Below are positions 1 to 64,000 of a DNA stretch of 64,000 nt, piece by piece (position 1 is the first letter of the stretch; each line of letters opens with the position of its first letter). Position numbers and translations under genes: made by a program. The notes beneath the pieces are model-generated. The model saw only the letters and a list, made by a program, of their open reading frames with translations, made no database searches and was not told the origin of the DNA. Source of the stretch: Oligoflexales bacterium (GTDB taxonomy: Bacteria; Bdellovibrionota_B; Oligoflexia; Oligoflexales; RGVZ01); contig CANLUT010000001.1 in assembly GCA_947494335.1 (NCBI GenBank), forward strand, positions 186,001-250,000. The letters are read 5' to 3'.

Positions 1-21
1 AAGAAGGGGAGTCTGTAGGTC

Positions 22-996
22 GTGTTTGAGTTAGATAATCTCAATCACTACATCAATAAACTGCGCCCTTTGCCATGGCGAGCGGCTGTGGCCGTGCTAG
101 TGACCAGTTTTTTACTCGCCTCGATTGTTAGCTCCATTCTTGGCTGGTGGCTAATGGGTCATGTTGGAAATGGACTAAGTAGTGGTCAATCTGATGATGA
201 ACCAATTAATTTTGGCCAGGATGTGGGTCTTGCAAAGGTTGCGATGGAAAAAATCCTGGAGCGCAATATTTTTAACTCGGAAGGTCTGATGGGGGATGTC
301 GATCCCTCTGCAGACGAGGCTCAGATGGCCAAAACTCAATTGCCTGTAAGGATATTAGGAATCATTTACGGTGGAACGCCATTCAATGGTATCGCTATGG
401 TGGAAAACACGCAGAACAAATCAGTGAATTCATTCATGGTTGGTGATCAGTTAACGCCTGAGGCCAAAGTTACAGAAATTCTGCGCGACATGATTCTTAT
501 CGATAACAAAGGGCGCAAGGAGTTTGCTCAACTCGAGGAGATTGAGCTTCGTAGGACCACGCGAACGGGTGGGGGCAAAAAGAAGTCTTCTACACCGGAG
601 TCTTTGACGGGAAGCGGCTATGCAACCGATGCGCCACCAGAGAACTACCGGGAAGAAGGATTTGAACGTAAAGGCAATAATATTGAAGTTACATCTGAGT
701 ACAAGAATCGACTGCTTTCTGTTGATTTTGCCAATGTTCTTCAGGATGCCAAGGCAAGTCCGAACATGGTTGATGGCGTGCTAAAGGGTTGGAGAATGGA
801 CCGCATTCGCAAAAGCAGCTTTTACGAGAAGGCAGGCATGCAGAACGGTGATGTGGTCGAGGAGATAAACGGGGTTGTTTTGTCGGATGCAGGTCAGTCA
901 ATCAAGCTACTTCAGGGTATGAAAAATGAGAGTGAGTTTGACATCAAGATCAATAGGAACGGTCAAAGAATGATCCTTAACATGAAGGTGCGTTAG
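22..996 (+). CDS. gspC: T2SS inner-membrane protein GspC (first copy)
   Basis: GspC links the inner-membrane platform of the type II secretion system to the outer-membrane secretin GspD. Seen: a short cytoplasmic N-terminus, one membrane helix at about residues 20-43, the homology-region core (RNIFNSEG near residue 82, then ILGIIYGG near 111), a charged linker, and a C-terminal PDZ-like domain (GMQNGDVVEEINGVVL near 275). The start is a GTG with a GGGGAG ribosome site upstream. It is the first visible gene of a contiguous gspC-N operon. A second GspC-like gene follows after 7 bp, so the two may form a heteromer or recognise different substrates (inference). The promoter lies outside the window. 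Confidence 0.9.
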   Translation: MFELDNLNHYINKLRPLPWRAAVAVLVTSFLLASIVSSILGWWLMGHVGNGLSSGQSDDEPINFGQDVGLAKVAMEKILERNIFNSEGLMGDVDPSADEAQMAKTQLPVRILGIIYGGTPFNGIAMVENTQNKSVNSFMVGDQLTPEAKVTEILRDMILIDNKGRKEFAQLEEIELRRTTRTGGGKKKSSTPESLTGSGYATDAPPENYREEGFERKGNNIEVTSEYKNRLLSVDFANVLQDAKASPNMVDGVLKGWRMDRIRKSSFYEKAGMQNGDVVEEINGVVLSDAGQSIKLLQGMKNESEFDIKINRNGQRMILNMKVR

Positions 997-1003
997 TCTC
1001 AGC

Positions 1004-2038
1004 ATGAATATGACTCAGGATATCATTCGGACTCGGTTGGCTGTTTTGTTGCCGCGCGTGAAAGCATGGTTAAAACGTCAGTCGGCCGATAGCCTTCATC
1101 GTATTGAAGAACGTATTTACATTGCGATTGTTCCACTTGCTATCGCTTACTTAGCGGCAACAGTGGTTGGTGGTTTGATATCAAACTCGCTTGTGTCCGG
1201 TATCTTGGCCTCTCGTGCTCGCATGAATGTGCGGGCTGATGAGGCATCAACGGTGACGCTAGAACGCCCGGTCATGGCAAACACACGAGATCTGCAGAAA
1301 GTTATCAAAGATCGAAATATTTTTAACAGTGAAGGTAAATTTCCAGAGGAGAAGATTGGCGCACAAGGCGGTGGATCGTTGGCCCGATTCGACATTAACG
1401 CGCCATGCAACCCGACAACACTGCCGATTGAGCTCGTCGGAACGATTTACCTTGGTGATGCCATGCGCTCGATGGCGACCGTAAAAGATAAGAGCTACTC
1501 AGAAGCCGACGTCTATCGGGTTGGGGACGCTATTTATGGAAACGAGATGGCAGTGGTGGCGGCTGTTGAACGGCAAAAAATTATCATTAACAATAATGGC
1601 ATGAAAGAATGTATCGATCTTGATAAGGGCGATCCTAATGCCGCAAGTGATGGATTTCCCTCATTCGGAGGAACGGATTTTGGTGGTTTACCAAGTGGTT
1701 CTGCGGGCTCCGGATCAGAAATTACTGTGGAAGCTAGCTACGTGGAAGGTGAATTAGGCCCGGGATTTGGTAAAATTGTTGATGCAGCACGTTTAGTTCC
1801 TAATACGGTTGATGGTGGAATTAATGGTTTTAAAATTTTTTCAATAAAAGGTGGCACTCTGTTTGCCAGAATTGGCTTGCAAAATGGTGATGTCATCACG
1901 CAGGTCAACGAAACGAGTATGAAGCAACCAGAACAGGGATTTGCCTTATATCAAGCGTTTCAGGACGAGAAGGAAGTAAGAATTCAATTGCTCCGCGGCG
2001 GAACGTCGCCGCAGAACATAACAGTGCGGATCAAGTAA
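1004..2038 (+). CDS. second, divergent GspC-like T2SS protein
   Basis: This is a paralogue of the preceding gene with the same layout: a membrane helix at about residues 40-63, an RNIFNSEG motif near residue 104, a homology-region strand ELVGTIYLGD, a Gly/Ser/Phe-rich linker (about 215-235) and a C-terminal PDZ-like domain (IGLQNGDVITQVNETSM). Outside these motifs the two copies differ strongly, so the duplication is old. Tandem GspC genes are unusual, since most T2SS operons carry one. It is co-transcribed with the first copy and lies 46 bp before the gspD start. The family is clear; the division of labour between the copies is unknown. Confidence 0.85.
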   Translation: MNMTQDIIRTRLAVLLPRVKAWLKRQSADSLHRIEERIYIAIVPLAIAYLAATVVGGLISNSLVSGILASRARMNVRADEASTVTLERPVMANTRDLQKVIKDRNIFNSEGKFPEEKIGAQGGGSLARFDINAPCNPTTLPIELVGTIYLGDAMRSMATVKDKSYSEADVYRVGDAIYGNEMAVVAAVERQKIIINNNGMKECIDLDKGDPNAASDGFPSFGGTDFGGLPSGSAGSGSEITVEASYVEGELGPGFGKIVDAARLVPNTVDGGINGFKIFSIKGGTLFARIGLQNGDVITQVNETSMKQPEQGFALYQAFQDEKEVRIQLLRGGTSPQNITVRIK

Positions 2039-2084
2039 GTACCTTGACGACGATGTCGAGGGACCACGGAAAGGGTGATTGGTT

Positions 2085-4631
2085 ATGGCAAGGAATCGCT
2101 TAAATGACCTGGTTAGTATTGGCTTGGCGGGTGCCATGGCCCTGTCTACTCCGTGCCAAGTTATGGCGCAGGGCACGCCGATGCCGGCTCCAGGTGCGAA
2201 CGGAGTTGAGCCACCACCGCCCCCACCGCCTCCACCGCCTCCACCACCGCCTCCACCGAGTGAGCCAATGCCGACTGATGTTGGCAATGAGCCCGTTGAG
2301 AGTTCAACAGCTGGAAAAGGCCGAAAAAGTACAGTCACCAAAGTAGCTCCTGACACAGCTAAGGTTGTGATTGAAGATAAAAAAGGAGCTGACGCGATTC
2401 CTCCTGGGCAAGAGCTGGTTAACATGGATTTTCCTGAGAAGACGGAAATTCGCGACATCGTTCGTGCTGTTGCCCTGTGGACCGGTAAGAACGTTATTCT
2501 TGACAGCAACGTTAGCGGGAAGATCCAGATCATTTCGCCAAAACGTGTCACAAAAGAAGAGGCATACCAAGCATTTTTATCTGCCCTTAACGTTCTTCGA
2601 TTAACCACTGTGGAGACGGGAAAAATACTTAAAATTGTTCCGATCAGTACGGCGGTTCGAGGTAATTTAAGAACATTCCTAGGGTCAAAATGGACACCTC
2701 TCACCGATGAGATCATTACGCAGATTGTTCCGCTGAAATACGTTGATGCGAAGAGTATTCAGACAACTCTGAGCAAGATTGTGACCGCCAACAGTATGGT
2801 GGCCTATGATAAGACGAATACTCTTATTATCAGTGACAGCGGATATAAGGTTCGTCGTATCCTTGATATTCTCGAGTTGATTGACGTTCAGGGCCAGCAG
2901 CCACAGGTCCAGTTTGTGCCGATTCGCTACGCTGATGCAAAAACTATTAATGACCGGGTCAGCGAGATTTTGAAAGCCAATAGTGCAGGCGGAGGCAGCT
3001 ACGGGGCCTTCAAGTTAATGGTAGATGAACGTACGAATTCAGTGATTGTCTTTGGCCCACCACGCACGATTGCTGATGTCCAAAGTCTGATTAAGAAATT
3101 TGATATTGAGCTTGATGACCCATCCCGTCAATCAAGTATCCACGTAAGGCCCCTTGACTATGCCGACGCGAAGAAAGTGGCATCTACTTTGTCGGCCTTG
3201 GCTCAAGGTGGAAAGAAGAAGAGCCCATCGTTTGCACCACCACCGCCGTCCAATGTGCCTGGAGCTCCTGGCGCGTCGTCAGGAACAGCGACCGCTGAAT
3301 TTGACGATAATGTTAAAATTACGGCAGACGAATCCTCTAACTCGCTTTTGATCTCCGGAAGTCGCTCATCCTATCAGGCCGTCAATAGCATTATCCGCAA
3401 GCTTGATATCAGAAAGAGTCAGGTCTTTATTGAGGCAGATATTCTTGATCTGGCAACTGATAATGGCTTCAACTTTGGGACATCTATCTTCAGCGGCGCA
3501 AAGTCTGGTCAAACTCAAATGGCGACGACTTGGCAGGGCGCCAAGATGGGTTCAATTATTTTGTCGCAGGCCACGGGAACAACGGCGGCTGGTGCCAAGG
3601 AAGCTGCTGGTGCATTTGCTGAAGATATGACAATTGGAATTCTTGCATCAAAAGAAGTGACAATTCCTGGCATTGGTAAATTTTCTCCGGGTGCTTTGAT
3701 TAAGCTGATCAAGACCGACAATAATGCGCGAGTGCTTTCTAGTCCGCACATTATGACCGCTGATAATGAAGAGGCGCAGATCGCTGTGGGCGAGAAAGTA
3801 TTCTTCAGATCCCAGCAAGATCCAACGGCTGGCTCCTCTGTCCCTGTCTCAAAGGTAGAAAATGAAAAGGCGGAACTTTCACTCAGCATAAAGCCAAATA
3901 TTTCAAATTCAAACTATGTGACTCTTAAGGTTGGTATTGATGCCAACTCGATCGAGGGAACGGATGCCGTCTCTAATCTTCCGAAAGTAAAGACTAGAAA
4001 GACATCCCAGCTATTAACGGTTAAGAGTGGGCAGACTGTAGTTATCAGTGGTCTTGTTCAGACACAAAAATTTGAGAAGTTTCAGAAAATTCCTTTACTT
4101 GGTGACATTCCGATTCTGGGCTGGCTATTCCGCAATAGTGAGATTCGCAGCCGCACCAGCAACATGATGGTCTTTTTAACGCCTCACGTCATCCATGGCG
4201 CCGACGATCTTGCAGCGATCTATCAATCGAAGTTGAAAGAGCGCGATGAGTACCTTGAGTATGTCTACGGGGGGAGCTTCAAGGAAGACCGCTTCTATGC
4301 TCTACTTCCAACCTCCGACGATGGAAAATATGTTCCAGACGCCAAAGATGAGGATGAAAAGCGAAGACGCGAAGAGGTCCGCTCTGCTTATATGAATGAC
4401 GCACCCATGGAAAGTGCTGTTAAGGATGAGAAGAAATCGGAACTGACAGAACCAACCCCAGTGCCGATGAATGCAACGCTTGGTAACGGGTCTGGTGGAG
4501 GAGACGCAGGAATATCGGCTCCGCCTCCTGGCGCACCACCGCCGCCACCGCCGCCGATGGAAAATGATATGCCGCCGCCGGAGCCTCCTATGATGGACGA
4601 GCCGCCGCCACCGCCGCCACCGATGGAGTGA
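2085..4631 (+). CDS. gspD: T2SS secretin GspD
   Basis: GspD is the multimeric outer-membrane channel of the T2SS. I chose the ATG at 2085 (AAAGGG upstream) over a TTG 6 bp earlier. It gives a signal peptide ending near CQVMAQ. Next comes a run of 16 prolines (about residues 43-60), then the N0 domain (MDFPEKTEIRDIVRAV), three N1-N3-type repeats (each marked by a YVDAK or YADAK motif) and the secretin core, with ARVLSSPHIMTADNEEAQIA and the family signature SGLVQTQKF...IPLLGDIPILGWLF. The C-terminus after the barrel is long, charged and again proline-rich. At 848 residues it is longer than common GspDs because of these proline segments. No pilotin gene is visible next to it. Confidence 0.95.
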   Translation: MARNRLNDLVSIGLAGAMALSTPCQVMAQGTPMPAPGANGVEPPPPPPPPPPPPPPPPSEPMPTDVGNEPVESSTAGKGRKSTVTKVAPDTAKVVIEDKKGADAIPPGQELVNMDFPEKTEIRDIVRAVALWTGKNVILDSNVSGKIQIISPKRVTKEEAYQAFLSALNVLRLTTVETGKILKIVPISTAVRGNLRTFLGSKWTPLTDEIITQIVPLKYVDAKSIQTTLSKIVTANSMVAYDKTNTLIISDSGYKVRRILDILELIDVQGQQPQVQFVPIRYADAKTINDRVSEILKANSAGGGSYGAFKLMVDERTNSVIVFGPPRTIADVQSLIKKFDIELDDPSRQSSIHVRPLDYADAKKVASTLSALAQGGKKKSPSFAPPPPSNVPGAPGASSGTATAEFDDNVKITADESSNSLLISGSRSSYQAVNSIIRKLDIRKSQVFIEADILDLATDNGFNFGTSIFSGAKSGQTQMATTWQGAKMGSIILSQATGTTAAGAKEAAGAFAEDMTIGILASKEVTIPGIGKFSPGALIKLIKTDNNARVLSSPHIMTADNEEAQIAVGEKVFFRSQQDPTAGSSVPVSKVENEKAELSLSIKPNISNSNYVTLKVGIDANSIEGTDAVSNLPKVKTRKTSQLLTVKSGQTVVISGLVQTQKFEKFQKIPLLGDIPILGWLFRNSEIRSRTSNMMVFLTPHVIHGADDLAAIYQSKLKERDEYLEYVYGGSFKEDRFYALLPTSDDGKYVPDAKDEDEKRRREEVRSAYMNDAPMESAVKDEKKSELTEPTPVPMNATLGNGSGGGDAGISAPPPGAPPPPPPPMENDMPPPEPPMMDEPPPPPPPME

Positions 4632-4638
4632 TGCTGAC

Positions 4639-6456
4639 ATGACTGATAGTTCCGACAAAACCAAAGAAAGTGATTCCGCGGATGGTGAATCCCCTAAGTG
4701 GAGTCATTTGCCTACAGTACCTATTCGTAAGATGGCAAAAAAGACTTTGGGGGAAATCCTCACAGAGTCGACCAACATCACGAAAGACCAGCTCGATGAG
4801 GCTTTGAAGGCCCAAGCGTCCCAGGCTGGCTCCAAGCTTGGCGAGATATTGATCGAAAAAAATCTAGCCACTGAAGAGGATATTCAGAGAGCTTTGGCCT
4901 ACCAGTTGGATTTACCGTATTACAATCGACTCCCCGTTAATGATATTGATCCTGGATTGGTTGACTCGATTCCGATTTACTTTTGTCGGGATAACAAGAT
5001 TCTGCCGGTGGCCCGTGATGATTTTAGCGTAACCGTAGCCGTAGCGGATCCGTTAAATATTTTTCCTCTCGACGATCTTCGGTTGATCATCTCGGCCAAT
5101 ATCAGCATGGTTGTGACCAGTGCTAGCCAAATCGACAATGCCATCAACCGCGTCTACGAGCGTTCTAACGACTCAAGTCAGAAGGTGATTGATGAGCTAA
5201 ACGTTCCTGACGTGAACGCCGATGAGGATCTGGATCAAGCACGAGACCTTCTCGAGAGCTCTGATGACGAAAAGCCAATTATTAAATTGGTTCACGGTTT
5301 GTTAGCCCGAGCTGTGAAAGAAAAAGCATCTGATATTCATATCGAGCCCTATGAATCAGAAATAATGGTCCGTTTCCGTATCGATGGAGCTCTTCAGGAT
5401 AAAATGGAAATCCCTCGCCGTCACGGAAACTCCCTGGCGTCACGTGTGAAGATTATGGGTAAGTTGAACATTGCTGAAAAGCGTGTTCCTCAGGATGGTC
5501 GAATCAGCATCAAAGTTGCAGGCAAAGAAATTGATGTTCGTCTCTCGGTATTACCGACGGCACACGGAGAGCGCATCGTAATGCGTCTTTTGGATAAGTC
5601 CTCGGGAACTAAGCGTCTGGATCAGATGGGCTTTGATCCAGAAATCTACCAAAAGTGGACGTCTTTAATTGAGCAGTCACACGGAATTATCCTTGTTACC
5701 GGTCCTACGGGTAGCGGTAAGTCGTCGCTTCTCTATGCGGCGCTGACTCATATCAACACAAGCGATATCAATATCCTTACAATCGAAGATCCAGTTGAAT
5801 ACCAGCTAAATGGTGTCGGTCAGATCCAGGTGAACGACAAAGTGGGGATGGGTTTTGCTGAGGGCTTGCGCTCGATTCTTCGTCAGGATCCGGATGTCAT
5901 CATGATTGGTGAGATCCGTGATGCGACCACAGCGCAGATTGCTATTCAATCTTCGATGACCGGTCACTTGGTGTTGAGCACTTTGCACACCAATGACACT
6001 GCTTCGACGGTCACCCGTCTCATGGACTTCCATATCCAGCCTTTCCAGATTACCTCAGCAGTGCTTGGCGTTATGGCGACCCGTCTGCTCCGTAAGCTTT
6101 GCGTAAACTGCAGGGAGGCCTATGTGCCGTCTGATAGGGATCTCGCTATGATGGAGATCACGCGTCAAGAGCTTGGAGACCGCAAGATTTACAAGAGCGG
6201 TGGTGGGTGTGATCGCTGTCAGAATGTGGGTTATAAGGATCGTATGGGTATATACGAGCTTCTTGTTTTTGATGACGAGATTCGTGATGTGATTGCCAAA
6301 ACTCAGGATGGCAAAGTTATCAAGAAAGCTGCGTTAGAAAAAGGTATGGTTACCTTGCGAGGTGCCGCGATCAAAAAGGTTATTGCAGGCTTAACGTCTC
6401 TGGAAGAAGCACTTCAGAATACGCAGGCCGATGATTTTGAAGCACTTGACGCTTGA
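4639..6456 (+). CDS. gspE: T2SS assembly ATPase GspE
   Basis: This cytoplasmic hexameric ATPase powers pseudopilus assembly. Seen: an N-terminal MshEN-type domain (LGEILTESTNITKDQLDEAL), the Walker A motif GPTGSGKSS near residue 355, the Walker B-type motif DPDVIMIGEIRD, the His box TGHLVLSTLHTND, and a four-cysteine zinc site (CVNC ... CDRC) typical of GspE/PilB ATPases. The 605-residue length is normal for the family. The ATG lies 7 bp after the gspD stop, with GGAG of the gspD end as ribosome site. It works with GspF and GspL. Confidence 0.95.
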   Translation: MTDSSDKTKESDSADGESPKWSHLPTVPIRKMAKKTLGEILTESTNITKDQLDEALKAQASQAGSKLGEILIEKNLATEEDIQRALAYQLDLPYYNRLPVNDIDPGLVDSIPIYFCRDNKILPVARDDFSVTVAVADPLNIFPLDDLRLIISANISMVVTSASQIDNAINRVYERSNDSSQKVIDELNVPDVNADEDLDQARDLLESSDDEKPIIKLVHGLLARAVKEKASDIHIEPYESEIMVRFRIDGALQDKMEIPRRHGNSLASRVKIMGKLNIAEKRVPQDGRISIKVAGKEIDVRLSVLPTAHGERIVMRLLDKSSGTKRLDQMGFDPEIYQKWTSLIEQSHGIILVTGPTGSGKSSLLYAALTHINTSDINILTIEDPVEYQLNGVGQIQVNDKVGMGFAEGLRSILRQDPDVIMIGEIRDATTAQIAIQSSMTGHLVLSTLHTNDTASTVTRLMDFHIQPFQITSAVLGVMATRLLRKLCVNCREAYVPSDRDLAMMEITRQELGDRKIYKSGGGCDRCQNVGYKDRMGIYELLVFDDEIRDVIAKTQDGKVIKKAALEKGMVTLRGAAIKKVIAGLTSLEEALQNTQADDFEALDA

Positions 6457-6486
6457 TGTTTGATGCGATAGTGGAAGGTTAATTAG

Positions 6487-7707
6487 ATGCCGGTTTATCG
6501 CTACAAAGGTTATGACGCCGCGACGGGTGCTGCCCGTAAGGGGACGATTGACGCGGAGTCACAGAAGGCTGCGCGCGCAAAGCTTAAATCTCGCGATAAA
6601 ATTCTCGTATCGGAGATGACGGAGGAAGTGGCAATTGATCGATTGAAGCGATCAAAGCCACTGTTTGGTTCCGGTGTTAACACCACGGACGTGGCGATTA
6701 TGACGAGACAATTTGCCACGTTGCAGTCCGCTCACTTACCCTTGGATGAAACGCTAAAAGCACTGACAAATCAGGTTGAAAACGAAGTTCTTCGTAATGC
6801 CCTGAGTAACGTAAAAGAGCAGATTTCTGAGGGTAAGTCACTCTATGAGGCCTTGGGCTCTTTTCCGACAATCTTTGATCGGCTTTATGTCAACATGGTT
6901 AAGGCTGGAGAGGCGTCTGGAACACTTGGTCTTGTTTTGACGAGGGTTGCGGACTTTATCGAGTATCAGGTGAAGATTCGCGGCCAAATCATGGGTGCAC
7001 TCATGTATCCGGCCGTCATGATTGGTGCGATGGGTATTATCACGGCCGTGATGTTCATCGCAGTTGTTCCAAAGATGCAGGTTGTATTCAAAAGTATGAA
7101 AGTTACGTTGCCTTGGTATACAAAGACTCTTATCGGTCTTTCTGAGTTCATACAGACTCGATGGTACTTGATAATTGCTGCCACGGCTCTCATCGTTTAC
7201 TTATCGAAGAGATGGTACGCTACGCCTAATGGTCGCAGGACTTTCGATAGTAATGCTCTGACTATGCCCATTTTCGGTGGAATTGTTATGCGTGTAAACG
7301 TTTCGCGATTCACAAAAACCTTGAGTACACTGCTGTCATCGGGTGTTCCTATCTTGGGGGCTCTTGAGATCACCAAAAACATCATTTCTAACACCCTGAT
7401 CAACGAAGCTTTGGAAAACGCCCGAGTTGCCGTGCAGGAGGGGCAAAGCCTAGGGGTGAGTATCGAAAAATCTCAGCTCTTTCCGCCATTGGTGACCTAC
7501 ATGATTATGACAGGAGAGAAAACTGGCCAGCTTGAGGAGATGCTCGGACACGTGGCAGTTGCTTATGATGCTGAAGTTGAGCGTAAGGTGGAGTCTTTGA
7601 TTGGCCTGATTGAGCCCCTCATGATTATTGTGATGACAGTTGGTGGTGCCGGTATTTTGGGGGCTCTCATGGTGCCAATGCTTTCTATTATGAATCAATT
7701 ACGGTAA
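6487..7707 (+). CDS. gspF: T2SS inner-membrane platform protein GspF
   Basis: GspF is the polytopic platform protein that couples GspE to pseudopilin extraction. The 406-residue length is standard. It starts MPVYRYKGYDAATG, a family hallmark, and has two repeated T2SSF domains (MTRQFATLQSAHLPLDETL and a second near FTKTLSTLLSSGVPIL). Membrane helices lie at about 168-195, 220-240 and 375-400. It follows gspE by 30 bp in the same operon. Confidence 0.95.
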   Translation: MPVYRYKGYDAATGAARKGTIDAESQKAARAKLKSRDKILVSEMTEEVAIDRLKRSKPLFGSGVNTTDVAIMTRQFATLQSAHLPLDETLKALTNQVENEVLRNALSNVKEQISEGKSLYEALGSFPTIFDRLYVNMVKAGEASGTLGLVLTRVADFIEYQVKIRGQIMGALMYPAVMIGAMGIITAVMFIAVVPKMQVVFKSMKVTLPWYTKTLIGLSEFIQTRWYLIIAATALIVYLSKRWYATPNGRRTFDSNALTMPIFGGIVMRVNVSRFTKTLSTLLSSGVPILGALEITKNIISNTLINEALENARVAVQEGQSLGVSIEKSQLFPPLVTYMIMTGEKTGQLEEMLGHVAVAYDAEVERKVESLIGLIEPLMIIVMTVGGAGILGALMVPMLSIMNQLR

Positions 7708-7744
7708 TATCCAATATTGACTGGAATTTAGGACAGGAGTTTCT

Positions 7745-8233
7745 ATGCGCCTCAATGGATTGAGTTCAAATTTTGCAAGCAGAGCCAGTTTTTTAAATAG
7801 GCCTTTCACAGCAGTCCGCCAAGCAGGCATGTCGATGATTGAGATTATGATCGTAATTTCGCTTATCGGTATCCTGATGACTTTTATTATCAGAAACGTA
7901 ATGCAATCAGCCGACAACGCAAAAGCAGATGCGGCACAAATTGGTATGAATATGTTGGTTCAGGATTTGCAGCGTTTTAAATTGGACACCAATCGCTATC
8001 CAACATCGGAGCAGGGGTTAAACGCTCTTCTCAACAATCCGGGCGGCGATGTTAAAAACTGGCGCGGACCATATACAGAGGAAAACAAACTGAATGATCC
8101 GTGGGCAGTGCCGTTTCAGTATGAATCTGACGGACGCACTATAAAGATGACATCATCTGGCCCGGATCAGGCCATGGGAACAGAAGATGACATTACATAT
8201 CCACCTAACAAGGGTGCTGAGAAAACTCAGTAA
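7745..8233 (+). CDS. gspG: T2SS major pseudopilin GspG
   Basis: This is the main subunit of the T2SS pseudopilus. Seen: a long 28-residue leader ending RQAG, then the processed N-terminus MSMIEIMIVISLIG with the conserved Glu at +5. The globular domain carries the GspG signature (RYPTSEQGLNALLNNP, WRGPYTEENKLNDPWAVPFQY), with C-terminal residues that usually bind calcium. It needs a prepilin peptidase, which is not in this window. A GGACAGGAG ribosome site precedes the ATG. Confidence 0.95.
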   Translation: MRLNGLSSNFASRASFLNRPFTAVRQAGMSMIEIMIVISLIGILMTFIIRNVMQSADNAKADAAQIGMNMLVQDLQRFKLDTNRYPTSEQGLNALLNNPGGDVKNWRGPYTEENKLNDPWAVPFQYESDGRTIKMTSSGPDQAMGTEDDITYPPNKGAEKTQ

Positions 8234-8261
8234 TCCCTGGTTGCATACGACGGTACTGTTC

Positions 8262-9074
8262 ATGCGACGAGCGCGATCTGCCGCAAATCAAGGACCATAC
8301 CCTGATAAAGAGTCGGGGATGACCATGATTGAAATTGCGGTCGTGATTGCGCTCATTGCATTTCTATATTCAATAGCTGTACCGCAATTTTCTCTTCGGA
8401 CAGGATCCGAGGCTGCGACGAAAGTTCAGCGTGTCGCAGATGATATTCGTGCGGCATTTGATCTTGCTGTGCTGAACAACAAAACGTATCGAATGGCATT
8501 CGTCTTGGCGACGGGTGAATATTACCTTGAAGAGGCCGACAGACCACTTCATTCCCTGGGTGACGGCAAAGGTGGAAAGGATCCGGCTGAAGAGGACGAA
8601 AAAGCTAAAAACGAAGAATTCGACGCCGTGACGACAGAATATAAATCCATGGCCGGTGATCCCGTCAAAGACGATAAAGGTGAGGTCATCCCGGGTGGCA
8701 ATGAGTCACCGATTTTGAAGTACCGCGAAAATGCCCGTGGTCCTCGCTGGACGCGTGTTGAGGGTCTCGAGTGGCAAGATCGCACGGTTGGGCCTTATCT
8801 CCTTGTGTCTGAGATGCAGGCTGAGCATCACGATCAAAAGCAGTTGATGACAGACTTGGGCGAAACTGGGCGTGCGTTCATCTATTTTTTTCCAGCTGGC
8901 TACGTTGAGAAGTCCTATATTGTCATTGCCTTTAAGAAGGATCGTATGGTCGTCGATGAGGACCAAAAGCCTTATACAATTGTGACACGCCCGTTTTTGG
9001 GATCTGCTGAAGTGAATAGTGGCACTGTGGAGATTGATGTTCATGACCTTAAAGATGAATCAGGACAATCCTGA
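8262..9074 (+). CDS. gspH: T2SS minor pseudopilin GspH
   Basis: Minor pseudopilin. The ATG at 8262 gives a leader ending KESG followed by MTMIEIAVVIALIAFL, with Glu at +5. A longer in-frame start at 8187 would overlap gspG and place 25 extra residues before the leader, so I rejected it. The mature protein is about 250 residues, larger than a typical GspH, because of a charged insertion (about residues 85-150) rich in Glu, Lys and Asp. The end overlaps gspI by 20 bp, which suggests translational coupling. Confidence 0.88.
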   Translation: MRRARSAANQGPYPDKESGMTMIEIAVVIALIAFLYSIAVPQFSLRTGSEAATKVQRVADDIRAAFDLAVLNNKTYRMAFVLATGEYYLEEADRPLHSLGDGKGGKDPAEEDEKAKNEEFDAVTTEYKSMAGDPVKDDKGEVIPGGNESPILKYRENARGPRWTRVEGLEWQDRTVGPYLLVSEMQAEHHDQKQLMTDLGETGRAFIYFFPAGYVEKSYIVIAFKKDRMVVDEDQKPYTIVTRPFLGSAEVNSGTVEIDVHDLKDESGQS

Positions 9075-9753
9075 CGGGGCAAAAAAAACCTTTGCGCTTC
9101 GACTCGCCGAAAGAAGTTTCACGCTTGTTGAAACGGTTGTTGCAGTATCGCTGATCGCGCTCCTTATTATTGAAGTTAGCGCAGTTCATGGTAATGCCAT
9201 TAATTTTGCAGACTATAGTCGAAAGGCTTTACAGGCATCATACTTGGCAAAAAGAGTCATGTCTCAGGTTGAGTATCAGTCCTCATGGAGAACTCCATTG
9301 AAAGATCTGGCCACCAGCGAGAAAGACAAAACCTTTGAGGACACTCCAGATTTTACCTACAACCTCACCATTGAGCCTCTTCCCAATGCCTTGGAGCTCA
9401 TGTTTAAAATTATGAGTGGTGGTTTGCTTGGTGGCGATGATGGGGAGGATTCAGGTGGCGCTGACGGTGACGGTGGTAAACCGGGGGTCGGTGCGATGCT
9501 TGAGCAGATCAAGGGTATGGTAGAAACAGCGGTCGGTGAAGATCCCATCTGGATGGCGCGTGTAGAGGTGTTTTGGCCTGAGGGCGCTCGCCGATCGTCT
9601 GTGGATTTGTCTATGATAATCACGGATACCAAAAAGCTTGAAACAACGCTCGGCCCATTGTTAGCAAAGGCACCGACTGCTAATCCCGCTCCTAATCCAA
9701 ATCCTAATCCTAATCCTAATCCTAATCCAAATCCTAATCCAAATCCAAACTGA
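9055..9753 (+). CDS. gspI: T2SS minor pseudopilin GspI with Asn-Pro tail
   Basis: Minor pseudopilin. The ATG at 9055 was chosen because it gives a short leader followed by FTLVETVVAVSLIALL with Glu at +5. The residue before the cleavage site is Ser, not the usual Gly. The body contains a Gly/Asp-rich insertion (GGDDGEDSGGADGDGG) that may bind cations. The last 22 residues are an alternating Asn-Pro tail encoded by a hexanucleotide repeat. Placed between gspH and gspJ, the identity is secure; the tail is not a family feature. Confidence 0.88.
   Translation: MNQDNPDGAKKTFALRLAERSFTLVETVVAVSLIALLIIEVSAVHGNAINFADYSRKALQASYLAKRVMSQVEYQSSWRTPLKDLATSEKDKTFEDTPDFTYNLTIEPLPNALELMFKIMSGGLLGGDDGEDSGGADGDGGKPGVGAMLEQIKGMVETAVGEDPIWMARVEVFWPEGARRSSVDLSMIITDTKKLETTLGPLLAKAPTANPAPNPNPNPNPNPNPNPNPNPN
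9691..9750 (+). repeat. hexanucleotide microsatellite, 10 units
   Basis: Ten consecutive 6-bp units, CCTAAT or CCAAAT (the last CCAAAC), encode the Pro-Asn tail of GspI. Because the unit is a multiple of three, slippage would change tail length without a frameshift. Confidence 0.95.
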
Positions 9754-9774
9754 TCAGAATTTAAGGAAAATTTT

Positions 9775-10524
9775 TTGCGTAATTCGTCATCAAATCAGTC
9801 CGGCTTCTCACTTCTTGAAGTGATGATCACCATGAGTATCCTGTTGGCACTCGTGGTCGGGGTGTCGACGATGCTGCGTTCGTCCATTGACGTCAAAACG
9901 GCTTTAGCGCGTGATGCAAGGATTACTCACCGACTGTCTACCGCAATCAATCGTATATCCTGGGATATCGAGCATGCATTCGTTGTTGGTCTCAATGATA
10001 CACCGCGAGGCGGTTCAGAGCGTCGATTTAAAACTATATTTAAAATCGACAAGTCAGGTGATACCGACAAGCTATACCTTACAACGACGGGTAACACGCC
10101 GGGGTTTCCTGGAATGCCCGATAGTGATACAGCTTACGTTGTCTATGAAGTCAAGGATGCCCCGGATAGTCCGGGTCGCAAGCATCTTTATCGCGGCGTA
10201 TCGTTGGCAACACGGGATGATCTCAAAGAAGATCCGCCGATGAAGATATTTGTTAGAGATATAAAAATTTTTCGAGTGGTTCCATGGCGTGGTGATGATT
10301 GGTCGACCGATCGATGGGACAGTGGTCGTGGTGAGTGGCGAGATCGTATGCCGACGATGGTACGTGTTGAGATTGAGACATGGAATGAGGACGATGAGTT
10401 AAGATCAGAGGCGTTGGACTCGTCCGCGGCTACCACGGTAGCAGTTAAAACGGTGGTTGCCATTCAGCAAGCGCGAAACATGAAGGAACTGAAGCAGCCA
10501 TCAAACTCAGTGAAGTGGTATTAA
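9775..10524 (+). CDS. gspJ: T2SS minor pseudopilin GspJ
   Basis: Minor pseudopilin that forms the pseudopilus tip with GspI and GspK in characterised systems. The start is a TTG with a TAAGGA ribosome site. The leader is short (RNSSSNQSG) and is followed by FSLLEVMITMSILLALVV with Glu at +5. The 249-residue length fits the family. The globular part includes DSDTAYVVYEV and a Trp-rich region near RVVPWRGDDW. It ends 3 bp before gspK. Confidence 0.9.
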   Translation: MRNSSSNQSGFSLLEVMITMSILLALVVGVSTMLRSSIDVKTALARDARITHRLSTAINRISWDIEHAFVVGLNDTPRGGSERRFKTIFKIDKSGDTDKLYLTTTGNTPGFPGMPDSDTAYVVYEVKDAPDSPGRKHLYRGVSLATRDDLKEDPPMKIFVRDIKIFRVVPWRGDDWSTDRWDSGRGEWRDRMPTMVRVEIETWNEDDELRSEALDSSAATTVAVKTVVAIQQARNMKELKQPSNSVKWY

Positions 10525-10527
10525 TCA

Positions 10528-11796
10528 ATGCAGAGATCCCCTGATAAAAAACCGAACCTTCTATTCCTATTTCCTGTTGGAACTCAGGACGCGAACGAGT
10601 CAAAGGAGTCTGTATCACACAAGGGAATGGCATTGATGGTGGCAGTCATGATCATGTCTATTATGATGATGTTTGTTGCTGATTTTATCGTGTCATCCAC
10701 AGTAAACCTTACGAAGGCAGCTGCGCAGCGAGACAATATCAAGGCAGAGTACGTGGCTAAAAGCGGTGCAAATTGGGCGCTTTGGCTCAACCTCTTTGAC
10801 TATGGGCTCCAGCTTCAGCTCGGGGCTGATCCTACGACGAAAGCTATGAAAGACGCGATTGGTCCCCTCTGGGATAAGCTCAATATTGTATTTCCCTATG
10901 ATTCCGGGCTTGATCTATCGCAGTCAGATAAGTTTGCACAGATTTTTGGGCTGAGCAGTATTATGGACAGCAATGTCATCAATATGCTGAAGAGCCTAGG
11001 CGGCGAACTCGGCGTATTGGTGGAAGATGAAAGTGGTCGGATTAATCTTAATGTCTGCTATTCATCCCAGGCGGAGTGTAATATCACGATGTTGCAATTG
11101 GAATCCTTGTTGAATTGCACTGCCGTAGAGCAAGACTACAATAAGCAGAATAATGTGAAGCCATCTGAATTGGTTCGCCGCATCAAAGATTACATCGATA
11201 AGAACAATGTCGCGGAAAGTGGTAGTGGTTTTAGTGATGAAAATGATCCTTATGGTAAACGAAATCCACCTCAGAAAACCAAAAACTCGCCTCTCGATAA
11301 TATAAATGAGCTTCTTCAGGTTGAGGGGTGGACCCGTGAGCTCCACGAATATTACGCTCCATATCTAACAGTGTGGCCGTTTTTAGATGTAACGAATAAA
11401 AATGCATTCAAATTAAACATCAATACGATGCCACCAGAGGCGTTGCGATGTGTGTTTGGTCGCGAGTTGAATAATCCAGAGGCGATTGAACGATTTGTGC
11501 GTCGTTACAAGGATCTGATGGAGAAGTCTGGTCGTATTGCAGGTAGCGATTCGGAGCTGCAGTCGATCCTTGGTGATCTTGTCGGCTATAAAAGTGAGGG
11601 CTCCGACAAGGGCGGTGCGTCCGATCGAGTTTCGTGGTTGACCACAGAAGCTAAGGCCTTTCGTATCAAAGCCAAAGGAATCGTTGGAGAACAGACGCGA
11701 ATTTTAGAATATGTCATTCAGCGATCCAACGCCCAACAGCTGGCCGCAAGCAACGGTGGTCCGCCATGGTCTCTCTCCTACTTTAAAATGTATTAA
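10528..11796 (+). CDS. gspK: T2SS minor pseudopilin GspK
   Basis: The largest minor pseudopilin, placed at the pseudopilus tip. It has a leader of about 32 residues, then KGMALMVAVMIMSIMMMF, which lacks Glu at +5 as is normal for GspK. The family patterns LEDESGRINLN-like (VEDESGRINLNVC), SPLDNINELLQV and LNINTMPPEALRC are all present. At 422 residues it is somewhat longer than typical. It is the last pseudopilin gene; an 82-bp gap then precedes gspL. Confidence 0.93.
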   Translation: MQRSPDKKPNLLFLFPVGTQDANESKESVSHKGMALMVAVMIMSIMMMFVADFIVSSTVNLTKAAAQRDNIKAEYVAKSGANWALWLNLFDYGLQLQLGADPTTKAMKDAIGPLWDKLNIVFPYDSGLDLSQSDKFAQIFGLSSIMDSNVINMLKSLGGELGVLVEDESGRINLNVCYSSQAECNITMLQLESLLNCTAVEQDYNKQNNVKPSELVRRIKDYIDKNNVAESGSGFSDENDPYGKRNPPQKTKNSPLDNINELLQVEGWTRELHEYYAPYLTVWPFLDVTNKNAFKLNINTMPPEALRCVFGRELNNPEAIERFVRRYKDLMEKSGRIAGSDSELQSILGDLVGYKSEGSDKGGASDRVSWLTTEAKAFRIKAKGIVGEQTRILEYVIQRSNAQQLAASNGGPPWSLSYFKMY

Positions 11797-11819
11797 GGAC
11801 CTCTCCCAAGTTTCCGTTT

Positions 11820-11836
11820 TGACATCCAAAATGTCA
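11820..11836. promoter_or_regulatory. inverted repeat TGACAT-N5-ATGTCA before gspL
   Basis: A perfect 6-bp inverted repeat lies in the only sizeable gap inside the T2SS operon. TTGACA at 11819 resembles a -35 box, but no -10 box lies at the right spacing, so I favour an operator or RNA hairpin over a promoter. No U-tract follows. Confidence 0.35.
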
Positions 11837-11878
11837 TAATATTGGAGTTATTGATTTAACTTCTGGGACGAGCCACAC

Positions 11879-13549
11879 ATGCAAAAAGTTATCGGTCTTG
11901 ATATTGGTAGTTACTCCATCAAAGCTGTCGAGATTATCAACTCTTTTAAGTCCTACCAGATAAAGAACTTCTACGAACTCGAGATGCCGTTTCGGGACGA
12001 TGTTGAGAAAAACGTGCTTTTGGCGCAAACCTTAGAGCAACTATTCAAAGACAATAATCTTCAGGCTGACCGTATTTTAACCGCAATGCCGGGTCAGTAT
12101 ATTTCAAGTCGGATCGTGCCAGTTGGATTTGCGGATCCTCGTAAAATTTCGATGGCCGTTATGTCGGAAGTTGAAGACGCAGTCCCATTCGATATGGACG
12201 ATATGATTATCGATCACCAGATTCTCGGTCAGGGTACGGATGGTCGAACGATTGTCATGGTCGTGATGACAAGAAAAAGCTTTCTCAGAAGCTTTTTAGA
12301 TCATCTGGGACGCGTCAATATTGATCCTAAACTGGTTGATGTCGATAGTTTGTCATTTTACAATCTCGCACCTTATTTACGACTCGACGTCAATGATTGT
12401 GTAGCTATGGTCGACATTGGCCATGAGAAAACTTCTGTTTGCATTGTCAAAGGTGGTCAACTCAAGATGTTTAGGTCCATCAACATTGGTGGATCTTATT
12501 TGACAGAATTTTTAGCCCGCGACCTCGAATCAACGTTTGAGGAGGCTCAAGCAATCAAGCATAGAGTAAGCCGCGTCCACTGTGAGAGGGATCCGATCGT
12601 CGGACTCAGTGAGCAGGATCGTCTGGTGGTCGAGAGAATGACATTGGCTTGTAACGCTATTGTGAAGGACTTGGGGCGTACGCTCTATGCATTTAAAACC
12701 TGGGATCGCTCTCAGATTTCAAAGATTTTTCTATCCGGTGGATCCGCAAGAATTAAAAATATGGATTTGTACCTGAGCGAGCAGCTCGGACTTCCCGTCT
12801 ATCTCAATCGTTTGGACGCAACAGATCTCAAGATTGATGAAAGTTTATCGGCTAAGGCATTAGTGATGCCGCAAAGCGTCGCTATTGGTATGCGATCAGT
12901 AGTTACTGCAAAAAAACACTCTCAAATCAATTTACGTAAGGGAGAGTTTGCGTACGTTCAAAACTATGCCCAGATTATGCGAATTGCCAAAATTGGTGCG
13001 CAAGTTCTTGGGGTGGCTTTACTGCTACTGGTCATTTCTTATGGTTTCCGTAGTTTTCTATATAACCGCCAGATGGCGCAACTCGAAAAAGAGTATCAAA
13101 AAGAATACTCAAATATCGGCCTCGCAAGGAAAAAGAATCAGGGAAAAATGGACTTTCAAAAATTTCGTGCAGATGTCAGGACATCCGTTGGCAAGGAAAT
13201 CACCTCGCGACGAGATGCCGTTGATGGTTTTATTGCAAATTCAGGCACCAGCTCTGGTCTGCTAATGCTCCAGGATGTGAGTCAGGCGATTCCGAAAACT
13301 ACGAAAATTGATGTGACGCAATTTATTTTCTTCGGCGAGCCATCGTCACCCGGTGGGCGCTTGACGCTCAAGGCCGAGACCGATGGTTACTCATCAGTTG
13401 AGGCCATCAAGGAGGCTTTGAAGAAAGTTCCAACTATTTCCGACCTCGAAGAAAAGGCGTCTGGAGGAAAGCCGGGAACTGATAACAAAGTTATCGAGTT
13501 TACATTTAATATGAATTACAAGCCGCGTGGCTCTGGTAAGAAGGGTTGA
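11879..13549 (+). CDS. gspL: T2SS platform protein GspL (PilM/PilN-like)
   Basis: GspL links GspE to the inner-membrane platform. The N-terminal ~360 residues are an actin-like PilM-type domain, beginning MQKVIGLDIGSYSIKAVEI with the phosphate-1 loop, and with MVDIGHEKTSV and SGGSARIKNMD further on. A single membrane helix follows at about 377-400, then a periplasmic PilN-like region. In many T2SS operons the cytoplasmic part is more degenerate; here it still looks like PilM, as in delta-proteobacterial systems. gspM follows after 9 bp. Confidence 0.9.
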   Translation: MQKVIGLDIGSYSIKAVEIINSFKSYQIKNFYELEMPFRDDVEKNVLLAQTLEQLFKDNNLQADRILTAMPGQYISSRIVPVGFADPRKISMAVMSEVEDAVPFDMDDMIIDHQILGQGTDGRTIVMVVMTRKSFLRSFLDHLGRVNIDPKLVDVDSLSFYNLAPYLRLDVNDCVAMVDIGHEKTSVCIVKGGQLKMFRSINIGGSYLTEFLARDLESTFEEAQAIKHRVSRVHCERDPIVGLSEQDRLVVERMTLACNAIVKDLGRTLYAFKTWDRSQISKIFLSGGSARIKNMDLYLSEQLGLPVYLNRLDATDLKIDESLSAKALVMPQSVAIGMRSVVTAKKHSQINLRKGEFAYVQNYAQIMRIAKIGAQVLGVALLLLVISYGFRSFLYNRQMAQLEKEYQKEYSNIGLARKKNQGKMDFQKFRADVRTSVGKEITSRRDAVDGFIANSGTSSGLLMLQDVSQAIPKTTKIDVTQFIFFGEPSSPGGRLTLKAETDGYSSVEAIKEALKKVPTISDLEEKASGGKPGTDNKVIEFTFNMNYKPRGSGKKG

Positions 13550-13558
13550 GGTGAGACA

Positions 13559-14218
13559 ATGAGTGCTCTTGAGGATTTTCAGGAGAAAGTTCGCAACCAG
13601 TGGTCTTCATTCACCAATGAGTTGCGTAAGAGGATTTTTGGGGCCAACAACGAGAACTTGGATCTTTTGGTAGACTCGTTCTACAAGTTGGAGCCTCCCC
13701 AGCGTAATGCTGTGCTCGCTGGAGGGGTCGCTCTCCTGGGTTTTTTGGTATTCGGATTTATTGCTCTATATTTTGCTCAAGTGTCCTCACTCAATCGTGA
13801 ATTGAATAAGCGTTTTGATGCCCTGTATGAAATTCGCGAGTTAAAAGCTGACTATCTGCGAGAAGACAGACGGTTTCAAGCGTTGACGGAGGCGATAAAT
13901 GGCGGCTCTGGGGCGCTCCGGATCAAGCCTTTTTTTGAGAAAGTTGCCAATGAGCAAGGCGTGCAACTCGAGGGATTGACGGAGACTAAAAGCCAGCTTC
14001 CCGCAGAGAATGCTCTTAGTGAGAAGTTTCAGGAGGTCCGTGTTGACATGAGATTGAATAACATCTCGATTCCCAAGCTGCTCAACTTCGTTGTTGAGGT
14101 AGAGAAAACCGGTGGTTTTATTCGCGTTCAGGAGCTTCAAATCAGGGCTCGTTATGGAACAAAGCTGTTTTTTGATGCTCAGATCAAGGCGCGCGGACTC
14201 GCGGCCATAGGTTCGTAG
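13559..14218 (+). CDS. gspM: T2SS platform protein GspM
   Basis: GspM partners GspL in the platform. Seen: a ~48-residue cytoplasmic segment, one membrane helix at about 49-72 (NAVLAGGVALLGFLVFGFIA), a short coiled coil and a small periplasmic ferredoxin-like domain with a PilO-like pattern (IKPFFEKVANEQGVQLEGL). At 219 residues it is slightly longer than enterobacterial GspM. The identity rests on position after gspL plus this topology. Confidence 0.85.
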   Translation: MSALEDFQEKVRNQWSSFTNELRKRIFGANNENLDLLVDSFYKLEPPQRNAVLAGGVALLGFLVFGFIALYFAQVSSLNRELNKRFDALYEIRELKADYLREDRRFQALTEAINGGSGALRIKPFFEKVANEQGVQLEGLTETKSQLPAENALSEKFQEVRVDMRLNNISIPKLLNFVVEVEKTGGFIRVQELQIRARYGTKLFFDAQIKARGLAAIGS

Positions 14219-14227
14219 GAGACTTCT

Positions 14228-15169
14228 ATGACGATGAAAAGCCCAAAAACAATCGCTGCGATGGTTGCGATTTTCTTCGTGAGTTTCCTTTTGTTTCTTT
14301 ATTTGTCTTTTCCCTATGGAGTTTTAAAAGAAGCCATATCAAGTCAATTACAGGTGGCTACGGGTGTTACGGTAAGGATGGAGTCCTTTGGTCCGGCTTT
14401 TCCGTTTGGCTTCTCTGGTCAGGGTGTTGAGATTTACAAGGGACAGTCAAGTCGAGTTAAATTCCGCCACGTTTCAGCCAAGCTGAGTCTTCTGCAGCTT
14501 CTGGCGTTGAGACTTGCTGTCAATCTTGACGTTGAGGATGAGCAAGGCGGTGAACTAGAAGTCGGCGTTGGATTTGCTTTGATCGACATTATCACAGGCC
14601 GAATTGGTATGCCTTCATATGCTTCTATGACAGCAAATAAGTTCCAGCTGCAGTCCTTGACGGATTTTGCAATTCAATCAGCTGTCGCCGCTGGTGTTGG
14701 CGGACCGATTGCGGGCCAGCTCCTAGCCAAATTGGGTATTAAGGGAAAGCTCAACGGGAAAGTCAATCTCTCTCTAAACGGTAAAAATATTGCCCAATCT
14801 AGCGGCGATTTAAAGATCAACTTCACGGATGCGCTACTTGTATTGTCCGATCCCTCGCTGGATTTCCCAGACCAAGCATTTAAGATGGCGCAACTAACGG
14901 CCAGCCTATCCTCAGGGACTCTCAACATCGATCCCACCACCAGGTTTATGACTGAAGAGCTTGAGATGGGTGTTGATGGTAAAGTGGTCCTCAGGGCACA
15001 GACAGCCAACAGTGACTTGAGTTTGAAGGCCTTCGTTCGCCTGAAAGGCTTGCTTGGAGAACAGTACGGGCCCATCATCGACGCGTTCAGCAATGGTATG
15101 GGCAAAAACGGCTCTGTAAGCCTACAAATTGCGGGAACTCTAGCGGCGCCGCAGATGAATCCAATCTGA
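14228..15169 (+). CDS. gspN: T2SS protein GspN (AsmA-like)
   Basis: GspN is a T2SS accessory protein with an AsmA/TamB-like periplasmic fold. One N-terminal membrane helix at about 10-30 (FFVSFLLFLYLSFPYG) is followed by beta-rich sequence with repeated amphipathic strands (GKLNGKVNLSLNGK, GDLKINFTDALLVLSD). It begins 9 bp after gspM and is the last gene of the operon. The name rests on length, topology and position, because sequence conservation in GspN is low. Confidence 0.78.
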   Translation: MTMKSPKTIAAMVAIFFVSFLLFLYLSFPYGVLKEAISSQLQVATGVTVRMESFGPAFPFGFSGQGVEIYKGQSSRVKFRHVSAKLSLLQLLALRLAVNLDVEDEQGGELEVGVGFALIDIITGRIGMPSYASMTANKFQLQSLTDFAIQSAVAAGVGGPIAGQLLAKLGIKGKLNGKVNLSLNGKNIAQSSGDLKINFTDALLVLSDPSLDFPDQAFKMAQLTASLSSGTLNIDPTTRFMTEELEMGVDGKVVLRAQTANSDLSLKAFVRLKGLLGEQYGPIIDAFSNGMGKNGSVSLQIAGTLAAPQMNPI

Positions 15170-15259
15170 GTTAGTAAGGGCGGCACTTTTGACTTTGGGT
15201 CGAAAATTGCCGTAAAATTGATCTAAGGGCAATCCTGTGACAAGACGGGTGAGTGAAGT

Positions 15260-15634
15260 ATGGCTACATGGCCTGAGAGAGCTTGCACCGCATTGACGGT
15301 CTACTACGAACGAGGCGTTCGTGCGTTGGAGTTGATCAAGCGGAATGAGTGGGAAGAAGCTGAGGCCATTTTGAACCTGCGTAAAGCAGCGTTTCATAAC
15401 TTCCGCGCAGCTGATCACCAGGCCCTGAAGCAAGGTTACACAGCCGAGCAGGACGCTCAGCTTAAAACGATCTGGAGCCAGATCTGTGCCGTTGACGCTG
15501 ATCTTCTCTCTGCAATGGAGGGAGCAAAAGTTGCGATGGAGACAGAACTCGTTCGGGTCTCGAAAGTCAAGTCTACGCTCGGACGATTCCGGTCGGGACA
15601 GGTCTTGGAGTCCCATCTGGAAAAACCAGTGTAA
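15260..15634 (+). CDS. small helical protein of unknown function
   Basis: A 124-residue soluble protein predicted to be almost entirely alpha-helical (YERGVRALELIKRNEWEEAEAIL ... MEGAKVAMETELVRVSKVKSTLGRF). Size and helical layout recall FliT-type flagellar chaperones, but no diagnostic residue supports that. It lies 90 bp after gspN and 58 bp before a glycosyltransferase-TPR gene on the same strand, so it may belong to that downstream unit. Confidence 0.65.
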   Translation: MATWPERACTALTVYYERGVRALELIKRNEWEEAEAILNLRKAAFHNFRAADHQALKQGYTAEQDAQLKTIWSQICAVDADLLSAMEGAKVAMETELVRVSKVKSTLGRFRSGQVLESHLEKPV

Positions 15635-15692
15635 CGCATCAGGGAATCGAATCGAGTTAAATAATATTTATCCATACTGAGGAGAAAAAGGC

Positions 15693-17549
15693 ATGTCTAG
15701 CAACGCGACCAAGAAACCCAAGTTGGCACTTGTGTACGGCAATTTGCCAACAGTTGAGGAAATTGATCAGTTCCAGCTCCTCAAAAATACCTATGACGTG
15801 TTTGTGATCGCAAGCGACAGTGTCGTGGACTATATTTCTCGTTTATCGAACTACAACGATCTGCGCTGCGTTGCCCTTCCTGATCACGATGATAATCCTA
15901 CATACCTGCCAGGACTTGAAAAGGCGTTGGCTGGTTTCGATATCGTATTGGTTAAAGAGCGTCTTGGACTTTACGCTTACCAGGCTGTCAAAGCGAAATG
16001 GTGTAACAACTTCCGCTTGGCAGTATGGGTTGATAACCTGACTCCATTCCCAGGCGAAGACCTGGATCAGTTCCGTATCATCCGTCAGGAGCTTGCGAAC
16101 GCAGCTGATTGCTACATTGTACAGAGTGGCGCTGCTCGTGAGGCATTACTTCTCGAGGGTGTCGAGGAAGCACGTATTACCTTCTTCGAACCGTTTGTAG
16201 CACCACGCGTTAAGCGTAGCCAAAAAGCTCGCGCCAAAGCGATGCAGCTTCTTGGATTGAAGGACGGCGACTACTTGATCGGTCACCTTGGTCAGATCGA
16301 GTGGGAAGAAGATCTTCTTCTTCTTCTTCACGCTGCAAAAGCAGCTATGAATAGCAATGCCTCATTGAAGCGCAGACTCCGCATTGCTCTCTGTGGTGTT
16401 GGATCTGCATCAGAAGAGCTTAACGAAAGAGCGTCAAAACTAGGTCTAAAGGGACGATTGCTCTTTGTTGCACCGGGTCGTGATGCTTACGACGCGATGC
16501 ATCTTGCCTGTGATGCCTTCTTCTACAGCACAACGGCCCACCATGATCGTACAGAAGGCGATCCATACCGCCTTGTTACTGCTATGGCTAACAAGGTACC
16601 CGTTATTGCATCGCGAAATCCTCTAGTTGAAGAGTATGTGGGCAAGCATCGCATCGACTTCTGCCCAGGCTCCATCGACAGCTTAGCGGCAGCAATTGAA
16701 AAAGCTGCTGAAGCGAAGTCTTTGGTTAACAACATTGCGGCCAAAAATGCTTCGACTTATGAGCAACGATTTAATCAAGACCGCGTGACTCGTCGTATGA
16801 CGACAGCGATTCATGACATGACTCAGCGTGACATTCGTCGTGACTACAACGCAATTGATCGTGCGGTAATTGAGGTTGAGTCTTGCATTAATACGGGTGA
16901 CTACCTTGATGCTGTTGATCGCATTGAAATGCTGTTCTCCACTGGCGCGGTGCCGCTATATCATCAGGCAAACTTGCTACGTTTGGTTGGTGATTGCTTC
17001 ACACGTCTGGGTGATTCAACCAGCGCGAAAAATGCGTATAGTCGCGCTATCAATTTGGATCCATTCTCCGCGAAAGCGCATATCGGTCTTGGAACCGTAG
17101 CTCTTACTCGCAATAGTCATGATGGCGCGGTCATTCACTTCCAGAAGGCGGTTAGTCTTGCTCCCAATGATGAAATGGGTAGCTTTGGTCTCGGGCTTGC
17201 GTTCCAGGGTCTTGGTGAAATCAACGAGGCGAACAAGTGGGTTGCTAATGCTTGTCGCTTGAACCCGATGAACGCTCCTGCAGTGTTTACGCTGGTAAAG
17301 TTGGCATTCGATCGCAATAGTTTTGACGATGCTCGTGATGCACTATGTCGCTACATCGCTCAAAAACCTCAGGATTTGAACATGGTGTTCTCGTTGGCTG
17401 GTATTGAGTACAAGACCGGTAACAACACCGCTGCGGAGATGTTGTTGACTCAGATGCTGGCGATCGATCCGAACGACGCGCGTGCACATCAGTTGCTTGC
17501 GCAAATTCGTGGTGGCCACGAAGCTCAAACAAGCTCTAACGCCCGCTAA
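15693..17549 (+). CDS. glycosyltransferase (GT-B) fused to TPR repeats
   Basis: The protein has two parts. Residues 1 to about 370 resemble a GT-B glycosyltransferase of the group 1 type, including the C-terminal donor-site region with EGDPYRLVTAMANKVPVIAS and NPLVEEYVG. Residues about 400-618 are TPR repeats (LVGDCFTRLGDSTSAKNAYS, NLDPFSAKAHIGLGTVAL, LAPNDEMGSFGLGLAFQG). There is no signal peptide, so it should be cytoplasmic. Such fusions often modify protein or surface glycans; the substrate is unknown. A TACTGAGGAG ribosome site precedes the ATG. Confidence 0.82.
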   Translation: MSSNATKKPKLALVYGNLPTVEEIDQFQLLKNTYDVFVIASDSVVDYISRLSNYNDLRCVALPDHDDNPTYLPGLEKALAGFDIVLVKERLGLYAYQAVKAKWCNNFRLAVWVDNLTPFPGEDLDQFRIIRQELANAADCYIVQSGAAREALLLEGVEEARITFFEPFVAPRVKRSQKARAKAMQLLGLKDGDYLIGHLGQIEWEEDLLLLLHAAKAAMNSNASLKRRLRIALCGVGSASEELNERASKLGLKGRLLFVAPGRDAYDAMHLACDAFFYSTTAHHDRTEGDPYRLVTAMANKVPVIASRNPLVEEYVGKHRIDFCPGSIDSLAAAIEKAAEAKSLVNNIAAKNASTYEQRFNQDRVTRRMTTAIHDMTQRDIRRDYNAIDRAVIEVESCINTGDYLDAVDRIEMLFSTGAVPLYHQANLLRLVGDCFTRLGDSTSAKNAYSRAINLDPFSAKAHIGLGTVALTRNSHDGAVIHFQKAVSLAPNDEMGSFGLGLAFQGLGEINEANKWVANACRLNPMNAPAVFTLVKLAFDRNSFDDARDALCRYIAQKPQDLNMVFSLAGIEYKTGNNTAAEMLLTQMLAIDPNDARAHQLLAQIRGGHEAQTSSNAR

Positions 17550-17569
17550 TTTCTGTGATTGTAAAAGAT

Positions 17570-17601
17570 GGCGGGCGCTTGGTGTAGACCTTGCGCCCGC
17601 C
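17570..17601 (+). terminator. GC-rich stem-loop after glycosyltransferase gene
   Basis: A perfect 9-bp stem (GGCGGGCGC/GCGCCCGCC) with a 14-nt loop, followed by GGTTTCTTC. The U-run is short, so it may attenuate rather than fully terminate transcription before the gene at 17621. Confidence 0.5.
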
Positions 17602-17620
17602 GGTTTCTTCAAGGTGATGT

Positions 17621-18292
17621 ATGCTCAAAAGGCTTGTTTTAAATCAGAAGACGATCCCAGTTCCAGTGCCCATCAAGACACTGGCCGAGGCCTGTGCGTG
17701 GATCGATGAAATCCTGGTTCCAGCTGGCGAGACGGTAACGTCAGCGACTTTGGATGGAAGAGACATCCTTGATTTATGGTCCGCGCCTAGAATCGGCGGG
17801 GGTATTCAATTGCATCCAGATAGTCGGATTGAAATTCGTGTTGAGAGTCCCGAAGACCTAGCTCTCCAGACCCTAGACACGATTCACGCGCTTTCTGGAG
17901 CTATTCTGCGTGGTATCAAAGCGCTAGCTGTCCACCTTTGGCAGGCTCGTCAGAATGAAATTCAGCCAGAGCTAAAAGTTGTCCGTGAGGACCTGGATCT
18001 GATTTGCGAGCTTTTGGATCGTATGGATGATATGGGGTTAGCCGGTAGTATTGATTTGACGCTGGTGCGTGATTTGAAGGTCAGAATGCGCAGTATAGGA
18101 GTTTGTCTGACAGCGGCTACGTCTATCGGCGACTGGAAAGGATCTGCTCAAATTCTGCTGCGTGATACCAGCACGGCTGTGGGACTCGAGACGACTCTTA
18201 AGCAGCTGATGGATGAGAGCGAATCGTGTCACCTGCGACTTTTGACGACCAGATCTTCGAATCGCCTGGGTGCCAGAGCTGAGTCCAAGTGA
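17621..18292 (+). CDS. conserved-looking hypothetical protein
   Basis: A 223-residue soluble protein. The N-terminal ~85 residues look alpha/beta (ACAWIDEILVPAGETVTSATLDGRDI) and the rest is helical, with no signal peptide or membrane segment. AAGGTGATG precedes the ATG. It sits between the glycosyltransferase-TPR gene and a terminator, so it may be co-expressed with them. I do not recognise the family. Confidence 0.7.
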   Translation: MLKRLVLNQKTIPVPVPIKTLAEACAWIDEILVPAGETVTSATLDGRDILDLWSAPRIGGGIQLHPDSRIEIRVESPEDLALQTLDTIHALSGAILRGIKALAVHLWQARQNEIQPELKVVREDLDLICELLDRMDDMGLAGSIDLTLVRDLKVRMRSIGVCLTAATSIGDWKGSAQILLRDTSTAVGLETTLKQLMDESESCHLRLLTTRSSNRLGARAESK

Positions 18293-18350
18293 GAGGGGTT
18301 GGACCTCACTTGGTCACGGAGAAAATTTAGCTAAAATTTGCTGTGATTTT

Positions 18351-18375
18351 GCCCACCCCGGAGGTGGGCTTTTTT
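18351..18375 (+). terminator. rho-independent terminator
   Basis: The stem GCCCACC/GGTGGGC with a 5-nt loop is followed by six Ts. It closes the unit ending with the gene at 17621-18292. Confidence 0.9.
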
Positions 18376-18442
18376 CTGTTTTTTATGGCCCTTGGGGTTC
18401 TTCCGATACCACTTCCATCTTATGTGGGCAGGAGTGGAGCCA

Positions 18443-20890
18443 GTGTTTTTAACGACAGTCGCAAACTTTTCACTTTTTACTTCCATTTTTTTCTCCCTTG
18501 ATCTCATGGCAGCGACGTTGCCATCTCGGATGCCTTTTTCGGGGAAACCAAAAGATACGGTTGATCCAGAGTTGGAGTCTTGGATGCGTGCGCATTCAAA
18601 CCTAATCCCCGTAGCTGAGATGACGAGCGATCAGATTCTCGTATGGGTAACTGACAAAGATCCTGTGGCTAAGGCATTGATCGTTTTGGAGTCAGGAGGC
18701 TCATCTGTAGCTGGCGTTGCAAAACAAGTTCAAGGGAAGGCGGTTGTGTCGAGTGACGCTGGTAATGCAGCTCTTGACAGCCTTCGCGTACAAACAATTA
18801 AAGATACTCCTAAAATAATAAAAACTGAGCTCAACAAGCCTGCGAGTGATCGCAGTCCAATGTTGGCTGATTTGTATCTTGAATGGTTGCCGTTGTCGGG
18901 TGCACAGGATGAGTCAGGTGAATTAGCACAGCGGATCTTTAAAGAGGAACCGGTCAACAGTTGCTCGTCCAAGGCGCGTGCGGTCGCAGCCATGACTAAA
19001 GACAAGCTGGCGGGCATGAACACAGAGCAAATACTTGAAGCAATTCGGCAATCTAAATCATATCGATCCATGACACACCGCAGACGCTATTTGGAGTCCA
19101 TAGCTGCGTCTATCTCGGAGTCAAAGCGTCAAGAAGTCATCAAGGAATTTCGTGCAAACGCTCAGGATCTACCACTACTACTTCGCCGCTTCCCGTGGTT
19201 ACAGGAAGATGATCTTGCCCGTGCGCCGGCGTCTACGATCTTTTTAGATATTGGTCGACAAGTGCGACGGAAAAAATGCAAAGATGCAGAACATTCGTTT
19301 CAGAAAATCTTAGAAACCCAGTTGCCAAAAGAAAGCCTCGAATATGCAGTCGACGCTGGCACTGAAATTGAACGTTGTTACCGAGCCGAGCGCCGGGCGG
19401 CATCGGTGGCCTTCTGGCAAAGAATGGTTCCCAAGATGGAAAAGACGTACGGAAAAAGTGGAGCTCTATGGGTTAAAGTTCGTCAGGGATACTTAAAGTG
19501 GGTTGCGGCAGAGCTCGATGAAGCCAATAAAATTTTGCAGCAGATCATAAAAGAGGCCACCCCTGCGACGGAGTATCAGGCGGTCATCGCAAAAGCTATT
19601 TATATGCAGGGAAAAGTTGCGGAAGATCAGGGTGATCTCGACCATGCGTCAAAGTTTTTTGCAAATTACGTAGATCGATTTCCTACGGAAGAGGATTTTG
19701 AGCTGGCTTTCAATAGTCTAGTGGTGAACTTTGCTGCCAAAAAACAGTGGAAGGAAATGCTTGTTCCTCTGGAGAAATTTATGGCGGATCAGTCGAAAGT
19801 CCATATGGATAAGCGTCCCGTCGGACTGACAGCGTTTACAATGTTCTGGCTTGGGCGTGCGCAATTGCATCTGGGACGCGTAGATCTGGCAAAGGACATT
19901 TGGCGCCGTTTGGCAGGCGAATATTACAGCACGTTCTATGGTGCAATGGGTCATTATCTTCTTGAGCAAACATCTGGGCAGAGTTTTGCATTGGAGCCGT
20001 CCCGCGTTAGTGGATTTAACTTCGCGGAACTGGAGTTTCCCCTTAGTGCAGAAAACAAAAAGGCCTCCAGGAGAGCAGTGGCCTTTTTAAGAGCTGGATT
20101 CCCTGCGAAGGCTCGCTGTGAGGTGGAGGAACTCGTTGCGGCATCAGAGACCGACTACGAGACAATGTTAATTCGAACGCTGCTATTGCACGCGAGCGGT
20201 TCCTGGCTTGATGCTATCAAAATCTTCGATGTGATTCCGCGCAGTGTCCGCAATGGATTGCCTGTTGGATTCGAGAGGGTTCTCTTCCCGAGAAAGTATG
20301 TTGACATCGTCAAAACCAAAGCAGAAAAGCTGGATATGGATCCGGATTTTGTATTCGCATTGATGCGCCAAGAGTCAGTCTTTGCTCCTGATGCTACGTC
20401 ACCCGTTGGTGCAACAGGATTGATGCAATTGATGCCAAGTACAGCAAAACTAGAGGCAAATAAGCTTTCTGGCGACTACATAGATGGTGAGGGGCGTAGT
20501 GCCATACTGCAGGCACTTGGTAATGAGTCTTCACTGCGTGACCCTGAAATTAATGTAACTTTAGGCGTTCATCACCTTTGGCGGCTCATGAAAACTTATA
20601 AGTCGCCAGTATTTGCGCTCACGGCCTACAACGCAAGCCCCGCTGCAACCGTCAAGTGGCAGAAGACCATTGCTTCAGATGATTGGCTCACATTCATTGA
20701 GCGCATTCCTTACAAGGAAACTCGCTCCTATGTGAAGCTGATTCTCCGTAATTATTTTTATTATAAACGCTGGTACAACATCCCGGATGGAAAGAGTCAA
20801 ATTCATATCGACACCGTGGTCGAAGATCTGATCAGCCTCGCCAAGTCTGGTCAAGCGGGTCAAGCGATTAAGCCCTCGAGCGGTCACTGA
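18443..20890 (+). CDS. soluble lytic murein transglycosylase (Slt-type)
   Basis: It cleaves the MurNAc-GlcNAc bond of peptidoglycan in the periplasm to give 1,6-anhydro ends. The ~815-residue protein has a signal peptide, a long helical superhelix with TPR-like segments, and a C-terminal goose-type SLT domain: the catalytic Glu in MRQESVFAPDATSPVGATGL, MQLMPSTAK, and AYNASPAATVKWQ. I chose the GTG at 18443 (AGGAG 8 bp upstream); an ATG at 18422 and a TTG at 18392 are alternatives. It is preceded by a terminator, so it has its own promoter. Confidence 0.88.
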   Translation: MFLTTVANFSLFTSIFFSLDLMAATLPSRMPFSGKPKDTVDPELESWMRAHSNLIPVAEMTSDQILVWVTDKDPVAKALIVLESGGSSVAGVAKQVQGKAVVSSDAGNAALDSLRVQTIKDTPKIIKTELNKPASDRSPMLADLYLEWLPLSGAQDESGELAQRIFKEEPVNSCSSKARAVAAMTKDKLAGMNTEQILEAIRQSKSYRSMTHRRRYLESIAASISESKRQEVIKEFRANAQDLPLLLRRFPWLQEDDLARAPASTIFLDIGRQVRRKKCKDAEHSFQKILETQLPKESLEYAVDAGTEIERCYRAERRAASVAFWQRMVPKMEKTYGKSGALWVKVRQGYLKWVAAELDEANKILQQIIKEATPATEYQAVIAKAIYMQGKVAEDQGDLDHASKFFANYVDRFPTEEDFELAFNSLVVNFAAKKQWKEMLVPLEKFMADQSKVHMDKRPVGLTAFTMFWLGRAQLHLGRVDLAKDIWRRLAGEYYSTFYGAMGHYLLEQTSGQSFALEPSRVSGFNFAELEFPLSAENKKASRRAVAFLRAGFPAKARCEVEELVAASETDYETMLIRTLLLHASGSWLDAIKIFDVIPRSVRNGLPVGFERVLFPRKYVDIVKTKAEKLDMDPDFVFALMRQESVFAPDATSPVGATGLMQLMPSTAKLEANKLSGDYIDGEGRSAILQALGNESSLRDPEINVTLGVHHLWRLMKTYKSPVFALTAYNASPAATVKWQKTIASDDWLTFIERIPYKETRSYVKLILRNYFYYKRWYNIPDGKSQIHIDTVVEDLISLAKSGQAGQAIKPSSGH

Positions 20891-20892
20891 AT

Positions 20893-21537
20893 CTAGGATG
20901 CGCCCTTTTGGTTGTGGGGAGCAGCCGCCTCGCAAGCTGGTAGCTTCAGGCATGTTTCATTGACTCTTGAAATCACAGGGAAGCTGGTTAGGTCCGCATT
21001 AAACCTCTTTGCATTATAAATTTGCGGCACCAAGCAAAGATCGGCAATGGAAAGAGAGTCGCCAAAACAATAGGTCTTAGCAGTCGTTTGAAGTAAGGTT
21101 TCCAACTTGATAAGTCCAGCCGAGATCCACTCTTTAGCCCAGGCTGCTTGTGCATTGGGATCACTGCTGTAACGCTTGAGGACAGCGAGATTTTGTACCG
21201 GCTGAATTCCACTGACGATCAACTGACATATCTGGCGAACACGCAGACGATCGAGCGGATTTTTTGGTAGGAGTGGTTTTTCAGGGTATTCCTCCTCTAG
21301 CCATTCGAGTATTGCCAATGATTCGCCGAAAATTCTGCCATCGATTTCAATAGCGGGCACATAGCCACCGGGATTTTTACGCAAATACTCCGGACTGCTT
21401 TGCTCTCCTTGTAAAAGATTTACGGGCACATCACTGAAGTGGATTCCTTTGTGGTGCAGTGACCAACGAACACGCCACGAACAGCTGGATCGCCAATAAT
21501 GATAGAGTGTCAGATCGTGCTTCATACTTGCCGCCAT
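20893..21537 (-). CDS. maiA: zeta-class GST, maleylacetoacetate isomerase-like
   Basis: The protein is a glutathione transferase with the zeta-class motif SSCSWRVRW near residue 17, the thioredoxin-fold segment NPGGYVPAIEIDG, and the C-terminal helical motif SIADLCLVPQIYNAKRF. In tyrosine and phenylalanine breakdown, MaiA isomerises maleylacetoacetate to fumarylacetoacetate using glutathione. No fumarylacetoacetase or homogentisate dioxygenase is adjacent, so the in vivo substrate is uncertain. The ATG at 21537 follows AAAGGGG from the sfsA end, indicating coupling. Confidence 0.82.
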   Translation of the reverse strand: MAASMKHDLTLYHYWRSSCSWRVRWSLHHKGIHFSDVPVNLLQGEQSSPEYLRKNPGGYVPAIEIDGRIFGESLAILEWLEEEYPEKPLLPKNPLDRLRVRQICQLIVSGIQPVQNLAVLKRYSSDPNAQAAWAKEWISAGLIKLETLLQTTAKTYCFGDSLSIADLCLVPQIYNAKRFNADLTSFPVISRVNETCLKLPACEAAAPHNQKGAS

Positions 21538-21540
21538 GAA

Positions 21541-22245
21541 TTACCCCTTTAAGTTTAGTGGAACCGGGTTACCTATTTTCATCTCGGTTGTCGTATTGAT
21601 ACATCGCAGTGCAATGACTTCAACCCCAGCCTTTACTGCGGCGCGTAAAGCTAGTCCATAGTCGGGGTCAATGGAGTCTGCAGGAGAAAATTCAGCACCG
21701 TCAGGACGATTGACCAAAAAAACCATGACAGCCCGTTTTCCGGCTTGTTTGACGGTAACGAGCTCTTCTAGGTGCTTTCGGCCCCTTTCCGTTACCGCAT
21801 CGGGAAAAAGAATTTGCTGGCCGCGACGCAAAGTTGTGTTTTTGATCTCAACATAGCATTCCGGTTTATCTTTAGATTCTAGGAGGACGTCGATCCGACT
21901 GTTTTTGCCATACTTCACTTCACGTCGAGCTGAGTCATAGCCAGCAAGCTGGGGTATTAGTCCATCTTTTATGCCTTCAAATACAACTTGATTAGGCCTG
22001 GCTGTGTTGATGCCGATGAATCCATCTTCGATCTCCGTAAGCTCCCATGTCCAGGCAAGCTTTCGGTTTGGATCACTTGAGTGAGTCATCCAGATGATTG
22101 AGCCTTCCTGATAGCAGCTTTCCATGCTTCCGGTATTAGGGCAGTGCGCGGTCACGATCGTTCCGTCCGAAAGTTTTACGTCGGCAAGGAAGCGTTTATA
22201 ACGTTTTAATAGTGTGCCCTTATGCAAAGCTGTCGAAAAGTGCAC
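21541..22245 (-). CDS. sfsA: SfsA family DNA/RNA nuclease-like protein
   Basis: SfsA (sugar fermentation stimulation protein) was named as a maltose-gene regulator; homologues have an OB-like N-domain and a PD-(D/E)XK-like C-domain. Family landmarks visible here are GTLLKRYKRFLADVKLSDG, AHCPNTGSM, the acidic RIDVLLE segment followed by CYVEIKN (nuclease-like Asp/Glu/Lys), and FPDAVTERGRKHLEEL. The 234-residue length is normal. The start overlaps the end of the upstream patatin gene by 26 bp. Confidence 0.93.
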   Translation of the reverse strand: MHFSTALHKGTLLKRYKRFLADVKLSDGTIVTAHCPNTGSMESCYQEGSIIWMTHSSDPNRKLAWTWELTEIEDGFIGINTARPNQVVFEGIKDGLIPQLAGYDSARREVKYGKNSRIDVLLESKDKPECYVEIKNTTLRRGQQILFPDAVTERGRKHLEELVTVKQAGKRAVMVFLVNRPDGAEFSPADSIDPDYGLALRAAVKAGVEVIALRCINTTTEMKIGNPVPLNLKG

Positions 22246-23791
22246 CGTCTTCCCTTTCGATGTCTTTGATCTGCTCGACGCTGGCGAGTTTCATGCCGTA
22301 TTTTCGCAGCTTCTCTGAGTAAACCTTGTGTCGTTCCTTTAACTGGCGAATCGTTTGCCGATAGGCCATGTGAATGATCTGCGTTCTGATGCGGTAGCGC
22401 ATGGGGCTACCTGCCATCAGGTGGGCGACCTCTTCATCGGGTTGAAATACAATAAAATCAGTATCGGGATAGCGCTCTGTCAGGTGAGTCAATACAGAGT
22501 GAAAACGCGTATACACGAGAGCCTTAATCGTCTGGATCAAAGCAAAGTAGCCGCCTTTTTTGTCGAGTGTCCCGGGGATCAATGAGCCAAGCGGTTTAAC
22601 GGGGTCGATGATAAATATTAGTTTACAGTCTCGTTCAACAACGAGTTCCAGGTTACAGGTCTTTGTGATCTGACCATCGATGAACCATCGATCGCCAAGT
22701 TGTGACGGCTCAAAAACAAGTGGGAGTGCACACGAGGCGTAAATCGCCTCACTAATAGGAATGTTGCTCCATGGTTCGCGTCCAAAGACGACGTGTTCGA
22801 ACGAGTCCATGTCTGTTGCGCCAATGTATAACTCGGTATTTAACGATGGAAAATTATCCTCGCTACCCGATGCCTTTATACAATGTCGAATATAACTGCG
22901 TAGGGCTTCGCCCTTGAAGAAACCGGTTGGAATAGCTTTGAGCGTCTGCTTAATCCAGCGCGACGGATCAATTCCAGCCCATGTGAAGCTCTCTCTTAAA
23001 AGGCGTGAGATGATGCCTGCGCCCGCTAAATCAAAAACAGTGCTACTCGTAAATGGTTCAATAAGATCAGACTTGCCATGCATGGCCTTGATCACTTCAA
23101 TGGTGGGGACTTTGCCGGCGATCAGGCTGCAGCCGATACTGCCGCTGGAGACTCCGGAAAAAACGTCAGCATCACGAATGGTGCGTCCAGAGATGCAGCG
23201 CTCCAGGGCATGTGTCACGCCAAGTTGATAAAGAAACCCTTCCAGTCCACCGCCACTCATGGCGATGCCGATTCGTGGCTTTTTCTTGTCGTTTACAGTG
23301 AGTAAGCCATAAAGCCAGCGAAGGATTGTTGCAGTGTTGCGTGGAGCTACGCAAACATCCTGCACATGGACACGGCCGAGCTGAAAGGCTCTGGCGGTCT
23401 GCGTTTTGTGCTTTGCCCGGGCTTTGGCATCGTCAAGAATTGCGACCGATCGGCTCATGGGGAACATAAAGTCAGGTCCCCAAAGTTCCGCAAAACTAGC
23501 CACATCCCGGCGGATTTGCTCCAATGCGGCCTCAGCAGGATCTGCGTCGTCTCCTCTTTCATCATAGACCAGCAGGTCAACGGGGTGCTGCCTGAGATGC
23601 GGAGTCACAGCATTGATGTTCGTTAATAGATGAAGTCGCAGCGTTACGCCTGGCATTAAATAATGCGTAATTTCCCACCCAGGACCAATGGCTGAGCGGT
23701 CGTCTATCGGTTGGCCGTTTAGATGAACAATCGATTTGCGGACCGTCTCACTTTGGCTCGGTGACGCCAGATAGACAACATGCTTAATCAT
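22220..23791 (-). CDS. patatin-like phospholipase
   Basis: A 523-residue serine acyl hydrolase. It has the oxyanion loop SGGGLEGF near residue 180, the nucleophile elbow GVSSG with catalytic Ser215, and a catalytic Asp in WFIDGQ near 349. The N-terminal ~170 residues before the patatin core are not a standard patatin segment and may regulate it or aid localisation. No signal peptide is evident. The gene overlaps dsbD upstream by 4 bp (ATGA). The lipid substrate cannot be told from sequence. Confidence 0.88.
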   Translation of the reverse strand: MIKHVVYLASPSQSETVRKSIVHLNGQPIDDRSAIGPGWEITHYLMPGVTLRLHLLTNINAVTPHLRQHPVDLLVYDERGDDADPAEAALEQIRRDVASFAELWGPDFMFPMSRSVAILDDAKARAKHKTQTARAFQLGRVHVQDVCVAPRNTATILRWLYGLLTVNDKKKPRIGIAMSGGGLEGFLYQLGVTHALERCISGRTIRDADVFSGVSSGSIGCSLIAGKVPTIEVIKAMHGKSDLIEPFTSSTVFDLAGAGIISRLLRESFTWAGIDPSRWIKQTLKAIPTGFFKGEALRSYIRHCIKASGSEDNFPSLNTELYIGATDMDSFEHVVFGREPWSNIPISEAIYASCALPLVFEPSQLGDRWFIDGQITKTCNLELVVERDCKLIFIIDPVKPLGSLIPGTLDKKGGYFALIQTIKALVYTRFHSVLTHLTERYPDTDFIVFQPDEEVAHLMAGSPMRYRIRTQIIHMAYRQTIRQLKERHKVYSEKLRKYGMKLASVEQIKDIEREDGALFDSFA

Positions 23792-25689
23792 GGTTGGCTC
23801 GCTGCGGATGCGTGGAATTTCTTCAAGTGCTCCAACATCGATGGTGCGGCGGTGTAACCTGTGATCTGCTGCTTCTTCGATAAGTCAGCTGAAGGAGGAA
23901 GCAGCGTTAATGTCGGAAGTCCTGGAAGTTCGTATCGTTCCTGAATTTCTTCGTTAACCTCATTCATCTCCGTGAGATCGTATTTTAGGGCGATCCAGTT
24001 ATCGCTGAGCTCCCTCATCACATCCGGATCGACAAACGTCGTCACATCCATTTTCTTACATGCTTCGCACCACTCAGCCCAAGCATCGACCAAAATCGGT
24101 TTGCCTGACCGTTTTGCAGCCGCAAACGCCTCTTTTTCATCGTGGTACCAAGCAACCGATTTGGCTTCATCGTGCCCCGATCTTGTGAGGGCCTGGATAC
24201 CGAAAAACACACCAATGCCAAGAGCGAGTGTCGGTGCCAGAAACACGGCTTTCTTATGATGTAGACTCGGCCGCAAAATAACGAGAGCACTCAATGCAAG
24301 TCCTGCCACGACCCCCACAGTTCCCATGATCGACCAATATGGTCTTAAGGCCGTGAATACGCCGTAAAGTGGAATACGCAGGAAGTAAAGCGAAAGACCA
24401 AACATCACCGATGCAAAAACCAGTTTCGTAAGAATCTGAATTTGGAAATTGACGCGCATTGTGCTGAGCTTTGCTGCGCTTGCGCCGAGGAATACATAGG
24501 GCAGGGCAAAGCCTACACTGTAGGTGCCAAGTAGTGCCGCTGCTTCAAAGGCGTTTTGTCGACCCGCTGTATATGTCAATAGTGCGGCGAGGATTGGGCC
24601 TGTGCACGGAGATGCCACGAGGCCAGCACCTGCTCCCATCAATAGCGCGTTGAACGCTCCTCCCTTGGAAGAGCCAATTTGACCACCGAGCTGCTGTAGT
24701 TTTGAAAAGTCTCCAAAGCCGAGCATGCTGAGCCCCAGCACAAACATCACCACACCGAACGTGATGGATACCGCTGGGTGCGCAATTAAATTTCCAAACA
24801 AAGCACCACTCATCGCGGCGACTAATCCCAGCAGAGTGTATGTCGCCACGATCCCAAGCGCATACATGATGGAGCTTGTCATTGGGCGAATGGTTTGATG
24901 GGCAAGAAGTCTTATGGTGATCGGAATCATCGGCGCCACACAAGGAGTGAGATTCGTCAATAAGCCACCGAAAAACGCGATGAGCAGCAGCATGGCAATA
25001 CTCATGGAGCCAGATTTCACGCGCTGCGAGAGCGCCTCTTCAATCGACTGGTTGCCGGATGCGGTTGCAGATGTGTCGGAGGGCGGTGGGCTTGATTCCG
25101 GGTTACCACTCGATGATACCGATGCATTGTCTGTATTTTGAATTGAAGTTGGGGCTGCAACAAATGGGATATTGATTTTTTCCGTGTAAGGAAAAAGGCA
25201 AATGACACGCGTACAACCGACGTAGGTCAACCGCAACTGCGCTTCAGTGGGAGCACCCGACGCCTCAAACACAAGGTCAAAAGGGCCTCCGGTGTATACA
25301 CTGACATCCTTGCGGCTGATGGGGTCAAGCTGCATGGAGGTGGCTGGAGGGTTTTTAGATACAAGAGTCCAACCCTCGGACATCTCAATCTTTAACTTGT
25401 CTTCGTAAATCGTAAATTCACGTTCGGTTGATAAAGCGACCGTCAGCTTAAGTTTTTTAGTGGATTGATCATACTCGTGGCCTGCCAGGGTCCAATGGAT
25501 AACCTCGGCGGGGCGGATATCGAGGACAACTTTATCGCTCTTTCCCTCACCTGGTCCTTGGCTTTGGGTCTCTAAGGCCTCGATCACGGAGGATGGTTTT
25601 GATTGTCCAAACACCATGGGGGCCAAGCCCCCCAAGAAAAATAGAGAGGCTAGGGCATTGATGATCCAAGATAGTTTGCATCGGCGCAT
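23788..25689 (-). CDS. dsbD: thiol:disulfide interchange protein DsbD
   Basis: DsbD moves electrons from cytoplasmic thioredoxin across the inner membrane to periplasmic DsbC, CcmG and related proteins. Seen: a signal peptide ending FGQ, an N-terminal immunoglobulin-like domain with Cys pair VGCTRVICLF, a Ser/Pro-rich linker, eight membrane helices with the redox cysteines in LTPCVAPM and ASPCTGP, and a C-terminal thioredoxin domain with WCEAC. At 633 residues all three modules are complete. It is first in the dsbD-patatin-sfsA-maiA operon. It may support cytochrome c maturation for the respiratory genes nearby (inference). Confidence 0.93.
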   Translation of the reverse strand: MRRCKLSWIINALASLFFLGGLAPMVFGQSKPSSVIEALETQSQGPGEGKSDKVVLDIRPAEVIHWTLAGHEYDQSTKKLKLTVALSTEREFTIYEDKLKIEMSEGWTLVSKNPPATSMQLDPISRKDVSVYTGGPFDLVFEASGAPTEAQLRLTYVGCTRVICLFPYTEKINIPFVAAPTSIQNTDNASVSSSGNPESSPPPSDTSATASGNQSIEEALSQRVKSGSMSIAMLLLIAFFGGLLTNLTPCVAPMIPITIRLLAHQTIRPMTSSIMYALGIVATYTLLGLVAAMSGALFGNLIAHPAVSITFGVVMFVLGLSMLGFGDFSKLQQLGGQIGSSKGGAFNALLMGAGAGLVASPCTGPILAALLTYTAGRQNAFEAAALLGTYSVGFALPYVFLGASAAKLSTMRVNFQIQILTKLVFASVMFGLSLYFLRIPLYGVFTALRPYWSIMGTVGVVAGLALSALVILRPSLHHKKAVFLAPTLALGIGVFFGIQALTRSGHDEAKSVAWYHDEKEAFAAAKRSGKPILVDAWAEWCEACKKMDVTTFVDPDVMRELSDNWIALKYDLTEMNEVNEEIQERYELPGLPTLTLLPPSADLSKKQQITGYTAAPSMLEHLKKFHASAASQP

Positions 25690-25797
25690 CGGTGTCGTCC
25701 TGATTAAGCTTATATGTCAGGAGTTTATGGCAAAACGGCCCGACTTCATACCTTAAAAGTGTTTTAGCCCCGAAGGCTTAAAAATGTCAAAAAACTG

Positions 25798-25827
25798 TTG
25801 ACTTGAGGGGCATATCATCGGTAAGAC
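25798..25827 (+). promoter_or_regulatory. possible sigma70-type promoter for rplX
   Basis: TTGACT and TAAGAC are separated by 18 bp, about 50 bp before the first rplX start codon. The -10 match is partial. Confidence 0.35.
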
Positions 25828-25879
25828 CCATGCTCTGATTTTTTAATATTTATCAGGGTTTTATTATTAATCATCAAGC

Positions 25880-26239
25880 ATGAGAATGGATGATACGAGT
25901 ATGCACACCGCTCAGAAATGTGAAGTTAAAGTCCGCCTGAAAAAGGGTGACGAAGTTAAAGTTATTTCAGGTAAAGACAAAAATAAAACCGGCAAGATCC
26001 TCCGCGTCATTCGCAAGTACGACCGCGTTGTTGTTGATGGCGTCAATGTTATGAAGCGCCACACCAAGCCAAGTCTTGCTAATCAAGATGGTGGCATCGT
26101 CGACAAAACCGTTGGCATCCACATCAGCAATGTTATGCTTATTGATCCGAAGTCCAAAAAGCCGACTCGCGTTGGTTTCAAGACTGAGGGTTCAAAAAAG
26201 GTTCGATTTGCTAAGGATTCAGGCACTATTCTTGCCTAA
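25880..26239 (+). CDS. rplX: 50S ribosomal protein L24, stand-alone gene
   Basis: L24 starts assembly of the large ribosomal subunit by binding 23S rRNA. The KOW motif region VRLKKGDEVKVISGKDKNKTG and the family segment VVVDGVNVMKRHTKPS are clear, and the C-terminus (TRVGFKTEGSKKVRFAKDSG) is complete. The start could be 25880, 25886 or 25901; the shortest form, beginning MHTAQKCEVKV, best fits usual L24 length. Normally rplX lies between rplN and rplE; here it stands alone between dsbD and a desaturase gene with its own terminators. It may be a relocated gene or a second copy. Confidence 0.9.
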   Translation: MRMDDTSMHTAQKCEVKVRLKKGDEVKVISGKDKNKTGKILRVIRKYDRVVVDGVNVMKRHTKPSLANQDGGIVDKTVGIHISNVMLIDPKSKKPTRVGFKTEGSKKVRFAKDSGTILA

Positions 26240-26281
26240 TGCTTAGTGTTTTCGAATAAATCTCCTTTCGTGTGTTTGGGG

Positions 26282-26315
26282 GCGCTGGGGTTCACCTTGG
26301 CGCTTCGATTTTTTT
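26282..26315 (+). terminator. rho-independent terminator of rplX
   Basis: The 9-bp stem GCGCTGGGG/CCTTGGCGC (with G-T pairs) has a TTCA loop and is followed by a run of seven Ts. Confidence 0.65.
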
Positions 26316-26352
26316 ACCCAAATGAGCGAACGTTTTAATTTGTCACAACAGC

Positions 26353-26388
26353 AAAAAGCCCCTGCAAAACATTGCAGGGGCTTTTTTG
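26353..26388. terminator. bidirectional terminator
   Basis: A perfect 10-bp stem AGCCCCTGCA/TGCAGGGGCT is flanked by AAAAA on the left and TTTTTT on the right. It lies between the convergent rplX and desaturase genes and can serve both strands. Confidence 0.93.
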
Positions 26389-26416
26389 TATTTAGAACTA
26401 CTGATCGGTGGACTGC

Positions 26417-27247
26417 TTAGTAGGTTGCTACAACCGCGATTTCAGTATCCTCGCTTGCGGCAATCGCCTCTTTGCCCGAGGCCACATTAACGATTTCAAG
26501 CACTGACAGACTTGCCAGGACTTGGGTCACAAGCCAGCCGAAGTCAACTTCAAACCAGCGCATTGAAAACTTGGCTGATTTGGGAAACCTATGATGGTTA
26601 TTTTGGAAGCCTTCACCGAAACACGTCCACGCTACAAAGGAGTTGTTGCGGGAGTCATCACTGGTCTTGAAGTTACGGTAGCCGACCGCATGTCCAAAGG
26701 AATTGACCAACCAGCCCTGAATGGGGTGACTCATCATTCCGGCAAAGTAGGCAAATCCAAACAGCCAGGCATTAAATACAAAACCGGAGATCAGCCAAAC
26801 AGCTGCGTGCAGAACGTATGGTAAAGCCCAAAGCCGCTTCTTATTGAGAAAGCTGACGTCAAAATCCAGGTCCTTAACGACACTGGTATATTCAGGTTTT
26901 CCGCGCATGAGGCCTCGAATGGTGGCCTCGTAGGATCGCAGCTGACCAATCATGGTGCCGAAAATTCCCCAGCGCTTAGGGCTGTGGGGGTCTTTCATGG
27001 TGTCGGAGTACATGTGGTGCATGCGATGCATACAAGCCCACGCTTTGATATCGATGCCAGTGATCCAGCTGCCCGACTCAACGATAAATCGGCGCAGGCG
27101 AGGGTTAATACGCACAGCTTCGTGCGTAAACCCGCGATGATAAAACACCGAAATGTATGTCATGTTGAGTGCGTAGGTGACGAGAAAGATCGCGACGCAA
27201 AGCAAGAGATAGCTAGTCATGGTCGGTGCGGCTCCTAAGTTGCCCAT
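26417..27247 (-). CDS. membrane fatty acid (acyl-CoA) desaturase
   Basis: A di-iron, oxygen-dependent desaturase that introduces a cis double bond into acyl chains and adjusts membrane fluidity. The three histidine boxes of the delta-9 family are present in variant form: HRGFTHE, HRMHHMYSD and NNHHRFP. Hydrophobic helices flank them (MTSYLLLCVAIFLVTYAL and others). The 276-residue length is on the short side for the family. It is a single gene, convergent with rplX; an electron donor is not encoded nearby. Confidence 0.88.
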   Translation of the reverse strand: MGNLGAAPTMTSYLLLCVAIFLVTYALNMTYISVFYHRGFTHEAVRINPRLRRFIVESGSWITGIDIKAWACMHRMHHMYSDTMKDPHSPKRWGIFGTMIGQLRSYEATIRGLMRGKPEYTSVVKDLDFDVSFLNKKRLWALPYVLHAAVWLISGFVFNAWLFGFAYFAGMMSHPIQGWLVNSFGHAVGYRNFKTSDDSRNNSFVAWTCFGEGFQNNHHRFPKSAKFSMRWFEVDFGWLVTQVLASLSVLEIVNVASGKEAIAASEDTEIAVVATY

Positions 27248-27364
27248 TTTTAAAACATCTACATAAGTATTATGCCTGATGGCTTAATTTCGCAAGTTAA
27301 CGCTCGAAGTTAGACAAAACATTTACAATATAAAACGAAAACATCCAGTAATTTCAACGGTGAA

Positions 27365-28084
27365 TCACCAGGCCTTGGTGACCTCAAAACCAAACCCCCA
27401 CGTCGTGCGGTCATCCATGGAGAGTTTTTGAAACCTGAAGTTTGGCTGGAATTCATACTCGCCGTACAACGCCGGCAGACCAACTCCAAATTGAAGGTAC
27501 TGCCAGGTAAATGTTTGGCGTGAGTTCAGGCGGCTATCCGCAGATTTTACCGCTCCGCCGTTACGAGCCTCGATACGTCGCCAATCGTAGCCGTAACCAA
27601 ACGTCATAGATGGTGATACATACCAGTTCCATATTAGTCCTTCTTCGATGGATGCCTTCCAATCAGTTTCCTCCAGGCGAACATACTTGGGCATTTGAGC
27701 TTGGTCGTTGCTGTAGCTGATTCTCGCACCGTGCCTGAGCCAACTGCGCGCCCATGGTAGTGCCGTGTACATGTAACCGACCATCTCTGGCTCAAAGCGG
27801 CGAAAGCTTCGCGCTCCGTAGTCTCGACGCACTGACCAGGCCATGTTCAAGCCCGCAGCATAGCGCCAGTTGCCAGCACCATTCTGAGGTTTAAGCTGCA
27901 CTTCATCTAATAGCGATTGGTCAGAGATGACGTCATTTGTTTGTTGAGGAGCGGGCTCGCTTGTTGGTTGTGAGGGTGGCAGCTGAGCACGACGAAGGGA
28001 TGTCTTGCCCGCGGCGAACGCAGGCTGAATCCACGAGATCAAAAGGATGCTAAGTGTTGTTTTTATCAATCTAGAGCACGACAT
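27365..28084 (-). CDS. putative outer-membrane beta-barrel protein
   Basis: A 239-residue secreted protein. The ATG at 28084 has an AGAGG site upstream and gives a signal peptide (LIKTTLSILLISWIQPAFA); a longer frame from 28111 is less likely. The mature part ends in alternating aromatic strands and a terminal Trp (GFGFEVTKAW), resembling a barrel C-terminal signature. The N-terminal mature segment is Pro/Gln-rich (about 30 residues). It is last in a five-gene minus-strand unit and follows the metalloprotease after a 17-bp gap. Function unknown. Confidence 0.7.
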   Translation of the reverse strand: MSCSRLIKTTLSILLISWIQPAFAAGKTSLRRAQLPPSQPTSEPAPQQTNDVISDQSLLDEVQLKPQNGAGNWRYAAGLNMAWSVRRDYGARSFRRFEPEMVGYMYTALPWARSWLRHGARISYSNDQAQMPKYVRLEETDWKASIEEGLIWNWYVSPSMTFGYGYDWRRIEARNGGAVKSADSRLNSRQTFTWQYLQFGVGLPALYGEYEFQPNFRFQKLSMDDRTTWGFGFEVTKAW

Positions 28085-28101
28085 TATTTTTTCCTCTTCA
28101 T

Positions 28102-29346
28102 TCAGTCGCAAGAGCCGTCACGGGCGGCTTCGGGGAATCCACTGGTTCCAAAGTTTTTCTTCAGCGCGGAACATAGATCGACTTTCCAAGCTGCTGGAGC
28201 ATTTTGGACAAAAGCTCGTAGAAAGGCGCCTGTAATTTTGCCGTCACGCTCAAAGATTTCAGCCCGAGACATAGAGCTCGTATCCGCTTTGGGAGGAAGC
28301 ATAGTTTCGGGCATGGAGCCCATGGCTTCCTGACACTTTTTGATGGCGTTGATGGTTCCGAGCGCCAGATCTTTCTTAGAGACGGTGGCTTTAAGAGCTT
28401 GTTGCGTTTCATATAGTGAACGGGCAAACAGCGAGCCTAAGCAGTAAAAGTCGCTCTTGCAGGCCTCCGGTTCGGATGCAGCCAAGTCCTGGAACACGAA
28501 GGTCGTCTTCCCAAAGTCACGTTCGTCAGCCACCGAATCGATATCGATCGACGATCTAAGAATGTCGGTAGAGTCGGTAAAAGACCAACTTATAAAATCA
28601 GCAAAACCCTCGTTAAGGCCATTGAGGGCCCACTCGTCATTCCAGCGATTGTTGGCGTCGTATTTACCAGCCTGGAAGCTATAGTCGAAAATGAAATGAC
28701 CATACTCATGGGTGACAACCTGAAAGTTTGCAGCCAGTGGAACTGCTTCAATGGGTGAGCGTTGAAATAACAAAAATTTCTTATCGGCCGGACTATAGGC
28801 TGCGTTGAGTTTGATGCCTGCTGACACGTCTCTGCCTGGTCCTGAAATTTTGATTTCAGGTTCAAACAGCATGGTGTGTTTTCCAGCAGGAAGCACTGAC
28901 TGTAAGTCAGATGGTACGACGCCAATTTTTTCTTCTAGCGTGGAGTAGATTTCATCCACCTGATAGTAGGCTGAAAGCATCGCTAGCGTTGAATAATCAA
29001 GAGACATGGCCGTACCGCTTTTCACTTGGTAACGAAGATCAGGCGACTGTCCCCCAGAAAAGCTTTCACTTGATACCAGCGAACCGTTGACGTCTTTAAT
29101 CGTTAGCCGTCCACCTCTGCGCAGAGAAAGGTAAGTGCCATCAAGTTCATTAAAATTTGTAAGTGTACGAAAGGTCCTCTCTGCGAGTGCATATTCAGCG
29201 CGGCCGTTTGCATCTTTTCCAGTAAATGCCAAGACAACGGCTTTGTAAGGGGCCGACATGGAAAATTTGTGTTCGCCACAACCCGTCATGAAAATCGCCG
29301 CTGCTAAAAAGTAAAACTTACTCCATCGGACTTTGTAAGATGTCAT
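28102..29346 (-). CDS. zinc metalloprotease lipoprotein (HEXXH)
   Basis: The start at 29346 follows GAGGTGG and gives a lipoprotein signal with lipobox MTGC (Cys23). The zincin motif HEYGH (residues 213-217) is followed by NEGFAD with a probable third zinc ligand Glu246, as in gluzincin-type (thermolysin-like) proteases. It should be a cell-envelope endopeptidase. It lies between two outer-membrane protein genes, 1-17 bp apart on each side, so it may act on envelope proteins or be anchored with them. I do not recognise a characterised subfamily. Confidence 0.75.
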   Translation of the reverse strand: MTSYKVRWSKFYFLAAAIFMTGCGEHKFSMSAPYKAVVLAFTGKDANGRAEYALAERTFRTLTNFNELDGTYLSLRRGGRLTIKDVNGSLVSSESFSGGQSPDLRYQVKSGTAMSLDYSTLAMLSAYYQVDEIYSTLEEKIGVVPSDLQSVLPAGKHTMLFEPEIKISGPGRDVSAGIKLNAAYSPADKKFLLFQRSPIEAVPLAANFQVVTHEYGHFIFDYSFQAGKYDANNRWNDEWALNGLNEGFADFISWSFTDSTDILRSSIDIDSVADERDFGKTTFVFQDLAASEPEACKSDFYCLGSLFARSLYETQQALKATVSKKDLALGTINAIKKCQEAMGSMPETMLPPKADTSSMSRAEIFERDGKITGAFLRAFVQNAPAAWKVDLCSALKKNFGTSGFPEAARDGSCD

Positions 29347-29347
29347 G

Positions 29348-30175
29348 TTACCACCTCGTACTTGCGCTAAACCAAGGAAGAACCTGGCCACCAGCGCCAT
29401 GAAAATAGATGCCACCCAAACTTACGAGCCAGTCTGTCTCTGTTCGCAGGTCAGCAGATATACGGACAACGCCCCAAAGCGCATCACCGCTCGTTGCGTT
29501 CAGATCAGCGCTAAGACTTTGCGCGATGGTGTCCGCTTCAACAGACGTTGCAAGAGCCGCAAGTGCATGACTTGAGACCGCCAACGTGTCAGAAATCAGG
29601 AACTGATAGCCACCACCGGCAGCAGCTGTTGAAAACCTGATATTTGTGTAATCGACACTTGTTTCTTTGCCGAGTTCAGCTCCAAAATTCATAAACATCA
29701 ATTGCCCTAAAACCACATGTCGCGGTGCGGGCTTCCACGCGGTATTTGCTGTGAATACCTCCCACGAGGAACTAAACTCACTTGCCCCCAGGTATCCCGC
29801 GTAGAGAGTGGCAGCTGATTGCAAAGACTCAGTCCCGTACACCAGGGTTCTTGCTTTCAGAGAAATTCCTTTTGCGCCAGCTAGCCAAGGTACTGTTGAA
29901 ATTAGGGCGTTTGTTCCAACCGTTAAAGTATCTGAAACACCGTAATCAACCGCAATGCTTGGCATCGGTATCAAGGGTAGAATGAGTGGCGGCCACTCCA
30001 CGACTAACGAACCGTGATCGGCCAAGTTGGTGTCAAAAAATCCAGGGTAGCCTTGGTAGGGTGTTTTAAAACCCGATGGGCTTCCTGGTTGCATGGCACC
30101 GCGCTGTGCATAGCTTGTGGTTGACAGACAAGTCACCAGCAAAACTGCGCTGACATTATAAAACCTATTCTTCAT
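29348..30175 (-). CDS. putative outer-membrane protein
   Basis: A 275-residue secreted protein with a clear signal peptide (MKNRFYNVSAVLLVTCLSTTSYA). The mature part has repeated amphipathic strands (SIAVDYGVSDTLTVGTNAL, TLYAGYLGASEF, NIRFSTAAAGGGYQFLIS) and ends with an aromatic residue (SASTRW), which suggests a beta-barrel. Its start overlaps the upstream peroxidase stop by 4 bp (ATGA), and its stop is one base from the metalloprotease start. Tight coupling implies a shared role, still unknown. Confidence 0.7.
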   Translation of the reverse strand: MKNRFYNVSAVLLVTCLSTTSYAQRGAMQPGSPSGFKTPYQGYPGFFDTNLADHGSLVVEWPPLILPLIPMPSIAVDYGVSDTLTVGTNALISTVPWLAGAKGISLKARTLVYGTESLQSAATLYAGYLGASEFSSSWEVFTANTAWKPAPRHVVLGQLMFMNFGAELGKETSVDYTNIRFSTAAAGGGYQFLISDTLAVSSHALAALATSVEADTIAQSLSADLNATSGDALWGVVRISADLRTETDWLVSLGGIYFHGAGGQVLPWFSASTRW

Positions 30176-31617
30176 TGACCCTCCCTGAAGAAACTCACAG
30201 GGCTATTAAGTGACAACATAAATGCCTCAAGATCTTTCAATTCACCGGCAGAAAATTTCAATGGCTTAAGTGATTCCTCGATGCGACCAACCGCAGGCGG
30301 AACTGCTAGGTGATTGTAGTGCTGGAGGATACTATCTAAATTGGGGAAACGTCCATCATGACCGTAGGGAGCTGTGTCTTTCAGATTGCGCAGTGTGGGT
30401 GTCTTAAATCCGCCAACAGCCTCGGCGCTTTCTGTCTCAATATAATCAAGCTCGCGGCAGGACTCACTCAGCTCATCTTGTTTGAGGTAAGGACCTCGGC
30501 AGTTAAATTGGCTGTCACGAGCATCTAGGAGGCCTTGGGCTCTGCCTACATCCAAGACCTCGGATGACAAGGCCATCAGGCCAATGTTGTGAAACTGCTG
30601 GTCCGTAAAGTTAGGGCCATGATGGCATAAGGCGCAGTTTCCACGACCGGTAAATAAACGCAGGCCCCGTAGCTCAGCTTCGCCAAATCCAGCACCGAGT
30701 GCATCCTCTGGTTTTGAGGCTTTTGGCAGTCGATCTGCAAATAAATCAAAGGCAGAGTCCTCAGTGCGAATGGTGCGCTCAAATGCGGCCACCGCGCGAC
30801 CGAAGTTTGCAAAAACTTGGTTGATGGCGTGCTGCTCTGAGAGGGGAATTTTCTCAAAAGCCGTCGGAGTCTCATCGACGAACGCAGACATGGTCTTTAG
30901 CACTTCTACAGGTTGTACGGCCAAAGTCTGCGCATTGCGTAAAATTGTCTTTTGCAGGGTTTCACTACCAAGTGTTGCAAGTGCATAGGCTGCGACAGCG
31001 CTTGAAACTTTCGAGTGCTTCTGTGCAGGTGGAGGCAGTGATAATCGATCAGTCGGTACGTCAGGAATTTTTCCGAAAATAGATTCGTATTCGCTTCGGT
31101 AAGAGTTCTGGATTCTGGCCAAAACTTTGCTGCGTGAAAATCCGTGTTCTTTCGGGCTTTCCATCGGTCCTAGAGCTTGGGCTGCCAGTGAATCGGCGCG
31201 ACCATTCCAGAAAAACCAGTGGCTAGCATAGCTATTAATGAGCGTCGGAGCATTCATGGAACCTGTCAGCATGCCTTCCGATTTTACCTTTCCATCGGTA
31301 AAAGAGCGGTCAGGGGCATGACAGGTGGCGCAACTGACTTGGTTGTTGGCACTAAACTCTTTATCGAAAAAAAGCTTGGCTCCGAATGCAACGAGCGGCT
31401 TCGGATCATCGGATAATTCATGCTGCTGACGAAATGACGCAACTAACGGTTTTAATTCATCGTCTGACAAGTTGTTGCTACGGCGATCGGCAGCTTTCTT
31501 ACTGATAGTCAGGCCCGGCACGGCACCCGCGTTAGGAGACACTTTCACCCAAATGATCGCCGTTACAGCTGCTGCAGCTGTTGTCAAAAGTAGAGCCTTT
31601 TTCCCTTTAGCTGTCAT
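30172..31617 (-). CDS. dihaem cytochrome c peroxidase / MauG family
   Basis: A periplasmic dihaem enzyme: an N-terminal membrane anchor or signal (LLLTTAAAAVTAIIWV), a first haem site CATCH (residues 96-100), a second haem site CALCH near 333, and the typical segments NAPTLINSYASHWFFWNGRADSL (broken by my count into family blocks) and KTPTLRNLKDTAPYGHDGRF. Family members reduce H2O2 using cytochrome c or oxidise protein residues. The gene sits between a DUF983 membrane protein and an outer-membrane protein and diverges from the caa3 oxidase cluster. Confidence 0.9.
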   Translation of the reverse strand: MTAKGKKALLLTTAAAAVTAIIWVKVSPNAGAVPGLTISKKAADRRSNNLSDDELKPLVASFRQQHELSDDPKPLVAFGAKLFFDKEFSANNQVSCATCHAPDRSFTDGKVKSEGMLTGSMNAPTLINSYASHWFFWNGRADSLAAQALGPMESPKEHGFSRSKVLARIQNSYRSEYESIFGKIPDVPTDRLSLPPPAQKHSKVSSAVAAYALATLGSETLQKTILRNAQTLAVQPVEVLKTMSAFVDETPTAFEKIPLSEQHAINQVFANFGRAVAAFERTIRTEDSAFDLFADRLPKASKPEDALGAGFGEAELRGLRLFTGRGNCALCHHGPNFTDQQFHNIGLMALSSEVLDVGRAQGLLDARDSQFNCRGPYLKQDELSESCRELDYIETESAEAVGGFKTPTLRNLKDTAPYGHDGRFPNLDSILQHYNHLAVPPAVGRIEESLKPLKFSAGELKDLEAFMLSLNSPVSFFREGQ

Positions 31618-31627
31618 TTTGCATCAT

Positions 31628-32026
31628 CTACTTCGATTGATTTAATTGATCAGCATCCGTCAGTGGATGAACGGTGTGATCAAACCACATCCACAGCGAC
31701 CGTCCCCACGGAATAAATAGCAAAGCAGAAATCCCGCCGAAGAATGCCGGCACGCCTGCAACGACTAGATCTCCAGCATCACTATGCTTCCAAACCATAT
31801 AGCCGCCGGCCGCTAACGCTGACAGCGCAGTGAACGTGTAAGTCATCATCCAAGATGCACCTGAGAAATATCCCACTTCGCGCTCATACTTGTAATTGCA
31901 CTGCGTGCATCCCACGCCAAATTCAACGAGATGACCTTTGCGTAAAAGCGGCGTTGTTCCGCAATAAAGACATCGAAGTTTCATGGCATTTAAAAAACTT
32001 GGTTTTGACGTGTGCTGCAAAGACAT
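31628..32026 (-). CDS. DUF983 family zinc-ribbon membrane protein
   Basis: A 132-residue protein. The ATG at 32026 has a perfect AGGAG site; a longer upstream frame was rejected. It has a zinc-ribbon (CLYCG ... CTQCNYKYEREVGYF) followed by two membrane helices (TYTFTALSALAAGGYMVW and VVAGVPAFFGGISALLFIPW), the DUF983 pattern. DUF983 genes are often near cytochrome oxidase genes, as here. It leads the peroxidase unit and diverges from the YtkA-like gene across 116 bp. Confidence 0.82.
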   Translation of the reverse strand: MSLQHTSKPSFLNAMKLRCLYCGTTPLLRKGHLVEFGVGCTQCNYKYEREVGYFSGASWMMTYTFTALSALAAGGYMVWKHSDAGDLVVAGVPAFFGGISALLFIPWGRSLWMWFDHTVHPLTDADQLNQSK

Positions 32027-32142
32027 CGCTCCTGATTGACTTTCGTGAGTCGATGCATCATAGCAGTAGGACGGCTGGGTCAGAATCACTTTGTCTTTTT
32101 GCCGTTGCAATTGATGCTTTTGCTGGATTTCTGGAGGCGCGC

Positions 32143-32580
32143 GTGGGTTATTTGCATAAAATTTATACAATTACACCCGTGCTGATCTGCTTGTCAGGGT
32201 TGAGCTTTGCGCAAGTTCCTGCACAAGATTTGGACAAGTCCATCAGCGTGGGAGACCAGTCGGTTAACATTGCTCTCGAGCCGAGGGATGCTGGCTGCGT
32301 TAAAAAACAGCAAATTCAGTTGAACAAAATGTTTTGCATGGCTGTGAACATGTCTATGGCCAAAGGCACGGCTGATGGGGATCTCGTCCTGAAAGCCTTT
32401 GATGCCGTGATGCCTGCCCATGGTCACGGCATGGTCACACGCTCAAAAATCAAACCCTCAAAAGCAGGTGAATACTTGATTGAAGGACTCAAACTCCATA
32501 TGCCCGGCGAGTGGAATTTTAAGCTGGATGTTGTGCTCGGAAAGGCATCAGCTCAAGTTGCGATCCCATTGAAACTTTGA
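32143..32580 (+). CDS. periplasmic YtkA/FixH-like protein
   Basis: A 145-residue exported protein. The GTG at 32143 has GGAGG upstream and starts a signal peptide (HKIYTITPVLICLSGLSFAQ); a much longer in-frame extension upstream was rejected. The mature domain contains MPAHGHGMVTRS and YLIEGLKLHMPGEWNFKLDV, matching the YtkA-like beta-sandwich pattern in which His and Met can bind copper. Placed just before coxB, a role in copper delivery or oxidase assembly is plausible (inference). Confidence 0.72.
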   Translation: MGYLHKIYTITPVLICLSGLSFAQVPAQDLDKSISVGDQSVNIALEPRDAGCVKKQQIQLNKMFCMAVNMSMAKGTADGDLVLKAFDAVMPAHGHGMVTRSKIKPSKAGEYLIEGLKLHMPGEWNFKLDVVLGKASAQVAIPLKL

Positions 32581-32588
32581 GAGAATTC

Positions 32589-32618
32589 TTGACTGAGCAC
32601 AAGTCCCAGTTTTAAGAT
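32589..32618 (+). promoter_or_regulatory. possible sigma70-type promoter for cox operon
   Basis: TTGACT and TAAGAT are spaced by 18 bp, 60 bp before the coxB ATG. Confidence 0.4.
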
Positions 32619-32677
32619 TCGGGCCTCACTGAATTATTGTTCGATTTTTATCAACGCACTTACAACAGGTGTCATAC

Positions 32678-33736
32678 ATGCAGCAACCAGCATTTGACGA
32701 AAGCAGTTACAAATTGTTTGACGTGAGTTGGGATGCACCGATGGACACAATTTCGGGGCTGACTGAGTGGAGCCGGGATATCAATTCCGTCTACGCCATC
32801 ACAACAGTCATCACGATTTTCGTATTCTTTGCGGTCGCGATTCCCCTGATTTGGACCCTTGTCAAATTCAAGAGTAAAGGTGACGAACAAACACCCCCAA
32901 AGCAATTTCACGGGAACACGACGTTGGAAATTTTGTGGACGGTCATCCCTGTTGTGCTTTTGCTTTTCATCGCAGTGCCGACTTGGCGCATTTTGTTTAA
33001 ACACGCTCACACGCCAGAGGGCGCGATGCAGGTGGATGTAATCGGCCATCAGTGGTGGTGGGAATTCCGCTATCCTCAAAATGGCAACATCATCACGGCT
33101 AACGAACTTCACCTACCGGAAAACACGCCGGTGGTATTCCGAGTCTGGTCTGCAGACGTTATTCACGGTTTCTGGGTGCCAAAGTTTGGCGGCAAGATGG
33201 ATGCCAACCCAACTGCCATGGAAGAAGATGGAATCACGCCGAAGCGCTGGTCTGTTCTGAATATCGTGACGCCCTCAGTTGCTGACGCTAACAAAAAGGG
33301 TGGCGAGATGTATCAGGGCCAGTGTACGCAGCTTTGCGGACCATCCCATGCTCTCATGCGCTTTAATACAGTTGTTCATTCAAAAGACGAATTCGAAAGT
33401 TGGGCAAAGACGGCAAACACGCCTCCCGCTGTTGAGACCACTCTTGCAAAAGCGGGTGAGCAAGTATTCGCTCGCTGCCAGGCTTGTCACGCAATCACTG
33501 GGACGCCAAGCGAGCAAATCCCGGGACCAAAGATCGGTCCGAACCTCACCAACTTTGGAAATCGTAAGTATCTAGGTGCAGGAACTCGTTTAAATACGAT
33601 GGAAAACCTGGCCGCTTGGTTGCGTGATCCTGCGTCTATTAAGCAGGGGTCATTGATGCCAAACCTTGGTTTGACCGAAGAGGAGATCCAACAAGTGTCC
33701 TCCTACGTGCGATTGTCCACGACGAAAACGTACTGA
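32678..33736 (+). CDS. coxB: caa3 cytochrome c oxidase subunit II with fused cytochrome c
   Basis: Subunit II takes electrons into the oxidase. Two membrane helices come first (ITTVITIFVFFAVAIPLIW and IPVVLLLFIAVPTWRILF), then the CuA domain with HQWWWEFRYP and the copper ligand pattern GQCTQLCGPSHALM. A C-terminal cytochrome c domain follows (haem site CQACH near 268, with MPNLGLTEEEIQQV supplying the Met ligand), so this is the caa3 type. The ATG at 32678 was preferred over a GTG 9 bp upstream. Confidence 0.93.
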   Translation: MQQPAFDESSYKLFDVSWDAPMDTISGLTEWSRDINSVYAITTVITIFVFFAVAIPLIWTLVKFKSKGDEQTPPKQFHGNTTLEILWTVIPVVLLLFIAVPTWRILFKHAHTPEGAMQVDVIGHQWWWEFRYPQNGNIITANELHLPENTPVVFRVWSADVIHGFWVPKFGGKMDANPTAMEEDGITPKRWSVLNIVTPSVADANKKGGEMYQGQCTQLCGPSHALMRFNTVVHSKDEFESWAKTANTPPAVETTLAKAGEQVFARCQACHAITGTPSEQIPGPKIGPNLTNFGNRKYLGAGTRLNTMENLAAWLRDPASIKQGSLMPNLGLTEEEIQQVSSYVRLSTTKTY

Positions 33737-33766
33737 TTTTTTCCTTTAGATAAGGACCTAAACTAT

Positions 33767-35572
33767 ATGGCCAAGAATCTTCCCAAAACTGGACTCATCA
33801 GCTGGCTCACCACAGTTGACCACAAGCGCATCGGTATCATGTATGCGCTTGGCTCATTGTTCTTTCTTATTGTGGGCGGTATTGACGCGATCTTGATGCG
33901 CACGCAGCTCATGGTTCCAAACAGCACGTTTCTCTCCGGTGAGACATACAATGGTTTGGTGACCATGCATGGCACAACCATGATCTTCCTTGTGATCATG
34001 CCGCTGTCTGCTGCGTTCTTTAACTATTTGGTGCCTCTCCAGATTGGAGCTCCCGACGTTGCGTTTCCGCGACTGAATGCACTCAGCTTCTGGATCTGGT
34101 TGTTTGGCTCTCTGCTCCTCAACACCAGTTACTTGGTACAGCAGGTCCCGTCGGTAGGCTGGTTTGCGTATGCGAACCTCACGCAAAAGCAATTTAACCC
34201 AACGCACTCTGTTGATTTTTGGATTCTTGGTGTTCAGGTTGTTGGTTTGGCATCGTTGATTGCCTCGATTAACTTCTTTGTAACAATTGTTAACATGCGT
34301 GCTAAAGGCATGACTCTGCTCAAGATGCCGCTATTCGTTTGGACGACTCTGGTGACGCAGGTTCTTCTGTTCTTGTCGCTCCCAGTGATCACGGTTGCTC
34401 TCGTCATGATTTCGTTTGACCGTACGTTCGGTACTGGATTTTTCAACCCTGGTCTTGGTGGTCAAGTTGTTATGTGGCAGCACTTGTTCTGGATCTTCGG
34501 CCACCCAGAAGTTTACATCTTGATTCTTCCTGCAATGGGTATCGTCTCCGAGATCTTGGCAACCTTTGCCCGTAAGCCTCTTTTCGGTTACACCGTCATG
34601 GTCTACAGCTCCTGTGCCATCGGTTTCCTTGGCTTTGCGGTTTGGGCTCACCACATGTTCACAACTGGTCTTGGGCCTTGGGCTACGGCGTTGTTCAGTG
34701 CCGCAACAATGCTGATTGCCGTTCCGACCGGGGTTAAAATCTTTAACTGGATTTCGACTCTTTGGGGCGGGCAGATTCGCTTTACGACAGCGTCGCTCTT
34801 TGCGATTTCCTTCGTGGCGATGTTCACCTTTGGTGGTCTGTCTGGGATCATGCACAGCTCTCCTGTCATCGATACACAGCATCAAGCCTCTTACTTTGTC
34901 GTCGCTCACTTCCACTACGTACTTTACGGTGGAGCGGTGATGGGTCTTTTCGGCGGTATCTACTACTGGTTCCCAAAAGTCACTGGTCGTATGATGAACG
35001 AATTCATCGGTAAGACTCAATTCTGGCTCTACATGATTGGCTTTAACCTGACGTTCTTCCCGATGCACTTCCTTGGTCTTGAAGGGATGCCACGTCGTAT
35101 TTACACATACGCGGGTGATCAAAACTGGAACTTCTGGAACCTTTGCGCAACCTTGGGGGCCTATATCACCGCCGTCGGGGGCGCATTATTCTTCATCAAC
35201 ATGCTGTACTCCATGATTTGGGGCGCTAAAGCTTCCGCAGATCCATGGGATGGCCGTACGCTAGAGTGGTCGATTGCATCACCTCCGCCAGAATATAACT
35301 TTGCGAAGCTTCCTGAAGTGTCTCAGCTTGATGACTGGTGGTACAAAAAGTACACCCACGACGGCAAGCGTTTGACGCCGCCACAGCAACCGGTGGTTGA
35401 CATTAGTTCAATTCATTTACCTAACCAAAGCTTCTGGCCAATCTTCCTGGCCGGCGGCATCACAATGATTGCGACGGGATTTGTGGTTTCAGCTAACGGC
35501 GTCATGATCTCTTTGATTGGCGTGGCTTTAACCGTGGCCTCAACTTATGGATGGGCTTACGAAGAGCCTTGA
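33767..35572 (+). CDS. coxA: caa3 cytochrome c oxidase subunit I
   Basis: This is the catalytic subunit that reduces O2 and pumps protons. The 601-residue protein begins with the family segment LTTVDHKRIGIMY and has about 12 membrane helices. Haem a ligand His (TMHGTTMIFLVIMPL), the CuB/Tyr crosslink region WIFGHPEVYILILPAMGIVSE, and the paired haem ligands in VVAHFHYVLYGG are all intact. A haem-copper oxidase of the A family is clear. It lies 30 bp after coxB. Confidence 0.96.
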   Translation: MAKNLPKTGLISWLTTVDHKRIGIMYALGSLFFLIVGGIDAILMRTQLMVPNSTFLSGETYNGLVTMHGTTMIFLVIMPLSAAFFNYLVPLQIGAPDVAFPRLNALSFWIWLFGSLLLNTSYLVQQVPSVGWFAYANLTQKQFNPTHSVDFWILGVQVVGLASLIASINFFVTIVNMRAKGMTLLKMPLFVWTTLVTQVLLFLSLPVITVALVMISFDRTFGTGFFNPGLGGQVVMWQHLFWIFGHPEVYILILPAMGIVSEILATFARKPLFGYTVMVYSSCAIGFLGFAVWAHHMFTTGLGPWATALFSAATMLIAVPTGVKIFNWISTLWGGQIRFTTASLFAISFVAMFTFGGLSGIMHSSPVIDTQHQASYFVVAHFHYVLYGGAVMGLFGGIYYWFPKVTGRMMNEFIGKTQFWLYMIGFNLTFFPMHFLGLEGMPRRIYTYAGDQNWNFWNLCATLGAYITAVGGALFFINMLYSMIWGAKASADPWDGRTLEWSIASPPPEYNFAKLPEVSQLDDWWYKKYTHDGKRLTPPQQPVVDISSIHLPNQSFWPIFLAGGITMIATGFVVSANGVMISLIGVALTVASTYGWAYEEP

Positions 35573-35617
35573 TTGCTGACTAAAACACGAAACCACTCTT
35601 GATGGAGACGCATACTA

Positions 35618-36211
35618 ATGAGTGAATCAGCCCACCACTTTCAGACCTCGACCAACATCGAAAACCGCAAGTTTGCGATGTGGGTTCTGATTGCTTCCGA
35701 ATGTTTTTTGTTCGGAACGTTGATCGCCAACTACCTAATTAATAAAGGACGGTCTATCGCTGGCCCAACGCCTCAGGATGTCTATGAAATTGACATCACA
35801 ACGCTGTCGACCTTTGACCTTCTGATGTCATCGGTAGCCATGGTCTTGGCATTGCACTACTGCAAGGAAAAAGATTTACGGAAGTTCCAGTTTTGGACCT
35901 TCATGGTTGTCTTGGGCGGCTTGATTTTCTTGGGCTTTCAATACCATGAATTCTCGACCTTCGTGCTGAAAGAGGGCTTGGGTCTATCCACTAATATCTT
36001 TGCGTCGAGCTTTTATCTTTTGACAGGTTGCCACGGTGCACACGTGACTGTTGGTGTTCTATGGATGTCCTCTATCCTGGTTACGTCTTTAATCAAGGGT
36101 AAGGAATGGTTTAACAGCGATATCGTCGAAGTGGCAGGTCTCTATTGGCACTTCGTTGACGTGGTTTGGATTATCATTTTCACAGTTGTTTACCTCTTCG
36201 TGTACGTTTGA
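35618..36211 (+). CDS. coxC: cytochrome c oxidase subunit III
   Basis: A 197-residue membrane subunit with five helices, the short form common in caa3 oxidases. Landmarks are KFAMWVLIASECFLFGTLI, LTGCHGAHVTVGVLWM and VAGLYWHFVDVVWIIIFTVVYL. It stabilises subunit I. The gene lies 45 bp after coxA with a GGAGACG ribosome site. Confidence 0.94.
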   Translation: MSESAHHFQTSTNIENRKFAMWVLIASECFLFGTLIANYLINKGRSIAGPTPQDVYEIDITTLSTFDLLMSSVAMVLALHYCKEKDLRKFQFWTFMVVLGGLIFLGFQYHEFSTFVLKEGLGLSTNIFASSFYLLTGCHGAHVTVGVLWMSSILVTSLIKGKEWFNSDIVEVAGLYWHFVDVVWIIIFTVVYLFVYV

Positions 36212-36231
36212 AGAACAAAGGAGCATAGAAT

Positions 36232-36567
36232 ATGGGATCAGGACACGGTCACGGTCACGACGCAGGACATCATGAAGAACACGCGCATGCGGGTCCAAAG
36301 CTCTATTGGATCTTTGCGGTTATCCTTTGCGTCATTACATTTTTTGAATGGATTATCTTCAAGAAAAAAGAAGAGTGGGGTGTATCCAATCAGGTGCTGA
36401 TCTGGTCGCTTCTGGCGATGTCTCTCGTCAAATTCGTGATGGTTTGCGGGTGGTACATGCATCTACGTTTTGACAACAAAATGCTGACGCAGATCTTCAT
36501 TTTCTCGGGGATTTTGGCCATGGGTGTTTTCTTGATCATGAAGCTATCGCTTCCGGTGATGGGCTGA
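36232..36567 (+). CDS. caa3 oxidase subunit IV (CoxD/CtaF-like)
   Basis: A 111-residue protein with three membrane helices (LYWIFAVILCVITFFEWIIF, VLIWSLLAMSLVKFVMVCGW, IFIFSGILAMGVFLIMKL) and the family signature FVMVCGWYMHLRFD. The N-terminus is His-rich (nine His in the first 21 residues), a likely metal-binding segment not needed for the fold. It is the last structural gene of the oxidase operon before a terminator. Confidence 0.88.
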   Translation: MGSGHGHGHDAGHHEEHAHAGPKLYWIFAVILCVITFFEWIIFKKKEEWGVSNQVLIWSLLAMSLVKFVMVCGWYMHLRFDNKMLTQIFIFSGILAMGVFLIMKLSLPVMG

Positions 36568-36591
36568 TCGACGTTTTAGATGGGATAAAAG

Positions 36592-36622
36592 CCCTGTACC
36601 TCAGCTGGTACAGGGTTTTTTG
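36592..36622 (+). terminator. rho-independent terminator of cox operon
   Basis: The perfect 9-bp stem CCCTGTACC/GGTACAGGG with a 6-nt loop is followed by seven Ts. Confidence 0.95.
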
Positions 36623-36687
36623 TTGCTGTTTTCTCAGGCCGTCGTGGTAGGATCGCCCGGATAAAAGAACATGGTCGGGGTTTATAC

Positions 36688-37632
36688 GTGATCCGATTTT
36701 TAAATCTCCTGTCATCGACGGCCTACGCGGATAATCTTTACGATAGGCTACCTGAGGATTCCTTTGATCTTAAGTGGGCTTGGGATCCGGCATTAATTTT
36801 ATTTGTGGTGCTGGCGATTCTTTACTACCGAGGGTTGAAGGCGTTTCGTGGCCCGCTTCCCGTTAAGCGCTGGCAAATTGTTCTCTTCTATCTCGGAGTC
36901 AGCACTGTGATTGCTGCGCTGATGCCGCCGATCGATCCTCTCTCGGACCAACTGTTTTTTATGCACATGGTGCAGCATTTGATGGTCACCAACATCGGAG
37001 TGCCCCTGATGATGCTGGGTGTCCCGTTTTTCATTTGTGTGCGTGGGTTGTCACCGAGTGTGCGAAGAAACGTTTACTTTCCGCTCGTGCGCTCAAGACC
37101 CTTGCGGTGGCTTTTTAACCTGGTGAGTCGACCTCTGGTGAGCCTATTTCTCTTCCAGGCTGCCTATTGGTTTTGGCATGTGCCGTACTATTACAATCTA
37201 GCGCTGCTCAACGACGCCTGGCATTTGTTGGAGCATGCGACCTTTGCCTGGGTGAGTATCCTTCTTTGGCGCAACATCATTGACCCTCATCCAATGAAGT
37301 CGCCAATTTCGATGCCAGTCAGGATGCTTTATGTGATGGGACTCATGGCCTCCAACGTCATTTTATCGGCGTTTTTATCGTTCAGTGACACGGTTTGGTA
37401 TGCCTACGAGGGACGTCCGACGCCTGAGTGGTGGAAACCTTGGAATCATTTGGACGACCAAAGACTGGGCGGCCTGCTCATGTGGGTACCGGGCGAGTTT
37501 ATTGACTTTTTTGTGGTCAGCATGATTTTTATCATTTGGACGTCACGCGAAAGAAAGCGCGAACAAGCGCAAAAAAATTCAATTGACACCCCAAACCTCG
37601 AACCGTATAACGTTACTCCTGCTGACGCTTAA
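36688..37632 (+). CDS. ctaG: cytochrome c oxidase assembly factor CtaG (caa3 type)
   Basis: A 314-residue polytopic membrane protein of the caa3_CtaG family, needed for maturation of caa3 oxidase, probably copper insertion. Family features include MHMVQHLMVTNIGVPLMMLG, FWHVPYYYNLALLNDAWHLLEHATF and LLMWVPGEFIDF, with conserved His residues in membrane segments. The GTG start is preceded by a TCGGGG site. It follows the cox terminator, so it has a separate promoter, and precedes tRNA-Asp by 32 bp. Confidence 0.9.
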   Translation: MIRFLNLLSSTAYADNLYDRLPEDSFDLKWAWDPALILFVVLAILYYRGLKAFRGPLPVKRWQIVLFYLGVSTVIAALMPPIDPLSDQLFFMHMVQHLMVTNIGVPLMMLGVPFFICVRGLSPSVRRNVYFPLVRSRPLRWLFNLVSRPLVSLFLFQAAYWFWHVPYYYNLALLNDAWHLLEHATFAWVSILLWRNIIDPHPMKSPISMPVRMLYVMGLMASNVILSAFLSFSDTVWYAYEGRPTPEWWKPWNHLDDQRLGGLLMWVPGEFIDFFVVSMIFIIWTSRERKREQAQKNSIDTPNLEPYNVTPADA

Positions 37633-37664
37633 GAGAAAATAAGCCGCTCGCAGCACCCTAGCGC

Positions 37665-37741
37665 GGGGTGGTAGTTAAGTTGGTTATAACGCCGCCCTGT
37701 CACGGCGGAGGCCGCGGGTTCGAGTCCCGTCCATCCCGCCA
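37665..37741 (+). tRNA. tRNA-Asp (GTC)
   Basis: A complete cloverleaf: 7-bp acceptor stem GGGGTGG/CCATCCC (one G-T pair), D stem GTTA/TAAC, anticodon stem CCGCC/GGCGG with loop CTGTCAC (anticodon GTC at 37699-37701), T arm with TTCGAGT, discriminator G and encoded CCA. It appears to be the insertion site of the element to the right. The 3' half is the expected attachment sequence, so a partial copy should exist at the far end, outside the window. Confidence 0.95.
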
Positions 37742-37760
37742 TTTTTCCAAAGTCAAAAGT

Positions 37761-37789
37761 CCCGGTTTTCCAAAAAACCGGGGCTTTTT
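37761..37789 (+). terminator. rho-independent terminator after tRNA-Asp
   Basis: The 9-bp stem CCCGGTTTT/AAAACCGGG with a 4-nt loop is followed by CTTTTT, 20 bp past the tRNA. Confidence 0.9.
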
Positions 37790-37867
37790 AATATGTTGAA
37801 ATCATTAGGCACTCGCTCAAATCTCTGCTGAAACCTTTCGCAGTATTTCTCAAAATTTCAAAGTTTC

Positions 37868-37896
37868 CCTACCAAACCCTACCAGAAAACCTACCA
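37868..37896 (+). repeat. three CCTACCA direct repeats near tRNA-Asp
   Basis: CCTACCA occurs at 37868, 37878 and 37890, about 130-155 bp past the tRNA end, in a 319-bp gene-free stretch (37742-38060). Short phased direct repeats near an attachment site could be arm-type integrase or excisionase sites. Otherwise this gap holds only the tRNA terminator and a small CCGAG/CTCGG hairpin near 37907. Confidence 0.4.
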
Positions 37897-38060
37897 GTTT
37901 GAGGCTCCGAGAAAACTCGGAAAAACCATGAACCATGGGCATTTGGTGGTGACATGATGGGAAACGTCCAGAAATGCGCGAATGCGCAGTGACCCTATCC
38001 AAGCGTGAAATGATCGTTGTTAGAGAAGATGTGGGACTGAAACTCATTTAGGAGGGCATT

Positions 38061-38222
38061 ATGCTCGGTGTTTTGTCTAAAATTTATACTGGATTGCTGA
38101 GGATTGTTATCGCGGGTGCAATCATTGCGGGTGCGGGTCGGATGGATATTCGAGGGATGGCTGCGTCGGCGCGGGTGAAATTGAGCGAGGGGTTGGTAGT
38201 GTTGCCTACGCTGGGGCAGTAA
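38061..38222 (+). CDS. 53-residue small hydrophobic protein
   Basis: A short ORF with a textbook AGGAGG ribosome site 5 bp before the ATG. It encodes a basic, partly hydrophobic peptide with a possible membrane helix (TGLLRIVIAGAIIAGAG, about residues 10-26), a positively charged middle and an apolar end. It lies alone between tRNA-Asp and the HEPN-like gene. The strong ribosome site supports expression. I know no homologue; a small membrane peptide, perhaps toxin-like, is one possibility. Confidence 0.5.
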   Translation: MLGVLSKIYTGLLRIVIAGAIIAGAGRMDIRGMAASARVKLSEGLVVLPTLGQ

Positions 38223-38377
38223 ACCTCGTAGTGCTATAAACATTAGAAAATGACCAAAGTTATGAGTGTTAAAATTCGCGTTCTATTTTATTTGTAGACA
38301 TATTTAAGGTGGAATATTTCTTTGATTTTTATACGGACAAATAATAAAGTTAGGCTAAATTTAACTTTAGAGTTCTT

Positions 38378-39361
38378 ATGGGAAACGTTGATCATAGTAT
38401 AATTCCGCAAGTTGATTGTATTAATCATTTAGCAGTTACGCGATTTATGAGCAAAAAATTCGCTGCTTACGATCAAACTACTAAAAAGCTGTTAGCCGCG
38501 TTTGAAAGTGCATTGAGTGGTCGACCCGACCAAGTCATAGATTCCGTGCGCGGTGCTTTATCTGGAACTTCACCTTTACTTCCATTGACCGCAAAATTGC
38601 TTCCGCTTGTCAATTCGGGTTTAGTGTCCAAGGGCAAATCAATTACTCCTGGTGCGAAGATAGAGATTCTGAGCTGTCTTTGGGATTGCTCCGATGCATT
38701 GGCTTTTCCTGCGCAGGTGCTATCCATGAATAAGACGAAGCTTATCCAAAGAACGCATATTTGGTCGCACTTCGCATGTTTTGGACTTACTTCTCAAGAT
38801 CGCAATCATTTCCGCTTGATTAGGAACTGTTGCGCACACGGTATTCGCATAAAAGACGGGTACCTCATAGAAACTTCAATACACGGTGAAGTTAAGCTTG
38901 ATTGTAACGGATTAGAGAAAAAGGTCTGTTCGATTTCGGATGTGGAGTATATTTTTGAAAAAGCTGATCTGGTATTTTCTTGGTGGTTGACATTAATACT
39001 GGCGACTGCGATTAATTCACCGCGTTTTGCGATTATCCTAATTCGTGCGGCATTTGAGCAGTTACCCGATAAGTCTAACAACGTAGGTAGTATCGTAGAG
39101 GAGCTGTATCCTTCTGAAAATGCGGTTATAATGCCGAATAGGTCCTATTCCCGCCGAATGCCATCGAGTAATGACGTGCCTTCGTCTAAAGTTAAGGTTT
39201 CTGAAATTCTTAGTAGGCTAGTTATTGAATTGAAAAATTTAGCGATTGATTCGCAGGATGATGTTCGTTCGTGTTCCTTTTCCACATGGGCTGAAAATAT
39301 CGACGTCCTTTTAAAAAAGATTTCTACATTGCAGCGTCCAGTAGAAGTTGCACCGTCCTGA
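38378..39361 (+). CDS. hypothetical protein with HEPN-like RX4H motif
   Basis: A 327-residue soluble, mostly helical protein with no signal peptide. Residues 149-155 read RNCCAHG, an RX4H pattern with the Asn and Ala-His-Gly context typical of HEPN domains, many of which are RNases in defence and toxin-antitoxin systems. A hydrophobic helical segment follows (LVFSWWLTLILATAI). It is convergent with the restriction-like cassette, with 7 bp between the two stops. The family is not recognised with certainty; the motif alone could also mark a non-catalytic HEPN fold. Confidence 0.6.
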   Translation: MGNVDHSIIPQVDCINHLAVTRFMSKKFAAYDQTTKKLLAAFESALSGRPDQVIDSVRGALSGTSPLLPLTAKLLPLVNSGLVSKGKSITPGAKIEILSCLWDCSDALAFPAQVLSMNKTKLIQRTHIWSHFACFGLTSQDRNHFRLIRNCCAHGIRIKDGYLIETSIHGEVKLDCNGLEKKVCSISDVEYIFEKADLVFSWWLTLILATAINSPRFAIILIRAAFEQLPDKSNNVGSIVEELYPSENAVIMPNRSYSRRMPSSNDVPSSKVKVSEILSRLVIELKNLAIDSQDDVRSCSFSTWAENIDVLLKKISTLQRPVEVAPS

Positions 39362-39368
39362 CAAGCAT

Positions 39369-40562
39369 TTATTCAACGAATTTTGTGACGATTTCTTGCG
39401 CGGCCACGTCAAACCGGTAATTCACCACCTCGCCACTTACGATCAGCCCGATTGCTACCTCAATGATATGCAAAGGCACAACAAACCATTCCCTTGGAGA
39501 AAATCGGCCGCCTGAGCCATCATAGATGTCGATGGCTAGACATGCATCAGCAAAAAAGCGGTGAAGCAAAGCTTCAAATTTTTGCGGGTCGACATTTAGC
39601 ACTTCAAACTGGGTCACAAGTTCGACATTTGACATTAGATATGTTGATTCAGATTCCGCATTTGAAATTCGGTCTAGTACGCTATTTTTTGAAAAGCCAA
39701 TTTTATGTAAGTTTTGAATCTGTACAACTTTCGGATCTGTCGACTTTGACTTTAATACGTAAATATAGCCTGTGGTGGCGTCATTTTCAGTTCGCCCTTC
39801 GGCATCGCTGGATGGCGGGTCTAAGGTATTTTTTACTAGGTGACGACTACCTGGGTCCTTCCAAAACGCAGCTGCAAGTGATCGTAGTAGCATGTAAGAC
39901 TCTGTTCCGTTTTCGAATACACAGTAGAGTCGCGCATTAAAATTTCCGAAGTTCTTTTTTTGCTTTTCACCAACATTGGCCACGTATACCAGCATTCCAG
40001 AAACAAGAAAGAACTCCCCAGGTCTAATTTGCCGCTCACTTGCAAACGGTTTAAGCTTCAGATTGCCATTTGCTAACTCTGCTTGTGCCTTTTTGAAGAG
40101 CGGCTCAAATTTGGCGAACTCACTGCAAGGCGTACGAATCGCCGTCTTCTCCTTTGTCTTTGGAGCGGCCTTAACATTTTTCAACTTAAAGATATCGTCA
40201 TTAGCCGAGTCGAGGATCCCCAGCGGATCACCCTTAAAAATATCCTCTACAGACTCAATTGCTGGTGGAACGATAATTTTCGAGTTATCAAGAAGATTGT
40301 ATTGGTCCAAATGTCGAAGTGCAGACGCCTTCTCGGGGCTGTTTCTAATCCCTTTTAGTCGGCTATAGAGTTTACGTTCAACAATGTCTTTGCTCTCAGC
40401 AGGTTCTCTTTTATTTTGTTGGTAGAACTCATTGATCTCTAGGAATGACGACACGAGCCGGTCGTCAGCATTTGCGGGCCCTGCATAGGAGCGCTTGACA
40501 GTTAGGAGCCCAAGTGGGTCGTCTGCCAATATTTTTGCTAATTCCTTTTCAAAATCAATCAT
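39369..40562 (-). CDS. GIY-YIG nuclease family protein (T5orf172-like)
   Basis: A 397-residue protein. The C-terminal part is a T5orf172-type GIY-YIG domain: GYIYVL at 265-270, HKIGFSKNSVLDRI at 286-299 with the conserved Arg, a downstream Glu/His-rich helix (KFEALLHRFFADA) and SPREWFVV. The N-terminal ~80 residues contain an NKREP...ERKLYSRL segment also found in the neighbouring helicase. A second middle domain (about 150-250) is of unknown type. The start overlaps the helicase stop by 4 bp (ATGA). It is probably the DNA-cutting or sensing partner of the cassette (inference). Confidence 0.82.
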   Translation of the reverse strand: MIDFEKELAKILADDPLGLLTVKRSYAGPANADDRLVSSFLEINEFYQQNKREPAESKDIVERKLYSRLKGIRNSPEKASALRHLDQYNLLDNSKIIVPPAIESVEDIFKGDPLGILDSANDDIFKLKNVKAAPKTKEKTAIRTPCSEFAKFEPLFKKAQAELANGNLKLKPFASERQIRPGEFFLVSGMLVYVANVGEKQKKNFGNFNARLYCVFENGTESYMLLRSLAAAFWKDPGSRHLVKNTLDPPSSDAEGRTENDATTGYIYVLKSKSTDPKVVQIQNLHKIGFSKNSVLDRISNAESESTYLMSNVELVTQFEVLNVDPQKFEALLHRFFADACLAIDIYDGSGGRFSPREWFVVPLHIIEVAIGLIVSGEVVNYRFDVAAQEIVTKFVE

Positions 40563-42499
40563 TCTTGAGACTCAGTTGCTTGTTGGCGGCGCTTATTTTT
40601 GAGATAGATGATTGCTTCCGCCATTCTGCGCTCGAGTGGGTCTGTCGAATCTAAATCGGGTTCCCGTTTGTACTTTTCCATAAACGAGCCGATTTTGTCG
40701 CGATAGAGAATGACAGCCTCTTCGTCTGTCATTTTAATTCGTCCCGCTTCAATAGTCTCTTGGATAACTTTTAATAGCTTTGCCGTAACGGATTTAGAGA
40801 GAACTTCGAACGCCTTTTGAAACGGATTAACTTGATCGATTAGGTCAATGTTTAATTCGTCGATATTCACGAACTTGGCTGTCATTCTTACAAAACGCTG
40901 ACCACCAACTTCTTTGATCTCGCCATTTTTGATTACTGAATCAACGACGACGTGTTGCCTAACTTCTTCTACTTCTTGATCTTTAAGATCCGGGAATTTT
41001 GCTTGAATTACTTTCGGAATAAGAATCTTGTTGATTACTTCTGGATCAATGAACTCGCCAGGGAGAGCTTGGAGCAACTTTGGGTCTTGAAGGATGGCGG
41101 CCTTTAGATCATTTAAATCCGTTTCAATGATGTCTTTGACGCGCTGAGTACTAGGCTCTTTAAATCCGCGTATCTTAATGGTGCCTTCCTCATGTTCTTC
41201 ATCATCAAAACGCTTCCGCTTGAACTTGAAATTCGGTGCCAAGACCTGTTCCATGAGAAGCGATGCTGAAATTGCCTTGAGCATATTATTTACCGATAAC
41301 TTGATTTCGTCATCAGTAGCATCCGGTTGAGCGATGAGATTTGTAAATTGCGCATGGGTTTTATTTGAACTATCCCTTGTAGCGCGTCCAATAATCTGAA
41401 TGATCTCGGTGAGGGAACCTCGGTAACCGACTGTTAATGCGTGCTCGCAGTATGGCCAGTCGAACCCCTCTTTTGCCATTCCCAGAGCAATGATTAGATC
41501 CATATCGTCTACATTCTTCATCTTTCGAAGGTAGGCAACGATCTTGTCGCGTTCCTTAGGCGTGTCGTTAACAAGGTCAGCAACCTTGATTATTTTTCCG
41601 TCCTTGTCCCTCTTTACGAATATTACCCCGGTGTCTGGATCTTGCTGGGTGACATTCCCGACGATATCTAAAATTCGGTCCACTTCGGTATGCTTTTCTT
41701 TAGTGGATTCCCCTGCGTTTACATTAGGTATGTGCAAAATAGTTTTGCGATCGGTGTCAAGAACTTCTGGAATCGCGCTGAGGTAACGACCTTGATAAAA
41801 ATGGTAGCCAATGCCAAGAGTTTTTAAATTTTTGTAGCCGTTTAGTTGCTCGTAGTAGTTGTAGGTGACTTTTGTGAATTTTGCTTCGTCCTCGGGCAGT
41901 AATACCGGAACGCTATCGCCTCTGAAATACGACCCTGTCATAGCTATGATGTGCGCATTCGTGTTGCGCATAAGAGTCCGAAGTACTTCTCCAAGGCGAT
42001 TATCAGCGTCTGCGGATACGTGGTGGAATTCGTCAATGGCTAATAATGTGTCATTGAAGGCGTCGTCTGGCAATGACTCGGCGGCAAATCGGAGAGTAGC
42101 ATGGGTGCAGACCAAGATTGTTGCAGTTTTGTCGCCTATGAATTTCTTAAACGTTGAGACCTTACTTTGGTCGCCGCCAGGTGAGCATAAATTGTATTCT
42201 GGATTGTAGGCCCAGTCGGCGAAGAATCCGTGTTCTGTAAGTTTTGTGTTAGCGAACGAGCCGCCAATTGAACGTTCCGGTACTGAAACGATAACCTTCC
42301 TAATTCCTTGATTGTATAGTTTGTCGAGTCCCAAAAACATTAGAGCGCGAGATTTGCCGGAAGCTGGCGGCGCTTTTAGTAATAGATATTGCGCGTTGCG
42401 AGCTTCAAACGCGCGCTCTTGCATTTCACGCATTCCCATCTTGTCAGTCGAGAGACTTTTTCCAGTTTGTGCATAGGTTACGTTGACTAGATTTGGCAT
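40559..42499 (-). CDS. SF2 DEAD/DEAH-type helicase of restriction-like cassette
   Basis: A 646-residue superfamily 2 helicase. Motif I is APPASGKS (43-50), motif II DEFHH (156-160), motif III MTGSY (188-191 region), and motif VI QIIGRATR (368-375). The C-terminal ~200 residues are family-specific and end with a YKREPDLDS...ERRMAEAIIYL segment resembling one in the GIY-YIG protein. It starts 3 bp after the methyltransferase stop. In restriction systems such ATPases translocate on or remodel DNA. No nuclease or methylase domain is fused to it. Confidence 0.9.
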   Translation of the reverse strand: MPNLVNVTYAQTGKSLSTDKMGMREMQERAFEARNAQYLLLKAPPASGKSRALMFLGLDKLYNQGIRKVIVSVPERSIGGSFANTKLTEHGFFADWAYNPEYNLCSPGGDQSKVSTFKKFIGDKTATILVCTHATLRFAAESLPDDAFNDTLLAIDEFHHVSADADNRLGEVLRTLMRNTNAHIIAMTGSYFRGDSVPVLLPEDEAKFTKVTYNYYEQLNGYKNLKTLGIGYHFYQGRYLSAIPEVLDTDRKTILHIPNVNAGESTKEKHTEVDRILDIVGNVTQQDPDTGVIFVKRDKDGKIIKVADLVNDTPKERDKIVAYLRKMKNVDDMDLIIALGMAKEGFDWPYCEHALTVGYRGSLTEIIQIIGRATRDSSNKTHAQFTNLIAQPDATDDEIKLSVNNMLKAISASLLMEQVLAPNFKFKRKRFDDEEHEEGTIKIRGFKEPSTQRVKDIIETDLNDLKAAILQDPKLLQALPGEFIDPEVINKILIPKVIQAKFPDLKDQEVEEVRQHVVVDSVIKNGEIKEVGGQRFVRMTAKFVNIDELNIDLIDQVNPFQKAFEVLSKSVTAKLLKVIQETIEAGRIKMTDEEAVILYRDKIGSFMEKYKREPDLDSTDPLERRMAEAIIYLKNKRRQQATESQE

Positions 42500-42502
42500 T
42501 GC

Positions 42503-45265
42503 CTATGCCCCCTTTTTTTCATCTGCGATCATTTGTTCATATAGCGCAAACAAATACTCGAGGCGCTCCTCGTCATTTGCGAACGGTTGCTTTCGATAAC
42601 ATTGTTCCACGGCTAAATCCATTTCTCGGTGTGCCTCTATGAGGCCTTTGGGCATTTTATCTGGATCGTAAAGCTCAGCTAACGTGCGTTCTGAATGTTG
42701 TTCTCGTTCGTCCAACACTCGGTACACACACTCTTCTAATTTAGACTGCTGTGCTGCCGATATTTTCGGGAATGGGAATGTGTTGTAGCAAAGTGCTGAG
42801 GAGTATCTAATTCGAGTTTCTAAACGTCCGCCAACGGTGCGTACCCAACACATGTGCATGCGGGATGATATGATGGCGAAGAGGTGCGTTGAGGCGTTGT
42901 CAACTACGTTGAGCAGATTGCTGGCGACCTTGTCGGGAGTCATAAAACATATAGGTACATACTGACGTTTCTCAGAAGAAACAGCAGGTACCGCAAGGTA
43001 GTTGGTCGTAGGTATGTGCTCTACATGAAATCTTTCAGGGGTGTCTGATATATCGCGGGTTGGCTTGCTTTTGCTTGCGGATCGTAAAAGTCTTACTTGT
43101 TCGATTCTTTTCTTTGTGGCAGGCATTTTGTCTTGTAAGTTTTGAGGGATATCTCTCACAAGAAGACACCAGCGTATTGATGCATTTAAAAGTTCCTCAG
43201 ATCCATACCATCTGAAAAAATAAGGGCGACTCAAAGGCTCTTTCTCAATAAATTTAACCTTTTCTTCCTCTGAAAAGAGGTAGTTACCGCCGTCAATAGG
43301 TTTGTTTCCGATTTTCATAGGTGCCAGATTTGAAATTGGACGATTTCTTCTACCTACAAAAATGTCTGCAGTGTCCACTAAATATGCGTTAATGTTTTTT
43401 GCTTTCCGCACAATTCCTTCGGATGTGTAGATTCGCTTCATTGCCTTCGTTAAGTTCTGAAGTCCTATAACAAGACAAGTAACTCCCGCATTTCCTTTTG
43501 CGTTGTTGGTCCATTTAAATGAGTGGTATGCAAATCCTATCTCTAGTCCATCCTTGAGGATTTCTGGCCAAAGAACGGCGACTTGTTCTCCCTGGCAGAT
43601 TGAATTGGTCGACACAAACCCAAATCGTGCATTCTGGCCACGGATGAAGTCGGCGCCTTTTTTAATCCAGCAAGCGATATAATCCAAAGAGAGATGATTC
43701 GGAACGTCACCGAGCACCAGGCTAAGATCATTACGCTGTGATTTGCTTTGCATCTTTGCGCCAAGATATGGGGGGTTTCCAATGACGTAAATTTCCCCGC
43801 AAGGAGGGCAAACCTTATTCCAATCTAAAGTTGCTGCGTTGCCACAAATGATATTTCCTCCCTCTTGTAGAGGTAATGTAGGACGAGCCGCTAGAAAAAC
43901 CTGTTCGAATAAGAGATTCATCTGGTGTTCCGCCAACCAGAGTGACAACCTTGCGGTTTCGTGGGCAAAGTCATCAATCTCTATTCCATAAAACTGAGAA
44001 ATCCTGATTCGCTCCTCGATTTTAGCGTGATCCTCATAATAATCTTCGAACCGGAAGCCCTTTGCGCCTGGGTCATAATTTTTAAGTTTGTTTTGGCGCT
44101 TAATTACCTCAATTTCTAGTTTACATAGTTCTTTATAGGCAATAATCAGAAAGTTGCCAGAGCCGCAGGCTGGATCAAAAATTTTGATGTTGTAAAGGCG
44201 GTTTAGCAGGTCCGAAAGCTTTTTCTTATTTCCACCCGCTGCTTCAAGTTCTGCATATAGCCCATCTAGGAAGAGAGGGCCGATGACCTTCATGATATTA
44301 GCAACAGAGGTATAGTGCATACCCAAATTGCCCCGTTTGTCGCCATGGACAACGGCCTGAATCATTGAGCCAAAAATGTCGGGATTGATTGCCGCCCAGT
44401 TTAGGGATCCGCATTCAATAATAATGTTTCGCGCCTTCGCACTGAATTTAGGTATTGCGACTTCTTGGGCAAATAGTCCTCCGTTGACGTAAGGAAACTT
44501 TGCTAGATGTGCAGGGAGATCTTTTGATCGCTTTTCAGTGTTTAAAATTTTGAAAAGGCGTTGGAAATATTTTTGAAGATCACTTCCATCCTCAGCGGAG
44601 AACGAAGCGAGCGTTGTGGTGAATAATCCAGATTCAAAAATATTCGTGTCTTCTGCGAAAAAACAAAACAACAAGCGCGATAGGAAAACGTTTAGAGAGT
44701 GTTTCTGATCAAACGTTTTAAACTCATTTTCCTCAAGAATCGTGTCATACAGTCGCCCCATTTTTTCGGCGGCTTTTATGTCCGCTGGATTTTCGGCGAG
44801 AAACTGGGCTTTTTCCATGCCTGCTAAAGGCAAAAAGAAGCCATAATGCTTGCCCAAATCTCTTAGCGGTATGTCGAGTGAATCGGAGGTCTTTGTGTCA
44901 ATAGCAAGAAGTTCCGAAAAATCGGTTACGATGATGAACCTGGGACTATGGCGCGTGACGTTTGGATCACGTTTAATGCGATCAATTGTTTCGTGCAGAT
45001 CATTTTTATTCTCAATTCGGAAATATAGTTTTTTCTTCCACAAGACGTCGCCGTCGTCTTTGGAGAGATTTTGGTCCCCTTTTTGTAAGCGAGCGATTGA
45101 TGCCTTTGGGACGTTGAATGCCAGAAGAAAATCAAAAATGAAGGTGTCTTTGTTAGGCTTGAGTCCAATCCCTTTAACGGTTTCTTCCAGTTTTTCAATG
45201 TGTAATGCCACGTCAGGTTTCTCTCGATTTAAGGGATGTCGCTTTTTTTTGACTTGTGTATGCAA
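42503..45265 (-). CDS. MmeI-like DNA adenine methyltransferase, possible restriction-modification fusion
   Basis: A 920-residue class I SAM-dependent N6-adenine methyltransferase: GMHYTS (315-320), motif I FDPACGSGNFL (363-373), catalytic motif IV NPPY (497-500), then a target-recognition region and a helical C-terminus. Layout and length match MmeI-type type IIL enzymes, in which one protein both cuts and methylates. The N-terminal domain keeps a D-X11-E-X-K pattern (Asp73, Glu85, Lys87) like the PD-(D/E)XK site, though the spacing differs slightly from D-X9-E-X-K in MmeI. The start appears to be a TTG. It leads a three-gene minus-strand operon. Confidence 0.85.
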   Translation of the reverse strand: MHTQVKKKRHPLNREKPDVALHIEKLEETVKGIGLKPNKDTFIFDFLLAFNVPKASIARLQKGDQNLSKDDGDVLWKKKLYFRIENKNDLHETIDRIKRDPNVTRHSPRFIIVTDFSELLAIDTKTSDSLDIPLRDLGKHYGFFLPLAGMEKAQFLAENPADIKAAEKMGRLYDTILEENEFKTFDQKHSLNVFLSRLLFCFFAEDTNIFESGLFTTTLASFSAEDGSDLQKYFQRLFKILNTEKRSKDLPAHLAKFPYVNGGLFAQEVAIPKFSAKARNIIIECGSLNWAAINPDIFGSMIQAVVHGDKRGNLGMHYTSVANIMKVIGPLFLDGLYAELEAAGGNKKKLSDLLNRLYNIKIFDPACGSGNFLIIAYKELCKLEIEVIKRQNKLKNYDPGAKGFRFEDYYEDHAKIEERIRISQFYGIEIDDFAHETARLSLWLAEHQMNLLFEQVFLAARPTLPLQEGGNIICGNAATLDWNKVCPPCGEIYVIGNPPYLGAKMQSKSQRNDLSLVLGDVPNHLSLDYIACWIKKGADFIRGQNARFGFVSTNSICQGEQVAVLWPEILKDGLEIGFAYHSFKWTNNAKGNAGVTCLVIGLQNLTKAMKRIYTSEGIVRKAKNINAYLVDTADIFVGRRNRPISNLAPMKIGNKPIDGGNYLFSEEEKVKFIEKEPLSRPYFFRWYGSEELLNASIRWCLLVRDIPQNLQDKMPATKKRIEQVRLLRSASKSKPTRDISDTPERFHVEHIPTTNYLAVPAVSSEKRQYVPICFMTPDKVASNLLNVVDNASTHLFAIISSRMHMCWVRTVGGRLETRIRYSSALCYNTFPFPKISAAQQSKLEECVYRVLDEREQHSERTLAELYDPDKMPKGLIEAHREMDLAVEQCYRKQPFANDEERLEYLFALYEQMIADEKKGA

Positions 45266-45466
45266 ACCTGGCGAATTTAATTTATGCCAGTTAATTGCAG
45301 TTATTTGTCTGAATTTATTAGCTAATTATCAGGCATTGGATCGCTTGGGTGCAATCGAATTCTAATGGTTTTGATGAAAAGTATGATTCGAATGTGGGTT
45401 GTTAAATATAGTTAAAATTCGCCAGTCGATTGCTTGAATCCCCTCAGGTCCAGGAAACGAGGCCGC

Positions 45467-45482
45467 TGAGACTTAAGTCTCA
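45467..45482. promoter_or_regulatory. perfect 16-bp palindrome TGAGACTTAAGTCTCA
   Basis: A fully symmetric site in the 322-bp gap between the divergent methyltransferase and the sensory operon. Its half-site TGAGACT recurs at 45542-45548 (inverted) and in a cluster at 52670-52829. It is probably a transcription-factor operator. The rest of the gap holds the promoter at 45529-45558 and no other gene. Confidence 0.75.
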
Positions 45483-45528
45483 AAACTGTGATTTTTAAAA
45501 TCAATAAAAGTCCTGCAGCACAAAGGTT

Positions 45529-45558
45529 TTGACACTATATAAGTCTCACGGGTATGAA
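45529..45558 (+). promoter_or_regulatory. promoter with embedded AGTCTCA half-site
   Basis: TTGACA (45529-45534) and TATGAA (45553-45558) are 18 bp apart, ahead of the lipocalin-like gene. AGTCTCA at 45542-45548 lies between the two boxes, so a protein bound there would block RNA polymerase. Confidence 0.5.
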
Positions 45559-45587
45559 CCATGTGCAACTCAAAAGGAGGCCTGCGC

Positions 45588-45974
45588 ATGAAGTCTTTAT
45601 ACTGCGGTACTTGGGCGCTTGAGGCTTTCACAATTGTTCACCCTGAGAAGGGTAAGCGCGAGTGGGGTGCGAACCTCAGAGGTCTGCTTGTTTATTCATC
45701 AACGGGCCATGTCAGCGTTGCGATCAATAAAGACATCAAAGAGTCCGGTAATCCGGACAAAGACATCCTGGACGCCATGCTGTTTTACGCGGGCACTTTC
45801 GAAGTCTCAGGTAAGACCATCAGTCACAACGTGACGATTGCTTCGAGTCCTGCCCGCGTCGGACGCGAAATGATTCGTTACGCAAGCCTTGATGGTGATG
45901 TTCTGACCTTAACAACCCCAGAAGAATCTTACGGCAGGGCTACGCTCGTTTGGCGACGACTTGGAGGTGCTTAA
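45588..45974 (+). CDS. lipocalin-like domain protein
   Basis: A 128-residue protein beginning MKSLYCGTWALEAF, with LLVYSSTGHVSVAINKD and LTLTTPEESYGRATLVWRR, the pattern of single-domain lipocalin-like (Lipocalin_5) proteins that bind small hydrophobic ligands. The ATG at 45588 has AAGGAGG upstream; an earlier in-frame ATG at 45561 lacks a site. There is no signal peptide, so it is probably cytoplasmic. Its stop shares a base with the next start (TAATG), which makes it the first gene of the sensory operon. The ligand is unknown. Confidence 0.75.
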   Translation: MKSLYCGTWALEAFTIVHPEKGKREWGANLRGLLVYSSTGHVSVAINKDIKESGNPDKDILDAMLFYAGTFEVSGKTISHNVTIASSPARVGREMIRYASLDGDVLTLTTPEESYGRATLVWRRLGGA

Positions 45975-47122
45975 TGCGTCGGTACGTTTTGTCCGCTCTC
46001 CCGATCATTTTTGCGCTCCCCGTATTCGCAGAGTCTCCTGCAACTAATCTAACGACTGTAAAAGTTTCGTTTATTGAAGCCTTGGACCCTAAAGACACCA
46101 CCTCGTCACAGAGGTTTCAGGAAGAGTATGAAAGGGCCATTGATACTGGCCGCGAGCTCACAGAAAAGCGGCTAGCTTCTTGCGGATACGCATTGAAGAC
46201 CGAAACGTCGTTCTATGGAGCCAGTGATCCGATCAAAGCTAAGGAAAGCGGCGAAAAGGCTGCGAGTAACCAAGCTTGGCTAATCGTCGGACCTCGTCGA
46301 AGCAATCACTATGTGTTGCTGGCTAAGGGCGCACAAGAAACTCCCGCAGTCAGCCTAATGGCAAGTTCGGACTCCTTAAGCGAGCTCGAGCCGCTGCATA
46401 TCTCACTTGCTCCATCAAATTCTGTGATGGCTGCAACTGCCGTCCGCGAGGCGAAAAAGCAGGCCAAAGGCAAGACTTCGTATGTCTCATTTCTGGCGAG
46501 TGAATGTTTGAATTGTAGGGACTTCGCAGCGGCTTTTGAAAAGTCGGCTGAAACGATCGGTCTTAAGAAGAAAGCCGAAGTTTCACTTGTGGGTGACCGG
46601 CCTGACGTCGCCCAGCTTGTTGAAGTGATCAAGAAACACAAACCATCGTTTGTATTACTTCCCAATTACTCGATTCTCTCAAGCTATGTGGTTTCTAAAC
46701 TTGCCCCGGTTGCTCCTAGTGTCTTTTTTGTTGGGTCAGATGGCTGGGGTGATGCCAAGTTTGGGTTTGTACAAAATGGGCCCGATATTTCACGTGCTCG
46801 TGGATTTTCTGTTCGTGGAAATCCACCTGTCTCCGAGGGCCTAAAAGGGTTTGATTTAGGAAAGCGGCTGATTGCAACTGGCGACGCATCCAAATTAGGT
46901 AGCAGCTCATCACTAGCAATTCTCCGGGTCTTTGATGGGCTGGAAAAAAGCCTCTGCCGTTCAAAACCCCAGGGCCTTGAAGCCTTCGCCAAGCATTTTG
47001 CTATCAATGGCTCGCGCGATTTTTCAAATCCATGGGGTGTTAGCATTTACGAGATTCGCTCGGGTGAAATGACTTTTGCTCGTTCAAGCAAGATCCAAAG
47101 CCGAGGAACCGCTAAACAATGA
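45974..47122 (+). CDS. periplasmic substrate-binding protein (type 1 fold)
   Basis: A 382-residue exported protein with signal peptide MRRYVLSALPIIFALPVFA. The body resembles the branched-chain amino-acid/urea type binding proteins: VIVGPR-like WLIVGPRRSNHYVLL, a switch region PAVSLMASSDSLSE, and the second lobe KTSYVSFLASECLNCRDFAAAF and HKPSFVLLPNYSILS. No transporter permease or ATPase is nearby. It overlaps the kinase gene by 4 bp, so it probably presents a ligand to that kinase and is not an uptake component (inference). Confidence 0.78.
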   Translation: MRRYVLSALPIIFALPVFAESPATNLTTVKVSFIEALDPKDTTSSQRFQEEYERAIDTGRELTEKRLASCGYALKTETSFYGASDPIKAKESGEKAASNQAWLIVGPRRSNHYVLLAKGAQETPAVSLMASSDSLSELEPLHISLAPSNSVMAATAVREAKKQAKGKTSYVSFLASECLNCRDFAAAFEKSAETIGLKKKAEVSLVGDRPDVAQLVEVIKKHKPSFVLLPNYSILSSYVVSKLAPVAPSVFFVGSDGWGDAKFGFVQNGPDISRARGFSVRGNPPVSEGLKGFDLGKRLIATGDASKLGSSSSLAILRVFDGLEKSLCRSKPQGLEAFAKHFAINGSRDFSNPWGVSIYEIRSGEMTFARSSKIQSRGTAKQ

Positions 47123-48480
47123 CTAAAGCCCCGCAACCAAGATCGCTTCGGAAGCTGGTGACCCTGTCGTGGGTTGTGCCGGCTATTTTTGCGTTTATGG
47201 CGAGTGGTTTGGTTTTTGGTTTGTTGGCATTTGTGGATTTTAGAGCCGACCAGGAAGCAGTTATCCAGAATCTTTCTAAGTCTTGTGAGATGGTATCTCG
47301 CAGGGTGGCGGCGGAAGTTCTTCTAGGTCAAAATGGCCGGGTTGCCGAGGTTCTAGAGAATCTTCGCGATAATCTGAAGCTCGAAAATGCATGGCTGTCC
47401 GAATATCGGCCAAGCTGCCCGTCGTCGTCCGAAAATGGGACGTGCGTAGTGACCAAGGGTCAAAGTGTAGTGGTTTTTCATCAGGTTGGTCACGTCGATC
47501 GGCCAATTTGGGTCGGGGTTCAGGCTAGTGCTAGGCATCTGTCGGATTTCTTTAATTGGACCATTTTCGCATGGAGTGCTGTTCCAGTTTTCGCAGCCTT
47601 TGGTCTTGGTCTTTATTTCCAGCAACGGCTCATCAACAAATTCGTGATAACTCCCATCTATTCGCTGGTAAGCTTGGCAGAATCTAAAGCCGAAATACCG
47701 GAGGATTGGCCATCAGAGCTACGGTCGATTGCTAAGTCTCTAGGTGATTCGTTTCAGGCGCGCGAGGACGCAGTATTTGCGATGCTTGCCCGAGGAGTGA
47801 TCCATGACATCAAGACATGGATCCATAGCCTTATGACAGCAACAGAGCTAGCCAACGAAGCCGAGAGTCTTCCACCTGAGCAGAGACAGGCGCGACTCGA
47901 AAAGCTACTCAAGGCTAGTAACACCCAGCTTCCAAAAGTTAGGACGACCATTGAGCGAGCTCTCGAAAGTGGCCGAGATCTGGACGTTTCGCCAAATTCG
48001 TCAAATCTCGCCCAGACGATCGAACACTCTCTCGATGCTCTTGAAGCCGTTGCTTCAGAGAAGGGTGTCATGATTAAAAGGCCGGCATCCCTGGGGGATC
48101 AGCAGTTAGAACATGACGCGGAGCATCTTGAGCGTGCGATTTCAAACGTCCTAAAAAACGCTATAGAGGCCGCTTGTATCTCAGATAACAAATCCAAGGA
48201 TCATCCGACCGTCTTTGTATCTACTGCGATTGGGTCGCGCAATTTTGAGATTTGCATTGAAGATTCCGGAAAGGGCATATCAGTCTCTCCTCAGGAATTA
48301 CTGAAGCCTACTCGCTCCACCAAAAAGGACGGGTCCGGGCTAGGTCTTTATCTGGCCAACAAGATTGTCCGTAGTCACCGTGGGGCAATTTTAATCGGCA
48401 AATCCGAATCCCTTGGTGGTGCAAAGTTTACGATTTCTATACCAAAATCTTCGAGCAGCCTCGGGGGTGCACCATGCTGA
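47119..48480 (+). CDS. membrane sensor histidine kinase
   Basis: A 453-residue kinase. Two membrane helices (about 17-40 and 147-168) bracket a ~105-residue periplasmic domain with a possible Cys pair (Cys100, Cys109). The H-box is VIHDIKTW with His229; the N-box AISNVLKNAIEAA, EDSGKGIS and GSGLGLYLANKIV complete the ATPase domain. No classical HAMP domain is seen. It lies between the binding protein and the NtrC-type regulator, overlapping both, so the three form one signalling unit. Confidence 0.9.
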   Translation: MTKAPQPRSLRKLVTLSWVVPAIFAFMASGLVFGLLAFVDFRADQEAVIQNLSKSCEMVSRRVAAEVLLGQNGRVAEVLENLRDNLKLENAWLSEYRPSCPSSSENGTCVVTKGQSVVVFHQVGHVDRPIWVGVQASARHLSDFFNWTIFAWSAVPVFAAFGLGLYFQQRLINKFVITPIYSLVSLAESKAEIPEDWPSELRSIAKSLGDSFQAREDAVFAMLARGVIHDIKTWIHSLMTATELANEAESLPPEQRQARLEKLLKASNTQLPKVRTTIERALESGRDLDVSPNSSNLAQTIEHSLDALEAVASEKGVMIKRPASLGDQQLEHDAEHLERAISNVLKNAIEAACISDNKSKDHPTVFVSTAIGSRNFEICIEDSGKGISVSPQELLKPTRSTKKDGSGLGLYLANKIVRSHRGAILIGKSESLGGAKFTISIPKSSSSLGGAPC

Positions 48481-49859
48481 ACGCAAGGAAGCCAAAAATC
48501 CTCGTTTTGGATGACGATCAAGTATGGCTGGAGCAAATCCCAGAGGTTTTGGGCGCTGAGCTGGATTGCGATTGCTACGAAACGATCGACCAGGGGATAG
48601 AAGCCATAGAAAAGCATTTCTACGATGTGGTTTTGCTCGACCTTAATTTTGCTGGCGATGAACGGACGGGACTAGACGTTTTCCGTCGAATCCATGCTGC
48701 TGACGTCCAAGCTGACGTGATCGTTATTAGTGGTGAGACCGATCACAGGCGCATCATTGAAATATTTAATGCCGGCGTGACCAGGTTCATTCCAAAGATG
48801 TCGCCCTTGTCTGAAATTCGTCAGGCCGTTGCAGATACGCTTCATGAGCGCGAGACAAGATTTCGCGCCTCAAAGCATCTTTTGGAAAGTGCTAGAGTGC
48901 CGCTTATTGGTAACTCACCCAAGATGCAAATCTTGCGCGAAGAAATTGCGTCGCTAGTCAATTCTGGCGTCAGGGACGTATTAGTGCAGGGAGAGACTGG
49001 TACGGGTAAGGAGCTGGTTGCCAAAGCAATCGCATATCAAGCCGACCCGGCCAAGAGGCTTGTGGTCGTTCATTGCGGTGCGATTAGCGAAGGACTGGCT
49101 GAGTCGGAGTTCTTTGGTCATGTAAAAGGCGCATTTACTGGCGCGGACCGGGATAAGGTTGGAGCATTCGAGGCAGCAGCCGGAGGCTTTGTTTTCCTAG
49201 ATGAGATTGGTGAATTACCACTATCCCAGCAGCCAAAACTGCTGAGGGTATTACAAGAAAGAACGCTACAGCGCGTCGGTACTCACGACGAAAAAAAGGT
49301 CAACTTCCGATGCGTTGCCGCCACACACGTAAACCTAGAGGAAGCGGTGAAGGCTGGGAAGTTTCGGGAAGATCTTTACTATCGCATAGCAAAGACGGTG
49401 GTTCGGATTCCTGCCCTCCGTGAACGTCCTGAGGACATTCCTGAGCTGGTTTACTACTTCCTAGGCCAGATCTCGGGCGGCAAAAAGAAGTCTCTGACCC
49501 CGGAAGCAATGTCGATACTTCAGACTTATAACTGGCCTGGCAACGTAAGGCAGCTTAAGGCCGTAATCGAGGGTGTGGTTGCCAAGTGCGAAGAGAATAC
49601 AATCCGCGAAAAAGACATCTGCCGCGCACTGCCCGAGGCGGCAGCGTTCAATACTTCGGTAGCTCGTTCAGTTGTCGGTGCTTACGGTACTTCGCTAATC
49701 ATGAGCGAGCGCCAACGGTTTGAGAAGGCGATCATCAAATGCCGAGGCAACCGCGATGAGGCGGCTAAGGCTCTTGGGCTGTCTAGGGCGACGTTTTTTA
49801 GGCGTGCGAAGGATTTGGGTTTGGTTAAAACTAGGTCCATTCACCAAATCGAAAACTGA
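48474..49859 (+). CDS. NtrC-family sigma54-dependent response regulator
   Basis: A 461-residue activator with a receiver domain (acidic pocket DDD at 13-15, phosphoacceptor Asp56), an AAA+ domain with Walker A GETGTGKE (173-180), the sigma54-contact loop GAFTGA (219-224) and Walker B FVFLDEIGEL, and a Fis-type helix-turn-helix at the end (KALGLSRATFFRRAKDLG). All activation motifs are intact. Such proteins bind palindromes 70-150 bp upstream of -24/-12 promoters. The TGAGACT sites at 45467 and 52670-52717 are natural candidates (inference). Confidence 0.93.
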   Translation: MLNARKPKILVLDDDQVWLEQIPEVLGAELDCDCYETIDQGIEAIEKHFYDVVLLDLNFAGDERTGLDVFRRIHAADVQADVIVISGETDHRRIIEIFNAGVTRFIPKMSPLSEIRQAVADTLHERETRFRASKHLLESARVPLIGNSPKMQILREEIASLVNSGVRDVLVQGETGTGKELVAKAIAYQADPAKRLVVVHCGAISEGLAESEFFGHVKGAFTGADRDKVGAFEAAAGGFVFLDEIGELPLSQQPKLLRVLQERTLQRVGTHDEKKVNFRCVAATHVNLEEAVKAGKFREDLYYRIAKTVVRIPALRERPEDIPELVYYFLGQISGGKKKSLTPEAMSILQTYNWPGNVRQLKAVIEGVVAKCEENTIREKDICRALPEAAAFNTSVARSVVGAYGTSLIMSERQRFEKAIIKCRGNRDEAAKALGLSRATFFRRAKDLGLVKTRSIHQIEN

Positions 49860-50088
49860 TCGACAAGTTCGAGATATGGTGAATTTTTGGAGCACGTCCT
49901 GCACTGCATCAATCGGAAAAAATCAGCTAGTGGCTGTAAAGTAATGAAAATATTGAGTTAAAGTCGAATATTGCGATTTACCTAAAGCGTTTCAATAATA
50001 TGCCGAACTCCTGAGGAAGGTCGGAAGCGGGATCCGCTTAAGAACGGTTCAATTTAGGTTCGCAGTAGACCTTAGGCTAGGGGGATTC

Positions 50089-52359
50089 ATGGGCAGAGAT
50101 GCCAGGCAAACTCTCGGCAAGCAAGTCGTAAGCACTCTGCTGATGGCGCTTGTCGTCTCATTTGCTAGTTGTCAAAATGCCAATGGTACTGGTGGCGCTG
50201 GCGCATCTGCTTCATGGACTGTGGAGCAGCTTGGTAGCGCTCAGTCAAATTGCTCAAACACAGCATCGAAAGTCAACTCTGCTGTGTCCAGTCGCGATGC
50301 GATCTTAATTTGCGGATGTGTCATCGAAGAGGCTTCAAAGAAGTGGCCTTATGACGATTTTGTGAAAAACGAATTTGCATACACTGAAGCAATGTCAAAG
50401 GATGGGACCTTCGAAAGGTGTCGTCAAAGAGCCTCCGCTGCAGCGGGAGGGGGTACTTCGACATCTGAATCAAGCACATCGACATCGGAATCAAACACAT
50501 CGACATCGGGATCGACATCAGGCGGTGCTTCGCCAGACACAACCCTGCCGGTAATTATTTTGTCTGGCTATCCGACTGGAACGAACCGGAATTCCGATCT
50601 AAATATTACGGTCAGTGGTGCAACTTCTTATCGTTATAAGGTTGGACCGGCATCGACCACGGACTGTTCGGCATCTGTTGACTATAGTGCTGAGCGATTG
50701 GTCTCAGTTCCAATTACAGATAGTGTCTTAGCACAACAGGATGGATTACTAAGAGTGTGTGCAATTGGAAAAAATTCTCTAGGTTGGCAGACGTTCGTCA
50801 ATTCGACGGGTTTCTCATGGACGAAAGATTTTACCTCACCAAGCGCGCCTACGAGTGTCAGTGTCACTTCTACGGGTCCGACCTCACAAATAGTTTCCTG
50901 GTCAGGACCAAACTTGGCAAACGGCGATTACTACATTGTGGTCAAAAAGCAAACAACACCTTCCTCATGGGCACTTTCTTCTGGTGTCACGTACAACATG
51001 AGTCAAACTGATGGCTTCGGCTCATCTATAATTTACATTGGCACGGGGACATCATTCACTGATTTAAATTTAGTGACGGATAATTTGTATCATTATTCTG
51101 TTTTTACCTCAGATAGCTTGAAAAATATTTCCGCGGCGCGGACTGGATCTGGAATGCCGGTGAGGTCATGGACACAGTCCTCTTTAGTCGGGGAACAAGG
51201 CGTGTTGCCTTTCGAAACTAGTGGTTACCAAGAGTTGCCTAAGGCAGCTGCTGATGATAATGGGAATGTGATAGTTGCTTGGCTTCGTTCAAATTCTTCT
51301 CGTCACGTGGTTGCTAACGTCTTCAGTAACGCTACCGGTTGGGGTAGCCCGCTCACTCTGGAATCCGATTCACAAAATTCCTATGTCCCCCGCGTTGTAA
51401 TGAATACTGTAGGCCAAGGGGCAGTTCTATGGGCCCAGAACAATACAGTGAAAGCCCGTCGTTATAGTGCAGGTTGGGGGCCAACTGAGACGGTTGGAAC
51501 TTATTCAATTACATCCTATGAATTGGAGTCCGCAATTGATAGCTCCGGCAATATCGTAACTATTTTCCCCTCTGGCAATTCTATGGTTGCTAGTAGATAC
51601 CGTCCGGGAGTTGGTTGGTCTGGTAATGAAATTCTAAAAAATCACAGTGAGACCCCAACTGGTGGACTTGCCACCGCAGACGGGCTAGGCGGCTTTATGG
51701 CCATATGGATGTCCGGAGGTCAACCTTACTTCTCGAGATATTCTCAGTCGTGGACAGCCGGGGCAATGATACCTATTTCAGCCATGAACCTGAAAAGTGT
51801 TAAGTGTGATGCAGCTGGAAACTGCTTGGTAATTTACATCAAATGGGATGGACACGTTGAAAGCATCGCCTCAGCCAAGATATCCGCCCAAAACGGATGG
51901 ACGGACCATGGACTTCTAGAATCCGACATTACATATCCTGTTTTTGCTTCAATTTCTCCATTAGCAGTAAACGCCGATGGATCTGCGACTGCAGTATGGA
52001 TGCAAAAGTACAATTGCTGCAATTACGGTATGTTCTCTGCTAGGTATACTTCTGCCACTGGTTGGTCAACAAGATCGATGATCGAATCAGTAAATCACGA
52101 CACTGGAGTTGCGCCATTTGTGCATGGTTATGGGGCTGGGAATGCAATTGCTGCATGGCAGGGTGGTAGTACGAATAACACTTACGACACTGGCCGCTCC
52201 GCGAGATACATTTCTGGACAAGGATGGACTGATGTGACTGCGATGGGAGAATCGGACTTTGCAAAGCCGTACTTTATCGCCGACGGATTGGGTAATGGAA
52301 TATTTTTCTTTATACGTGTCAACGTATTCGATTTCAAGGCTACCCGATACTTTCCTTAG
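50089..52359 (+). CDS. large surface lipoprotein with Fn3-like and propeller-like repeats
   Basis: A 756-residue protein with a lipoprotein signal (LLMALVVSFASC, Cys28). A small Cys-containing N-domain (CGCVIEEASKKWPYDDF) follows, then a Ser/Thr-rich linker of TSTSES repeats (about 120-145), an Fn3-like domain (SAPTSVSVTSTGPTSQIVSW), and six or seven repeats with A/V-x-W cores (VIVAWLRS, GAVLWAQN, FMAIWMSG, ATAVWMQK, AIAAWQGG), suggesting a beta-propeller. It precedes the conjugation genes, so a role in cell contact is plausible but unproven. Confidence 0.72.
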   Translation: MGRDARQTLGKQVVSTLLMALVVSFASCQNANGTGGAGASASWTVEQLGSAQSNCSNTASKVNSAVSSRDAILICGCVIEEASKKWPYDDFVKNEFAYTEAMSKDGTFERCRQRASAAAGGGTSTSESSTSTSESNTSTSGSTSGGASPDTTLPVIILSGYPTGTNRNSDLNITVSGATSYRYKVGPASTTDCSASVDYSAERLVSVPITDSVLAQQDGLLRVCAIGKNSLGWQTFVNSTGFSWTKDFTSPSAPTSVSVTSTGPTSQIVSWSGPNLANGDYYIVVKKQTTPSSWALSSGVTYNMSQTDGFGSSIIYIGTGTSFTDLNLVTDNLYHYSVFTSDSLKNISAARTGSGMPVRSWTQSSLVGEQGVLPFETSGYQELPKAAADDNGNVIVAWLRSNSSRHVVANVFSNATGWGSPLTLESDSQNSYVPRVVMNTVGQGAVLWAQNNTVKARRYSAGWGPTETVGTYSITSYELESAIDSSGNIVTIFPSGNSMVASRYRPGVGWSGNEILKNHSETPTGGLATADGLGGFMAIWMSGGQPYFSRYSQSWTAGAMIPISAMNLKSVKCDAAGNCLVIYIKWDGHVESIASAKISAQNGWTDHGLLESDITYPVFASISPLAVNADGSATAVWMQKYNCCNYGMFSARYTSATGWSTRSMIESVNHDTGVAPFVHGYGAGNAIAAWQGGSTNNTYDTGRSARYISGQGWTDVTAMGESDFAKPYFIADGLGNGIFFFIRVNVFDFKATRYFP

Positions 52360-52388
52360 TGCGAAAATCTACTTCAAGCGGAGTTCAT

Positions 52389-52601
52389 ATGGCCTCTTTA
52401 GAATTGATTTGGATGCTATTAAAAGAGTCAAAAAGAAGTGGCTCCCGCATTACGGCAAGATTTCCCGATGGTGAATCGTTTGTGTTCAATGTCATAGATT
52501 TTCAAGACTGTGACGGTAAGCCAACCTACACAATCGCACCGGATTTGCCTCTAGGAAGGGCGTTAAGCGAGGCTAGATTGAATATCGAGGTAAAAGACTA
52601 A
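52389..52601 (+). CDS. 70-residue hypothetical protein
   Basis: A small soluble protein (begins MASLELIWMLLKES, ends NIEVKD). The ATG at 52389 has GGAG upstream; a GTG at 52359 that would extend it overlaps the preceding stop. A beta-rich middle (ITARFPDGESFVFNVIDFQD) is visible. It sits just upstream of the TGAGACT cluster. Family unknown. Confidence 0.55.
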   Translation: MASLELIWMLLKESKRSGSRITARFPDGESFVFNVIDFQDCDGKPTYTIAPDLPLGRALSEARLNIEVKD

Positions 52602-52669
52602 GCTACACCTATATTTATTTGGATGCTCCTAAAGGTTTATTTTTTTGGATTACACTCAAAAAAAAATTA

Positions 52670-52717
52670 TGAGACTCCCATGTGAGACTCCGTGAGACTG
52701 AGTCTCAAATTGAGACT
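52670..52717 (+). promoter_or_regulatory. TGAGACT repeat cluster (probable activator sites)
   Basis: TGAGACT occurs at 52670, 52683, 52693 and 52711 on the plus strand, and AGTCTCA at 52701. The 52693-52707 pair forms a perfect inverted repeat around one G. Centres fall roughly on a 10-bp phase. The cluster lies about 70-115 bp upstream of the sigma54-like promoter at 52783, the usual distance for NtrC-type enhancers. Confidence 0.75.
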
Positions 52718-52782
52718 CGACCTATCAGACATATTGTCCACAAAAATAGCTAGTTAGAAAAATCGCCTCTTTTCGTGCAGGT

Positions 52783-52797
52783 TGGCACGGCCTTGCA
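52783..52797 (+). promoter_or_regulatory. sigma54-like -24/-12 promoter of conjugation operon
   Basis: The site reads TTGGCACGGCCTTGCA. Both boxes match the sigma54 consensus (TGGCACG and TTGC), but only 3 bp separate them instead of 4, so GG and GC are one base closer than ideal. It lies 54 bp before the first strong start codon of the conjugation region. Confidence 0.5.
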
Positions 52798-52812
52798 ACT
52801 ACCTCTTTAAGA

Positions 52813-52829
52813 TCTCAAATCGTGAGACT
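52813..52829. promoter_or_regulatory. TCTCA-N5-TGAGACT site downstream of promoter
   Basis: An inverted repeat TCTCA/TGAGA containing another TGAGACT at 52823, just past the predicted transcription start (about 52808). A protein bound here would repress or tune the same promoter. Confidence 0.5.
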
Positions 52830-52850
52830 CAACTTAAGAGGAGGTGGAAC

Positions 52851-53045
52851 ATGGCATTTCTATCGTGCCCACGCTGCACAGAATCCGGCTACCAGATATT
52901 TGCAACTCACGCTTACTGCGTGGGCTGCAATTATAGCCCGGACTTCGACCCAGGGATGAAACCCAAACGTCTCAGAACAAATAAACTTAACGCACTGCCC
53001 ACTTGGGCAAGGAGGGATCGATGCGTCGGATCTGTAATGCCATAG
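52851..53045 (+). CDS. 64-residue zinc-ribbon protein
   Basis: A small protein with paired cysteine knuckles CPRC and CVGC (residues 6-9 and 24-27), a zinc ribbon, followed by a basic tail. The ATG at 52851 has the strong site GAGGAGGTGG; a longer frame starting at 52782 would begin inside the sigma54-like promoter and was rejected. As first gene after the promoter it may be a regulator or nucleic-acid-binding accessory. It overlaps the next small ORF. Confidence 0.65.
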   Translation: MAFLSCPRCTESGYQIFATHAYCVGCNYSPDFDPGMKPKRLRTNKLNALPTWARRDRCVGSVMP

Positions 53046-53158
53046 TGACGTGGCTAAGCCGAGAACGGCGACGCAACTGGTGGGATCACATCGAAGAACG
53101 CGCGTATCGCAATGAATTCGGAAATCGAATTCTCTTTATGAGACAGGGACTGTTTTGA
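53021..53158 (+). CDS. 45-residue basic small protein
   Basis: A short ORF with a GGAGGG site 4 bp before its ATG, overlapping the end of the zinc-ribbon gene by 25 bp in another frame. The product is Arg- and Trp-rich (WLSRERRRNWWDHIEERAYR). The ribosome site and coupling favour a real gene. Function unknown. Confidence 0.45.
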   Translation: MRRICNAIVTWLSRERRRNWWDHIEERAYRNEFGNRILFMRQGLF

Positions 53159-53179
53159 AAACGAGAGTTGGGAGGCGCT

Positions 53180-53344
53180 ATGAAGCAGGTGCTGGTACAA
53201 ATCAAAGAAGACTTAATGAAGCTTAGGGCCATGCTGCCTATGAACGATCATCGATCCAAGGGAATGATCAAACGTATCAACTGGGCCATCGCGGAGATTC
53301 TCAAGGATGAGGATTCAGAAAATCGCGTGGAGGTCTTCTGGTGA
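53180..53344 (+). CDS. 54-residue hypothetical protein
   Basis: A short ORF starting with ATG after GGAGGCGC. The product is helical (QVLVQIKEDLMKLRAML ... MIKRINWAIAEILKDED). Its stop overlaps the GTG of the next gene (GTGA), which suggests translational coupling. Function unknown. Confidence 0.5.
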   Translation: MKQVLVQIKEDLMKLRAMLPMNDHRSKGMIKRINWAIAEILKDEDSENRVEVFW

Positions 53345-53577
53345 ACAAGGATGGTTTAACCGCGGTAGACCGCGTCTGCGAAGATGTTGCAGCAGATATT
53401 GACCTTTTTGGCCCGGGTGCAGGCCTGGTACTGGGGAGAATCATGCGAAATGTCGGACCATTGCGCGACATGGCATCTGATGCTTTCAGGGCAAGGATCG
53501 TAAAAGCTCTGGCTAATACCGTCCCAGAACCAGACATGGTGAATGAATATGCCGATCGATTGATGGCGCAGCTCTAA
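53341..53577 (+). CDS. 78-residue hypothetical protein
   Basis: A small acidic, helical protein starting at a GTG coupled to the previous stop (VDRVCEDVAADIDLFGPGAGLVLG ... YADRLMAQL). There is no signal peptide or membrane helix. It is part of the run of small genes that leads into the pilin gene. Family unknown. Confidence 0.55.
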   Translation: MNKDGLTAVDRVCEDVAADIDLFGPGAGLVLGRIMRNVGPLRDMASDAFRARIVKALANTVPEPDMVNEYADRLMAQL

Positions 53578-53587
53578 GAGGTGGTTA

Positions 53588-53944
53588 ATGAATACAGTAA
53601 ATAATCCTAAGCATAATGATCCTCGTCACGACATCATTGTGGGAACTATCCGCGATGGAAAGATTGAGTTTGCAAAACAGGCGGGCGCTGCGATTTGGAG
53701 GGATGACTGCGGCTTCTTTACTGTTCGCCTAAATATGTTTCCAAACGTAACGTACTTTCTTTGTAAGAATCATGGAGACAATCCGAACTATACGATCTTT
53801 AGTCGGTGCGTTCATAAAGACGACGGCGTTCGGTTGCAAAACCCCGTTGGGTTCGCGCGCCTGCCGGACGAGATCAAGACGCATCTGGAGATGACTTTCA
53901 ATCTCTTAAATCGCAAGTTGTTCATGAGTCTTTTTCCGGCCTGA
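53588..53944 (+). CDS. 118-residue hypothetical protein
   Basis: A soluble protein after a GAGGTGG site. It has a beta-rich core (IIVGTIRDGKIEFAK, FFTVRLNMFPNVTYFLC) and a helical end (IKTHLEMTFNLLNRKLF). No known motif is recognised. It is the last gene before the pilin, 54 bp upstream. Confidence 0.6.
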   Translation: MNTVNNPKHNDPRHDIIVGTIRDGKIEFAKQAGAAIWRDDCGFFTVRLNMFPNVTYFLCKNHGDNPNYTIFSRCVHKDDGVRLQNPVGFARLPDEIKTHLEMTFNLLNRKLFMSLFPA

Positions 53945-53997
53945 TCGGGCCACGAATCGATTGTAAAAACCTTTATTTAAATTCTTGGAGGTTCCAA

Positions 53998-54285
53998 ATG
54001 GAACAAGCTCTAAAACGTTATGTATTGCCAATTTTTGTAGTCAGCCTTGTGATGGGATCGTCGGTTGCCCTCGGAAGCGTCGAGGGAAGCCTGATGGCCA
54101 TGCAAACAAAGCTCATTAACGTCATTCTGCCGCTTGTTGGGATTTTGGGACTAGTGTTCGCGGCGTTTTCGTTTTTCCTTGGAAATCCGAACGCCAGGTC
54201 TCACTTGATCCTAGCCATTTTTGGGGCGGTTATCGGATTTGGTGCGCCAAGCATCATTGCGTTTATTCGTGGCATTGTGAACTAA
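53998..54285 (+). CDS. conjugative pilin, VirB2/TrbC-like
   Basis: A 95-residue precursor. The cleavable leader (VLPIFVVSLVMGSSVALG) is followed by two hydrophobic helices (LINVILPLVGILGLVFAAFSFFL and LILAIFGAVIGFGAPSIIAFI) separated by a short polar loop (GNPNARSH), the VirB2/TrbC layout. It should form the pilus shaft. The ribosome site is TTGGAGG. A GC-rich stem-loop follows directly and may protect the pilin message. Confidence 0.85.
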   Translation: MEQALKRYVLPIFVVSLVMGSSVALGSVEGSLMAMQTKLINVILPLVGILGLVFAAFSFFLGNPNARSHLILAIFGAVIGFGAPSIIAFIRGIVN

Positions 54286-54300
54286 GCTAACTGAGTGCCT

Positions 54301-54321
54301 GCGGCGCCGTTACGGCGTCGC
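54301..54321 (+). terminator. stem-loop between pilin and virB3-like genes
   Basis: A 9-bp stem GCGGCGCCG/CGGCGTCGC (one G-T pair) with a TTA loop, 16 bp past the pilin stop, followed by GGGCCGTCTTTTC. It may be an attenuator or mRNA 3'-end stabiliser and not a full terminator, since the operon continues. Confidence 0.6.
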
Positions 54322-54349
54322 GGGCCGTCTTTTCTCAATAGGAGGGTTC

Positions 54350-54655
54350 ATGCCTCTTAGAACTGTTCCGGTAAGTCGATGTCTGGACAAAAAACTCCAA
54401 ATCGCGGGGTTTGAGATTCCAGACCTATTGGCGGTTTTTTTCTTGCTCTCAATTTTGAATTTCATATTCGGCAAAACGGATCAAAAGCTCCTGCTTATTT
54501 GGTTCCCGTCACTTTTTGTTGCCGTTGTATTGCGAATTGCGAAGCGTGGTAAGCCCGAAAGTTATCTTGTCCATTTTGCTCGGTATCATCTTCGATCGCG
54601 TTCATTGTTTGCGTTTTATGAGCCAACTAAAAATCTATCCACCCCGAAAACGTGA
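54350..54655 (+). CDS. T4SS inner-membrane protein, VirB3/TraL-like
   Basis: A 101-residue protein with a hydrophobic pair (LLAVFFLLSILNFIFG and LLLIWFPSLFVAVVLRIA) after a short N-terminus, then a basic C-terminus. Size and position between the pilin and the VirB4 ATPase match VirB3/TraL. It has an AGGAGGG ribosome site. The identity relies on topology and gene order. Confidence 0.75.
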   Translation: MPLRTVPVSRCLDKKLQIAGFEIPDLLAVFFLLSILNFIFGKTDQKLLLIWFPSLFVAVVLRIAKRGKPESYLVHFARYHLRSRSLFAFYEPTKNLSTPKT

Positions 54656-54667
54656 GGTAAAACTAAT

Positions 54668-57079
54668 ATGAGAAGTGATCGCTTAAGTGATTATTTGGAT
54701 GTTTGGGGCATTGAAAATGACTCTGTAATCTTCCTGGATGGCGGTATTGGGACGGGATTTGAATTGGTTCCAATGGATCCATCCGCATTGTCGGACGATG
54801 CTTTGAATCAAACAGCGCACGACCTGACCAGTTTCCTTAATGGTTTGCCAAGTGGCATCCGCATTCAATTTGTCAGGGATGTGGTCCCAGCAAACGGTGA
54901 CGAGCTTGCACGGCACAAATGGTTGATTCACGAAAAAGCCGATCCAGTTGCGTGTACGCTGACTGATACCCGAGTTCGTGTCCTTCAGAGTCAGATTTCT
55001 GATGGCAATCTAAGGTCCCACCGCGTCTTCGTTTTTCTCAGAGTCCCTATGCCAAAACCCGCAGAGTTCTCTCTGATCAGTAGCATTCGTGGGTGTAGTG
55101 CTGATGATATTACCCGCGAATCTGTGGATCGTCACGTTGCGGAGACCGAGAGAGTCGCTGATGGAGTCGAAGCAGGCTTGCGCCAGCTTGGAATGAAACC
55201 AAGAAAGCTTGGCGCAAGGGAAATCATGGAGCTGACCTACAGGCAGTGGAATCCCGATCGGACATCTGAACTTCCGGAGTTTGATCCAGACAATGTCCGT
55301 GATTCCCTTGTGATGTCAGATGTAGAGATTGGGCGATCAGGATTTACCATTGGCGAGAGCTATTTTCGTGTTTTAAGCCTGAAACTACTTCCTGACCAGT
55401 CCTATAGCGCGATGGCGTCGGCTCTTGGGCGATTGCCATTTAACTCTCGAGCATTTGTTTCCATCTACGTCCCCGATCAAATAAAAGAGCTTGAAAGCCT
55501 ACAAACACAACGCCGGGTGGCCTATTCGATGGCGCACGGTAAACGGTCCGGAGTCTCGGACATAGATAGCACAGCCAAGTTCAATGACCTAGAGCGGCTC
55601 CTTGATCAAATGATTGCCAGCGGTGAACGGGTGTTTCACTTTGGCATCAATGTTCTCCTTAAGGCGCGCAGTGAAGACGATCTCCGCCAGCAGGTGGCGG
55701 AAACGCTCTCATTATTTCGCGAAATGGCGGGGTCGGAAGCCATGGAAGAATCCCTGGCGGCGTTTGATTTGTTTTCTCAAATGGCTATCCCAAATGCCCG
55801 GGTGACAGATCGTGTGAAGCGGATCAAGACTTCAAATTTGGCTGATCTCTTGCCTGTCTATGGACCTTGGCATGGTCATGAGATGCCCCGCGTGTTGCTT
55901 AAGACACGTGAGGGTACATCTCTGTCAATTGACCCATTTGATCCAAATATGACTAACGCGAATCAGCTGATTAGTGGCGCATCGGGCGCGGGAAAGTCGT
56001 TTCTAACAAACGTTCTTTTACTGAACATGTTGAAGGAGATGCCGCGAGTTTTCTTCGTTGATATTGGTGGTTCATATCGACGGCTTTGTGAAAACCTTGG
56101 CGGGCAATACATCAACTTAACGGCAGGGTCGGGCATTGTGTTAAATCCTTTTGATCTTCCCCCGGGTGAAACAGCTCCATCGCCATCAAAAATCAAATTC
56201 TTGCTTGGATTGATCGAGCTTATGACGAAAGAGCACGACCAGTCACAACTCCCGAGGCTTGCTCGGGCAGAAATTGAAAATGCCATTATCGAAACTTACC
56301 GTGTGAATCCAAGGCCGGTCTTATCCGATCTGCGGCGCATTTTGCTTAAAAACGAGGATCCCCAAGTTAAGGCATTTGGCCGGATCTTGGCTCCGTGGTG
56401 CGGTGACACGCCATTTGGGCAAATGATTGATCGGCCAACAACAGTAGATGTCCATCATGGGGCAATCGCTTTTGATTTGAAGGGCATGGAGTCTTATCCA
56501 GACCTTCAGGCGGTGTGTCTATTCATCATCACAGACTTGGTGTGGCGCGAGATTCAGAAAGATCGCAGTACCATGAAGTTCTTGGTTTTTGATGAGTGTT
56601 GGAAACTTCTAAAGTCAGACTCTGGTTTGGCCTTCATCGAGGAAGTGTTTCGAACGTTCAGGAAATACTACGCCTCGGCGATCGCGATTTCCCAGGACAT
56701 CGACGACTTTGCGAAAAGCAAAATCGCGGGTGCAATTCTTCCAAACTGTTCCCTTAAATGGCTACTTCTTCAACCGCAGGGCGATAAATCAAGGCTTAGA
56801 GATGTATTGGCCCTAAACGACAATGAGCTTGAACTTGTTTCGAGCCTGACCCAGGACAAGGGGCGTTACTCGGAGGCCTTTTTAATGGCTGGAGAAAACC
56901 GAATCGTAGCGGTGGTCGAGGCAACGCCTATGGAGCATTGGATCGCTACGACCGACCCGCGAGACCTAACAAAAATCGACGAGTTGATAACAGAGAATCC
57001 CAATAAATCGAGACTAGAAGTCTTACAGGCACTCGCCAATCAATATCCAAACGGCGTTACTGCCAGTTTAAGGGGGTAA
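54668..57079 (+). CDS. T4SS ATPase VirB4/TraC
   Basis: A 803-residue ATPase that drives pilus assembly and substrate transfer. Walker A is SGASGAGKSFLTN near residue 440, Walker B KFLVFDECWKLL near 640, then SAIAISQDIDDF and the C-terminal sensor region. The N-terminal ~400 residues are the CagE/TrbE-like domain that binds the membrane complex. Start at ATG 54668 with GAGGTAA upstream. It ends 3 bp before the VirB5/TrbJ-like gene. Confidence 0.93.
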   Translation: MRSDRLSDYLDVWGIENDSVIFLDGGIGTGFELVPMDPSALSDDALNQTAHDLTSFLNGLPSGIRIQFVRDVVPANGDELARHKWLIHEKADPVACTLTDTRVRVLQSQISDGNLRSHRVFVFLRVPMPKPAEFSLISSIRGCSADDITRESVDRHVAETERVADGVEAGLRQLGMKPRKLGAREIMELTYRQWNPDRTSELPEFDPDNVRDSLVMSDVEIGRSGFTIGESYFRVLSLKLLPDQSYSAMASALGRLPFNSRAFVSIYVPDQIKELESLQTQRRVAYSMAHGKRSGVSDIDSTAKFNDLERLLDQMIASGERVFHFGINVLLKARSEDDLRQQVAETLSLFREMAGSEAMEESLAAFDLFSQMAIPNARVTDRVKRIKTSNLADLLPVYGPWHGHEMPRVLLKTREGTSLSIDPFDPNMTNANQLISGASGAGKSFLTNVLLLNMLKEMPRVFFVDIGGSYRRLCENLGGQYINLTAGSGIVLNPFDLPPGETAPSPSKIKFLLGLIELMTKEHDQSQLPRLARAEIENAIIETYRVNPRPVLSDLRRILLKNEDPQVKAFGRILAPWCGDTPFGQMIDRPTTVDVHHGAIAFDLKGMESYPDLQAVCLFIITDLVWREIQKDRSTMKFLVFDECWKLLKSDSGLAFIEEVFRTFRKYYASAIAISQDIDDFAKSKIAGAILPNCSLKWLLLQPQGDKSRLRDVLALNDNELELVSSLTQDKGRYSEAFLMAGENRIVAVVEATPMEHWIATTDPRDLTKIDELITENPNKSRLEVLQALANQYPNGVTASLRG

Positions 57080-57082
57080 GGG

Positions 57083-57772
57083 GTGAGAAAGTCCATTATT
57101 GCATTCGCTTTGGTTATTTCCCTGATCATACCAGGACGGGCGGCGAAGGCTGACATTTGGGGAGGCGATGTGGTGGTCCTGACCCAGATACTTATGAACG
57201 CCGTTCAGCAGTTGATTCAGCTTCGTCAAATTCTGTCGACCGGGGAAGATAATCTAGCCCTACTTCAGGAGATTAACCGTGGGCTAAATGACATCTTGGG
57301 GATTGCAAAGACCAGCGGCGTCATTCGGGACAGTGGGGTATATGGTGAGATCTCCTCGGTTCATGACGGGAAGGAGATGCTGCGAGAGATCTATGGCCAG
57401 ATACCAGATAGCAGTGAGTCGAAGGTTCAAGACCATTCGGATCAAGTCATTTCGGAAGTCCTGACGCTGAATAATAGCATCTATCAGTACGCCAATGACA
57501 TTGACGCCATTGGGGAGGAGATCAAACAGGCAAGTGCTGTCGCATCTCCTAAGGGTGCGCAGCGACTGACAGTTGAATCCCTGGGAATCATGCTGACGGT
57601 AATGAACCAGTCGCTGAGAGCGCAAGCTAGTGGGTTGAAGCTCCAAGCTCAGGCAATGGCAGCTCAGAATCACAAAGACAAGCAATTTACCGATCAGGTC
57701 CGAAAGTCGTCTAAGAGCCTTCGGTTGGCGATGAGTGAGTCAAAAACATACTTTGAGATACCCAAGTTGTAG
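57083..57772 (+). CDS. T4SS protein, VirB5/TrbJ-like
   Basis: A 229-residue exported protein: signal peptide (SIIAFALVISLIIPGRAAKA), then IWGGDVVVLTQILMNAVQQLIQL and a long helical, Gln-rich body with a conserved-looking end (RQ/LRAQASGLKLQAQAMAAQNHKD). VirB5/TrbJ proteins are minor pilus components. The GTG start sits in a GGGGTGAG context right after virB4. The downstream gene in a standard order would be VirB6/TrbL, but an unrelated gene is inserted there. Confidence 0.78.
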   Translation: MRKSIIAFALVISLIIPGRAAKADIWGGDVVVLTQILMNAVQQLIQLRQILSTGEDNLALLQEINRGLNDILGIAKTSGVIRDSGVYGEISSVHDGKEMLREIYGQIPDSSESKVQDHSDQVISEVLTLNNSIYQYANDIDAIGEEIKQASAVASPKGAQRLTVESLGIMLTVMNQSLRAQASGLKLQAQAMAAQNHKDKQFTDQVRKSSKSLRLAMSESKTYFEIPKL

Positions 57773-57945
57773 ACATTACTTGCCATCGTGACAGGGGATT
57801 AAATCCTTATTACAATTAAAATGCTGAATTTGTGGTGGTTTCGGGTGTTCGCACTTGAGTTCTAGCGATAACATATTTCTAAATATTTAGTTGAAACGAC
57901 TTACTTAACTGAGCCGAATTGAAGTGGATTGGAATGAGCGGGATT

Positions 57946-59724
57946 ATGCAAAAGAAGTGGACAATTGAACATCTACAGGAGATTGCGGAAAAACATTCGG
58001 GGAAATGTTTGTCCAAAAGGTACCTGGGAACTAAATTTAAGCATAAGTTTCAATGTAAAAATGGGCATGTTTGGGAAGCAGTTGCGGGTTCAATTATTGC
58101 AGGAACGTGGTGTAGAGAATGTCATGCCCCAAAAAAGCTATCAATAAAAGTAGCGACTGAAGAGGCGTCAAAATTTGATGGGTTTTGTTTGTCACGATCC
58201 TACAAAAATGCACGATCGCCTCTAAAATGGAAATGCAGCCAGGGGCACGTTTGGCAAGCAAGTCTGGGGAGTGTCAGGGCTGGTCATTGGTGTAAAACCT
58301 GTTCAATGGGTTTTGGGGAAGAGATTTGCCGACAGTACTTTGAGCAGTTGTTTGACGATAAATTTCCAAAGCGCCGCCCATTATGGCTAGTAAATAAGCG
58401 CGGTAATAAGATGGAGTTGGACGGTTACTCCGAGAAGTGTGGAATTGCATTTGAATATCATGGGAGACAGCATTTTCAGGTTGGTTATTACACCAAAAAT
58501 ATATCCCAACTCCAAAGACGTCGTGAAGACGACAAGACCAGAAGAGAGCTGTGTAAAAAACGAAACATCTTACTAATAGAAGTTCCAGAAATTGGACGAT
58601 ATGTAGAGCTTGGCAAACTTGAAAAATATATCAGGAATCGTGCGCTCGCAGGCGGAAAGTTTCCAGTTAGCCAAAATGTGCAAATAGAACCGAAAACAAA
58701 ATCACTCCGTAATTGGACGAGGGAGCTATCAGAAATTGCAGAGAGTAAGCAGGGAAAGTTGCTATCCAAATCATTTCTTGGATGGCACGAAAATTTAACT
58801 TGGATGTGTCAGGAAGGCCACTCTTGGGATGCGACTCCGGCTAATATAAAACAGGGTAATTGGTGTGCAGTATGTGCGAATAGGGCGCGAAAGTCGATCT
58901 CTGAGATGAGCCTTCTTGCAAAGAAATATGGTGGAAAATGTCTTTCTAAGAACTACAAAAATAATAGAAAAAAGCTGAAATGGGAATGCGAGCATGGGCA
59001 TATGTGGTCTGCATCTTCGAAAGATATTCGCAGAGGGCGTTGGTGCGGGGAATGTAAAAAAATCGAAGACCATCGGCAAAGGAGTGTTCGATATTTGGAA
59101 GAGTTAAAGGTTATTGCTAAGGAACGAAAGGGGTTTTTACTCTCGGAGCATTACATTAACACAAAAACCCATTTGAGTTGGGAGTGTCACCTTGGACATA
59201 AATGGGAGGCTGTGCCATCAAGCGTTAAGGCAGGGAGGTGGTGCCCTATTTGTGCGAGGAAGAAACAAGCAGATTCACTTCGAGGAACACTCAATGAACT
59301 AAAGGAAATTGCTAAGAAGCGGAACGGAAAATGCTTGAGTAAAAACTATAAGAATCAGAACAGCCCTGTCAAATGGGAGTGCCATCTTGGACACAAATGG
59401 GATGCTGTGCCTTCAAGCGTTAAGGCAGGGACGTGGTGCCCTATTTGTGGCAGGAAGAAACAAGCAGATTCCCTTCGAGGGACGCTCAATGAACTAAAGG
59501 AAATTGCTAAGAAGCGGAACGGTAAATGCTTGAGTAAAATCTATAAGAATCAGAACAGCCATGTCAAATGGGAGTGTCATCTTGGACATAAATGGGAGGC
59601 CGTGCCCTCAAGTGTAAAAGCAGGGAAATGGTGCCCTATTTGTGCGAGGAAGAAACAAGCGGATTCACTGCGAGGCACAGGGGAAGAACTTAAGGTAATT
59701 GCTAGGAAGCGGAAAGGGAAATAG
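57946..59724 (+). CDS. zinc-ribbon repeat protein with Vsr-like nuclease domain, inserted in T4SS operon
   Basis: The protein has seven full ~65-residue units, each with a CLSK motif, GHxW and a paired Cys knuckle (for example WCPIC), like treble-clef/DUF4379-type repeats. After unit 2 there is a PD-(D/E)XK-type Vsr-like domain: GEEICRQYF, ELDGYSEKCGIAFEYHGRQHF (key Asp, Glu and His) and NILLIEVPEIG. Related proteins occur in phages and mobile DNA. The gene is more AT-rich than its neighbours and separates virB5 from virB6. Its 3' end has decayed, with a stop in unit 8. The start could also be 57934 (ATG) or 57919 (TTG). Confidence 0.78.
   Translation: MQKKWTIEHLQEIAEKHSGKCLSKRYLGTKFKHKFQCKNGHVWEAVAGSIIAGTWCRECHAPKKLSIKVATEEASKFDGFCLSRSYKNARSPLKWKCSQGHVWQASLGSVRAGHWCKTCSMGFGEEICRQYFEQLFDDKFPKRRPLWLVNKRGNKMELDGYSEKCGIAFEYHGRQHFQVGYYTKNISQLQRRREDDKTRRELCKKRNILLIEVPEIGRYVELGKLEKYIRNRALAGGKFPVSQNVQIEPKTKSLRNWTRELSEIAESKQGKLLSKSFLGWHENLTWMCQEGHSWDATPANIKQGNWCAVCANRARKSISEMSLLAKKYGGKCLSKNYKNNRKKLKWECEHGHMWSASSKDIRRGRWCGECKKIEDHRQRSVRYLEELKVIAKERKGFLLSEHYINTKTHLSWECHLGHKWEAVPSSVKAGRWCPICARKKQADSLRGTLNELKEIAKKRNGKCLSKNYKNQNSPVKWECHLGHKWDAVPSSVKAGTWCPICGRKKQADSLRGTLNELKEIAKKRNGKCLSKIYKNQNSHVKWECHLGHKWEAVPSSVKAGKWCPICARKKQADSLRGTGEELKVIARKRKGK
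59170..59690 (+). repeat. 195-bp tandem repeats in zinc-ribbon gene
   Basis: Units 5-7 of the zinc-ribbon gene are nearly identical at the DNA level with a period of exactly 195 bp (for example AATGAACT at 59293 and 59488). This shows recent in-frame duplication. Confidence 0.9.
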
Positions 59725-59958
59725 CTGGGTAAAACCTTTAAGAGTCAGAATACGCATGGCAAATGATTGTGTCAAAATGGACATCATTGGTCTGCTACTG
59801 CGGGTTCATTTGAACGTGGCAAGTGGTGTTCTCTGGAGAAGTGGCAGGGAAGTGTTGAACCACTAATTCGTCAGAAGATTTCTTATGTCGGGAGTGACCT
59901 TTTCGGTCTCTTAACTAGCGTCTCATTTTTTGAAAAAATTTACCCAATGGGTGATTGA
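59725..59958 (+). pseudogene. decayed C-terminal unit of the zinc-ribbon gene
   Basis: The same reading frame continues past the TAG at 59722 with recognisable repeat sequence (LGKTFKSQN, then CQNGHHWSATAGSFERGKWC), but contains a second stop (TGA at 59764) where other units have Trp. It ends at 59958. The C-terminus of the gene is therefore a degraded eighth unit. Confidence 0.75.
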
Positions 59959-59981
59959 GGTATTTTTTTGGGGGGGTGCTT

Positions 59982-60950
59982 ATGGAGACTTTTGGGCTTA
60001 CTAAGGAAGCAATAGTTCTACATGATGTTATTGCTTCCCTTTTTTTTTGCATTGCTGGCTTGGTGCTCGTCGTAGGAGTCGTCTGCGAGTACTTCAAGGC
60101 TCCAATTGGAGGCGTGCCGGCCTTTGGGCAGCTCTTGGGCCGAACTATCGTCGCCACAGTTCTACTCGTCAGTTACCCAGAGATCGCCAATGCGATTGCT
60201 GACGTTGCAAATTCCCTTGCATCAAAGCTCGGTGACTTAAATCAATATAAGGAGGTTTTAGATAAGGCTGGTTCGTCGCTAGAAAAGGTCTCATGGTCAT
60301 GGGGATCTGTGGGGGATGCGTTTGTCTTTGTGATTTCGTATCTCGCATTCTTCATTTTACACGTCACGGTCTATTTCTTCGATGCCGCGATCATCTATGC
60401 CTGGATGCTGCTATATATTTTTTCGCCCCTTCTCATTGTTTTATTTATACATCCGGTTACAGCTCCGGCCACGGGTGCGCTATTCCGGTCATTGTTTGAG
60501 GTGTCAGCGTGGAAGATTGTTTGGTCAGTCCTCGGGACGCTCCTATGGAGTTCCGCGGTCCACAATTTCGACCCGCAAAATGACAATCAGAATTTCATCA
60601 CTCAGCTAACGTTTACTATTATTCTTTCACTATCGGTTCTTTGCACTCCGATTGTAGTCAGGTCTCTACTAACGAAGGGTGTGGCAGGCTTGTCTGGAAC
60701 GCTTACAGGAGCAGCCGGGACGGCTCTAGTCGCCAGTGCAGCTGGTCCTGCGTCGATGTCCGCACTCGCCACGGCTCCAACCACTGTAGCCTTAACCGGT
60801 GCGCGTAAGGTAGCGACCATGCCCATTCAACGGGCCAAAGCGTACATTAAGGAACGGCGCAAAGAAGAAAGCCAATCCGGAGTCCCGCAAACGGTCGCAG
60901 AACATAAGCGCCGGCGTCTCAAAGGAACCAAATCGAACAAGGTTCTCTGA
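59982..60950 (+). CDS. T4SS polytopic membrane protein, VirB6/TrbL-like
   Basis: A 322-residue membrane protein with about six helices (IASLFFCIAGLVLVVGVV, VGDAFVFVISYLAFFILHVTVYFF, AAIIYAWMLLYIFSPLLIVLF and more), then an Ala/Gly-rich C-terminus and a basic end (RRRLKGTKSNK). The segment YIFSPLLIVLFI and the Trp-rich core WKIVWSVLGTLLW fit VirB6/TrbL channel proteins. I chose the ATG at 59982 (GGGGGGTG upstream) over a TTG at 59955 inside the decayed neighbour. Confidence 0.8.
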   Translation: METFGLTKEAIVLHDVIASLFFCIAGLVLVVGVVCEYFKAPIGGVPAFGQLLGRTIVATVLLVSYPEIANAIADVANSLASKLGDLNQYKEVLDKAGSSLEKVSWSWGSVGDAFVFVISYLAFFILHVTVYFFDAAIIYAWMLLYIFSPLLIVLFIHPVTAPATGALFRSLFEVSAWKIVWSVLGTLLWSSAVHNFDPQNDNQNFITQLTFTIILSLSVLCTPIVVRSLLTKGVAGLSGTLTGAAGTALVASAAGPASMSALATAPTTVALTGARKVATMPIQRAKAYIKERRKEESQSGVPQTVAEHKRRRLKGTKSNKVL

Positions 60951-60968
60951 TCAATTCGTAGGAGTTCT

Positions 60969-61520
60969 ATGAAATTTGCAGCCGTGTGGGCAGATATTGC
61001 CAATCAAAATGTATTACTTCGTCTCGTAATCGCGAGCCTCAGTCTCGTTCTTATCACGCTCTCTATCGTCACGACAAAACTGGCCATGAAAGAGCCGTTG
61101 GTAATCGAGAGGGAATGTCAGACACATTTAAGGCCGCAAGCCGGTTCCATGCAGTCACCCGAGGAGATTAAAGCCTTCGTTCGCGACGTTGTTGAAAGCA
61201 GGTTCACTTCTGGTGTCGCCCCAAGGCCCGAATGGATGGCTCCTGATCAGCTGCGGCAGAGGAAGATGGAGCAAGAAGAGCTGGAGAAGAAACGGCTTTC
61301 TCAAAGAGTGATCATAGACACGGTCGAGGTGTCGAAGTCAGGTATTCGTGTTGTTGGGGATCGAATGCTATCGGTTGGTAGGATTAGGTCAGCGTTTCCA
61401 TTTCTGATGGATGTGACGATTGAAACGACGTCCAGATCAGCTGCAAACCCTTACGGTCTCGTCTTGGCAAGAATTCAGCCTGTTATGGATGCTCAGAAGT
61501 CCGGAGGTGGCAATGAATAG
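60969..61520 (+). CDS. T4SS protein, TraE/VirB8-like
   Basis: A 183-residue protein with one N-terminal membrane helix (LRLVIASLSLVLITLSIVTT) and a periplasmic domain with a charged helix (QRKMEQEELEKKRLSQRV) and an NPYGL motif near the end, as seen in TraE-type VirB8 relatives. Position before VirB9- and VirB10-like genes supports it. It begins after a TAGGAG site and overlaps the next gene by 8 bp. Confidence 0.65.
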   Translation: MKFAAVWADIANQNVLLRLVIASLSLVLITLSIVTTKLAMKEPLVIERECQTHLRPQAGSMQSPEEIKAFVRDVVESRFTSGVAPRPEWMAPDQLRQRKMEQEELEKKRLSQRVIIDTVEVSKSGIRVVGDRMLSVGRIRSAFPFLMDVTIETTSRSAANPYGLVLARIQPVMDAQKSGGGNE

Positions 61521-61935
61521 GTGGCTTAAAATACCCTTTATCGTTTTGTGCGGGTGGTTTAGTCAGTCCGGTTTAGCGGACAGCTTTAAGACCGTTTATA
61601 TGTCTGATAATTCAGTGGCGCAGATTGCAGTATCGCCAAAAGGAATGGTTCTAAGTTTTCCAACAAAGCCTTCAAAAGTCATTCTAGGCAATGGATCTGC
61701 ATTTGGTGTCGAGTACGTGGAAAACGATATTGCATTGACTCCGGTGTCCGTCAGGTCTCGCGCAAATTTATTCGTCTATATGCTAGGGCGCAGATTTTCG
61801 TTTGATTTGGTAGCTTCGCCAAGTGCAGGGCATGCGGTTGTGATGGTTCGTGACCAGATCGAAACTCCTCCGACTCCTAAGCCTGAAAAGGTTTTGCAAA
61901 AGTTTGGGGGAAAATATGGTCGAGCAAAGCCCTGA
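61513..61935 (+). CDS. T4SS protein, short VirB9/TraK-like
   Basis: A 140-residue exported protein: signal peptide (MNRWLKIPFIVLCGWFSQSGLA) and a beta-rich N-domain (SVAQIAVSPKGMVLSFPTKPSKVILGN) with DLVASPSAGHAVVMV, as in VirB9/TraK N-domains. It lacks the usual C-terminal domain that pairs with VirB7 and the outer membrane, which is unusual. The ATG at 61513 overlaps the preceding gene; its end overlaps virB10 by 20 bp. Confidence 0.65.
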   Translation: MNRWLKIPFIVLCGWFSQSGLADSFKTVYMSDNSVAQIAVSPKGMVLSFPTKPSKVILGNGSAFGVEYVENDIALTPVSVRSRANLFVYMLGRRFSFDLVASPSAGHAVVMVRDQIETPPTPKPEKVLQKFGGKYGRAKP

Positions 61936-62812
61936 TGCCAAGGTTGTTCATCGCGTATTCCTGACTATACCTGCCCGTATCAACGAATATCTATCGAATC
62001 CCTACTGTAAATGGACCATTGGGATTCTGTTTGTTGGTCTTTTTATTTACGTTCTGGTGTCTGATAGCGGCGAGGCTATTCCCCAGAGCGATGTGAAGGC
62101 AATTCCGCTTTCTAATGAAATAAATTCGCTACAAATTGACGGCATTCCAGAAATGGTTGCATACGGCCGCGAGACTGATCCCATACAGAAAGTGGCCCCG
62201 GCTAGCGGTATTCAAACAAAAGGGTCTGGAAAAATCGCAGGACCAAGGCTAGTTCGGCGAATGCTTAATCTTAGTGTACCTGACGGAGCAATGGCAGAAG
62301 CCAATTTGGTTACAGGGGCACGATCGGGGCCGGTCAAGGCGGTGCTGTCGACTGAACTAAAAAGCCGTTTTGGAGAGCATCTTTTACCGGAGGATACCAC
62401 GTTAATTGGTTCCGCACAGGCATCTGGTGATCGACTTCAAATTCGGTTTGTGAAAGCGATCTTGCCAGACGGGGACGTGGTCAAAGTATCGGCGGATGCT
62501 CTGGATGGTGGGGACAAGACCCCAGGCATCAAAGGATCATTTGTGGCGCGTCAAGGGATGGTCTTAGCGGGAAGCATTGCCTTAAATGCGCTGTCTGGAG
62601 TTGCAGATGGTCTTCAGGAAAACGAGGCCGTCGGCGTAGGAATCGCAAAGAAAGCCAATACCCGTAACGCTCTATTAAACGGCGCAAGTCGAGCGTCCCT
62701 TGATCAAGCAAAAGAACTGACTCAAGACTTTCGTGAATCCAGCAAATCAATATCAGTCGCCTCAGGAACAAAAATTATTGTCTTTTTTGTTGATGACTCA
62801 CAAGGGGGATAG
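61916..62812 (+). CDS. T4SS core protein, VirB10/TraB-like
   Basis: A 298-residue protein: cytoplasmic N-terminus, one membrane helix (WTIGILFVGLFIYVLVS, about 36-53), a linker, then a periplasmic beta-barrel domain with TrbI/VirB10 features (VKAVLSTELKSRFGEHLLPEDTTLIGSAQ, DRLQIRFVKAILPDGDVV, GTKIIVFFVDDS). It should bridge the inner and outer membranes. It is shorter than most VirB10 proteins, with little proline-rich linker. The stop abuts the FtsK-like start. Confidence 0.85.
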   Translation: MVEQSPDAKVVHRVFLTIPARINEYLSNPYCKWTIGILFVGLFIYVLVSDSGEAIPQSDVKAIPLSNEINSLQIDGIPEMVAYGRETDPIQKVAPASGIQTKGSGKIAGPRLVRRMLNLSVPDGAMAEANLVTGARSGPVKAVLSTELKSRFGEHLLPEDTTLIGSAQASGDRLQIRFVKAILPDGDVVKVSADALDGGDKTPGIKGSFVARQGMVLAGSIALNALSGVADGLQENEAVGVGIAKKANTRNALLNGASRASLDQAKELTQDFRESSKSISVASGTKIIVFFVDDSQGG

Positions 62813-64000
62813 ATGTCTAACTACTCTAAGGCGCACGAGGATGCGATCTCGCGGAACGCTAATGCCTTTATTGGGATGATGAAAGGCCTTTGTCAGCCAC
62901 TGCGAATACTGTGGAGGTCGATTCGGTGTGGCGCTTTGCCAGTTTCACAATGCTTATTGGTAGGATCTTTGGCTCTGTTATTTGTTAGGTTCAAGTTAGA
63001 TGTCGCGATGTTCAAAAAACTTCACCTCATGATGTTTTACCCAACGAATGGTTGGTTTCGCATTGGGTATCTAACTGGAGTTGGTCTGTCGGGAGTGGCA
63101 GTCTGGACAATTTATGCCACTGGTATGCATAACGGGCTCAGGCGGCGTATCACCGAAGCATTAGAGACATCTGGCCTTAAGAATCGACTCGGTAATTGTC
63201 CACGCGTAGTTGGTGAGTGGCCTATTGATGAGACAATTCGGAAACTCAGGCTTACCAACGCCAGTTTGCCTTATGCTGACTTTGTTAGAGCAAGAAGTGG
63301 ACTTGAATCAGGTTTAAAAATCTACATCGATGAGATTCGCGAAATTCGAGAACAGGGTTTGATTGATATCATTTATGCCAAAACCCCGATTCCGTCATTG
63401 GTCGAGTGGGACAAGGAATGGATCAATAAATCGGGGCTGGTGGTCGGAGAGACTCGGTCGAAACTTATTAAGACTAATTTTACTGAAACTCCTCATCTAC
63501 TGGTTGCTGGTCAAACAGGTGGCGGTAAGTCGACATTCCTGCGCCAGATTATCACAGCCCAATATTTGAAAGACTCCGAATCCAATTTCACTTTAATAGA
63601 TCTCAAGGGTGGATTGGAGTTTCAAATGTTTCAGGATCTGGAGCGAATAAATGTGCTGCCTGATTTGAGATCAGCATCAATTGAACTGGCGAAGTTCTCC
63701 GTCACAGTTAAAACTAGAATGGCCCTACTTAAGCGGGAGAAGCACAAAGACCGTGACTCTTATTTGGCGCAGTGTCGGGCTAAAAAGTTAAAACCCGATT
63801 CGGCCATTACGTCTCGAATAATTATTGTCATTGATGAGGCTGCAGAAATGTTTCTTGCAGGAAGCCACTCTTCTGCAAGAGATATTCAAAAAGCGAGGGA
63901 AATCATAAGTCAAATTGCTAGACAGGGCCGAGCCGTAGGTATGCATCTGATTATTGCGACACAGCGTCCCGATAGCAAAGCCCTCGATCCCCAAGTGAAG
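62813..64000 (+). CDS. FtsK/SpoIIIE-type DNA translocase (partial, runs off window)
   Basis: The frame starts ATG 62813, immediately after the virB10 stop, and stays open to the window edge (396 codons). Two hydrophobic segments come first (LLVGSLALLFVRF and IGYLTGVGLSGVAVWTIYA), then Walker A VAGQTGGGKSTFL near residue 235, IDLKGG, Walker B IIIVIDEAAEMF and GRAVGMHLIIATQRPD, the FtsK pattern. It probably acts as the coupling ATPase feeding DNA to the secretion channel, in place of a VirD4/TraG protein. The C-terminus is outside the window. Confidence 0.85.
   Translation, partial: MSNYSKAHEDAISRNANAFIGMMKGLCQPLRILWRSIRCGALPVSQCLLVGSLALLFVRFKLDVAMFKKLHLMMFYPTNGWFRIGYLTGVGLSGVAVWTIYATGMHNGLRRRITEALETSGLKNRLGNCPRVVGEWPIDETIRKLRLTNASLPYADFVRARSGLESGLKIYIDEIREIREQGLIDIIYAKTPIPSLVEWDKEWINKSGLVVGETRSKLIKTNFTETPHLLVAGQTGGGKSTFLRQIITAQYLKDSESNFTLIDLKGGLEFQMFQDLERINVLPDLRSASIELAKFSVTVKTRMALLKREKHKDRDSYLAQCRAKKLKPDSAITSRIIIVIDEAAEMFLAGSHSSARDIQKAREIISQIARQGRAVGMHLIIATQRPDSKALDPQVK

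Follow-up and report, generated by a model that had tools for sequence, protein, structure and literature searches.

A TGAGACT array and a sigma54-like promoter as a candidate ligand-controlled switch of conjugation in an ICE of the Oligoflexales

Gene content of the element

The window analysed here is a stretch of 64,000 nucleotides (C1:186001-250000) from the 3.34-Mb genome of an Oligoflexales bacterium; features beyond its end are given in extended coordinates, and related genomes and loci are referred to by handle (G and L, respectively). An ICE of about 30 kb is seated here in a tRNA-Asp gene (Table 1). The element possesses, in addition to the att repeats at the tRNA gene, a tyrosine integrase (int, extended coordinates 66963-68060) and an HTH_17 xis gene, both adjoining the attR repeat, as well as a VirB4 ATPase and a coupling ATPase (TraC/VirB4-like protein, VirB2-10 and an FtsK/SpoIIIE-like ATPase). 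Relatives of this T4SS retrieved by name carry the labels Bdellovibrionales, Bdellovibrio or Oligoflexia, with the exception of one MAG labelled Streptomyces griseus. Near attL, at 39369-45265, lies defence-like cargo that encompasses an MmeI-type restriction-modification protein, a helicase and a T5orf172/MUG113 protein.

The first gene of the T4SS operon encodes a small zinc-ribbon protein, and similar small cysteine-rich proteins likewise head the operon in L034, L022 and L023. The product of the inserted DUF4379 gene (601 aa) consists of repeated zinc-ribbon units, and both GC and AT skew jump at this gene. The end of the operon (extended coordinates 62813-65034, L007:813-3034) encodes the FtsK/SpoIIIE-like ATPase and a protein weakly resembling MobC/replication-relaxation proteins (the match of this 261-aa protein to NF041423, 1.2e-05, is below the cut-off); no recognisable relaxase was found among the genes searched. 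The same ATPase and MobC-like set is found again in many relatives (L022, L023, L024, L027, L029, L030 and L032). Three 35-bp direct repeats (GTCACTCAAGACC..AACATTGCCACTCAAAGC) spaced by 39-40 bp lie in the interval that separates the T4SS operon from the xis/int module (extended coordinates 65819-65932, L007:3819-3932) and are possibly an oriT or iterons.

Upstream of the T4SS operon, and separated from it by a cargo gene, lies an operon for which we propose a sensory function. In agreement with the preliminary description, which had pointed to an NtrC-family activator accompanied by a kinase and a periplasmic binding protein, domain searches recovered all three genes. The regulator matches PF00072 (2.7e-15), PF00158 (3.1e-59) and PF02954 (3.2e-06), a domain set compatible with sigma54-dependent activation, and the genome encodes one RpoN (PF04552, 1.2e-63). 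The binding protein produced a weak match to Peripla_BP_6, and its predicted model, which is of low confidence (pLDDT 60.6) and was used for fold class only, best resembles leucine-binding proteins; no ABC transporter genes lie beside its gene.

Table 1 Features of the element and its candidate regulatory sites
Feature	Position	Strand	Remarks
attL	37733..37748	+	16-bp repeat, 3' end of tRNA-Asp
16-bp palindrome TGAGACTTAAGTCTCA	45467..45482		upstream of sensor operon (lipocalin/binding protein/kinase/regulator)
sigma70-like promoter TTGACA-N18-TATGAA	45529..45558	+	sensor operon; read by eye
lipocalin-like small protein (PF13924)	45588..45974	+	
type I periplasmic binding protein (LivJ/LeuBP fold)	45950 or 45974..47122	+	proposed sensor
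membrane histidine kinase	47119..48480	+	ordinary type
NtrC-type response regulator	48474..49859	+	receiver (D56), AAA+ with GAFTGA, Fis-type HTH
756-aa secreted/lipoprotein-like protein	50089..52359	+	cargo slot
candidate upstream activating array, five TGAGACT half-sites	52670..52717		at -138, -125, -115, -107 (inverted) and -97 of predicted +1
perfect inverted repeat, 15 bp, TGAGACTGAGTCTCA	52693..52707		within array; identical 15-mer in G041
sigma54-type -24/-12 element TTGGCACG-GCC-TTGCA	52782..52797	+	GG-N9-GC; N3 spacing also in L034
predicted transcription start	52808	+	placed 12 nt past the -12 C
downstream TGAGACT(CA) half-site	52823..52829	+	at +15; kept at +15/+16 in G018 and G041
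zinc-ribbon small protein	52852..53046	+	first T4SS operon gene
virB2, B3, B4, B5, B6, B8, B9, B10	53998..62812	+	T4SS genes; virB4 at 54668-57079
DUF4379 gene	57919-59724		inserted between virB5 and virB6
attR	68144 (extended coordinate)		outside window; second copy of 16-bp repeat

Paired TGAGACT sites and the NtrC-type regulator

The preliminary description had reported five TGAGACT half-sites within 48 bp ahead of the T4SS operon, one pair of them forming a perfect inverted repeat, and a sixth further downstream. All of these are present as exact copies, at 52670, 52683, 52693, 52711 and 52823 on the forward strand and at 52701 on the reverse strand, and the inverted repeat spans 15 bp. 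In 60 Markov-simulated windows of 64 kb, any 7-mer reached at most 3 copies per 48 bp, compared with the five observed here, and the array is not a tandem repeat; these two checks rule out a chance cluster or tandem repeat. An origin of the cluster by coincidence or repeat expansion, devoid of a regulatory role, would accord with the shortness of the motif and with the near-background frequency of single half-sites in coding DNA, but given also the genome-wide uniqueness of the array and its position-exact conservation in a divergent ICE (see below), the probability of this explanation appears negligible.

A search of the whole 3.34-Mb genome for paired half-sites, counting those in direct orientation up to 20 bp apart and inverted ones up to 15 bp apart, detected only two locations, namely the array at the T4SS promoter and a perfect 16-bp palindrome at 45467-45482 that the preliminary description had missed; reversed-pattern controls yielded 0 paired sites across the genome. 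Paired sites are therefore confined, within this genome, to the two promoters of the proposed circuit. A chromosome-wide TGAGACT regulon was considered and ruled out because the genome contains no further paired sites.

The palindrome, a putative autoregulatory site of the regulator, is conserved upstream of the corresponding operons of two other genomes, as TGAGACTCAAGTCTCA in G018 and as TGAGACTATAGTCTCA in G024. Furthermore, an AGTCTCA half-site (45542-45548) falls between the -35 and -10 boxes of the sigma70-like promoter of the sensor operon, and G018 has AATCTCA at the matching offset. This promoter was not among the hits of a consensus sigma70 scan; its TTGACA box is found again downstream of the palindrome in both G018 and G024.

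Comparison across the phylum connects these sites with the regulator. Orthologues of the regulator (E<=1e-90) were detected in only 3 of the 56 genomes of the phylum (G000, G018 at 69% identity and G024 at 53%), and each of these genomes has TGAGACT-N2-AGTCTCA ahead of the operon that encodes the regulator. This 16-mer was found in only one additional genome, G017, where it was rejected as a regulator site because it lies within a 26-bp palindrome flanked by convergent genes and hence represents a terminator-like hairpin. The arithmetic probability that the three carriers would all fall among four random genomes is 53/367290 (about 1.4e-4). The HTH domain is nearly invariant among the three orthologues and different in other T4SS-linked regulators, and GAFTGA, GETGTGKE (GESGTGKE in G024), FLDEIGE and D56 are conserved across all three, as expected of a regulator competent for sigma54. 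Other T4SS relatives encode only distant NtrC-type proteins (about 40% identity or less over the full length), and none of those examined contains TGAGACT clusters. The link between TGAGACT sites and the regulator that had been put forward previously is thus upheld at the level of comparative genomics, by co-occurrence of orthologue and palindrome in 3 of 3 carriers and by recurrence of the array position in a divergent ICE.

The identity of the binding protein deserves separate consideration. Most members of the array are direct half-sites and NtrC-type proteins usually use dyads, which counts against the regulator. Conceivably, TGAGACT could instead be the operator of Xis, of the 127-aa relaxosome-like protein or of the MobC/Replic_Relax protein, and the array a repressor or relaxosome site: many ICEs possess dedicated repressors, a mixture of direct and inverted half-sites fits small dimeric DNA-binding proteins, and in G041 an array accompanies Xis and Replic_Relax genes where an orthologue of the regulator is lacking. 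However, homologues of the 127-aa protein and of Replic_Relax are encoded in L022, L023, L030 and L032, all of which are without TGAGACT clusters, so that binding by either protein is unlikely, and in G024 the sites go only with the regulator operon. We therefore regard the operator explanation as very improbable. G024 shares with the ICE the binding protein, the kinase and the regulator; neither this T4SS nor any other DNA-binding gene in common with the ICE was found in that genome, which leaves the regulator as the common factor.

The -24/-12 element and its counterparts in other genomes

The TGGCACG-N3-TTGC element of the preliminary description corresponds to TGGCACG-GCC-TTGCA at 52783-52797, and its caution that the spacing falls one base short of consensus (GG-N9-GC instead of GG-N10-GC) is justified. 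The start at 52808 follows from the position of the -12 box, being computed rather than mapped. Both boxes fully match the sigma54 promoter (TTGGCACG and TTGCA), and the spacing is N9 rather than N10 here, in L034 and in L023. Across the 56 genomes of the phylum, the counts of TTGGCACG-N(1-7)-TTGCW from N1 to N7 are 8, 13, 9, 50, 18, 11 and 17; only N4, equivalent to GG-N10-GC, is enriched, and N3, with 9 occurrences at background, is therefore no general alternative in the phylum. No precedent for an N9 sigma54 promoter was found in the literature searched, and work outside that search may exist.

A close counterpart is a divergent ICE in G018, with a VirB4 50% identical. Its contigs C22 (L098) and C103 (L034) appear to be joined via a gamma-glutamyltransferase-like gene, which occupies the cargo slot, and the order would then be the same as in the window: lipocalin, binding protein, kinase, regulator, cargo gene, array and T4SS operon. 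The two promoter regions have largely diverged apart from the sites and the -24/-12 block. The G018 sites are located at -139, -115, -97 and +16, compared with -138, -115, -97 and +15 in the window, with degraded TGAGACT copies at about -125 and -107, and the G018 element, TGGCACG-N3-TTGCAACTACC, is that of the window. N3 is retained although the spacer sequence differs; because it is conserved in this sister ICE, the short N9 spacing is not an error.

Single TGAGACT pairs occur elsewhere in the phylum and were followed there in G041, G024 and G018. In G041:C35 (L112:13180-15182), an array precedes orf152-Replic_Relax-xis-int. Over 48 nt, the sequence shares 96% identity with the array of the window, and the downstream genes differ; the sites lie at -115, -105, -97, -87 and +15, that is, the array has moved by exactly 10 bp, and the promoter is canonical (TTGGCATG-N4-TTGCA, spacer TCGC). 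In G024:C30 (L113:5861-7766), four direct copies of TGAGACTCGG follow one another at exact 10-bp steps with two more sites upstream, and this array, at -94 to -158 of TGGCACG-GCAA-TTGTA, precedes an operon of secreted proteins, with the regulator orthologue nearby. The shift by one helical turn in G041 together with the one-turn periodicity in G024 is the pattern that activation by looping would favour. The earlier reading of the cluster as an enhancer of a sigma54 promoter gains from these two loci, in which TGAGACT arrays stand before correctly spaced sigma54-type elements.

The main alternative is that the regulator binds TGAGACT and acts on a sigma70 promoter, perhaps as a repressor, with no sigma54 start at 52782. 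In its favour, sigma54 sites elsewhere in the phylum do not use N9 spacing, a sigma70-like match (TTGAGA-N16-TATTGT at 52710) overlaps the last site of the array, and the sensor operon likewise has a half-site within its sigma70-like promoter. However, sigma70-like matches in this region are not above chance, the match at 52710 is missing from the G018 promoter where TGGCACG-N3-TTGCAACTACC is among the few blocks conserved outside the sites, and G041 and G024 carry like arrays before N10 promoters. On balance, action through sigma70 seems unlikely to us, if clearly less so than the operator explanation.

In other sister ICEs, too, a sigma54-like promoter precedes this operon, and several of these promoters have dyads of their own 57-114 bp upstream. 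N10-type elements occupy the equivalent place in L031, L027 and L030 (with GA in place of GC in L030), and the dyads 57-89 bp upstream of them are each different. The spacing is canonical or near-canonical in G041, G024, L027 and L031. L023 has TTGGCCCA-TTC-TTGCAA (N3) 71 bp before the equivalent gene, and the odd spacings of L022 and L023 (7 and 9) indicate that the -24/-12 reading may be incomplete. The simplest reading of these comparisons is a family-wide sigma54 promoter of the T4SS operon, with some lineages tolerating or exploiting a short spacer. The dyads upstream of these T4SS promoters are TTTCAAAATGAAA, ATGTCCTAATTTTAGGACAT and AAAAGCCCATCTATGGGCTTTT, within L027:8130-8233, L031:16380-16526 and L030 (reverse strand) 577-691.

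A proposed circuit and its relation to known systems

We consider it quite probable, from the sequence comparisons described above, that the TGAGACT array is the enhancer of the NtrC-type regulator and that TTGGCACG-N3-TTGCA at 52782 is the sigma54 promoter that drives the T4SS operon. In the circuit that we infer (binding by the regulator, the phosphorelay, use of the N9 promoter and the signal itself), a ligand bound by the periplasmic binding protein would signal through the adjacent membrane kinase, and the phosphorylated regulator would gather on the 52670-52717 array, loop to the sigma54-RNA polymerase and open the promoter, such that the T4SS operon would be transcribed. The ICE would in this way assemble its transfer machinery only in response to the signal. 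The regulator would also bind the 45467 palindrome and the 45542 half-site in its own sigma70-like promoter, resulting in autoregulation that is probably negative; the half-site at +15 suggests a further role of the regulator there, perhaps as a brake or through an extra contact.

A broader generalisation, on which we are evenly divided, is that Bdellovibrionota harbour a family of ICEs in which sigma54, together with a ligand-sensing two-component system of the NtrC type that the element itself encodes, directly controls the whole T4SS operon through lineage-private enhancer motifs, that small mobilizable elements such as that of G041 copied the enhancer to time their excision by eavesdropping on the ICE regulator, and that the promoter of the present ICE operates with the conserved one-base-short spacing. 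If so, the conserved short -24/-12 spacing would make the ICE promoter unusually tight. The N9 promoter lends itself naturally to testing how strictly sigma54 depends on spacing. The literature searched does not describe T4SS operons under sigma54 control for ICEs of this phylum, and reports outside that search may exist. Triggers of conjugation are known for few ICEs, and none was found for the predatory bacteria of the Bdellovibrio group. In the present ICE, the entire switch, from sensor, kinase and activator to enhancer and promoter, is readable from sequence, and a trigger of this kind is therefore directly testable.

Among characterised ICEs, CTnDOT provides the nearest parallel, and its RteB is an NtrC-type response regulator. 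The RteA/RteB two-component system of CTnDOT works through RteC, so that here too an ICE-borne two-component system heads a cascade leading to excision and transfer upon an outside signal (PMC1976400). For a relative, the domains listed include Sigma54_activat and HTH_8 (PMC10865816). The signal of CTnDOT is tetracycline, and RteB activates rteC, whose product controls the excision and transfer genes, whereas in the window the array immediately precedes the T4SS operon and a periplasmic binding protein is included; the host phylum and the T4SS differ as well. With NtrC, ZraR and DctD the regulator shares the receiver, the GAFTGA-containing AAA+ domain and the Fis-type HTH, together with sites some 100-150 bp upstream of the -24/-12 element (PMC7057263). 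The ICE differs from these systems in its mostly direct half-sites, their one-turn spacing, the site at +15 and a T4SS promoter that is one base short.

A periplasmic binding protein and a membrane kinase upstream of a T4SS are also features of the ChvE-VirA-VirG system. In Agrobacterium, the periplasmic binding protein feeds the membrane kinase and switches on the vir T4SS, and VirG is of the OmpR type and acts with sigma70. In contrast to the ICE, this system involves neither sigma54 nor the autoregulatory palindrome.

The closest analogy for the G041 element is SGI1. The G041 element, a small integrative element lacking T4SS genes, is deduced from a contig end, the contig stopping inside int. 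Its Replic_Relax protein matches PF13814 (2.3e-11), and its xis and int products are 55-58% identical to those of the ICE over short stretches. Activator-type sites precede its own xis and mobilisation genes, and neither VirB4 (in a genome that is 90% complete), an orthologue of the regulator nor a helper element was found in G041; Replic_Relax relatives in four other genomes have no TGAGACT cluster and no sigma54-like site. The element is perhaps an SGI1-like eavesdropper on the ICE regulator. The xis promoter of SGI1 is bound by AcaCD of its helper, the IncC plasmids (PMC4605294), and in that case too a mobilizable island makes use of the master activator that serves a conjugative element, comparable to the array before Replic_Relax-xis-int in G041. 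AcaCD is of the FlhDC type, in contrast to the present regulator, and neither a sigma54 enhancer-binding protein nor a two-component regulator. That a small, unrelated element has the enhancer as well suggests regulatory parasitism, as between SGI1 and IncC, in another phylum and with another class of activator.
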